Shown: piece by piece, positions 1-30,223 of the stretch
Layout of the letters: each line of letters starts with the position of its first letter
How positions within the stretch are numbered: the stretch's first letter is position 1
IMG/VR virus record: IMGVR_UViG_3300025120_000325
Span: 1 to 30,223 of that record
Reading direction: 5' to 3' (one strand)
Length of the DNA: 30,223 nt
Source of the DNA: a virus
Notes under the pieces: generated by a model
Databases searched by the model: none
The model's input: only the letters and a program-made list of their open reading frames with translations
What the model was told of the DNA's origin: nothing
Made by a program: the position numbers and the translations under genes

Positions 1-761
1 GTTAGTTTGTAAGGTGTGTATTTACATTCATCTATATTATCTATTTTAATTATTGTCAATCCCTCAACACCACTAACTAAAACCTCATCAACTGGAAATA
101 ACTCAAACTCATCTTCAAACTGGTCAATACAAGCATTATCTTCAAATGTACCTCCATCTAGCTCTACTCTTTCTTCAAAGCTATCTGCACCATTAACGCC
201 ATTACTTACATAAACAATTTGGTCTTGTATTTTTAGACCCGTATAAGGAAGCCAAGAATATACTTGTTGCCCTTTATATAAGAAAGCAACAGAGTTAGTG
301 TTTTCATTATCTACTGGTATTCTTATAGGAGCATCGTGTAGTTTAAGTATTGTTGTGTTGGATTGCAAGTAGCCTTGTAATAGTTGAGGGTTTGCACCTT
401 CCTCAAAATATCCATATCCATAAAATGCTCTTAATCCTAAAGTAACAACTGGGGATTGTACTCCAGTACTTAAAGTTTCTGTTACTCTATAGTCTACATA
501 CATTGTAGTATAATCTTCTGTAGCATCTAAATTATTTGGATATACTCCATTAAATGCTGCTGGGATATAGTCTTTTATAAGCTCTGCTATTTCAAAGTTT
601 ACTTTTTCGTTTATAGCTGTTGAGGTTAATGTGTATTGTGGACTGCCTAGCCAAGTTGTTTCTGCTGCTCCTTTGTATATTCTTATCTCAAGCTTTGCGC
701 TTGTTAGTAAAGCAGTTGATAGGTTTACGAAGTAAGGGCTTCTTACGTTTATTTTACTCAT
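1..761 (-). CDS. Partial virion structural (tail-associated) protein, C-terminus cut by window edge
   Basis: The reading frame opens with ATG at 761 and runs without a stop for 253 codons to base 1, so the C-terminus is missing. It starts MSKINVRSPYFVNLSTA and is rich in beta-prone, Thr/Tyr-containing stretches with few charged helices, as expected of a virion beta protein. Its start overlaps the stop of the upstream tail-completion gene by 8 nt (ATGAGTAA), so it belongs to the tail operon. I recall proteins of this shape in flavobacterial phages annotated only as structural. No enzymatic motif is visible and the exact role is unknown. Confidence 0.75.
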   Translation of the reverse strand, partial: MSKINVRSPYFVNLSTALLTSAKLEIRIYKGAAETTWLGSPQYTLTSTAINEKVNFEIAELIKDYIPAAFNGVYPNNLDATEDYTTMYVDYRVTETLSTGVQSPVVTLGLRAFYGYGYFEEGANPQLLQGYLQSNTTILKLHDAPIRIPVDNENTNSVAFLYKGQQVYSWLPYTGLKIQDQIVYVSNGVNGADSFEERVELDGGTFEDNACIDQFEDEFELFPVDEVLVSGVEGLTIIKIDNIDECKYTPYKL

Positions 762-1287
762 TCTTGTTGTTTTTAAATATGTCTATTATGTCTTTTGCAA
801 ATGCTTTACTTAATAATTCTGGATATCTATCAAAGGCTGCTAAAAATGGTTTAGTAAAAAACATACTAGGTTTTATACCTTGTGCAAATATGCTTCTTTG
901 TAATATGAATCCTATTGTTCTATAATTACCTTTTTTAAATTTTCCTTCTTTATCTCTTAATCTTATATTTCTTTTCTTTGCCCAATCAGCTATAGGTTGC
1001 ATAGGTGGTCTTTTATTCTTAAAACTATAAGGACTATTACCTCCTTTTTGTTTACCACCTTTAACTAAACTAGGATTAGCACCTTTAACACCTTTATCTA
1101 AAAATGTTCCGTACTCATCCATTATAAAAGCTAAATCAAAGTTTCCATTCTTCTCATCTAATTTGTATTGAATACTATTGTACAAGTCTTTACTTACATT
1201 GTGTTTTTGTTTTGTAAGATTAGACCTTGATTGTTGTACTACATACTTACCAAAAGATTGTAACTCTGTTTGCAAGTTCTTTAACAT
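754..1287 (-). CDS. Putative tail completion / neck protein (HK97 gp10-like)
   Basis: A 177-aa protein from ATG 1287. It is strongly basic, with a helical N-terminus (residues 1-40), a central GVKGANPS / GGKQKGG glycine-lysine segment (about 68-85), a KKRNIRLRDKEGKFKKG segment (about 104-118), and a C-terminal helix ending in Asn/Lys. Size, basic character, and a position directly after a tail-terminator-like gene and before a tail structural gene fit the HK97 gp10 / tail-completion group. The family call rests on context and overall pattern, not on a diagnostic motif. The start overlaps the preceding stop by 7 nt and the end overlaps the next ATG by 8 nt, suggesting translational coupling. 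Confidence 0.55.
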   Translation of the reverse strand: MLKNLQTELQSFGKYVVQQSRSNLTKQKHNVSKDLYNSIQYKLDEKNGNFDLAFIMDEYGTFLDKGVKGANPSLVKGGKQKGGNSPYSFKNKRPPMQPIADWAKKRNIRLRDKEGKFKKGNYRTIGFILQRSIFAQGIKPSMFFTKPFLAAFDRYPELLSKAFAKDIIDIFKNNKNE

Positions 1288-1745
1288 ATAGTCATATCGT
1301 TAGGTATTAACACATCAAACGTAACTGTCCATCCAGCTAACTTGTTTTCAAATCTATCTACAAAAGGTTCTAATGTAGGGTCTCCGTTTAATTGGTATTT
1401 GTCTACATATAGTTGTCCTCTTAATAATAACTCTAGTAATCTGTTTGCTACTGCTAGTTGTGTATTGAATACATCTTGTTCGTTATTGTTTCCTCTAAAC
1501 TCTTGTGGTATTCCCTCTGCAAAGTTCTTACTATCATCTACTATATCCATACATAATAAGGATATGTTAAAGTTCCATACGTTACTTTGCATTGTTGCAC
1601 TATTTACCATAAAGTGTGATAGTGGAAATATAGTCTGTTTGTTTAAGTCTACATCGTATATGTCTCCATAGGTAACTGTGTTTACAAAGTCATCTAATTG
1701 TAGTGTTTGTCTTATCTTTTCGGATAGATTATAAAATCCTTGCAT
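1281..1745 (-). CDS. Putative tail terminator protein
   Basis: A 154-aa protein from ATG 1745, two bases after the stop of the -1 frame of the tail assembly chaperone. It shows a helix (FYNLSEKIRQTLQLDDFVN), then beta strands, then a long helix (VFNTQLAVANRLLELLLRG, about 91-109), and a C-terminal strand (GWTVTFDVLIPND). That alpha-beta layout and about 150 residues match the lambda gpU / tail-terminator type of ring protein that caps the tail and joins it to the head. The surrounding genes (chaperone before, completion protein after) support the role. No catalytic motif is seen. An alternative is a generic head-tail joining protein. Confidence 0.5.
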   Translation of the reverse strand: MQGFYNLSEKIRQTLQLDDFVNTVTYGDIYDVDLNKQTIFPLSHFMVNSATMQSNVWNFNISLLCMDIVDDSKNFAEGIPQEFRGNNNEQDVFNTQLAVANRLLELLLRGQLYVDKYQLNGDPTLEPFVDRFENKLAGWTVTFDVLIPNDMTIC

Positions 1746-1746
1746 A

Positions 1747-2001
1747 TTATTGTGATTTACGTTTTATCATTCTTGTTTCTAATTCTGCTTTTTCTTTTTC
1801 AAATGCCAAGTACATTAAACACTGGTGTAACGGAAGTCTTGCAACTTCTTTAAATCTTGTAATGTCTCCTTGAGCAAGTGTATATAACTCTGAATAGCTA
1901 CCCCATTTTCTTGAGAAACTAGACCTATCGTCTGTTCCTTCGCTAGTTCTTTCTCCAAATAGTTCGGTATATAGTTCAGCAATTCGTTGGTTAAATTGTA
2001 A
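1747..2001 (-). CDS. -1 frame extension of the tail assembly chaperone (frameshift product, 'T'-like part)
   Basis: In the -1 frame relative to the chaperone, 84 codons are open from the T-run (codon TTA at 2001-1999) to TAA at 1749-1747. They encode a protein-like sequence: LQFNQRIAELYTELFGERTS, then FSRKWGSYSELYTLAQGDI, FKEVARLPLHQCLMYLAFEK and a basic end KRKSQ. The W-x-x-Y / L-A-x-x-D / Y-L-A-F-E-K pattern looks like the C-terminal part of tail assembly chaperones of other phages. The open frame has no ATG before the YLAFEK segment, so it must be reached by frameshifting (predicted full product 157 + 84 = 241 aa). The stop lies 1 nt before the ATG of the next gene (1745). About 60 codons (1999-1815) are used in two frames. 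Confidence 0.62.
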   Translation of the reverse strand, partial: LQFNQRIAELYTELFGERTSEGTDDRSSFSRKWGSYSELYTLAQGDITRFKEVARLPLHQCLMYLAFEKEKAELETRMIKRKSQ

Positions 2002-2471
2002 AAAAAAACCATAGCACCTAATACAACACTCAATGGCATTTGTTTCATTACCTCGCTGTACTTGTGGCTTCCTTCGTATTCTTCTATTAGATACTTATGT
2101 CCTTGCTTTTGTTTAAGTGGTCTGAATAATACAGCCATTGCTTTATGCATATTACCCCATTCATTTATATAGCTTGTAACGTCTTTATTTTCTCCATAGG
2201 TAATCTCATCTAGGTTTGGTATAAAACCATAAGCAACACCATTTAAATTAAACGTAGGGATAAACTTATGTTCTTGGTCAAATAGTTTGTTGATGTGATT
2301 AATTAAGTAATCTATATCTTTATCTTTAATCTTACCTAGTTGTTTAGTGTTTATGTTGAGGATGCATTTTAATAAATCATCATTACTTGGATCTTCTATA
2401 AGTAAGAAATCTTGATAGTCTTTTAACTTAACCTCCTTTAGTGTACTTGGTATAGAAACTTCTAATTGCAT
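1815..2471 (-). CDS. Tail assembly chaperone, 0-frame (short) product
   Basis: A 218-aa protein from ATG 2471 (MQLEVSIPSTLKEV). An upstream in-frame TTG at 2492 lies in the T-run of a terminator and is rejected as the start. The N-terminal half (EVKLKDYQDFLLIED, LLKCILNI) is acidic and helical. MPLSVVLGAMVFFYNLTNELLNYI (about 145-168) is a hydrophobic segment whose codons include a run of nine T. A second reading frame continues from this T-run to 1747 (separate entry), so the gene appears to make a short and a -1 frameshifted long product, like lambda G/GT or its analogues that coat the tape measure during tail assembly. It is followed by tail terminator and completion genes, which fits. Confidence 0.65.
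   Translation of the reverse strand: MQLEVSIPSTLKEVKLKDYQDFLLIEDPSNDDLLKCILNINTKQLGKIKDKDIDYLINHINKLFDQEHKFIPTFNLNGVAYGFIPNLDEITYGENKDVTSYINEWGNMHKAMAVLFRPLKQKQGHKYLIEEYEGSHKYSEVMKQMPLSVVLGAMVFFYNLTNELLNYIPNYLEKELAKEQTIGLVSQENGVAIQSYIHLLKETLQDLKKLQDFRYTSV
2001..2007 (-). other. Programmed -1 frameshift site T TTT TTT
   Basis: Nine consecutive T (minus strand, 2008-2000) follow ATG G in the chaperone gene. In the 0 frame the codons are GTT TTT TTT TAC, so the heptamer T TTT TTT has exactly the X XXY YYZ phase of a -1 slippery site. Slipping back one base continues at TTA CAA TTT in the frame that ends at 1747. No other heptamer in the dual-frame stretch has the right phase. I found no convincing downstream pseudoknot by eye. 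Confidence 0.62.
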
Positions 2472-2490
2472 AAAGTGTTTTTTATAAAAC

Positions 2491-2521
2491 AAAAAAAGGA
2501 TTACTTTGTATAAAGCAACCC
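2491..2521 (-). terminator. Intrinsic terminator upstream of the tail assembly chaperone
   Basis: On the minus strand the hairpin GGGTTGCTTT-ATAC-AAAGTAATCC (2521-2498) has 10 pairs (two or three G-T wobbles) and is followed directly by seven T (2497-2491). It sits between the small gene ending at 2548 and the chaperone start at 2471, so downstream tail genes would need read-through or antitermination. Confidence 0.75.
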
Positions 2522-2547
2522 TCTTTTTAACTAACCATCAACTAAAA

Positions 2548-2763
2548 TTATCTTAATGTCTTATATAAATGTAAATATAGTTCTTCTATTTTTTTATGTA
2601 ATTTCTTATCTTGTCTATATATTTCTTTTCCTATTTGTATTTTACCTCGTATGTGTATTTCAATTAAAGCGTCTGGCTTTCCTGTTTTAGAAAGAGGTTT
2701 AATTATTAACTTAATGTCATTCTTTAAACACCAGCTCATAGCAGTTCTTATGTTTCTTGTCAT
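2548..2763 (-). CDS. Small basic protein of unknown function
   Basis: A 71-aa protein from ATG 2763, starting MTRNIRTAMSWCLKNDIK and ending in a Lys/Leu-rich helix (DKKLHKKIEELYLHLYKTL). It is strongly basic and probably alpha-beta-alpha. I recognise no family. Its ATG overlaps the stop of the preceding small membrane protein (ATGAC/TGA), placing it in the short early part of the tail operon. It is the last gene before the terminator at 2491-2521, so it may be co-expressed only with the two small membrane proteins. Confidence 0.6.
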   Translation of the reverse strand: MTRNIRTAMSWCLKNDIKLIIKPLSKTGKPDALIEIHIRGKIQIGKEIYRQDKKLHKKIEELYLHLYKTLR

Positions 2764-2939
2764 TTAAACAAGTTAATCATTATTGCTGGAATAAACATAG
2801 TAGCTATGATACAAATTATTTGATATATTCTTGTATATAGTTTTCTATAGTAAATGTTATCTGTATATTCTTTTAGTGTATATACTTTTGTTGTATTGTT
2901 TTTTGTTACTATTACTTCGTTTTGTTTTACCTCTATCAT
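2760..2939 (-). CDS. Small single-pass membrane protein
   Basis: A 59-aa frame from ATG 2939 to TGA 2762-2760. A polar N-terminal half (MIEVKQNEVIVTKNNTTK, then Tyr/Lys-rich) is followed by one hydrophobic segment (IICIIATMFIPAIMINLF) at the C-terminus. The stop overlaps the ATG of the next gene, and the start lies 3 nt after the stop of the 36-aa gene, which supports a real coupled gene. The function is unknown; similar tiny membrane proteins are common near phage terminase and tail genes. Confidence 0.55.
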   Translation of the reverse strand: MIEVKQNEVIVTKNNTTKVYTLKEYTDNIYYRKLYTRIYQIICIIATMFIPAIMINLFK

Positions 2940-2941
2940 AT

Positions 2942-3052
2942 CTAAAATATTAAGTTATGTATAATAGATTCAAGGGATAATAATACTACACTTGCAATTA
3001 ATAATACAAATGAGAATAATGTTAATGTTAAGTAGTGTTTTAGTTTTTTCAT
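2942..3052 (-). CDS. Tiny hydrophobic membrane peptide
   Basis: A 36-aa frame from ATG 3052 to TAG: MKKLKHYLTLTLFSFVLLIA followed by more hydrophobic residues and ESIIHNLIF. A basic start plus one hydrophobic stretch suggests a single membrane helix (or an uncleaved signal). The ATG is preceded by an AAAACAAAACAAAACA leader, the A-rich type of ribosome-binding region used here. It is the first gene after the promoter at 3232-3261. Confidence 0.5.
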   Translation of the reverse strand: MKKLKHYLTLTLFSFVLLIASVVLLSLESIIHNLIF

Positions 3053-3306
3053 TGTTTTGTTTTGTTTTATTTATGCTGTATAAATCTATCTTAAATTTCT
3101 TACTAAAGGATAATTACTAACACATTTTCATACTTTTTAAGAAACATTCTCAATGCAGATATTTTACTAAACTACATTTACTAATGCTTTCGATTTATTA
3201 CAACATTTCAAATAACTAATTAATTATACTGCTAATATACAAAACATTTACTTATTAACAACAATGTTTATTAAATTTTAACAAAACTTTAACATTTCTT
3301 TAACAT
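3053..3306 (-). other. Largest non-coding gap: promoter plus about 170-nt leader with a 14-codon ORF
   Basis: These 254 bases between terL and the 36-aa gene hold no ordinary gene. Next to terL there is a direct repeat AAATGTTAAAG (two copies, about 3284-3306), then the promoter at 3232-3270, then a long leader. The leader contains one short frame, ATG 3147 to TAG 3105-3103 (MFLKKYENVLVIIL), which could be a leader peptide or chance. The leader ends in the AAAACAAAACAAAACA block directly before ATG 3052. I see no terminator after terL in this gap. Confidence 0.6.
3232..3270 (-). promoter_or_regulatory. Bacteroidota-type promoter driving the tail operon
   Basis: On the minus strand, TTG (3261-3259) is followed by a 19-bp spacer and TATATTAG (3239-3232), matching the TTG / TAnnTTTG layout of Bacteroidota primary promoters with one mismatch. 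The block TAAACATTGTTGTTAA (3270-3255) covering the -33 box recurs with one difference at the promoter at 14854-14892. Transcription would start near 3225 and read the small membrane genes and tail genes. Confidence 0.65.
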
Positions 3307-4470
3307 TTAGTAAATGTAATATTGACCCTTATTAGGATTCTCTAATTGTGAAGTAATAGCATACCTCATCGCATCTATACAATGGTTAAAAGCATCTATT
3401 GGTTTGTTAAGTGTTTCTCCTTCTTTGTTCTTTAACCAAATGTAGTTCTGTAGTTCTTTGATTAAGTTATGACTTCTATTAGTTATATATATTTCGTTTT
3501 GGTTGATGAGGTTGATACCATACACTATTGAGTCTTTACCTTTCTTTACAGGTAATACTAAATGACCATAGCTTGACAGTTCTGCAATACTCTTAGGCTC
3601 TGCACTATCTGCATATATAATATCTTTTGCCTCGTGTGTTTTAAGTAAGTTACTTATCTGACTATTTAGCAATCCTCTTTGATATATTACCTCATCAAAT
3701 ATGTAAGCGTTGTTATATTTATAAAGTGCTATTAAGGTTGAGGGGTCGTTGGTGTACCCAAAATCCATCCCGTAACAAAGTAGTCTTGCCTCGTCTGGTA
3801 AGTCAATTGGTTTCCAGTCTTTAATACAAGCACCTTCTAAACTTCCTATCTCTCCTAGTCCATATACATTCCACCAGTTGTTCCAGTATGTAGATGTCTT
3901 TGCTTTTTCTTTAGCTTTCTCTATGTCGTTTATAATTGTGTCTGGTAATGCTTCGTTGTCTAAATACGTAAGCTTAATAAAGTCAGCATCTTCTTTGCCT
4001 TGTAGTTCTGTATGTGCCCAAAATGATGAGGTAGGGTTAAAGTCAATCCATATCTCTCCAGATGTTCTTATTGCTAATTGGTTGTATGCTTCGTAAGGTA
4101 TGTTGTTAGCTTCGTTTACATATAGTGTGTGTCTTCTTGCTCCTCTTAACTTATCTGCTGATTCAACACTAAAGAACTCTATGTAACTTCCGTTTGCAAA
4201 CTTGTACTTAAGCATTGACTTATTATACTGTACATCATTATAACGATTAGTCATCATCATAATCTTTAAGAAGTCTTTTAAAGCACCTCTACGTAAATGT
4301 GGTATAGATTCACTAACTACGCTTATTTCTAGATTAGATGATCTTAAAGCTCTATCTATAAGAATAGGTAGTATGCCAAAAGTCTTGCCAGCAGATGTTC
4401 CACCTTGAACTATCTTTTTACGTTTCTTAAGTTTAAGAAGTTTTTTAATTGCAGTTGTTACTACAAACAT
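3307..4470 (-). CDS. terL: Terminase large subunit (DNA-packaging ATPase/nuclease)
   Basis: A 387-aa protein from ATG 4470. The N-terminal ATPase domain has Walker A GGTSAGKT (23-30), a Walker B-type strand ending LYVNEAN with catalytic Glu120, and a WIDFNPTS coupling segment (141-148). The C-terminal RNase H-like nuclease domain shows its acidic residues in MDFGYTNDPS (Asp236), IYADSAEP (Asp288) and DAFNHCIDAMRYA (Asp359/Asp366). It cuts and pumps genome concatemers through the portal into proheads. It overlaps the small subunit by TAATG. The nearby portal of a classical cassette is absent: after terL come tail genes, while the portal lies 18 kb away at 22676-24604. Confidence 0.95.
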   Translation of the reverse strand: MFVVTTAIKKLLKLKKRKKIVQGGTSAGKTFGILPILIDRALRSSNLEISVVSESIPHLRRGALKDFLKIMMMTNRYNDVQYNKSMLKYKFANGSYIEFFSVESADKLRGARRHTLYVNEANNIPYEAYNQLAIRTSGEIWIDFNPTSSFWAHTELQGKEDADFIKLTYLDNEALPDTIINDIEKAKEKAKTSTYWNNWWNVYGLGEIGSLEGACIKDWKPIDLPDEARLLCYGMDFGYTNDPSTLIALYKYNNAYIFDEVIYQRGLLNSQISNLLKTHEAKDIIYADSAEPKSIAELSSYGHLVLPVKKGKDSIVYGINLINQNEIYITNRSHNLIKELQNYIWLKNKEGETLNKPIDAFNHCIDAMRYAITSQLENPNKGQYYIY

Positions 4471-4715
4471 TAATCAATAATATTAAATAAAGGTTGTTCA
4501 GTATTTAATGTAATGTCTTTTGTTTCTCTAGGTTTACCAGCATAGTAATGATAGAACATTTGTATAAACTTAAACTCTCCAGATTCTATTCCTTTTTTTA
4601 GAGCTGCATAAGCTTGTGGCTCAAGTGGTGTTAGTCTTTCAATTAGCTTTACTTCTTCGGCTTTTGGCTTTCTACCACCGTTTGAATGACCACCGTTGTT
4701 TTTTCTTCCATCCAT
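4470..4715 (-). CDS. terS: Putative terminase small subunit
   Basis: An 81-aa protein from ATG 4715. It has a basic Gly/Asn-rich start (NNGGHSNGGRKPKAEE), a helical core (LIERLTPLEPQAYAALKKGI) and a segment FKFIQMFYHYYAGKPRETKDI. This GRKPKAEE... / YxxGKP layout occurs in short phage proteins directly upstream of terL. Here the stop and the terL start share one base (TAATG). It is shorter than classical TerS proteins and no full helix-turn-helix is obvious, so the call leans on context. The 62 nt upstream (4716-4777) hold an 8-bp inverted repeat (ATAACAAA / TTTGTTAT) but no T-run or clear promoter. Confidence 0.65.
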   Translation of the reverse strand: MDGRKNNGGHSNGGRKPKAEEVKLIERLTPLEPQAYAALKKGIESGEFKFIQMFYHYYAGKPRETKDITLNTEQPLFNIID

Positions 4716-4777
4716 ATTTGAATAACTTTGAGTTCAATTATTTTTTATATAACAAATCTTTTTTGTTTTTGTTATTA

Positions 4778-5245
4778 TTAAGTCTTTAGCATTTGAACCA
4801 TTGCGTCTATTCTTAGGTTAGCTACGTCTAGTTTTTCTTCTGGTATTTCTTTTATTATTTTGACTAAAGAGTTATATTCTTTTTTGGTTTTAGCATCTTT
4901 AATACTATCGTATTTGCTTTGTAATTTGTAGTAGTCTTTTTTTAATGTATTATATCTATCTTCTACAGGTATGTATTCTTCGCTGTTTTTTATTTTTCTA
5001 TATACTTCCATATACTCAGGGTTATATATTTCAAATGTAGGAAATACGTTATTTATACCGTGTAATACTGTTGCGTGATTTAATTTAAGTGTATCTCCTA
5101 TTTCTTTTAACGATAGATGTGTTCTGTCTCTACATATTTTAAAATATATAGCTCTAGCATAAACATTTTTTCTTTTTCTACTTTTAGCGTTTATTTCTAT
5201 GTTAAGTTCTGTTTCTATTAAGTGTTTGATTTGTTGCGTTGTCAT
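4778..5245 (-). CDS. Stand-alone DnaA domain IV-like DNA-binding protein
   Basis: A 155-aa protein from ATG 5245. Residues about 22-66 read SRKRKNVYARAIYFKICRD, LSLKEIGDTLKLNHATVLHG. This closely follows the DnaA C-terminal domain: the basic loop, the helix with YAR, and the signature [NDH]HATVLHG helix that contacts DnaA boxes. DnaA's AAA+ ATPase domains are absent; instead a Lys/Glu/Tyr-rich, probably coiled-coil tail follows (about 96-155). It may bind origin-like sites to recruit or block host initiation. It lies at the 3' end of the replication/nucleotide operon, just before terS. Loss of the ATPase part is normal for such phage proteins, but the target is unknown. Confidence 0.75.
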   Translation of the reverse strand: MTTQQIKHLIETELNIEINAKSRKRKNVYARAIYFKICRDRTHLSLKEIGDTLKLNHATVLHGINNVFPTFEIYNPEYMEVYRKIKNSEEYIPVEDRYNTLKKDYYKLQSKYDSIKDAKTKKEYNSLVKIIKEIPEEKLDVANLRIDAMVQMLKT

Positions 5246-5456
5246 TTATTTCGTTTATGTATATTATTATTTCTAAATATATTAAAAATTCTATGTATTG
5301 TATTGCTAAATTAATTCCAGCACATTGTAAATACATTTCTTTATCTTCATAATCATTTAAGATAATCTTTAGTTCTTCTAAGTCTGTACCTTTTTCGTAA
5401 TCATATAATGCAAGGTTGTAAAACTCTTTAACTAAATCCTTATCTTTTTTTTTCAT
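5202..5456 (-). CDS. Small acidic protein of unknown function
   Basis: An 84-aa protein from ATG 5456, starting MKKKDKDLVKEFYNLALYDY. It is helical and acidic (YEKGTDLEELKIILNDYEDK), with a hydrophobic segment IQYIEFLIYLEIIIYI (about 52-67) that could be a buried helix. It overlaps the preceding nuclease gene by 4 nt and the following DnaA-like gene by 44 nt. The last 15 codons therefore sit in another frame over the DnaA-like start, which is long for this phage. No family recognised. Confidence 0.5.
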   Translation of the reverse strand: MKKKDKDLVKEFYNLALYDYEKGTDLEELKIILNDYEDKEMYLQCAGINLAIQYIEFLIYLEIIIYINEINDNATNQTLNRNRT

Positions 5457-5872
5457 ATAGATAATACCTCTTGCAATAAATTCTCTGGTTTAATGTACGA
5501 AGAGTTTTTGTATTTAAAGCTTTGTATAATATTATCTAATATATATTGTTTTGTTCTAAAGTTTTCTATGTATGCGTAGTTATTTTTTAATTGTACAAAA
5601 ATATAATAATCACTAGTTAAATGGTTTTTTATTTTATCTATAGAGCAATTAAATGTATAAGATTTTTTACTTGTTGTTTTAACTTGATATTTAAAACCTT
5701 TTTCATCAGCGTAATCTATTTTATTATAATCTCTATCAGCTTTTTGTTTAAACAATTGTTCATCATTATAATTTACTTTAAACCAGTGTTCAAATACTTT
5801 TTCGCCTATATAACCTACTGATTGATTTTTTAAGTTATCTGTTATTTTAATTTTTGCTAAATATGTTCTCAT
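5453..5872 (-). CDS. PD-(D/E)XK-like nuclease (putative)
   Basis: A 139-aa protein from ATG 5872. An early helix with Glu24 (VGYIGEKVFEHWF) is followed by KIDYADEKGFKYQVKTTSKK (51-70). Asp53 and the Gln-Val-Lys triad (63-65) on the next strand fit the E...D...(E/Q)xK pattern of small restriction-endonuclease-fold proteins, several of which have Q instead of E/D. Later strands (YYIFVQLKNNYAYIENF) complete an alpha-beta core. It overlaps mazG by 4 nt and lies next to the presumed base-modification block, so it could degrade unmodified DNA or process replication intermediates; that role is inference. No DNA-recognition domain is visible. Confidence 0.55.
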   Translation of the reverse strand: MRTYLAKIKITDNLKNQSVGYIGEKVFEHWFKVNYNDEQLFKQKADRDYNKIDYADEKGFKYQVKTTSKKSYTFNCSIDKIKNHLTSDYYIFVQLKNNYAYIENFRTKQYILDNIIQSFKYKNSSYIKPENLLQEVLSI

Positions 5873-6183
5873 TCTGTTCCTGCTATTATATGATCTGTAT
5901 TTTTTACAAAGTTGTTATTTATCATTTTTCCTTTTCTGTTTGCTATTTCTAACCAAGCGCCTTCTATTGCAGATTCTATTTTAAATCCTCCAAGTTCAGA
6001 TAAAGAAGTTAGTACTACAATAATGTCTCCGACCGCGTCTGACATTTCTAATTTGTCTTGTTTTAGTATTGCTTCTGCTAATTCTCCGCATTCTTCTTGT
6101 AGTTTTATGTATTGTGTTTTTACATCTCCTTTGTCTAATATGCCTTTGTCTTTGGCCCAATTTCTTATTTCGTTAAATTTCAT
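5869..6183 (-). CDS. MazG-like nucleoside triphosphate pyrophosphohydrolase
   Basis: A 104-aa single-domain protein from ATG 6183. The all-alpha MazG motif is clear: Gln-Glu-Glu-Cys-Gly-Glu (29-34) on the first metal-binding helix, then SDAVGDIIVVL with Asp49 and Asp53, and a closing RKGKM. It would hydrolyse (d)NTPs to NMP plus pyrophosphate. It overlaps the thymidylate-synthase homologue by 4 nt. If that enzyme uses dCMP as predicted, this MazG could supply dCMP by cleaving dCTP and keep normal dCTP out of phage DNA, the job of T4 gp56; this pairing is inference. A general housekeeping or ppGpp-related role cannot be excluded. Confidence 0.85.
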   Translation of the reverse strand: MKFNEIRNWAKDKGILDKGDVKTQYIKLQEECGELAEAILKQDKLEMSDAVGDIIVVLTSLSELGGFKIESAIEGAWLEIANRKGKMINNNFVKNTDHIIAGTE

Positions 6184-6836
6184 GTTATTTTGTTTTTTAT
6201 GTTATTATATAAGTGTAAGTTGTGTGCAAAATGATAATATGTGCCTACTTCAATAGATAACCTCTTAGCAACTAATTGTTGTAACATTGAGAATTGATAC
6301 TGGTCATTACAAAAACCATACCAGATGTCATTAGAACGCATCAGAACTGACATGTTCAATTTGTTATCTAATATTGTAAACTGTACTGCGTATGTACATG
6401 GTGTATCTTTTTGATATGATGACCATTCTTTAGCATCATATATACTTATCGCCGCGTGTCGTGTGTTATTATTCTGTCTAAGTTTAGCACATACATAATC
6501 TATTTGATTATTTCTTTGCCATTGATAACCATAATTAGAATTAACATTACGATTATTATCAGCCATTTTTTCCCATATCGGTGGTATCTTACCGTAGATC
6601 TCGCCTAGCTTGTCTATGCTACGGTCACCTGACTTATACCATTCCCATTCAGCTTTAGCATATTGTAAACTCCAGTTACGTTCTTTGTTTGTAATGCAAT
6701 TATCCATAGGGTTTTGTATTGTAAAACCTACATTAAACAAAGCTTTTGTATTATCAAAGTCTACGCCATAAACTAATATTCTATTAAGTTGATAAGCATA
6801 AGCTTCTTCTGCGTTTTTAAAAATTGTTTTAATCAT
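6180..6836 (-). CDS. Thymidylate synthase-fold enzyme, predicted dCMP hydroxymethylase
   Basis: A 218-aa protein from ATG 6836. The thymidylate synthase core is clear: phosphate-binding TRH (125-127), catalytic Cys147 in DTPC, MRSNDIWYG (Arg167, Ser168, Asp170), and HNLHLY (His208, Tyr210). Spacing from Cys147 to Tyr210 matches E. coli ThyA C146-R166-D169-N177-H207-Y209 without gaps. In that alignment the dUMP-selecting Asn177 is Asp178. This is the known difference that makes phage T4-type enzymes act on dCMP, giving 5-hydroxymethyl-dCMP. ThyA His147 is Thr148. The protein is shorter than ThyA (264 aa). It overlaps the PLP enzyme and MazG genes by 4 nt each. Alternatives are dUMP hydroxymethylase or plain thymidylate synthase. 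Confidence 0.8.
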   Translation of the reverse strand: MIKTIFKNAEEAYAYQLNRILVYGVDFDNTKALFNVGFTIQNPMDNCITNKERNWSLQYAKAEWEWYKSGDRSIDKLGEIYGKIPPIWEKMADNNRNVNSNYGYQWQRNNQIDYVCAKLRQNNNTRHAAISIYDAKEWSSYQKDTPCTYAVQFTILDNKLNMSVLMRSNDIWYGFCNDQYQFSMLQQLVAKRLSIEVGTYYHFAHNLHLYNNIKNKIT

Positions 6837-7726
6837 ATTTTTAAGTCTTTTAAATCATTCCAATCTCTATAAGAATTAATTTTAAGTTTATTGATAGTAG
6901 GCTTGTTAGCGTTACCAGCTACACTAAAAAACCAATCTCCTTTTTTTCCATATTTACACATATAGTGCCATCCTTTAGAATCATAACTTGATTCGCAATT
7001 AAATTTATCTGGTATTAAATCAGAAAGACTATTAAAAGGTTTGTGATAACTATAAAAATCAGCACGACCTAATTCTCCTTGCTGTATATTTCTAGCAACA
7101 GCAACTGCTTTAAATTTTGTATCAGGTAAAGCTATTTGCATAGATCTTTGTAAAACTCCTGTACTAATTACGCTCCACATTGTTTCAGGATGTTTATTAT
7201 GTTTAAAGAAATCATAAACAACTCTTACTCCTCCAGCAATAACATGTGGGTGATTTAATCCTAATGGAATAAAAAATGCACCTATGTTGTCAGCATATTC
7301 TTTTGCATACTTATTAGCGTTTGGCATAGCAGCTATTCTAACAAATTTAGCTTCTGCCCCTAACTCAATACAAATAGCTTGATGATCACTAACTTCTTTT
7401 GAAGCTGGCATTATTAATGTTAACTTCATATTATACTCTTTACATAACCAAGCTAAAGAAATACCTGCATAACCTCTTCTAGGTTGTACATATATTATGT
7501 GTTTAACATTTAACTCTTGCAATTGCTGCATTAAAAACTCTGCTGATCTGGCTTTGTATCCAACACTGCATGCTTCTGATTCATCAATTACGTTAAATCC
7601 ATTTACTTCTTTAACTACAAATGGTTTAAATGAAGATTTAAAATCACTTGTAACACTTAAATATTTTTCTAAAGTATATTTATTTAAGTCTTTATTTTCT
7701 ATGTAAGTTTGTTTATTTAGAAACAT
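6833..7726 (-). CDS. Fold-type II PLP-dependent enzyme (TrpB/threonine dehydratase-like), putative DNA base modification
   Basis: A 297-aa protein from ATG 7726. It reads like a fold-type II PLP enzyme. SVGYKARSAEFL puts Lys58 where the SFKxRGA Schiff-base lysine lies. QPRRGYAGISLAWLCKEY (81-98) replaces the SxGNHxQG phosphate loop. KLTLIMPASKE and HQAICIELGAEAKFV are the typical strands that follow, and GLNHPHVIAGG continues the pattern. No typical SxGGG or GxGxG phosphate cup is obvious, so the enzyme is divergent. It lies between the aGPT-like gene (14-nt overlap) and the thymidylate-synthase homologue (4-nt overlap). It may therefore act on an amino-acid substituent attached to the base, or make the donor; this is inference. 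It is not a complete biosynthetic operon gene, as no amino-acid pathway genes flank it. Confidence 0.7.
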   Translation of the reverse strand: MFLNKQTYIENKDLNKYTLEKYLSVTSDFKSSFKPFVVKEVNGFNVIDESEACSVGYKARSAEFLMQQLQELNVKHIIYVQPRRGYAGISLAWLCKEYNMKLTLIMPASKEVSDHQAICIELGAEAKFVRIAAMPNANKYAKEYADNIGAFFIPLGLNHPHVIAGGVRVVYDFFKHNKHPETMWSVISTGVLQRSMQIALPDTKFKAVAVARNIQQGELGRADFYSYHKPFNSLSDLIPDKFNCESSYDSKGWHYMCKYGKKGDWFFSVAGNANKPTINKLKINSYRDWNDLKDLKI

Positions 7727-8606
7727 TGTTATAATATTTTATTCCGTTATTATATTCTATATGATGTTTACTTTGGAAATTATCAATATATCTTATAAAA
7801 TCACAAGCAACATCTTCCATGTCATAAGGCTTAGAATAGTTTCCTGTTATTTGACAAAGATAGCGTAAAGCTTCGTTTTTTTTCATATTAGGTAATATCA
7901 TCTTTAAGCATTTAGACGCGTTAGAACCTACGTATACATCACTGTCTTGGTCTACAAGATCAGGGTAATACTCAGCTAAATCCATAGCAAAAGCAGTTAA
8001 AACAAAAGTTTGTCTTTTAAAACCTCTTGATCTTAACCAATGATTTCCTAAATCAACTACATCAGTTATAGAATAACCACCTTGTTGCACTTCATTTATT
8101 ATATCGTCAACTAAATTTACAGAGTCTTCTACTATAAAATTTCTTAAGCCTTTTTTTATCATAGGTAATAAATAACCTTTTACATCGCAAAAACCTTTAT
8201 CAGGTATATTATTTACCCAATCAACAATATCGTATCTTTTTAATAATAATTCTTGTACTATCCAAAAATTCCCAAAACCATGACTGCCGTAAGGTAGAAT
8301 GTTTTTTGGCTTATAATTAATACCTGATCCGCATAATCTAAATAAATAAGATAAGTAAATAAAGTTATCTTTTTCTATTTTATGTTCTTTAAAGTAATTT
8401 CCGTTGCCTTTAGGATCTAATTCTTTTTTGTCTATTGCTTCTAACAAACTACTAAAAGCAGCATATTTTCTATTTACTACATCGTAGATAGGAACATGCC
8501 ATATTAAATCGTCATTAATATCTTCTTTACACCAATCGTATCCTTGATATAATCTTTCTTGATTTAACTTTGCTTTACTATAATAACGTTGGAACTCTTG
8601 TATCAT
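7713..8606 (-). CDS. Putative aGPT-pyrophosphorylase / HMUDK-helical-domain-like DNA base modification protein
   Basis: A 297-aa, mainly alpha-helical protein from ATG 8606. Marked segments are YLFRLCGSGINYKPK (87-101) followed by SHGFGNFWIVQELL (108-121), a HWLRSRGFKRQTFVLTAFAMD helix pair (about 189-209), YYPDLVDQDSDVYVGSNASK (213-232) and a C-terminal PYDMEDVACDFIRYI. To my eye this matches the glycosylase-like alpha-glutamyl/putrescinyl-thymine pyrophosphorylase group, which swaps a pyrophosphorylated hydroxymethyl group on DNA for an amine. The match is from memory of the pattern, not a search. Its place beside a TS-type hydroxymethylase and a PLP enzyme supports it. No kinase that would make the pyrophosphorylated base is seen in the window. 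Confidence 0.5.
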   Translation of the reverse strand: MIQEFQRYYSKAKLNQERLYQGYDWCKEDINDDLIWHVPIYDVVNRKYAAFSSLLEAIDKKELDPKGNGNYFKEHKIEKDNFIYLSYLFRLCGSGINYKPKNILPYGSHGFGNFWIVQELLLKRYDIVDWVNNIPDKGFCDVKGYLLPMIKKGLRNFIVEDSVNLVDDIINEVQQGGYSITDVVDLGNHWLRSRGFKRQTFVLTAFAMDLAEYYPDLVDQDSDVYVGSNASKCLKMILPNMKKNEALRYLCQITGNYSKPYDMEDVACDFIRYIDNFQSKHHIEYNNGIKYYNNVSK

Positions 8607-9525
8607 TTATAAAAGTGTTTTTATGTAAATAATAATCTGGTCTAATGTGTACAGATTGTCTTGCTTCCATACAGTTAAAATGTAATGGGTAATCTAACCA
8701 CATCTTTTGTACTTTATATGGATGATTATGATCAATAGAATCTTTAATTAGTTTATTAAATAACTTAACTAAATTTTGTCTTTCTTCTTTACTACCATAA
8801 AATGGTTGTCCTTTATACATTCCTGAACCGGGTATTTTTCTTGATTCATCTTCAATAGGTAATAACTCTTGAATAGTTACATTAATACCTGGGCTTATTT
8901 CTGCAATAAAGTTTAACAATCTATTAACTAATAATAAAACCGCTTGCTCTGGGTTTGGTTGACGCATTAAATGAAATCTAATATCTATATTACCAAAATA
9001 CAAAGTTAAATCAGTGGTGTTTTCTTTATTAAAATATTTGTAAGGTTCTTTCAAAAAACCATGTAATGTTTTACCGTCTAGTCTATTTATTCCCCAGCCT
9101 GGTTTGTAAATAGATAACGAATGAGAATCTCCTAATATTAACTTATTATCGATAGTGCTTCCGCAAAATACCTGTTTACTTGGAATAGTTGTTATTTCTT
9201 TTCTTTTTAATAATGATCTAAAATCAATTGGCTCGTTAAATGTAAATAATAATCCTTTGTACTTATTTAACTCATGTAAATAATCTAAAGTTTTTTGTTG
9301 TACACCTCCAAAAAAATTCCATACATCTTTCTTGTAATTTATTCCGTTGTTAATAATAACAGTTGTAAATTCATGTATTCTTTCCGGTTCATTAATTAAT
9401 TCTATATTATAGTTTGATTTGCTACTAGCAATACTTTTTAGACAATAAGTCCAACCAGCGTTATGTGAATTCATTCTAGTTGGTACGTTACCAAGTAGAT
9501 TAATCATACAAGAGTTATATTTCAT
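8578..9525 (-). CDS. SGNH/GDSL-like hydrolase, putative member of the modification block
   Basis: A 315-aa protein from ATG 9525. The first 120 residues look like a separate Rossmann-type domain. LILGDSHSLSI (129-139) is a GDS(H) block with candidate Ser134. LTLYFGNIDIRFHL (173-186) resembles block III (Gly178-Asn179, Asp181). HIRPDYYLH near the end offers Asp297 and His293/His301 for the catalytic pair. The spacing is plausible for an SGNH esterase/acyltransferase, but the final DxxH is not exact. The gene overlaps the aGPT-like gene by 29 nt and heads the four-gene block. It might add or remove an acyl or sugar group on a modified base. A free-standing esterase is also possible. Confidence 0.6.
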   Translation of the reverse strand: MKYNSCMINLLGNVPTRMNSHNAGWTYCLKSIASSKSNYNIELINEPERIHEFTTVIINNGINYKKDVWNFFGGVQQKTLDYLHELNKYKGLLFTFNEPIDFRSLLKRKEITTIPSKQVFCGSTIDNKLILGDSHSLSIYKPGWGINRLDGKTLHGFLKEPYKYFNKENTTDLTLYFGNIDIRFHLMRQPNPEQAVLLLVNRLLNFIAEISPGINVTIQELLPIEDESRKIPGSGMYKGQPFYGSKEERQNLVKLFNKLIKDSIDHNHPYKVQKMWLDYPLHFNCMEARQSVHIRPDYYLHKNTFINDTRVPTLL

Positions 9526-9781
9526 TGTGTAAATTATTTAATGCTCCTAAATATGCAACAGCATCGAGCAGGTTATCTTCCTTGTGATTATAAGACTCTC
9601 TAGATAGCTTTAATGCAACCATGCACATATACATGTCTTCGGTAGTTATGTCTTTACCTGTTGCGCCTGATGCTATCATAGCAGCTCTTTTCATACCTTT
9701 AGAAAATGGCCCGTAAGTCCTTTCTTTTTCTTCTGATCTTAAATTAATAATTTCGTTTGCTTTGTTTAATATATTACTCAT
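9515..9781 (-). CDS. DUF6378-like phage protein
   Basis: An 88-aa protein from ATG 9781. It has the recurrent phage pattern RTYGPFSKGMKRAAMIASG, KDITTEDMYMCMVALKLSRE and DNLLDAVAYLGALNNL: an Arg-Thr-Tyr-Gly start, an ITxxD helix, an LKxxR helix and a final D(N)LxDxxxYLG helix. This matches my memory of DUF6378, a small all-alpha family common in phages next to nucleotide and replication genes; the function is unknown. The D...D/E helices resemble MazG-type metal helices, so a nucleotide-binding role is possible. The ATG overlaps the exonuclease stop (ATGA). Confidence 0.65.
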   Translation of the reverse strand: MSNILNKANEIINLRSEEKERTYGPFSKGMKRAAMIASGATGKDITTEDMYMCMVALKLSRESYNHKEDNLLDAVAYLGALNNLHNEI

Positions 9782-10461
9782 GTTCTTAGTTTTAAAAGAT
9801 TATAACATTGTATGTATTTTAATTTTGCTTTTGATTTATATATTGTTTTAAATAACTCATATGTCTTTTTTGTAAATTGATAATGTGTGTTACAATTCTT
9901 AAATAGTTTCTTTGCGTATGATTTACCATAACCTTTACAGTAGTTTACATTGTCTGCTGAATCTCCAACTATCATTTGTTCGTAGAAGTTATATAAAGCC
10001 TCGTAAGGACTTATATCTATTATATCTTGGTGTTTGTAGTGATAGTTATACATAAGGCAAGGTAGTTGTTTATAATCCTTGTCAAGCGATACTATTATTA
10101 CGTTGTTGTGTCCTAACTCGTCTGTAAGTTTTTTCCAGTAAGTTGCTACTAAATCATCTGTCTCTATGCCATAAGAACTTTTTGTACTATATATCTCTTG
10201 TATATGTTCGTGCATCTCAAACAGTAACTTAGGATATTCTTGTTTTTTTCTGTTAGCTTTATAGTTAGGATCTAATATTTTTCTAAAGTTACCTTTGCTA
10301 TTGTTAAAAGTTATTACTCTTTCTATTTGGTATGTTTCTTCAAGTCTATTTACAATTGACATAAATATCTCATCAAACTTTCCTATAGCTTCATCAAGTA
10401 TGTCATCAACACCACAGCAAGAAGAATAAACTAAACTGTCTGCATCAAATAAAACTACCAT
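9778..10461 (-). CDS. FEN/PIN-type 5'-3' exonuclease
   Basis: A 227-aa protein from ATG 10461. The metal-binding acidic residues of the T5/T7 flap-nuclease family are all present: DAD (6-8) in VLFDADSLVY, EADD-like ETDD (100-103), VSLDKDYKQLP (Asp127, Asp129) and IVGDSADNVNYCKGYG (Asp167, Asp170), which starts the helix-hairpin-helix DNA-binding region. FNNSKGNFRK and YKANRKK match the basic substrate arch. The enzyme would remove RNA primers and flaps during phage replication or take part in recombination. No DNA polymerase domain is attached. Overlaps: 7 nt with the 73-aa gene and 4 nt with the DUF6378-like gene. Confidence 0.88.
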   Translation of the reverse strand: MVVLFDADSLVYSSCCGVDDILDEAIGKFDEIFMSIVNRLEETYQIERVITFNNSKGNFRKILDPNYKANRKKQEYPKLLFEMHEHIQEIYSTKSSYGIETDDLVATYWKKLTDELGHNNVIIVSLDKDYKQLPCLMYNYHYKHQDIIDISPYEALYNFYEQMIVGDSADNVNYCKGYGKSYAKKLFKNCNTHYQFTKKTYELFKTIYKSKAKLKYIQCYNLLKLRT

Positions 10462-10676
10462 TGTTCTTCGATTATTTCTATTGCTTTATTTTCTAACTCA
10501 TCAATAACTTCTTGTTCTAGTATATCTATAATGTCTTGTCTTCCACATAGCACTTTAAAACAATTGAAATCACTACTAAAATCTGGATACATATAACTTC
10601 CATCTTGTCCTTTTTGATATTCTCCTACAACAACTAAAGCTATGTTATCATATTCTAATGTTATTTCTTTTTTCAT
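10455..10676 (-). CDS. Small acidic protein, first gene after promoter at 10693
   Basis: A 73-aa protein from ATG 10676, starting MKKEITLEYDNIALVVVGEY. It has beta strands first, then the helix IIDILEQEVIDELENKAIEI. It is strongly acidic at the C-terminus. I recognise no family. The start codon follows the A-rich leader CAAAACAAAACAAAATG, 16 nt after the -7 box at 10693-10700, so it begins the operon that includes the exonuclease and modification genes. Confidence 0.65.
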   Translation of the reverse strand: MKKEITLEYDNIALVVVGEYQKGQDGSYMYPDFSSDFNCFKVLCGRQDIIDILEQEVIDELENKAIEIIEEQW

Positions 10677-10692
10677 TTTGTTTTGTTTTGTG

Positions 10693-10716
10693 CAAATATA
10701 AACAATTTTGTTAATA
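10693..10716 (-). promoter_or_regulatory. Promoter of the exonuclease/modification operon with overlapping palindrome
   Basis: On the minus strand TATATTTG (10700-10693) is a perfect TAnnTTTG -7 box, followed by CAC and a very short A-rich leader to ATG 10676. No good TTG is seen at the expected -33 distance. Instead the inverted repeat AACAAAATTGTT lies just upstream of the -7 box (about 10702-10713), a possible operator or activator site. Confidence 0.55.
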
Positions 10717-10720
10717 TATA

Positions 10721-10873
10721 CTAGTCTTCTTTAAAATCTTTTGTGGCTTTAGTTAAAAAATTATCTATAACATCTATTCTCTTTGATAACTTTTCTATTG
10801 CTACATATAAAGTAGCTGCTGTAGATTCTAGTATTTTGAATCTTTCTTTAGTTGTGTATTGTTTTTTTTTCAT
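10721..10873 (-). CDS. Small helical protein of unknown function
   Basis: A 50-aa frame from ATG 10873 to TAG: MKKKQYTTKERFKILESTAA, then a heptad-like helix (VAIEKLSKRIDVIDNFLTKA) and an acidic end. It is probably one long amphipathic helix or coiled coil. The ATG overlaps the metallophosphoesterase stop (ATGA), and it closes that operon before the promoter at 10693. No family recognised. Confidence 0.55.
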   Translation of the reverse strand: MKKKQYTTKERFKILESTAATLYVAIEKLSKRIDVIDNFLTKATKDFKED

Positions 10874-11580
10874 AATTCCATTAGTTCATTGATTACTGTA
10901 TGTCCTCCTAAAACTACTGCGCAAGCAATAGCTGGTTTCTTTCCTCTTTTAGCGTATGCCATCGCGTAAGCAGTTGCATCTATACCACAGCCTACTTGTG
11001 CACCAAAGACTTTAAAGTTCTGACCTACGTACCACTCTGTGTAACATTGTGTGTGTAAATGCCCTTGTATAGTGCTTTGCATATCTGCTCTGCATTTCAT
11101 TCTAGCAGTTCCAGCTTCTCCGTGTATATACTGCACTCCATTAATTACAACTCTATCAACAAATTTCCATTGAGGAACTTCTAACACATCTTTGTAAGCT
11201 TTTATCCATTTTTTTGGCACAGCACTTGTTTGTGCTTTACGCATTATTAGTCTATCGTGATTTCCTATTGTTACGTTAGCTTTAGGAAATGCTTGATACC
11301 AATTAGCTATTTTACTTATTGCTAGTTCTAATTCTTGACCTCCTCCAAGACCATCTGCATCTGATTCGTGATATGAAGAATAATGATTGTCAATCACATC
11401 TCCTATAAATACAACTCTATTACAATTGTACTTTGCATAAGTTTCTTGGCAATGTTCTAAATAACCATCTAAACAAAATGGCTCGTGTAAATCTCCTATA
11501 ACAAGTACTCTAGTTTCTTTCTTTGTTATGTTCTCGTAAGCTGCTTTTTTGTTTCCGTTAATTCGTGGTCTAATTTCCAT
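10870..11580 (-). CDS. Calcineurin-like metallophosphoesterase
   Basis: A 236-aa protein from ATG 11580. The full metal-site signature is visible: IGDLHEPF (Asp30, His32), FIGDVIDNH (Asp61), IGNHDR (Asn107, His108), IHGEAG (His153) and QGHLHTQ (His174, His176). The family hydrolyses phosphodiesters or phosphomonoesters using two metal ions. The substrate cannot be told: phage members act on DNA ends, cyclic nucleotides or RNA termini. A Gly-rich insert DGLGGGQELE follows the second block. It is transcribed with the sigma-like factor, RecA-like ATPase and SSB, so a DNA-metabolism role is the simplest guess. Confidence 0.85.
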   Translation of the reverse strand: MEIRPRINGNKKAAYENITKKETRVLVIGDLHEPFCLDGYLEHCQETYAKYNCNRVVFIGDVIDNHYSSYHESDADGLGGGQELELAISKIANWYQAFPKANVTIGNHDRLIMRKAQTSAVPKKWIKAYKDVLEVPQWKFVDRVVINGVQYIHGEAGTARMKCRADMQSTIQGHLHTQCYTEWYVGQNFKVFGAQVGCGIDATAYAMAYAKRGKKPAIACAVVLGGHTVINELMEL

Positions 11581-11980
11581 AAGTTTTATATAAAGAGTTT
11601 AATTCATTAGTTATAGTTCTTATACAACTCCCACAAGATGTCATTACTTTTTTATCATTAAATACTCTGTTGTATATTTTTAGTAATTGTTTTTGTTCTG
11701 ATGGGTTTACTCTTGTTCTGTTTTGTGCAAACCATTCCCGTAAATAAACATATTCGCCTTCAAGTAAACACTTTGGTCTTTTATATCTAAAAGCTTTGTT
11801 AAGAGCTATTTGTCTTTCATCACATCCACAATCTTCTCCAGCTATAAACTTTACAGCTTTAGCTATTCCAGTAGCTTTAGTAATCTTAGCAATAGTGTCT
11901 CCTAATCCTTTAGATTGTTTGTCGTAATTTGCTTTCCATTCTTTGTACTCTTTAGTACGTTTATCTTTTGGTGGTTTCAT
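11570..11980 (-). CDS. Conserved phage protein with Cys pairs, unknown function
   Basis: A 136-aa protein from ATG 11980. A very basic start (KDKRTKEYKEWKANYDKQ) is followed by GLGDTIAKITKATGIAKAV, then EDCGCDERQIALN (Cys51, Cys53) and a C-terminal SCGSCIRTI. The four Cys could bind a metal. I recall the GLGDTI(A/E)KITKATGI...CGCDxR(Q)xxLN pattern from other Bacteroidota phages, always unnamed. It overlaps the sigma-like gene by 4 nt and the phosphoesterase by 11 nt. Confidence 0.6.
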   Translation of the reverse strand: MKPPKDKRTKEYKEWKANYDKQSKGLGDTIAKITKATGIAKAVKFIAGEDCGCDERQIALNKAFRYKRPKCLLEGEYVYLREWFAQNRTRVNPSEQKQLLKIYNRVFNDKKVMTSCGSCIRTITNELNSLYKTYGN

Positions 11981-12549
11981 AATAAATTGTAGTCTTCGTT
12001 TTTAAAATCTTCATAATCTTCACTAAACTTTTCTCTCATTTTATCTTTGCCTTTTTTTAGTGTGTGAAATATATTAACAGAACTTATTGAAGTATCTTTT
12101 GCCATACCTCTTATGCTCAATTCTGTGTCTCTATATAATTTGTAAATACTTTTATCATACCAATGCCAATTATCTAATTCTTTATCCATTTTTTTACATA
12201 GTTTCCAGAACGCTTCTTCTTTATCTAAATTGTCATTAACTGTAAATTTATGTATATCTTTTTCTGGTATTTCTATAAAATCTTTATCTTTAAAAAATTC
12301 TTCTATTTGTATTTTATTTATTTTATTTTTTGAAATTATATAACTTAAAAAAACAGAACGTATTACAAAATACATATATCCTTTAGAGATAATTCCATTT
12401 TTAAATAATTTTTCTTCATTTGAATACATGTGTAATTTTATATAAGATTCTTGTACTATGTCTTCTGCATAATCTTTTGCTCCTAATGTTTTTGCTATTT
12501 GTATCCAATCATTATGATATTTTGCCACTTTATTTAACCAATCTGCCAT
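11977..12549 (-). CDS. Sigma-70-like RNA polymerase sigma factor
   Basis: A 190-aa protein from ATG 12549. DYAEDIVQESYIKLHMY (26-42) is the typical sigma region 2.1-2.2 core-binding helix (AEDIVQE). SKGYMYFVIRSVFLSYI follows as region 2.3-2.4. LSIRGMAKDTSISSVNIFHTLKKGKDKMRE (about 147-176) is a region 4-type helix-turn-helix. Length and layout fit small ECF-type sigma factors. It probably redirects host RNA polymerase to phage promoters. The near-identical promoter blocks at 3255-3270 and 14877-14892 are natural candidates. It overlaps the Cys-pair protein gene by 4 nt. Confidence 0.75.
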   Translation of the reverse strand: MADWLNKVAKYHNDWIQIAKTLGAKDYAEDIVQESYIKLHMYSNEEKLFKNGIISKGYMYFVIRSVFLSYIISKNKINKIQIEEFFKDKDFIEIPEKDIHKFTVNDNLDKEEAFWKLCKKMDKELDNWHWYDKSIYKLYRDTELSIRGMAKDTSISSVNIFHTLKKGKDKMREKFSEDYEDFKNEDYNLL

Positions 12550-12550
12550 A

Positions 12551-13393
12551 TTAAAAACTTACACCTTTTAAGGGATTATATAGATCACCAATTATTTCTG
12601 GTAAACCTACTTCGTTAACTTTAAAGCTAAATGTTTCAAACGCATAACCTCTGCTTCGTTTACATTTAACTGTTATCCAATCCTTGTTTATCGTGTTTGT
12701 TTCTAATTGTATTTGTGTTTCTGTCTTTTTTTCTAGTAAAGATCCAAGATGCCCGGTGGGTTTGTCGCTACCAAAATTACTATGTATTACTGTAATTATA
12801 TGGCAATTAAAACGCTGACTCCACTCCATTAACTTCTGTGCAACCTCATTACTCTGCTCTAACGAATTAACATCAGAAACTAAATCAGCTATGCCATCTA
12901 TAACAACTAAACCTACTTTACCTTCTTCTATTTTATCTTTTAAATAATATTCTATAAATTGAACTCTATGTTTAAAGCCAACTGTTCTTAAACCAAAAGT
13001 GTGATAGCAACCTAAATCTTGATCTTGGTTCATATCTACAACTCTTCTAAATACTCTTTGTGCGTGAAACTTACCTTGCTCTGTGTCAAAATGAATTAAA
13101 CATTTATTATCTCTATGTCCTCTTAATTGTCCGCCAAATTTGTTAGATCCACCTAAATAAACTGATGCTAATAAACTAATAAAAAAAGTTTTCATTGTTT
13201 TAGGCGGAGCTTGTACAAATGAGAAATTACCATAAGTTCCTATTGGAATTGGTAATGTCTTAGTTCCTTTTAAAGTTTGAATAGTTGTTTCTCCCATAGA
13301 TATTGCTACTGGTGGATATTCTACTATGTCATTAGTATTTATTACACACTCTTCTTCCAAGAGCTGCATAAACATTTTCTGTTCTTCGGTCAT
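12551..13393 (-). CDS. RecA/RepA-like AAA ATPase (replicative helicase or recombinase candidate)
   Basis: A 280-aa protein. ATG 13393 is chosen because the longer frame from TTG 13423 lies inside a terminator hairpin. NFSFVQAPPKTMKTFF (56-71) is a P-loop in which the usual second Gly is Met. LIHFDTEQ (99-106), GLVVIDGIADLV (161-172, Walker B Asp166) and TVIHSNFGSDKPTGHLGS (201-218) follow in RecA-fold order. This resembles RepA/DnaB-type hexameric ATPases. It stands between SSB and a sigma-like factor, and no other helicase is seen, so it may unwind or load at the origin. The altered P-loop should still bind ATP through Lys68-Thr69. Confidence 0.75.
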   Translation of the reverse strand: MTEEQKMFMQLLEEECVINTNDIVEYPPVAISMGETTIQTLKGTKTLPIPIGTYGNFSFVQAPPKTMKTFFISLLASVYLGGSNKFGGQLRGHRDNKCLIHFDTEQGKFHAQRVFRRVVDMNQDQDLGCYHTFGLRTVGFKHRVQFIEYYLKDKIEEGKVGLVVIDGIADLVSDVNSLEQSNEVAQKLMEWSQRFNCHIITVIHSNFGSDKPTGHLGSLLEKKTETQIQLETNTINKDWITVKCKRSRGYAFETFSFKVNEVGLPEIIGDLYNPLKGVSF

Positions 13394-13420
13394 AAAAAAA
13401 GGAGGGCTTTTACACCCTCC
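13394..13420 (-). terminator. Intrinsic terminator touching the ATPase start codon
   Basis: On the minus strand GGAGGG-TGTAAAAG-CCCTCC (13420-13401) is a perfect 6-bp GC-rich stem with an 8-nt loop, followed by seven T (13400-13394) and then directly by ATG 13393. Transcripts ending here would contain ssb but not the ATPase. Confidence 0.85.
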
Positions 13421-13426
13421 CAAATA

Positions 13427-13717
13427 TTAAAATGGTAAATCTACATTGTTGTTGTCTTGTGGTTGAGCTTCTTGCTGTGCTTTAGTGGACTTGCCATCAG
13501 TCCAAACTACTTTGCCATTGCCTATGTATTGCTTAGGCTTTTTAGCTTCTCTCTCTTCTTTTGTTTGAGAATCAAAAGCTGATACATTTTGACCGAATTG
13601 GTTTGTTTCATCGTTTACACTTATAGTTAAGTTGTAGTAAACTCCTTTCTTTCCTTTTACAAATTTTTCTTTAGGTAAATTTTCTACGTTAATGTTTAAA
13701 TTGATTAGTGTTGCCAT
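13427..13717 (-). CDS. ssb: Single-stranded DNA-binding protein
   Basis: A 96-aa protein from ATG 13717. An OB-like beta region (ATLINLNINVENLPKEKFV, then VYYNLTISVNDETNQFGQNV) is followed by a Gln/Lys-rich linker and the C-terminal tail NNNVDLPF. The tail is the acidic DLPF tip by which bacterial SSBs recruit partner proteins. It is shorter than cellular SSBs (about 150-180 aa) and the OB fold is not complete by eye, but tail, size and neighbours (annealing-type protein, RecA-like ATPase) agree. A strong terminator lies just after the stop, which should favour high ssb expression. Confidence 0.78.
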   Translation of the reverse strand: MATLINLNINVENLPKEKFVKGKKGVYYNLTISVNDETNQFGQNVSAFDSQTKEEREAKKPKQYIGNGKVVWTDGKSTKAQQEAQPQDNNNVDLPF

Positions 13718-13719
13718 TA

Positions 13720-14145
13720 TTATTTATTTAGGTTTATTAATTTATCTTTATTTACTTTTTTAAAATCTTCTGATTCGTCTTCTCCAAATACTCCTAACTC
13801 ATAAAAGCCAGTTAGTTTTAGTACTGCTCTTGATAATGCTCTTTTTTCAGCCATTTCTGCTACATACCAAGTATTACAATTGCCATCTTTAAATGAACCA
13901 CCTTTTAATGCAGACCCAAAAGTTTCAATCAATGTACTAGGCTTACTATTAATAAATGCAATGGCTTTAAATACTGCAAAGTTTGTTTCGCATTTTATAA
14001 CCTCATAGTTAATATTTATTTTTTCTTTGGCTTGTATTTTTTCAATACCCATTCTTGTAATAATTACATAATGCTGATGTTTATATACATCGTCTTTATT
14101 AAGTTCGTACTTGTTGTACAATTCTAATAGTTTGTCTCTGTTCAT
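13720..14145 (-). CDS. Putative single-strand annealing / ERF-like recombination protein
   Basis: A 141-aa protein from ATG 14145. The central part (ITRMGIEKIQAKEKININYE) is beta-rich. The C-terminal region WYVAEMAEKRALSRAVLKLTG (93-113) resembles the AExRAxxRA helix of ERF/Rad52-type annealing proteins. It is followed by an acidic FGEDESED. The gene lies 2 nt upstream of ssb, a frequent neighbour of annealing proteins. It is shorter than typical ERF (about 200 aa), and the match is one motif plus context. Confidence 0.5.
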   Translation of the reverse strand: MNRDKLLELYNKYELNKDDVYKHQHYVIITRMGIEKIQAKEKININYEVIKCETNFAVFKAIAFINSKPSTLIETFGSALKGGSFKDGNCNTWYVAEMAEKRALSRAVLKLTGFYELGVFGEDESEDFKKVNKDKLINLNK

Positions 14146-14231
14146 TTTTTTTTGTTTTGATTAATTAATAATGTTATTTGCATTCCTAAAAGTATTCCTA
14201 TTAGTAAAAACACAATTTCTGTTTGTTCCAT
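14142..14231 (-). CDS. Tiny single-helix membrane protein
   Basis: A 29-aa frame from ATG 14231 to TGA: MEQTEIVFLLIGILLGMQIT, more hydrophobic residues, and NQNKKK. It has a short acidic N-terminus, one membrane helix and a basic end. The stop overlaps the next ATG (ATGA), and the start is 1 nt from the previous stop at 14233, which argues for a real gene. Function unknown. Confidence 0.5.
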   Translation of the reverse strand: MEQTEIVFLLIGILLGMQITLLINQNKKK

Positions 14232-14232
14232 A

Positions 14233-14487
14233 TTATTCTATTATTTGTTCTACGTTGTTTTTAAAGTTGTAAAACTCTATTTGTTGTTTTCTTATTTCTT
14301 GTTTTATGTTACTGTTGTTTAGTCTTAATTCTCGGTTTTCTATGTGCATTGAGTTTATATAGAAATACATTTCACTTAATGCTTTCATATATTTATCAGC
14401 TTCTTTAGGTTTAGTTTTGTTAAACTCTAACAATAAGTTAGCTAATAGCTCATAGTTAGTATGAAAGTTAATCTCTTGTAAAGTCAT
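14233..14487 (-). CDS. Small helical protein of unknown function
   Basis: An 84-aa protein from ATG 14487 (MTLQEINFHTNYELLANLLL), with three or so helices and a C-terminal Gln/Asn-rich coiled-coil-like part (NNSNIKQEIRKQQIEFYNFK). It overlaps the upstream 68-aa gene by 20 nt. It might bind its helical neighbour (14468-14674). No family recognised. Confidence 0.55.
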   Translation of the reverse strand: MTLQEINFHTNYELLANLLLEFNKTKPKEADKYMKALSEMYFYINSMHIENRELRLNNSNIKQEIRKQQIEFYNFKNNVEQIIE

Positions 14488-14674
14488 TTAGTACTTCTTT
14501 TTTTACTATATCTTTATATGATTCTGGGCAATCCTCATCACATAATTCAAATATAAATGTTTCTAAATTAGTTATTCTTTTGTTTGCTCTACATAGTTCT
14601 TTTTGTAATGCATCTATTTGCATATTTTTAAAAGTGTATAAGTCTTTTACTGTTTCGTGTATTCTGTCTGACAT
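14468..14674 (-). CDS. Small coiled-coil protein with Cys residues
   Basis: A 68-aa protein from ATG 14674. The helix IDALQKELCRANKRITNLET (17-36) has heptad character. A FELCDEDCPESYKDIV segment (about 42-57) follows with two Cys. It lies 1 nt after the stop of the 50-aa gene. No family recognised. Confidence 0.55.
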   Translation of the reverse strand: MSDRIHETVKDLYTFKNMQIDALQKELCRANKRITNLETFIFELCDEDCPESYKDIVKKEVLNDFTRD

Positions 14675-14675
14675 A

Positions 14676-14828
14676 TTATAAGTTGCTAAAGTTATTAATT
14701 TCTACTCTAACGCCAGAACCATTACGTTGTTCTAAAATACATTTGTTAAATAAAGAATATCTGTATGCTTTAAAGTAATCAGTTTCTTTAATTTGGTCTC
14801 CTTGTTGTGTGGTAATAATGTAATACAT
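14676..14828 (-). CDS. Small protein, first gene of the replication operon
   Basis: A 50-aa frame from ATG 14828 to TAA: MYYIITTQQGDQIKETDYFK, then AYRYSLFNKCILEQRNGSGV and a beta-like end. The codons form balanced protein-like sequence. It begins 26 nt after the -7 box of the promoter at 14854-14892 and stops 1 nt before the next ATG. Unknown function; its place as first early gene is typical of small phage takeover proteins, but nothing in it shows that. Confidence 0.6.
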   Translation of the reverse strand: MYYIITTQQGDQIKETDYFKAYRYSLFNKCILEQRNGSGVRVEINNFSNL

Positions 14829-14853
14829 ATTTGTCTTGTTTTAATGTTATATG

Positions 14854-14892
14854 TAAATATAATACTTTTTATTTAGTTAACAACTATGTTTA
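14854..14892 (-). promoter_or_regulatory. Strong Bacteroidota-type promoter of the replication operon
   Basis: On the minus strand TTG (14883-14881), a 19-bp spacer and TATATTTA (14861-14854) match the -33/-7 layout with one mismatch in TAnnTTTG. The block TAAACATAGTTGTTAA (14892-14877) is identical at 15 of 16 positions to that of the tail-operon promoter (3270-3255). Confidence 0.7.
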
Positions 14893-14908
14893 TAAAATAA
14901 TTTAAAAT

Positions 14909-14937
14909 AAAAAAAGAGGCTAACCTAAGTCAACCTC
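14909..14937 (-). terminator. Intrinsic terminator after ninG
   Basis: On the minus strand GAGGTTGAC-TTAG-GTTAGCCTC (14937-14916) forms 9 pairs (two G-T) with a 4-nt loop, followed by seven T and ATTTT (from 14915). It separates the ninG/lysis transcript from the replication promoter. Confidence 0.88.
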
Positions 14938-14963
14938 CTTTCCAAAACAAAACAAAACAAGAA

Positions 14964-15356
14964 TTATTTTAAGTTAGTTAGTAATTCATTATAATAATTT
15001 GTCATATCTATTAATTGATTATCACTATATTTAGTGATTTCTCTGCTTTTTTGTTGTAATTCTTCAGCAGTTCCTTTTCCATAAACTTCTTCTAAATACA
15101 AACCGTATTTATATTGTTCTCCATATCTCATAACATTACAACTGTAACACTGCACTTGTACATTAGTAACATCCCAACGTGTTGAATAATGTTTTCTACT
15201 AATGAAGTGTCCAGCTTGTAACTTCTTATAATGTGATTTCGTGCCACATGTTACGCATTTAGCAATTTCATTTACAGCAAATCTTCTTCTAATAAATTGA
15301 CTAAAAACAGTATCAAGCTTTTTAACAATTGTTTTTCTTGATGGTTTTTTAGGCAT
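14964..15356 (-). CDS. ninG: NinG/Rap-like HNH-type recombination nuclease
   Basis: A 130-aa protein from ATG 15356. KCVTCGT (Cys34, Cys37), AGHFISR (His50) and CYSCN (Cys70, Cys73) form the zinc/HNH arrangement of lambda NinG (Rap). It also has the basic N-terminus (PKKPSRKTIVKKLD) and the helical C-terminus (YLEEVYGKGTAEELQQK). The lambda enzyme acts on branched DNA during recombination. It is shorter than lambda NinG (204 aa) and lacks part of its N-terminus. It sits at the end of the transcript, just before a terminator and a TTTTG-repeat 3' UTR. The ATG shares one base with the preceding stop (TAATG). Confidence 0.85.
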   Translation of the reverse strand: MPKKPSRKTIVKKLDTVFSQFIRRRFAVNEIAKCVTCGTKSHYKKLQAGHFISRKHYSTRWDVTNVQVQCYSCNVMRYGEQYKYGLYLEEVYGKGTAEELQQKSREITKYSDNQLIDMTNYYNELLTNLK

Positions 15357-15505
15357 TATATTATTTCATTATCTATCTGCTGAATTAAATAACGTAAATC
15401 TTCTTTACAAAATTTACCCTCTATCGTTTCTTTATAAGTAGATAGTTTCAAATCGTAGTACTCGCTTTGATTTTCGTATCGTTTAATTTTTACTTCTATA
15501 TTCAT
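15356..15505 (-). CDS. Small protein upstream of ninG
   Basis: A 49-aa frame from ATG 15505 to TAA 15358-15356: MNIEVKIKRYENQSEYYDLK, then LSTYKETIEGKFCKEDLRYL and a helical end. Composition is protein-like and the stop overlaps the ninG ATG by one base. Unknown function. A -7-like box (TATATTTA, 15517-15510) ends 5 nt before the ATG, so the mRNA could be nearly leaderless. Confidence 0.6.
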   Translation of the reverse strand: MNIEVKIKRYENQSEYYDLKLSTYKETIEGKFCKEDLRYLIQQIDNEII

Positions 15506-15666
15506 AGTATAAATATAACATTTTTTTATTTAAAAAAAAAGTAATAAATTTAACATTTTTAATTATTAGTATTTTTATATAAATAAATACTTAAATATAA
15601 TAAAATTATTGTAAATATTAAAATTATAAATATAAAGATATATGAAGAATATTCATATTTATCTGG
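15506..15666 (-). other. Extremely AT-rich gap after the holin gene, with an open frame for a membrane helix
   Basis: These 161 bases are almost entirely A/T. No ordinary gene starts here. However, the holin's own frame stays open after its TAG for 34 codons (DKYEYSSYIFIFIILIFTII, then LLYLSIYLYKNTNN) before TAA. It has no ATG, so it would need TAG read-through or a non-ATG start. A weak -7-like TATATTTA (15517-15510) lies at the end, with only a T-run at the -33 position. AT-rich sequence alone tends to encode Ile/Leu/Tyr, so the frame may be chance. Confidence 0.4.
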
Positions 15667-16074
15667 CTACCTTCTGGTTTTTTCGTATGAGCGACCACCA
15701 AAATAAGCACCAACTATTAAAGATAATAGTCCAGTAATGTTTTCTAAAGAATAATCTAAATACCAACCTACTACATAAGCAACTGAAAAGAATATTAATG
15801 TAAGTGGTCTAACATTCTTTGATAGTTTATTATCAGAATTTAAATCTGCTTCCCATCGTTTAGTTACTTCTTGCATCTCTACTATATCTATTTCTAGTAG
15901 TTTTAAGGCTTTTTCTTTGTCTTCTGGTGATAATGTTTCGTCTTTGTCTATAAGTCCTTTAACAATACCTAGAACACCATTAGAAGGTAATGCATCTCCT
16001 AAAGTATTTACAATGCCAGAACCGTTGTTTAGTAAGAACTTACCTACTTTCGTGTCTTTAAACTTCTTCGCCAT
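15667..16074 (-). CDS. Holin (3TM/GTA-type)
   Basis: A 135-aa protein from ATG 16074. A soluble N-terminal half (VGKFLLNNGSGIVNTLGDAL, then EDKEKALKLLEIDIVEMQ) is followed by VTKRWEADLNSDNKLSKNVRP (70-90) and two membrane segments (about 91-107 and 112-126) with a short charged tail. The WEAD...LSKNVRPLTL motif is characteristic of the Holin_3TM family. It forms the membrane lesion that releases the endolysin. Close neighbours are a small membrane protein, an M15 peptidase and a lipoprotein, a complete lysis block. It overlaps the 50-aa upstream gene by 17 nt. Confidence 0.85.
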   Translation of the reverse strand: MAKKFKDTKVGKFLLNNGSGIVNTLGDALPSNGVLGIVKGLIDKDETLSPEDKEKALKLLEIDIVEMQEVTKRWEADLNSDNKLSKNVRPLTLIFFSVAYVVGWYLDYSLENITGLLSLIVGAYFGGRSYEKTRR

Positions 16075-16210
16075 AACCCCACTTAAAGTGTAAACAAATA
16101 AATATTAAGTAAATATTTAGTTCTTCATTATCTTCTTCATCTAATGCTGGATAATATTCCCAACCTGTTAATAAACCTCTTTCAATAATAAAACTAAACC
16201 CTATAAACAT
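16058..16210 (-). CDS. Small conserved-looking protein in the lysis block
   Basis: A 50-aa frame from ATG 16210 to TAA: MFIGFSFIIERGLLTGWEYY, PALDEEDNEELNIYLIFICL, HFKWGYGEEV. The GWEYYP and NIYLIFICLHFKWG segments look like those of small proteins I have seen in Bacteroidota phages. The start is 1 nt after the endolysin stop, and the end overlaps the holin start by 17 nt. The C-terminal hydrophobic strand may be buried. Unknown function, possibly a lysis regulator by position. Confidence 0.55.
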   Translation of the reverse strand: MFIGFSFIIERGLLTGWEYYPALDEEDNEELNIYLIFICLHFKWGYGEEV

Positions 16211-16211
16211 A

Positions 16212-16604
16212 TTATAATTTTTTCTGGTAATCCCATCTGGCTCTTTCTCCTCTTATGTCGTAATGTACAAAAGAATCGTACAAACCTAAACCTCCCTGTA
16301 ACATATCTCCGTTTCCTATAAGTCTTTCTATTGTGTTGTAGACTTCTAAAGGTGTCATTGATTTTATAGAAATATCTGCTGCTCTACCCATTATATGTTG
16401 GCTTGATTTAACGCCACCAATAGAAGCATTATATTCTTCTGACCTATATGCAGAATTAATATGTATTGGCTTTTTTAACTCATCCCTTAATACTTGTAGT
16501 TGATTAGCAACCTTTACCATATTATGATAAACATTTATAGGCATTTCACAAACACCACAATTGCAGTTACAATCAAATTCTTCTTTGCTAAAATTTCTAG
16601 TCAT
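16212..16604 (-). CDS. Endolysin, M15-family (peptidase M15_3) D-Ala peptidase
   Basis: A 130-aa protein from ATG 16604. The LAS-type zinc site is complete: SAYRS (51-55), SSQHIMGRAADI with His70 and Asp77, and FVHYDIRG with His114 and Asp116. This fold cleaves the peptide cross-links of peptidoglycan. A four-Cys N-terminal cluster (CNCNCGVC, 12-19) could bind an additional metal. There is no signal peptide, so export depends on the holin. Length is typical for single-domain M15_3 proteins. Confidence 0.9.
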   Translation of the reverse strand: MTRNFSKEEFDCNCNCGVCEMPINVYHNMVKVANQLQVLRDELKKPIHINSAYRSEEYNASIGGVKSSQHIMGRAADISIKSMTPLEVYNTIERLIGNGDMLQGGLGLYDSFVHYDIRGERARWDYQKKL

Positions 16605-16752
16605 TATTTTTATTATTAATTAAATACCACTTTTGCAAAGTGTAACCAATTGTAATAACTAAAAGTGCTATTTTTAGTATTATGTCTATATCTGTTAGAG
16701 ATAAACCTAAACTACCCATATTTATATATAATGTTTTATAATCTTGTATCAT
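16597..16752 (-). CDS. Small membrane protein, holin-like or spanin-like
   Basis: A 51-aa frame from ATG 16752 to TAG: MIQDYKTLYINMGSLGLSLT, one hydrophobic helix (IDIILKIALLVITIGYTLQ) and WYLINNKNND. It lies between the Rz1-like lipoprotein and the endolysin, overlapping the latter by 8 nt. One membrane segment plus this location suggests a second holin, antiholin or membrane partner, which is inference. Confidence 0.55.
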   Translation of the reverse strand: MIQDYKTLYINMGSLGLSLTDIDIILKIALLVITIGYTLQKWYLINNKNND

Positions 16753-16753
16753 T

Positions 16754-17092
16754 TTAGTTTCCTTTTTTGTTCTTTACTAATGGAACAGAAACAGAATTGT
16801 TGTTTATTGTAGGCTTTATTCCAATAGGTGTTATTATAACAGGTCTGTTTGGTTTTGGTTTATATGGTCTAATTATCACAGGAGGATTATTGTAATAATT
16901 GTAAGGGTGTTGATTATAAGAATTTCTATAATAATAATTATTATATACTTTTGGTCTTAAAGAGTTTACATCTATTAGTATTGTATCTCCTTCATTAGTT
17001 ACCCCTAATACTTTTACAAAGGTAAAGCCTACCTGTGTTGATGCACATCCATAGATTAATAAAACAAAAAATAATACTAAAATTTTTCTCAT
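16754..17092 (-). CDS. Lipoprotein, putative outer spanin (Rz1-like)
   Basis: A 112-aa protein from ATG 17092. Signal peptide MRKILVLFFVLLIYGCAS has a lipobox ending at Cys16, so it is probably lipid-anchored in a membrane. The mature part is Asn/Tyr-rich and then Pro-rich (PPVIIRPYKPKPNRPVI, about 69-85), like Rz1-type outer spanins that join the two membranes at lysis. It lies in the lysis block before a small membrane protein and the endolysin. An alternative is a host-surface exclusion lipoprotein. The GFTFVKVLG and GDTILIDVNSLRPKVY parts have no known motif. Confidence 0.65.
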   Translation of the reverse strand: MRKILVLFFVLLIYGCASTQVGFTFVKVLGVTNEGDTILIDVNSLRPKVYNNYYYRNSYNQHPYNYYNNPPVIIRPYKPKPNRPVIITPIGIKPTINNNSVSVPLVKNKKGN

Positions 17093-17226
17093 TTCTTATT
17101 TTTTTTAAAAGCATCATAGCAAATAGCTATAGCTTGGTCTTTTGGATGATAAGGCGTAAGCATAGGTACACAACGAATCATAAAATCGCTTTGCTTTTCT
17201 GCTGGTTTAGGCTTTGGTATTGGCAT
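17089..17226 (-). CDS. Small conserved-pattern protein (MPIPKP...AICY type)
   Basis: A 45-aa frame from ATG 17226 to TGA: MPIPKPKPAEKQSDFMIRCV, PMLTPYHPKDQAIAICYDAF, KKNKK. The Pro-Lys start, xDFMxRC and QAxAICY are the pattern of a small protein or N-terminal domain frequent in phage head genes, where it can precede a prohead protease. Here it stands alone. It overlaps both neighbours (TAATG, ATGA). Confidence 0.6.
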   Translation of the reverse strand: MPIPKPKPAEKQSDFMIRCVPMLTPYHPKDQAIAICYDAFKKNKK

Positions 17227-17627
17227 TACATTTTATTTCCTTGATATGAAACACCAAAGAATCCGTGTACTCCTTCATCTTCTAAATCTATTGCTTTAGA
17301 CTTCCATCCATAAGGGTGGTCTACTGAAGTTACTGCTGGTGTTACTACCATACCATCTTCATCTAAAACAGCTTCTACATCTACTGTAGTTATTTCTGGT
17401 TCGTTCCATAGTACATCAACAGAATATTTGTCTGATAATACTGGAGCTTTAGTTTCTTCTCCTTCTTCATCATACTCTCCTTGTTCTAGTACTATAAAGC
17501 CTAGCTTAACAATAGTGTGTTTATGCGAAGGATGTGAATTACCATCTTCATCAGTTGAATGAGGTAAAGCTGCTATTTTCAATTCTGCTGCTTCTTGTGA
17601 ATCAAATTCGTATTTACTAATTTTCAT
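17226..17627 (-). CDS. Acidic accessory protein, probably virion-associated
   Basis: A 133-aa protein from ATG 17627. It is beta-rich and very acidic (VLEQGEYDEEGEETKAPVLS, VEAVLDEDGMVVTPAV), with HPYGWKSKAIDLE and GVHGFFGVSYQGNKM at the end. It follows the three LamG-type fibre genes and precedes the lysis block. It could be a tail-fibre chaperone or a small head or tail decoration; the sequence does not decide. The 71 nt between it and the LamG gene (17628-17698) contain no ATG-started frame. Confidence 0.5.
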   Translation of the reverse strand: MKISKYEFDSQEAAELKIAALPHSTDEDGNSHPSHKHTIVKLGFIVLEQGEYDEEGEETKAPVLSDKYSVDVLWNEPEITTVDVEAVLDEDGMVVTPAVTSVDHPYGWKSKAIDLEDEGVHGFFGVSYQGNKM

Positions 17628-17698
17628 ATTTATTTACTTTTGGTTATAACTATTAGTTATTATATTATTTACTCTTGTTGTTATTATAGGTGTAATTG

Positions 17699-18949
17699 TT
17701 ACACTTGTGTTAATGCTGCTAATTCGCTATTTGTTAATCTTGTGTTGTATAGTTTGAAATCGTTTACTTTAACATTACTTTGAAAATTCACTCGATTGTC
17801 GTAATAGTTACCAAATGTTATTTGATTCATTGATGGCACAGTTCCACTTGAATCTGTTGCTATTTGATTACCATTTATGTATAATGCAAAATCATTTTGT
17901 TTATAAGCAAAACCAAGTTTATATCTTGCACCTTCAGTTGGATTAAATGAGTTGTTAGAAAATGAAGTACTACCACCACTTTTTAAAAGAACAGTTAATG
18001 TATTATTGTAATTATTTATAAAAAACGCATTATTAGCAGAACCATCATCTATTGATAATTCAAATAAATCTTCACTAGTACTCGTTGATTTATGCACTAA
18101 TATTGCATCATAAAAAATAACACCCTCTGTTTGACCTATAACGTGAGATAAGTTTTGAGTATCTGATAAATCTCTTACCCTCGTTACAGCACTACCAGAT
18201 GTAGGAATATACGATGTAGCGTAACTGCCAGCTTCTAGTTGAGCTCCCCATAAAAACATTGTGGCATTTTGAGCTTCTAAATTGCTATCAAACGAAGTTA
18301 CAGATACGCTTTTAGTTATATATATATTTGCATTACCAGCTAAATCTCCTGATGTAACGCTTGCTATCATACTGCATCTAAACCAACCATTTCCGTAATT
18401 TTCTATTTTACCAAATTCTGAACTTGCCGAAACAGAAGATAAATCAAAATAAACAGTTCTTCCACCACTAACCCCTAAAATACCAAGTTGTAAAAAATTA
18501 TTTGTACCAGCCTTTGCAAATACACTCAAACAATAGTCAGTATTTTCAGTAAAACTTCTGTTTTCAAATAATCTAACGCTTGTGAATGTTCCGTTTCCTT
18601 GATACTTATAAGCAGTTTTATTTCCATTAGGAGAGGTTGTACTATTAGCAGTATCAGTAACAGTAGCAGTGTTGTTAAAATACTCAAGTAAATCCACGCT
18701 ATTTGTAACTTCATTTGTCCTACTTGGCTCTAACAATAAAGCACCTTTAGTATTTCCTTGAAAGTCTATTCTTGGTATTCCACTACCTACTGTTTCTATT
18801 AAACCAGATTGATTAACTGTTGTTCCACTTGATGCTCTTGTAAAGTCAAATGGTAGAGGTTTAAAGTTAGCGTTCTCGTCATTATACGCAAGAGCTGTTC
18901 CGTTACCAGTTGCCCATTGTCCATTACCAAATTTTAATGTATTAGCCAT
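17699..18949 (-). CDS. LamG/concanavalin A-like fibre or adhesin, paralogue 3
   Basis: A 416-aa protein from ATG 18949. The N-terminal virion segment TLKFGNGQWATGNGTALAYN and PLPFDFTRASSGT is nearly the same as in the gene before it. Then come a beta-sandwich (about 80-235) ending in FLWGAQLEAGSYATSYIPTS, the linker GSAVTRVRDL, and a LamG-like lectin domain (about 270-416) with ALYINGNQIATDS and VNDFKLYNTRLTNSELAALT. It is likely a receptor- or polysaccharide-binding virion protein. It is the third of three tandem paralogues; its start overlaps the previous stop by 8 nt. It could also be a surface decoy or decoration. No enzyme motif. Confidence 0.75.
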   Translation of the reverse strand: MANTLKFGNGQWATGNGTALAYNDENANFKPLPFDFTRASSGTTVNQSGLIETVGSGIPRIDFQGNTKGALLLEPSRTNEVTNSVDLLEYFNNTATVTDTANSTTSPNGNKTAYKYQGNGTFTSVRLFENRSFTENTDYCLSVFAKAGTNNFLQLGILGVSGGRTVYFDLSSVSASSEFGKIENYGNGWFRCSMIASVTSGDLAGNANIYITKSVSVTSFDSNLEAQNATMFLWGAQLEAGSYATSYIPTSGSAVTRVRDLSDTQNLSHVIGQTEGVIFYDAILVHKSTSTSEDLFELSIDDGSANNAFFINNYNNTLTVLLKSGGSTSFSNNSFNPTEGARYKLGFAYKQNDFALYINGNQIATDSSGTVPSMNQITFGNYYDNRVNFQSNVKVNDFKLYNTRLTNSELAALTQV

Positions 18950-20171
18950 TGTATATTATGTTTAAATTTAATTCGTTTACCATAGACACCCAGTTTCTGT
19001 ATGATGTTAATGTTTCTAGTTCTAGGTCTGTTAAAATTGTATTGTAGTAGCCAAGTTCTTTTGTTTTTCCGTAGAAATTTTGAGTGCTACCAACTAAATT
19101 TTGAAATTGTATTTCATCAAAAACAGCAGTAGCTGAAAAAACAGCGCTACTTTCAAATACTTTAAACCCATTAATGTAAAAATCAGTATCTCCGCTTTTG
19201 TATTTAATAGCTAATTTATTATTTTTACTTGCTAATATTGTAGATGTAAAATCTATTAAAATACCTCCAATATTGTTATAACTTCTTACATAGGTATTTG
19301 AAGAACCTAATAATAATCTATTTAGTGAATTTGTACCTACAGCAATATAAGCAGTATCAGCCAAAGCACTTATATCAGCAAAGAATACTCCCTCACTATC
19401 ATTAAACACTTCACTATTACCAGAGTTATTACAAGTCTCTGCTGCTCTTGTTACTGTTGAGCCAGATGTTGCTATGTAAGATGTAGGGTAATCCAATAAC
19501 TCTAATTGCATTCCGTATATAAGAATATCGCTTTCATTAACTGAATTTATACCTCTAATTTGCATACCGAACTGGTCAGTAGTTGATACAGTTGCAGTGA
19601 AAGTTGCAGTATATAATTTCCATTCACTTGTTGCTGTTTGTTCTTCTGATGTTTGAGACCCAGCTATCCTAAATTGTATAACTTGACTTGTTCCATTTGT
19701 TGATTTTACCCAACAAGATATGCTGTATGTTTGCCCAGTCGTAAAAGCAAAAGTTTTAACTAAACCACTTCTATCTGCATTGCTATTTCCTACTGCGTCA
19801 AATTGAACTCTTGTTGCATTTTGTGTACCATCTGGCGATGTTGCATAATCAGCAGTTACTATTGGAGCAGATGCGCTACCAACTCCAAGTTTTAACCAAT
19901 AAGAAACACTAAAATCTTCACTATACTCAAATAGATTCGTAGAACTAGGCTCTAACAAAAGAACACCATCAGCACTATCTGTATAGTCTATTCTTGCTAT
20001 ATCTTGCCCCATTGTTTCTATTAGACCATCTTTGTTTACTCTTGTTCCTATACTTGCTCTTGCAAAGTCGAAAGGCAAAGGCTTATAGTTGTTATTGATG
20101 TCGTTGTATGCCAAGACAGAATCTTCTTTAGCTGCCCATACTTTATTTCCAAATTTTAGTGTTTGTGCCAT
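18942..20171 (-). CDS. LamG/concanavalin A-like fibre or adhesin, paralogue 2
   Basis: A 409-aa protein. ATG 20171 (MAQTLKFGNKVWAAKEDSV) is chosen over an in-frame TTG at 20222, because it aligns with the paralogue downstream and shares one base with the upstream stop (TAATG). Layout is as in paralogue 3: PLPFDFARASIGTRVNKDGLIE, central sandwich with YGMQLELLDYPTSYIATS, linker GSTVTRAAET, then a LamG-like domain with DFYINGFKVFESSA and a KTKELGYYNTILTDLELETL end. The central domains of the three copies differ much more than the motifs that border them. Confidence 0.75.
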   Translation of the reverse strand: MAQTLKFGNKVWAAKEDSVLAYNDINNNYKPLPFDFARASIGTRVNKDGLIETMGQDIARIDYTDSADGVLLLEPSSTNLFEYSEDFSVSYWLKLGVGSASAPIVTADYATSPDGTQNATRVQFDAVGNSNADRSGLVKTFAFTTGQTYSISCWVKSTNGTSQVIQFRIAGSQTSEEQTATSEWKLYTATFTATVSTTDQFGMQIRGINSVNESDILIYGMQLELLDYPTSYIATSGSTVTRAAETCNNSGNSEVFNDSEGVFFADISALADTAYIAVGTNSLNRLLLGSSNTYVRSYNNIGGILIDFTSTILASKNNKLAIKYKSGDTDFYINGFKVFESSAVFSATAVFDEIQFQNLVGSTQNFYGKTKELGYYNTILTDLELETLTSYRNWVSMVNELNLNIIYNG

Positions 20172-21475
20172 TAGTAATTTGTATATAATTGAGATGTAAT
20201 CATTTCTTGTAATGATGTCCAACTTGTTAGTGTTTCTAATTGTGCGTCTGTTAATGCTGAATCAAAGTATTGTACTTCTCTAGTTTTACCAAAGAATTTC
20301 TCACTACCACCACCAACATTGTCAAAGGATAATTCATTTAATCCAATTGGCATTGAAGTAGTTGATAAAACTTCAGATAATTTATATCCGTTTACCCAAA
20401 AAGCAATATTATTTAAAGAATATCTAATTAAAACCTTATTAAAATTAGTAATATCTGGAACATTTACATATGCATTCATCTGTACAACTCCATTACTAAC
20501 TACATTTGGTCTTATTACATTGGTAGTGTTATTTAAGTAAATTAATACTCTATTAGTTGTACTCCCACTTGATAAACTTATCGCTCTAAAAGTCCCATCA
20601 TTAGCCAAAGCAGCTATCTCTGCCATCAACACACCTTCTGAATCGTTAAACGTAGCTGCATTTCCAGAGCCAGTAGCAGATTCTGCTGCTCTTGTAATTG
20701 CTGTTCCATTAGTAGGAATGTAGCTTGTTGGGTAAGAGCTGACTTCTAATTGTGCGCCCCAAATATATATAGTTTTACCTATCGTACTTGTAGTGCCACC
20801 ATTAGAATTTGATGCAGACATTCTAAATCTTACAGTTGTATTTGAGTTGTTAAAAACTGCAATACATCTAAACCAATCATTACCATAGTTTATTATTTGT
20901 GCGCTATCAACAGAAACACCACTTCCAAAAGTCGTAGAAGTCCCTACAATACCATTGTTTAAATCAAACCATTGTCTTGCTCCATCATTTGAAGTATCCC
21001 ACAGTAATATATGGCAAAAATCACTTGTTCCTTTTTTTACAAAAAAAGATGCTGTTTGTTTAGTTCCACTAACTGTAAGTGCAGAAGTTTGAACATAATT
21101 TTCTATAGAACCATCTGTAACAGTTAATAAATCAGCATTTAATGCTCCATCTGGAGAAGTTATTTGGTTTGCAGTAATGTTACACCTAGTTGGAGTCCAT
21201 ATAGTTGCTTGTGTCAAATCCTCGCTGTAAGGTATTATATTTGTAGAAGCTGGTTCTAAAAGGTAATGAGGACAATTAACTACTTTACCATTTAATAAGT
21301 CGTAGTCTAGTCTTGAATCTCCACTTGGCACTTCTTCTATTAGTCCAGTTGGTGCTATTCTAGTTCCAGTACTTGCTCTTGTAAAAGTAAAGTCTCCTAC
21401 TCCATCTGATGGGAGTACAGAATAAAACTTGTCTCCTTGTGCTGCTGGTATTAATGCTAATTTTGGTTTTGCCAT
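20171..21475 (-). CDS. LamG/concanavalin A-like fibre or adhesin, paralogue 1
   Basis: A 434-aa protein from ATG 21475. It starts MAKPKLALIPAAQGDKFYSV, which differs from the other two, then FTFTRASTGTRIAPTGLIEE. A central sandwich ends YIWGAQLEVSSYPTSYIPTN, the linker GTAITRAAES follows, and the LamG-like part has AFWVNGYKLSEVLS and KTREVQYFDSALTDAQLETL. The shared RASxGTR, W/MGxQLE..SYxPT(S/N)G, TR(A/V) and C-terminal D(A/L)(Q/E)LETL motifs show common descent. Its different N-terminus suggests a different attachment point, or that copies 2 and 3 arose by later duplication. Confidence 0.75.
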   Translation of the reverse strand: MAKPKLALIPAAQGDKFYSVLPSDGVGDFTFTRASTGTRIAPTGLIEEVPSGDSRLDYDLLNGKVVNCPHYLLEPASTNIIPYSEDLTQATIWTPTRCNITANQITSPDGALNADLLTVTDGSIENYVQTSALTVSGTKQTASFFVKKGTSDFCHILLWDTSNDGARQWFDLNNGIVGTSTTFGSGVSVDSAQIINYGNDWFRCIAVFNNSNTTVRFRMSASNSNGGTTSTIGKTIYIWGAQLEVSSYPTSYIPTNGTAITRAAESATGSGNAATFNDSEGVLMAEIAALANDGTFRAISLSSGSTTNRVLIYLNNTTNVIRPNVVSNGVVQMNAYVNVPDITNFNKVLIRYSLNNIAFWVNGYKLSEVLSTTSMPIGLNELSFDNVGGGSEKFFGKTREVQYFDSALTDAQLETLTSWTSLQEMITSQLYTNY

Positions 21476-21486
21476 TGTTTATTTTT

Positions 21487-22032
21487 TTATACGTCTAATA
21501 TTTGTGTCTCGTGAATCCAATCTGCTAAACACTTAACTGCTTCTACGTTGTCTGCTCTTACTATTTGTACTGATATGTTTGTTATTAAGCCAGAAAAATC
21601 TGCTGTTTTAAATATTTGAAAATCATTTTGGTCATAAGTTCCATATAAGGTATAAGTGCCATTTGAAGTGATTGATGAAGAAGTAGTGCTTCCAAAATCA
21701 ACAAGTACCAAACCAGAACCTCCATAATTAGATACACCTAAACTAACTTTAACAAATTTTCCATTTAGTGTGTTTGTTTGCGTTAATTTATTAGCAGTAC
21801 CACTTCCAGATGATGCAACTGCATTACCATTTCCATAACTCCAACCATTTCCAAAAATCCAATCGCTATCCGTTGCAAAATCTCCATTAACAACTTGATT
21901 AGGTTGTTGGCTAGTAAGCATTAGAAATTGACTTCCAAAAAAGTCTGGTTTACCAATAACTGAAGGTGCTGTTTGTATAGCGTTTCCCCACCAAGTATAA
22001 TTGTAGTATAATCCCCAAGTTCCAGTATTCAT
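21487..22032 (-). CDS. Carbohydrate-binding-like structural protein
   Basis: A 181-aa protein from ATG 22032. It starts MNTGTWGLYYNYTWWGNAI. Then NGDFATDSDWIFGNGWSYGN (about 59-78) opens a jelly-roll-like region with many Gly/Ser/Thr strands, a pattern of carbohydrate-binding modules repeated in phage fibres. It ends with LADWIHETQILDV. It directly precedes the three LamG genes and is probably part of the same adhesion set. No catalytic residues seen. Confidence 0.6.
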   Translation of the reverse strand: MNTGTWGLYYNYTWWGNAIQTAPSVIGKPDFFGSQFLMLTSQQPNQVVNGDFATDSDWIFGNGWSYGNGNAVASSGSGTANKLTQTNTLNGKFVKVSLGVSNYGGSGLVLVDFGSTTSSSITSNGTYTLYGTYDQNDFQIFKTADFSGLITNISVQIVRADNVEAVKCLADWIHETQILDV

Positions 22033-22050
22033 TACTTCTTTGATTTATAG

Positions 22051-22164
22051 TTATAATTTATTTCTATGTCTAGTGTGTTCGTTTGTGTCCACATATTTCT
22101 TTTTTAAATATTGTACTAACTTTACAATATTCTCTTTTTTTTGTTTATATCTTATAATACCCAT
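22051..22164 (-). CDS. Small basic protein between connector and fibre genes
   Basis: A 37-aa frame from ATG 22164 to TAA: MGIIRYKQKKENIVKLVQYL, KKKYVDTNEHTRHRNKL. It is a very basic helix with a protein-like VDTNEHTRHRNKL end. It overlaps the connector gene by 13 nt. The frame contains a run of eight A and a 9-bp perfect inverted repeat (AATATTGTA / TACAATATT). Unknown function. Confidence 0.5.
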   Translation of the reverse strand: MGIIRYKQKKENIVKLVQYLKKKYVDTNEHTRHRNKL

Positions 22165-22667
22165 CCACCGAAATCTGCGTTAGAAGTGTCTGGATATGTA
22201 TCATCTTGAGTATTTGCGTTGTACTCTGGATACGTATTTTGATTATATACCATAAAGTCTATAAAGTTATTAGTGTAAAATTGTGCTATATCTCTATATT
22301 TTTCTACTAAATAATCAACCTCATCTTTATCTACTGTTACACTACTTTCACTTGTGTGCTTATATACGCCACCATTAGCTACTGTATAAGCAGCAAACGG
22401 CATATAGCATACTAATGCCCAATAAATAGTCATAGGCTTCACATAAGTCTCTAAAAGTGTCTTATAAGAAGCGTTAGCTGGGTCGTTTATAGTTCCAGCT
22501 ATAATTAAAGCTTGTAACTTTTCTAAAAGTTTAGTTCCTAAATAATTTTGTACCTCTGTATCTTGTGCAATCTCTACCATATAGATAAACTTGTCTGGGT
22601 CTACATTACCAGAAAGTACAGAGTACCTTTTAATATCTTGAGTTGTTATAAATAATGCTTTTGCCAT
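22152..22667 (-). CDS. Head-tail connector (adaptor) protein
   Basis: A 171-aa protein from ATG 22667. The helical N-terminal part MAKALFITTQDIKRYSVLSG, then YMVEIAQDTEVQNYLGTKLLEKLQ and VKPMTIYWALVCYMPFAAY, is the layout of gp6/DUF6712-type head-tail adaptors that dock on the portal. The C-terminus is Asn/Asp/Tyr-rich. It follows the portal gene after 8 nt. Assignment rests on helical pattern, length and position. Confidence 0.65.
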   Translation of the reverse strand: MAKALFITTQDIKRYSVLSGNVDPDKFIYMVEIAQDTEVQNYLGTKLLEKLQALIIAGTINDPANASYKTLLETYVKPMTIYWALVCYMPFAAYTVANGGVYKHTSESSVTVDKDEVDYLVEKYRDIAQFYTNNFIDFMVYNQNTYPEYNANTQDDTYPDTSNADFGGWVL

Positions 22668-22675
22668 TTCTTATC

Positions 22676-24604
22676 TTATTTTCCTTGTGGGTTGCTTGGT
22701 AAAAACCCTTTGTTAGGTAGGTTTCTTGGTTGTACTGAAACTTGGTAAGGGTTTGTTACTTTGTACCCTAAAATTGCAGCTTGTCTTGTACCTATTATAT
22801 CCTGTGAAGTTTTAACATCTATTTTTGCTTCTTTACTTCTATAAGTTACTCTTCTCCAGGAATGATGACAATTACCCCCACCTTTATAAAGCCAGATAGA
22901 ATAGGTTTGATTATTTCCTTTAGGACCCCATCCTGGATTTACAGCTTTGTTATCCATTGCAATTATATCTTCTTTTCTGTAAAGTTTTTTAGCTTTAGTC
23001 ATTGCAACGCAAAAATCTCTTGGGTTATCCCCAGTACTTTCTGGTGCATATTTATACCTTACTTTAAAGTAGTTTTCTACACCATTTACTTTTACTTCTT
23101 TATCTTGAGCACTTTTTGAGTTAGGTCTTGCAATACCTGTACTAACAAATTTCCAAATTTTACCTAAAGTTGAAAGTTTTTCTTCACTTTGTAAATTAAG
23201 CTCGTTTATTACTTTAGTTAATTCATCATCTTTTTCATAATCTACATCTTGCTCATATATTGCTTCCCATACATCTTCGTCAATATCCTCACCTAAATTT
23301 ATAAAGTTTTGTAAATCTTTATTTAAATCAATATGTTTTTCACAAGGCATATACCAAACCTCTCCATCTTCTTCGTGTTCGTGGTGTCCTTGACATCCTT
23401 GCTCTAAAGCTTTAGCTTCTGCTTCTTCTTTAGTTTTATATACATCTACTCCGTCTATTTTCTTTAGACTCATTTCATAACCAGTTTCTTCTTCTATGAT
23501 TTCTTCGTTTACTATGTCAATATCACTGAAATCAAGAGGTTTAAGAGTTTTAAAGTATAAGTCTAGTGCAACATCATTAACTGATAGTATTGCATCTAAA
23601 CACTCTATTACTTGATCTTGAAAGCATTGTATAACTATATTGTCAAATAGTTGTGTAGCGTTCTTGATTTCTTCTGCATTGTTTCCTAGTCCATCATTAC
23701 CTTCACGAATACCTAGAAGCATTGGAGATGTAACCCTATGACCAACGATTAGTTTTCTAAAGCACTCATCAGCTAAATACTGATAGTGTTGGGGTGCATC
23801 GTTTAAAGGAATGTCATCTATTGTAGTTTTAGATTCAGAGTTATTATTAAAAGCTACTATTACTTTCTCTCCTCTGCTTCCGGTTAGTTTATTTAATACA
23901 TCACTCTTTATAGCTTGCATTTTCTCGGGGTCTGGTACTCCATTGTTAAAATTGACAACTTTTGTGCCACTAAAACCATTTATACAATCATTTATAAGAT
24001 AATCTCCTATTTCGTCCTCTAGAACCGCGTAAGGCATTGCAGAAGACCAATCTGGACTACTATAATAATACTTACCAGCTTCATAAGGCTTTAAAACATA
24101 CATTTCAACACCATTTGCTTTACCAAACCCAAACGCAGGTATTCTTTCTGGTTTTTCTGTAGGTTTTAAGTTTTCCCAATGATTTGAGTAGTACCAACCT
24201 TCTATTTCCCCTTCATCGTTGCATTTTTCAGCTCTTAATGTTTCCATTGGAAAGTGATGCACTTCTTTTACTCTACCATCTTGGTAAACTAACTGAAATG
24301 CAGCCATTCCTAGTACTTTGTAGTCATTTATAAATTTTCTTAAATCAGACTTCTTAAATAATGACATCATTTGAGCATATTGCTCTGGTCTTTTGTCTGC
24401 ATCGTGTGCTGCAAGACCTTTACCATAAATCATATTAGAAATACCTATAGTAATTGCTCTACAAGTGGTTGAGTTATTGTTTACATCAATAATGTAATTA
24501 AAATAGTTGTTATCTATTCCGTATTGTACCCAATCTTTATTCTTTAACTCTACAACCTCTGGAGCTGTGTATGCTGCAAGTTTTGTTACGAAAAATTCGC
24601 TCAT
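22676..24604 (-). CDS. Portal protein with metal-site insert and C-terminal extension
   Basis: A 642-aa protein from ATG 24604. Residues about 1-350 read as a phage portal: FNYIIDVNNNSTTCRAITIG, KFINDYKVLGMAAFQLVYQDG, PYAVLEDEIGDYLINDCING and LIVGHRVTSPMLLGIREG, a portal wing/stem/clip pattern. From 376 on there is a GVDVYKTKEEAEAKALEQG segment, then CxxHHxH...C..H (Cys404, His407, His408, His410, Cys421, His424), a likely metal site. The last 130 residues (FKVRYKYAPES, YSIWLYKGGGNCHHSW) form an additional domain. Ordinary portals are 400-520 aa. The end may be a cleavable head-interior domain; its function is unknown. The gene overlaps the preceding stop (ATGA). Confidence 0.82.
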   Translation of the reverse strand: MSEFFVTKLAAYTAPEVVELKNKDWVQYGIDNNYFNYIIDVNNNSTTCRAITIGISNMIYGKGLAAHDADKRPEQYAQMMSLFKKSDLRKFINDYKVLGMAAFQLVYQDGRVKEVHHFPMETLRAEKCNDEGEIEGWYYSNHWENLKPTEKPERIPAFGFGKANGVEMYVLKPYEAGKYYYSSPDWSSAMPYAVLEDEIGDYLINDCINGFSGTKVVNFNNGVPDPEKMQAIKSDVLNKLTGSRGEKVIVAFNNNSESKTTIDDIPLNDAPQHYQYLADECFRKLIVGHRVTSPMLLGIREGNDGLGNNAEEIKNATQLFDNIVIQCFQDQVIECLDAILSVNDVALDLYFKTLKPLDFSDIDIVNEEIIEEETGYEMSLKKIDGVDVYKTKEEAEAKALEQGCQGHHEHEEDGEVWYMPCEKHIDLNKDLQNFINLGEDIDEDVWEAIYEQDVDYEKDDELTKVINELNLQSEEKLSTLGKIWKFVSTGIARPNSKSAQDKEVKVNGVENYFKVRYKYAPESTGDNPRDFCVAMTKAKKLYRKEDIIAMDNKAVNPGWGPKGNNQTYSIWLYKGGGNCHHSWRRVTYRSKEAKIDVKTSQDIIGTRQAAILGYKVTNPYQVSVQPRNLPNKGFLPSNPQGK

Positions 24605-24936
24605 ATTACTACGTATTCGTTAGTTGTTGCGTGTTCTGTATATACATCTTTATTAATACTATATGTACTAATAGTTTGGTCTGTACAGAATATATTGTCT
24701 TTATAAACTATGCTTGTTCCATTTAAAACAGATAGTGTATAAAATGTTCCTTCTTTTAAGACTGGACTAAACGTAACATTGCCTTGTAAATAGTATTTAT
24801 TTATAGCAAATGTTAAACCAGTATATGTTACTGGTGTATTTGTGTCTTGGTCTGTAATAACAATACTATCAGCAGAATATTCACGAGGAATAAACTTTAA
24901 TTGTTGCGCAGTTGCACTTGTAGTTAATATTATCAT
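24601..24936 (-). CDS. Small beta-rich structural protein before the portal
   Basis: A 111-aa protein. ATG 24936 (MIILTTSATAQQLKFIPREY) is used; a longer frame from TTG 24969 lies just after a terminator. Strands FIPREYSADSIVITDQDTNT, KYYLQGNVTFSPVLKEGTFY and LSVLNGTSIVYKDNIF suggest an Ig-like beta sandwich. There is no signal peptide with a clear cleavage site. I recall similar short proteins near portal or tail genes of flavobacterial phages, unnamed. Overlaps portal by 4 nt. Confidence 0.55.
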   Translation of the reverse strand: MIILTTSATAQQLKFIPREYSADSIVITDQDTNTPVTYTGLTFAINKYYLQGNVTFSPVLKEGTFYTLSVLNGTSIVYKDNIFCTDQTISTYSINKDVYTEHATTNEYVVI

Positions 24937-24982
24937 TAAAAGCTTTTTTAAATAACAAAAAAAGCGCAAAAGTGTTTTATAT

Positions 24983-25011
24983 AAAAAAAGGGTACTCCGA
25001 AGAATACCCTT
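24983..25011 (-). terminator. Intrinsic terminator with TTCG tetraloop after the tail-tube-like gene
   Basis: On the minus strand AAGGGTATTC-TTCG-GAGTACCCTT (25011-24988) is a 10-bp stem (one wobble) closed by a TTCG loop. It is followed by T-rich sequence (seven T at 24989-24983, the first two shared with the stem). It divides capsid/tail-tube expression from the portal genes. Confidence 0.88.
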
Positions 25012-25034
25012 AAATTAAGAAAAATGTATAAAAA

Positions 25035-25565
25035 TTAAGTTCCTACTACAACAACAGTATTAGTAGTATCTCCAATAATTGAAGAAGCTACAAAAAATGC
25101 TGGTTGTTTTTCAGTTCCAGTTAAAGTTATGCTATAGCCATTTAAATCTCCCATAGCTGCTCCAGTTGCTGTATTAACAGCACATTCACATCCGTTTTCA
25201 ATCCCAGCTAAAAAGTAATTCCCGTTATAATCTTGTACGATTACTTGAGGTCTACCATAACTTAATAATTTTAATTCTTTACGAGTTTCAAGGTCTTGTT
25301 TCTTTAAAACTATCGTTCCGGTTTGTGTCCAGAATGAAGTTCCGTTGTCCCTTGAATTCTCGTTTGTTTGTTCAAAAGAGTTTGCCCCTTTTAAGTCGTA
25401 TTTGTAAAAAGTAAGTGGAGATGCAAAAGCAGTAATCTCATCATTTGTTCCAAATGTAGCAGTTCCTAATAAACCACTTGTATAATTCGAGATGTAAACT
25501 GCGATGATCCCTCCAACTGAATCTTTACATGGTTCTAAACGACCAGCAGAAATATCACATGACAT
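25035..25565 (-). CDS. Putative major tail tube or head decoration protein
   Basis: A 176-aa protein from ATG 25565. CDISAGRLEPCKDSVGGI opens with two Cys. The rest is beta-rich: IIAVYISNYTSGLLGTATFG, TFYKYDLKGANSFEQTNENS, WTQTGTIVLKKQDLETRKEL, RPQVIVQDYNGNYFLAGIEN and GYSITLTGTEKQPAFFVASS. Strand pattern and length fit major tail tube proteins (lambda gpV-like). Its place after the capsid gene, between two hairpins, suggests high expression. A head decoration protein is the alternative. Confidence 0.55.
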   Translation of the reverse strand: MSCDISAGRLEPCKDSVGGIIAVYISNYTSGLLGTATFGTNDEITAFASPLTFYKYDLKGANSFEQTNENSRDNGTSFWTQTGTIVLKKQDLETRKELKLLSYGRPQVIVQDYNGNYFLAGIENGCECAVNTATGAAMGDLNGYSITLTGTEKQPAFFVASSIIGDTTNTVVVVGT

Positions 25566-25593
25566 ATGTTTAAATTTTTTTAGTTAATAATAT

Positions 25594-25617
25594 AAAGGGA
25601 GGTTTTAGCCTCCCCTT
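25594..25617 (-). terminator. GC-rich hairpin between capsid and tail-tube-like genes (weak terminator or stability element)
   Basis: On the minus strand AAGGGGAGG-CTAAAA-CCTCCCTTT (25617-25594) forms 8-9 pairs. The downstream tract TATATTATT is only partly T, so termination should be partial. It may also protect the capsid mRNA 3' end. Confidence 0.6.
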
Positions 25618-25628
25618 ATTTAATTTAA

Positions 25629-26591
25629 TTATCCAGCGTAGTAAACTACATCAGCTCCTACTCCTATTGCAGCAGCAGCAGTAAATCTCATTACAAGTCT
25701 TACGTTTTGACTTCCATCTAGTGGAGTCATATCAATTACTCTTACTTCGTTGTAATCGTTAAGTAATCCAGTTGCAAAGAAAAGGTTGCTAGATTGAGCA
25801 GCAATCATTGTGTCATCTGACATTCCTCTACCTACAAAGATTGGAATTCCTCCGAAAGATAAACTTCCGTTGTTATACCATTGTGTACCTTTGTTATCAG
25901 AACCAGCGTTTGATGTTGCAGCTACAGCAAATCCTCCTAATGCTCTAATGTATAATTTAGCAGCTTTGTTAGATACGTATAATTTTAAATCTTCTTTTCC
26001 GTAAAGAGAATTTGGAATTAAATCCACAACTCTTTGCATTTCATCGATAATGTTAGCAGCAGTTAAAGTAACTGGCAAAGATACATCTAATACTGTTGCA
26101 TCAGCAGCAGCAAGAGTTTCTAATCCATTGTATTCTCCAGCTTGTGCGCCACCTAAATTACCAGTCCAGATATTAGTTTCGTTTGCAGCAGCAACTTTAG
26201 ATGCTACGTGTCCAACTAAATAATCAGCGAATGATGTAGGTAATCCGTTTGGATTAAATGCGCTATACCCCATCTGAATTGACTCCCAAGTGTTGATAAA
26301 GTCAGACTTACATAATTGTAAGTTTACTTGGAATTCTTCTGGTTGAATAACTACTTCAGTTAAATTAACATTTGAAGAAGCAGCAAAATCACAAGTTCCA
26401 TCTGCGATTAAACTTCCAGTTTCAATTCTTTGAATTACTGATTTAAATTTTACGTTTGGCATAACTTCTACACCACCGTCTTCAATTGTACTTGCGCTTA
26501 GTAAAGCCGCAGAAATGTACTTGCCCGCGAACTCACCGGCATACGTGCTAGTGATGTTTACAGTTGTTGCTAGGTCTATTTTATTTGACAT
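25629..26591 (-). CDS. Major capsid protein (HK97-like fold)
   Basis: A 320-aa protein from ATG 26591. MSNKIDLATTVNITSTYAGE, VKFKSVIQRIETGSLIADGTC, EVVIQPEEFQVNLQLCKSDF and SFADYLVGHVASKVAAANET are followed by an Ala-rich A-domain (LKLYVSNKAAKLYIRALGGF, GTQWYNNGSLSFGGIPIFVG) and RVIDMTPLDGSQNVRLVMRF. Length, an Ala/Gly/Val-rich composition, higher GC than its neighbours, and a position after protease and scaffold-like genes identify the capsid. No N-terminal delta domain is visible, so the separate gene upstream may act as scaffold. Confidence 0.85.
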   Translation of the reverse strand: MSNKIDLATTVNITSTYAGEFAGKYISAALLSASTIEDGGVEVMPNVKFKSVIQRIETGSLIADGTCDFAASSNVNLTEVVIQPEEFQVNLQLCKSDFINTWESIQMGYSAFNPNGLPTSFADYLVGHVASKVAAANETNIWTGNLGGAQAGEYNGLETLAAADATVLDVSLPVTLTAANIIDEMQRVVDLIPNSLYGKEDLKLYVSNKAAKLYIRALGGFAVAATSNAGSDNKGTQWYNNGSLSFGGIPIFVGRGMSDDTMIAAQSSNLFFATGLLNDYNEVRVIDMTPLDGSQNVRLVMRFTAAAAIGVGADVVYYAG

Positions 26592-26609
26592 AATTTTGGT
26601 TTTTAATTT

Positions 26610-27164
26610 TTAGTTTTTAAATAATTTAGCAAATACTCTATCTTGAGTACTCATTGGTTTGTTTTGAGCGTAAAGGTTCATTTCTAATTCTCCTTTAGAC
26701 TCTGGATTGTGTTTAATTGGTTTAGCAGATAATTCTACTTCTGGTTTTTCAGAATTTAAGTCTTCTTTATCTTCATACTTGGCTTTTAATTCTTCCATAG
26801 CATCTTCAAGATATTTCATTCTTTCTTCTATTTTACTCATATCCATTACTTCTTCTTCTTCAGCAGCTTCAACTTCTTCCACAACTGGTGCTTCTACAAC
26901 TTCTTCTACTACTTCTTCAACTGCTTCTTTAACTTCAGAGATTATACCGTCTTCTTCAACAATAACCATAAAGCCATCATCTAAAAGGTACTCTCCCTTT
27001 GGTACTGCAATTCTTTCATCTTCATCTGTTATGATAAAGATTTCTTTACCAGCTTCGAATGAATCAGCTTCAAAGCGAGTTCCGTTTTCCAACTTTCTCT
27101 CTTCTAACTGAACTTCCAAACCTAGTAATGTCTTAACTTTGTTAAGGGTTTCTTTAGAGTTCAT
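26610..27164 (-). CDS. Putative scaffolding protein
   Basis: A 184-aa protein from ATG 27164. A small beta part (EIFIITDEDERIAVPKGEYL) is followed by a low-complexity Glu/Val stretch (about 75-107), then a coiled coil (MSKIEERMKYLEDAMEELKA, about 108-127) and a basic end QDRVFAKLFKN. Acid-rich coil plus a basic capsid-binding tail, between protease and capsid genes, is the usual form of a scaffold. It would be cleaved by the protease and lost from the mature head. Confidence 0.65.
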   Translation of the reverse strand: MNSKETLNKVKTLLGLEVQLEERKLENGTRFEADSFEAGKEIFIITDEDERIAVPKGEYLLDDGFMVIVEEDGIISEVKEAVEEVVEEVVEAPVVEEVEAAEEEEVMDMSKIEERMKYLEDAMEELKAKYEDKEDLNSEKPEVELSAKPIKHNPESKGELEMNLYAQNKPMSTQDRVFAKLFKN

Positions 27165-27226
27165 ATATATTAATTTTAAGTATTTACTTTTTTATAAAAC
27201 AACATTAGTTATTTAGTGTTGTAAAT

Positions 27227-27382
27227 TCAACTATTTTGTCCAGTAGTGTTACCTATTCCTTGATTTTGCAAATCTCCGTTGCAACACTTAGAGTTATATG
27301 TATTGTCTTTACAAAGACAACCTCTTCTGCCACCTTGTGGACTAGTTCTACTTGGTGTTGGTGTTTGATTCCTTGAGTACAT
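27227..27382 (-). CDS. Small Cys-rich protein (CLCKDNTY type)
   Basis: A 51-aa frame from ATG 27382 to TGA: MYSRNQTPTPSRTSPQGGRR, GCLCKDNTYNSKCCNGDLQN, QGIGNTTGQNS. Four Cys (22, 24, 33, 34) and the LQNQGIG end look like a small protein I have met next to capsid genes of Bacteroidota phages. It overlaps the protease gene by 35 nt in another frame. It could bind a metal or be a capsid cement; this is unproven. Confidence 0.65.
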   Translation of the reverse strand: MYSRNQTPTPSRTSPQGGRRGCLCKDNTYNSKCCNGDLQNQGIGNTTGQNS

Positions 27383-27965
27383 CTATTATTTCGTTTAGTA
27401 GTTTATCGTCTTCGCTTAATTGGTTTTGTTGTTTATCTTGAGGTCTGTTAAGTTTGTCTGCAAAGTAACCTTCAATAGAAAAGCCTTTTACTTTACCTTC
27501 TTTTACATAGTTGTTCCAAATATCATCGTTATCTACCTTCATTGCAACCATCCAAGTGCCTAAAGGCATTTCTAAACCATACTTTCTTGATTTGTCGTGT
27601 ACTTCATCTTCTATAAGCCAAGATTCAACTATAGTCATTCCAGATAGTTTTTCTTCCGTGTGTTCTAAAGTTGCTTGTCCTTGATTACCACGTTTTAAAA
27701 ACATTTGTGATGCTTTTGCTACGGTTTCTTTAGAAAAATAAATATAAAACTCATTTTCGCCATTCTTACGGTAAATAGGTCTTTCTGGTATAAGTGCTGC
27801 ACCAATAAGTAGTCTTTTTTCTTTACTTATTTCCGCAAGCCTTACTTGGTCTTGGTTTTTCAGTGCTATAAAGTCTTCTTCTATTGCTGGAGACTCAACT
27901 ACTGATATAGCTTCTATACCAGATAGTTCTTCGTTCTCGTCTATTATTAATTCTATTATTTCCAT
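27348..27965 (-). CDS. Prohead maturation protease (Peptidase_S78_2 / XkdF-like)
   Basis: A 205-aa protein from ATG 27965. IGAALIPERPIYRKNGENEF (54-73), GQATLEHTEEKLSGMTIVES (96-115; catalytic His102), LEMPLGTWMVAMKVDNDDIW (131-150) and VKGFSIEGYF (159-168; nucleophile Ser163) follow the S78_2 serine protease pattern. It cuts scaffold and portal or capsid tails during head maturation. An acidic N-terminus (LIIDENEELSGIEAISVVES) and a Gln/Asn-rich tail flank the core. It comes 41 nt after the tape measure gene. Confidence 0.88.
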   Translation of the reverse strand: MEIIELIIDENEELSGIEAISVVESPAIEEDFIALKNQDQVRLAEISKEKRLLIGAALIPERPIYRKNGENEFYIYFSKETVAKASQMFLKRGNQGQATLEHTEEKLSGMTIVESWLIEDEVHDKSRKYGLEMPLGTWMVAMKVDNDDIWNNYVKEGKVKGFSIEGYFADKLNRPQDKQQNQLSEDDKLLNEIIDVLKESNTNTK

Positions 27966-28006
27966 AAGTCTTTTTTTATAAACAATTAATTTTGTTTTTT
28001 GTTTTA

Positions 28007-29902
28007 TTATCCTAATGATGCACCTTGTACTATATTATTTTGTAAGCTTTGTGCAGTTGTTACATCTTGACTTACAACAAATGCTTGTATTGGTGCTTGT
28101 TGCCCTAATGCTGCTGCTAACTGGTTTGTACCACTAGTACCTAATATGTCAAACGATGGTGTCTGTGCAGTAGTTGCACTCACGGCAGTTGTAGATACAT
28201 CTGGAATATTAACAGTTGAACCACTTACCCCTAATTTTGAAGTTGCTTCTTTAGAAGTTTTCATTGCTGATTTAATTGTTTTGATAATTCCTACAGCTTG
28301 CGCAGCATAGCCAAGTATTAAAGGGATGTTAGCTGGAAATGCAACAGCCGAAGCAGTTTTAGCAGCACCAGATGATATATCAACTCCAGCTTCTGCACTT
28401 TTCATAACTGTTTTAGTTGCAGATTGTTTTGCTGAAAATAATGTAGCTTTTAATTCCATTAGCATTTCTTTAGCTAAAAGTATTTGTTTAGCTATTAAAA
28501 TTGATTTACCTAGTTTAGATTCTGCTCCAGCTATTGTTACTGCATCAGCGAAGGCTTTATCTTGTATTGCCTTTTTTTCTGCTGCTATCTTTTCTGCTGC
28601 TGCTATTTCATCTGCTATTTTTTTATCTCTTTTTATTTTGTCTGCTTCATCAAATCCATCTTCTTTTTCTTTTATTGCAGTATCTCTTGCTGCATCAAGT
28701 TCATCTACAGCTAAATTGTTAAGTATAGCTTCTTCTCTTAAAGCTGCATAATGTTCTCTTAATTTTTCTAATTCTAAAGCTCTTTTATCTTCTTCTGTTA
28801 TTGCTTCTGCATCTTGCAATGTTTTTTTGAAATCAGCTAATGCAGTTGCTGCTGCTTTTTCTTCAGCAGACAATGCTATTATTTGACTTGTAACTTCTTT
28901 CTGTTTTGTAAGTCTTGCAGTTTCTAATTGTATTACTTGTGCTTTTAATCTTGCTTCTTCTTCTAAATCTGCTTTAGTAGAACCAGCCAATGCGTTTTCA
29001 GCTTGTTTAGCTTCAAGCCTTATTTTAGCTGCTTGTATTTCTTTGTTAGTAATATCTTCTTCAAGTTTACCAGCTTCTTCTAAAAACCCTATTCTTTGTT
29101 CTACTGTAAATTGTTCTCTATCTACTGCTTGTTCTAATAACTCTGCTCGTTGTCTATCTGCTTCTGCTCTATCTACTATCAATTGTCTTTCTAACCTATC
29201 TGCCTTTGCTCTTTGGTCTGCAATATCAGCAGCTATCTTACCTTCTTTTATTATTTCTTCTCCAAGCTCTTTAACTGCATCAGTTGTTTTACCTATTGTA
29301 TCTTCAATGCCAGTTAATGTATCTATATAAGAACTACCAGCAGATTTAGCATCATCCATTGCTCCAGCAAAGTCTCCACTAAATACCTTTTTAATTGCAC
29401 TACCTAAAAAGCCAATTGTGTCTATTGCAGCTTCAAATCTGTTTGTGATGTTTTCAACTATAAAGTCTTTAAACTTTTCAATAGCATCTAAAGGGTTTGT
29501 AAAAGCATCTATAATTGCATTACCAAGATTAGCAAGTATGTCTACCAAATTACCAGTAACAGAACTTATAACAAGCATTATTTTGTTAAACTTGTTTTGT
29601 CCTTCCTCTGTGCTTGTAAAGGCAGCTCCTAAAGCACTAACAGCTAAAACTAATGCGCCAATACCAGTAGCAATTATTGCCACTCTCATAGACTTAAAAC
29701 CAGTTATAACATTTTTTAAACCTTGCTTTAAACCTTTAAATTTAGTTATTAATCCTCCAGATGCTTGGTCTAAACCACCAAGTGAATTATCTAAATCTTG
29801 TGTGTTTTTAGAAGTGTCCTTTATCGAATCATCTAACTTATCTACGCTTTTAACAGCTTTAGAAGTGTTAGCTTCAAAATTTAAGATATACTTTTCTGCC
29901 AT
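28007..29902 (-). CDS. Tail tape measure protein
   Basis: A 631-aa protein from ATG 29902. The N-terminal coiled coil (VDKLDDSIKDTSKNTQDLDN) is followed by LKNVITGFKSMRVAIIATGIG with a hydrophobic stretch (about 73-95). Then come long Ala/Glu/Lys-rich coils (about 205-465), a second hydrophobic Ala-rich helix zone (about 495-535) and a Ser/Thr/Gln-rich tail. These are standard tape-measure features. At roughly 0.15 nm per residue it would set a tail of about 90-100 nm. It has no obvious lytic domain. It overlaps the preceding 50-aa gene by 22 nt. Confidence 0.85.
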   Translation of the reverse strand: MAEKYILNFEANTSKAVKSVDKLDDSIKDTSKNTQDLDNSLGGLDQASGGLITKFKGLKQGLKNVITGFKSMRVAIIATGIGALVLAVSALGAAFTSTEEGQNKFNKIMLVISSVTGNLVDILANLGNAIIDAFTNPLDAIEKFKDFIVENITNRFEAAIDTIGFLGSAIKKVFSGDFAGAMDDAKSAGSSYIDTLTGIEDTIGKTTDAVKELGEEIIKEGKIAADIADQRAKADRLERQLIVDRAEADRQRAELLEQAVDREQFTVEQRIGFLEEAGKLEEDITNKEIQAAKIRLEAKQAENALAGSTKADLEEEARLKAQVIQLETARLTKQKEVTSQIIALSAEEKAAATALADFKKTLQDAEAITEEDKRALELEKLREHYAALREEAILNNLAVDELDAARDTAIKEKEDGFDEADKIKRDKKIADEIAAAEKIAAEKKAIQDKAFADAVTIAGAESKLGKSILIAKQILLAKEMLMELKATLFSAKQSATKTVMKSAEAGVDISSGAAKTASAVAFPANIPLILGYAAQAVGIIKTIKSAMKTSKEATSKLGVSGSTVNIPDVSTTAVSATTAQTPSFDILGTSGTNQLAAALGQQAPIQAFVVSQDVTTAQSLQNNIVQGASLG

Positions 29903-30033
29903 TTTATTTGTCTTTTTACTTGTTTGAATCCTTCTTTAAATGTTTCTGGCATTTTGTTTTTGCCCTTTGCTATTTCTATTGTTTCACTAACTCCGTAAAA
30001 CTCATCTATGTTTAATAATTTTAATACTATCAT
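29881..30033 (-). CDS. Small tail-operon protein overlapping the tape measure start
   Basis: A 50-aa frame from ATG 30033 to TAA: MIVLKLLNIDEFYGVSETIE, IAKGKNKMPETFKEGFKQVK, RQIKWQKSIS. It is a helical, basic protein. It shares one base with the previous stop (TAATG) and overlaps the tape measure gene by 22 nt in another frame. It could be a small tail assembly factor, by place only. Confidence 0.6.
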   Translation of the reverse strand: MIVLKLLNIDEFYGVSETIEIAKGKNKMPETFKEGFKQVKRQIKWQKSIS

Positions 30034-30223
30034 TATGTTAATACGCTTGGTGTGTAAGCACTTTGTTTAGTTATTAATTCTAATTCACTTTTATTAGTTA
30101 GTAAATTAGTTCTTATGCTATTTATATAATACTCTTGTCCGTTTACAATAAACACATCATTTAATTCATAATTTAAAACTATTGATGAGGGTAATTGTGC
30201 AGTAAACTTTACAATCCTAGCTT
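30033..30223 (-). CDS. Partial tail protein, N-terminus cut by window edge
   Basis: The frame enters from the right edge (first complete codon starts at 30221) and ends at TAA 30035-30033. Its last 62 residues read ARIVKFTAQLPSSIVLNYEL, NDVFIVNGQEYYINSIRTNL, LTNKSELELITKQSAYTPSV, LT. The beta-strand pattern and place directly upstream of the tape measure cluster suggest a distal tail protein. It is not the continuation of the gene cut at base 1: joining the two ends gives TAG after two codons. Confidence 0.65.
   Translation of the reverse strand, partial: ARIVKFTAQLPSSIVLNYELNDVFIVNGQEYYINSIRTNLLTNKSELELITKQSAYTPSVLT

Follow-up and report, generated by a model that had tools for sequence, protein, structure and literature searches.

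A conserved U/G-rich element after ninG in uncultured phages, a likely small RNA matched to the leaders of replication and recombination genes

The locus described here raises the question of whether the short untranslated stretch behind a phage ninG gene encodes an RNA that acts on the starts of other genes of the same phage. The window, i.e. the whole stretch of DNA analysed, is a virus record of 30,223 bases, and its minus strand holds nearly all long open reading frames. Genes for a terminase (3307-4470), a portal protein (22676-24604), an endolysin (16212-16604) and a holin-like protein (15667-16074) could be assigned by profile. Located 3' of ninG are a conserved 141-aa gene without a family match, an AAA_25-domain gene and genes for a metallophosphoesterase, a 5'-3' exonuclease-like protein and a DnaA-C-like protein. 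A preliminary description of the sequence had pointed to complementarity between the ninG 3' UTR and two leaders, of 17 nt at 3052-3068 (including the first A of the start codon) and 15 nt at 10676-10690, and both matches held exactly. The coordinates it gave for the element itself (14961-14942) were off by a base or so, as TTC-TTG-(TTTTG)x3 occupies 14963-14943. The features of this locus are the following:

14964-15356, minus strand: ninG, encoding a Rap/NinG-like endonuclease (phrog_5034, E 4.4e-28)
14943-14963, minus strand: seed segment TTCTTG(TTTTG)3, complementary to leaders (read from the sequence; 94% column conservation in 15 near relatives)
14909-14943, minus strand: intrinsic terminator hairpin with T run, the predicted 3' end of the small RNA

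The ninG stop codon lies at 14966-14964, and the hairpin (14943-14910) has 15 pairs with a T run at its end. Structure prediction for the window left the seed unpaired, 5' of the hairpin, and gave a minimum free energy of -18.2 kcal/mol for seed and hairpin together. No Rfam match at gathering score was found in the window and six relatives (seven sources).

Some further features of the window were recorded. The region 5869-9781 contains a cluster of a MazG-like gene (5869-6183), a thymidylate synthase gene (6180-6836), a gene for a PALP enzyme (6833-7726), a gene matching a phosphofructokinase profile (9515-9781) and conserved unknowns, and it may be compared with the phage clusters known for modified thymidine in DNA, which it resembles. 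Positions 10909-11499, part of the metallophosphoesterase gene, match Cellulophaga phage phi14:2 with 71.6% identity over about 590 bases; this was the only DNA match obtained by megablast of window positions 1-25000 against named phage records. Three consecutive ORFs (17699-18949, 18942-20222 and 20171-21475) of 416-434 aa carry similar motifs (LLEPs/a-TN, TSYI-T-G). They have not been aligned and are possibly tandem duplicates, perhaps of tail or adhesion proteins.

The complementary sites within the window are listed below:

3052-3068, minus strand: predicted target leader, 17-nt complement ending in the A of ATG 3052 (36-aa ORF 2942-3052)
10676-10690, minus strand: predicted target leader, 15-nt complement ending in the A of ATG 10676 (73-aa ORF upstream of the 5'-3' exonuclease gene)
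10693-10700, minus strand: TATATTTG, a -7-like promoter box (read from the sequence; sigmaA consensus TAnnTTTG from PMC9723704)
14834-14842, minus strand: AAAACAAGA in the leader of the next gene (ATG 14828), 9-nt complement to the seed part TCTTGTTTT
14150-14159, minus strand: CAAAACAAAA in the leader of the conserved 141-aa gene (13720-14145), 10-nt complement
6188-6196, minus strand: AAAACAAAA in the leader of the MazG-like gene (5869-6183), 9-nt complement, weak and possibly due to chance

The first two (3068-3052 and 10690-10676) are the longest perfect complements on transcribed leaders and lie about 4.3 and 11.9 kb from the element. When the 55-nt UTR was compared with the 62 leaders of the window, giving these matches of 17 and 15 nt, dinucleotide-preserving shuffles of the UTR reached 17 nt in 0 of 1000 cases and a second match of at least 14 nt in 1 of 1000. 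Same-strand 55-mers of the window (step 11, those covering the UTR itself included) reached 17 nt in 3 of 2743 cases. The motif AAAACAAAAC is present at five positions in the minus-strand sense, two of them overlapping, while TTTTGTTTTG occurs in the ninG UTR only. Shorter matches of 9-10 nt were also found before the ATGs at 14828, 14145 and 6183, and before those at 29952, 29578 and 6045, of which the last two are inside longer ORFs. From the box TATATTTG a start site can be inferred that would give a leader of about 10-16 nt, made up almost wholly of the paired motif. In the family like the 10676 target, 13 genes showed matches of at least 10 nt at 4.2-5.3 kb after ninG, all from one seed group only. 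By a leader-summed score the UTR is not unique in the window, as another terminator near 25,010 scored 26 versus 25 for the ninG UTR, with matches all of 10 nt or less. Since the motif is of low complexity, the case was not rested on the window matches, and relatives were used to decide. The 36-aa ORF at 3052 was below the ORF cut-off of the group tests and thus made no contribution to them.

Searches with four ninG queries against viral contigs yielded 298 loci, three of the scans giving the best 80 of 506, 104 and 222 candidates. Together with the window, 299 sequences were available, from which 247 distinct loci were kept and 52 were dropped as duplicates, for too little sequence after ninG or for a match falling short of the ninG end. 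A terminator was detected soon after ninG in 225 of the 247 loci; the other 22 were left out, some of which (L004, L036) show hairpins by eye. Among the retained loci, near relatives (L002-L035) carry (TTTTG)n at the same place, even where the hairpin sequence is different (L013 type). The last 30 nt of ninG had 96% conserved third positions in 15 non-redundant near relatives, compared with 63-94% in the twelve other 30-nt blocks of the gene (94% in the first block and 63-84% in blocks 2-12). In distant relatives the element is likewise U/G-rich, with a different sequence, and what separates the stop codon from the hairpin is highly variable among phages. The preliminary description would have been refuted by relatives that keep the leaders and lose the UTR repeats. 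On checking, near relatives were seen to keep (TTTTG)n though the hairpin changes, and distant ones to carry another element, which fits the leaders of the phage itself, these also being different in sequence. The unpaired probability of the seed had a median of 0.66 and exceeded 0.7 in 14 of 39 representatives, so that the seed is not always predicted to be open.

The carriers form a large set of uncultured phages whose promoters are of the Bacteroidota type and whose hosts are inferred to be Bacteroidota. Three loci (L134, L142 and L144) have a hairpin-like sequence almost directly after the ninG stop without room for a seed, and belong to a lineage that apparently lacks the element. Matches to ninG were also obtained in 72 named-phage records, six of which were inspected. 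In five of them (Polaribacter P12002L, Riemerella RAP44, Flavobacterium tooticki6-1, Bacteroides BS-TP2 and record LS06-2018-MD07) ninG overlaps the next gene or ends no more than 24 nt from it. The sixth, ctTUS972, has a gap after ninG that is G+C-rich and without a U/G-rich seed. The element was absent in the four cultured phages inspected, where ninG directly adjoins the next gene or overlaps it. An uncontrolled scan of terminators in three cultured phages showed leader matches of up to 11 nt, to which no evidential weight is given. Genome contigs scanned with the ninG of the window contained no relative, and a prophage state is not supported as far as this close query can tell.

The preliminary description had taken the RNA to be derived from the ninG 3' UTR, and this part has to be corrected. 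A box TAnnTT[TA]G was present near the ninG stop at 135 of 225 loci. Other gene ends had it in 163 of 1193 cases, the sequences compared being of unequal length. A TTG was located 22-23 nt upstream of the box at 63 of the 135 sites, far above other distances. The flavobacterial sigmaA -7 box is TAnnTTTG (PMC9723704). A TTG at -33 belongs to the same flavobacterial sigmaA layout. A -7 box of this type lies beside the ninG stop in 28 of 39 representatives, in 18 of the 39 together with a TTG at the -33 distance (19-25 nt upstream), and in many relatives the last ninG codons overlap the -33/-7 region of the small RNA. As this promoter-like box overlaps the end of ninG in 28 of the 39, the RNA would often come from a small-RNA gene of its own and not from a processed UTR. 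Transcription would begin with the first bases of the seed, and an RNA of 55-93 nt (median 70 in the 39 representatives) is predicted on this basis. No recognisable promoter box was found near the ninG stop in the window and its near relatives; there the RNA is possibly cut from the ninG mRNA or made from an unrecognised promoter, and the conserved ninG end fits either.

Before any testing, the elements of distant relatives looked antisense by eye to leaders of their own contigs. For the covariation test, the longest perfect complements of each seed in the 30 nt before ATGs were compared between own and other contigs, double-centred and permuted. One representative was used per seed group, and leaders overlapping the element on the opposite strand were excluded from the permutation. 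With 20 groups, the best match averaged 10.45 nt on own and 8.53 nt on foreign contigs (z 6.8; reversed cores 2.5, same-sense cores 2.2). Because cores of 32 nt had lost the real seed in some groups (L275, L174), seeds were defined from promoter box to hairpin in the tests of 39 and 61 groups. The mean of the three best matches was then 9.22 nt own versus 7.99 nt foreign in 39 groups (z 9.6, reached in 0 of 20000 permutations), and the mean of the three best leaders gave z 10.5 in 61 groups. A test confined to 11 groups composed only of loci fetched after the hypothesis had been formed gave z 4.8-5.0; one of these 'new' groups, L274, resembles L036, which had been seen earlier and dropped from the counts. 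Dinucleotide-shuffled seeds reached 8.06 nt (sd 0.12) versus the 9.22 nt observed. Reversed seeds (z 2.6-3.0) and same-sense seeds (z 2.4) were not at zero in the 39-group test, and part of the signal is therefore due to composition.

Only 11 of the 39 groups beat shuffled seeds individually at p <0.05. The own seed ranked first among the 39 in 10 groups and among the top three in 21 (median rank 3), and in nine it ranked 15th or worse (e.g. L057 34th, L291 27th, L293 and L167 23rd). Compared with other stretches of its own contig, the element scored among the best 5% for 8 of 20 representatives (combined p 2.8e-9), the window element being at 2.7%. Duplex energies gave weaker support, with z 3.7 in 20 groups and z 1.9 (p 0.03) in the 11 new groups. 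Of the single mismatches inside matches, 46 of 142 were G-U pairs on own contigs and 176 of 841 on foreign ones (p 0.003), with the reservation that mismatch pairs from related phages are not independent. The antisense orientation and the G-U mismatches favour RNA pairing over a shared protein site.

Matches of at least 9 nt, counted with redundant loci included, were found 286 times at -10 to -1 and 166 times at -20 to -11 relative to the ATG, as against 62 at -30 to -21. Each bin between -90 and -31 contained 11-42 matches, and each of those covering the first 30 coding nt 56-95. Among genes after ninG, z was 9.4 for starts no more than 450 nt away (38 representatives) and 8.5 for starts at 450-10000 nt (36 representatives); without all genes starting within 450 nt, z was 6.8. 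No signal was obtained for genes upstream of ninG (z -1.25, 35 representatives), and on the same 32 loci the values were 7.8 versus -1.3 for the upstream genes. Among orthologues, leaders covaried with the seed for the 141-aa gene (z 5.2, 20 groups), the AAA_25 ATPase (5.3), the DnaB_C-type helicase (5.5) and the ERF annealing protein (3.1), and only slightly for the DnaA-like gene (1.8); the AAA_25 and DnaB_C families share the profile match phrog_5482 and are not independent. Orthologues of late genes showed no signal, i.e. TerL (0.2), endolysin (-0.5), portal (0.0) and a candidate which we take to be the capsid gene (-1.2), its label being guessed. The sequence before other terminators gave z -0.4, or 1.65 with the best one picked, versus 8.95 for the ninG element (34 of 39 loci). 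With a signal that is present after ninG and absent from upstream genes, late genes and other terminators, the element matches the leaders of replication and recombination genes downstream of it, distant ones included. Early expression of these genes is an inference from what they encode.

The following examples are the best members of their groups, and they illustrate the matching without testing it:

L063: leader motif CACTAAAACAAA on three leaders, 13-nt matches; seed TTTGTTTTAGTG
L211: leader motif AAATAAACATAA on two leaders; seed TTATGTTTATTT
L069: leader motif AAAGACAAAAT on two leaders; seed ATTTTGTCTTT
L158: leader motif TTAAAAGACA on three leaders; seed TGTCTTTTAA
L116: leader motif ACAAACATATAGA; seed TCTATATGTTTGT
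L257: leader motif AACAGAACAA; seed TTGTTCTGTT

For the 141-aa gene, a match of 9-12 nt before the ATG was present in 8 of 20 groups, each with a different sequence, and the other 12 had 5-8 nt only. The eight leader matches are:

window: CAAAACAAAA
L264: TAAAAACAGA
L262: AACAATAAA
L289: ATAACAAAA
L258: TAACATAAAAC
L214: AAACAAAGA
L199: AACAAAAACAA
L067: AAACCAATTAAA

As a separate observation, L063 has a second terminator near 3384, preceded by a segment with a 12-nt leader complement.

Several other explanations of this matching have to be weighed. Chance or composition, by which A-rich leaders and U-rich UTRs close to terminators would match merely through low complexity, draws some support from the non-zero reversed and same-sense controls (z about 2.4-3). 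It can nevertheless be all but excluded, because shuffled seeds, foreign seeds, other terminators and late genes all fail to reproduce the signal. In a lock in cis, the ninG UTR would pair with the leader of the next gene in read-through transcripts, translation would be confined to mRNAs made from the next promoter, and no trans-acting small RNA would exist. This would agree with genes within 450 nt having the strongest signal of any class. However, the signal persists when these genes are removed and is strong at 450-10000 nt, and the longest matches of the window are about 4.3 and 11.9 kb away, which makes this explanation unlikely.

Coupling at the DNA level is considered very unlikely. 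A phage protein would here bind the same AT-rich operator beside the -7 box at early promoters and at the end of ninG, and the operator would co-evolve with the protein. Many seeds are indeed directly downstream of a -7 box, such a box directly precedes 14 of 58 target leaders versus 76 of 1003 non-target leaders, and covariation alone does not specify RNA. Against this, the seed is antisense to the leader with same-sense matching near background (z 2.4 versus 9.6), G-U is favoured among mismatches, the seed occurs without the box in the window and its near relatives, and the matches cluster by the ATG, although their distance to the box was not compared. It is also improbable that the pairing is real and activates or protects early mRNAs, for example by covering their 5' ends. 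At a target with a close -7 box (10676) the inferred leader is short and the duplex would cover the 5' end of the mRNA, but A-rich leaders need no opening, and in Flavobacterium johnsoniae initiation is reduced by structure close to the start (PMC6847099). A unit for antitermination, as in lambda pR'-tR', was weighed on seed conservation alone.

The preferred reading remains that of an antisense small RNA. The element, its conservation, its phage-specific complementarity to leaders after ninG, and the absence of such matching from late leaders and other terminators are shown. At the sequence level the element meets the criterion of a seed that is complementary to distant mRNAs and conserved by covariation, and by such criteria it works like a multi-target antisense small RNA; its expression and regulatory effect are inferred. 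The likely mechanism is that a phage small RNA of 55-93 nt, consisting of a single-stranded U/G-rich 5' seed followed by the intrinsic terminator hairpin, masks the A-rich starts of early genes that lack Shine-Dalgarno sequences. The seed would base-pair in trans with A/C-rich leaders that lie immediately 5' of the ATG on early mRNAs of the same phage, in hosts that are presumed to initiate independently of Shine-Dalgarno pairing, using unstructured A-rich leaders. The duplex would cover the landing site of the 30S subunit and turn these mRNAs off, and replication and recombination functions would be shut off or damped, probably at the transition from early to late expression. Initiation in F. 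johnsoniae needs adenines just before the start and the absence of structure, in a phylum without Shine-Dalgarno sequences (PMC6847099), so that a duplex over -20 to -1 should be repressive. No RNA data are available, and RNA production, pairing in the cell, repression and timing are all inferred.

With regard to the preliminary description, its proposal that an RNA from this site masks A-rich ribosome-binding sites is supported by the relatives, transcription and masking remaining inferences. The two operons named there as targets are replaced by a predicted set of early replication and recombination genes, and its reservation that a low-complexity sequence may match by chance is disfavoured by the relatives. 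A bolder reading, which is slightly more likely to be wrong than right, takes the private leader sequence by the ATG and the one matching small RNA, at its fixed site after ninG, as an RNA address code carried by every phage of a large group without Shine-Dalgarno sequences; by it the whole early regulon would be shut in one step, and it would diverge fast between related phages. If true, this code could decide which of two co-infecting phages silences which.

A search of one open library found no title or abstract start describing such an element in these phages, most subscription journals being outside its scope. The phage small RNAs described in the relevant sections of PMC12197685 represent isolated examples in phages of enterobacteria, Vibrio and Pseudomonas. 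In the present case, comparison of sequences by itself yields the predicted small RNA together with its seed and predicted targets, and it shows that seed and leader have been re-matched many times, in phages whose inferred hosts do without Shine-Dalgarno pairing. This opens a simple test of translation repression where the landing site is an A-rich leader, and a test of an RNA-based early-to-late switch in uncultured aquatic phages.

Several known systems resemble the ninG element in part. In phage lambda, the 6S RNA from pR' ends at tR', a promoter with a terminator shortly downstream, beside a gene of the nin region. The promoter-terminator layout is alike, but the conservation of the ninG element resides in a leader-complementary seed, without support for antitermination. 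OOP RNA of lambdoid phages is also a short phage antisense RNA lowering phage gene expression (PMC12197685); it is, however, antisense to cII and acts with RNase III. The ninG element is not cis-encoded in this sense, as its predicted targets are not opposite to it and occupy other places of the same strand. VpdS of phage VP882 and PreS of lambda are trans-acting phage small RNAs as well, but they bind Hfq, PreS acting on host dnaN and VpdS on phage and host RNAs (PMC12197685), whereas the predicted targets of the ninG element are phage early mRNAs with leaders lacking Shine-Dalgarno sequences. Rfp18 of Flavobacterium psychrophilum is a flavobacterial small RNA with one predicted pairing region for several mRNAs; it differs in being a host gene whose deletion lowers the levels of two target mRNAs, and its pairing is predicted in a stem-loop (PMC9723704). 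The c4 RNA of P1 and P7, which is tied to the heteroimmunity of these phages, and the sar RNA of P22 come close in that a phage RNA pairs near the ribosome-binding site or start of a phage mRNA (PMC12197685). Their target is an antirepressor mRNA, whereas the ninG element combines one seed with several predicted early-gene leaders and shows covariation over many phage groups.
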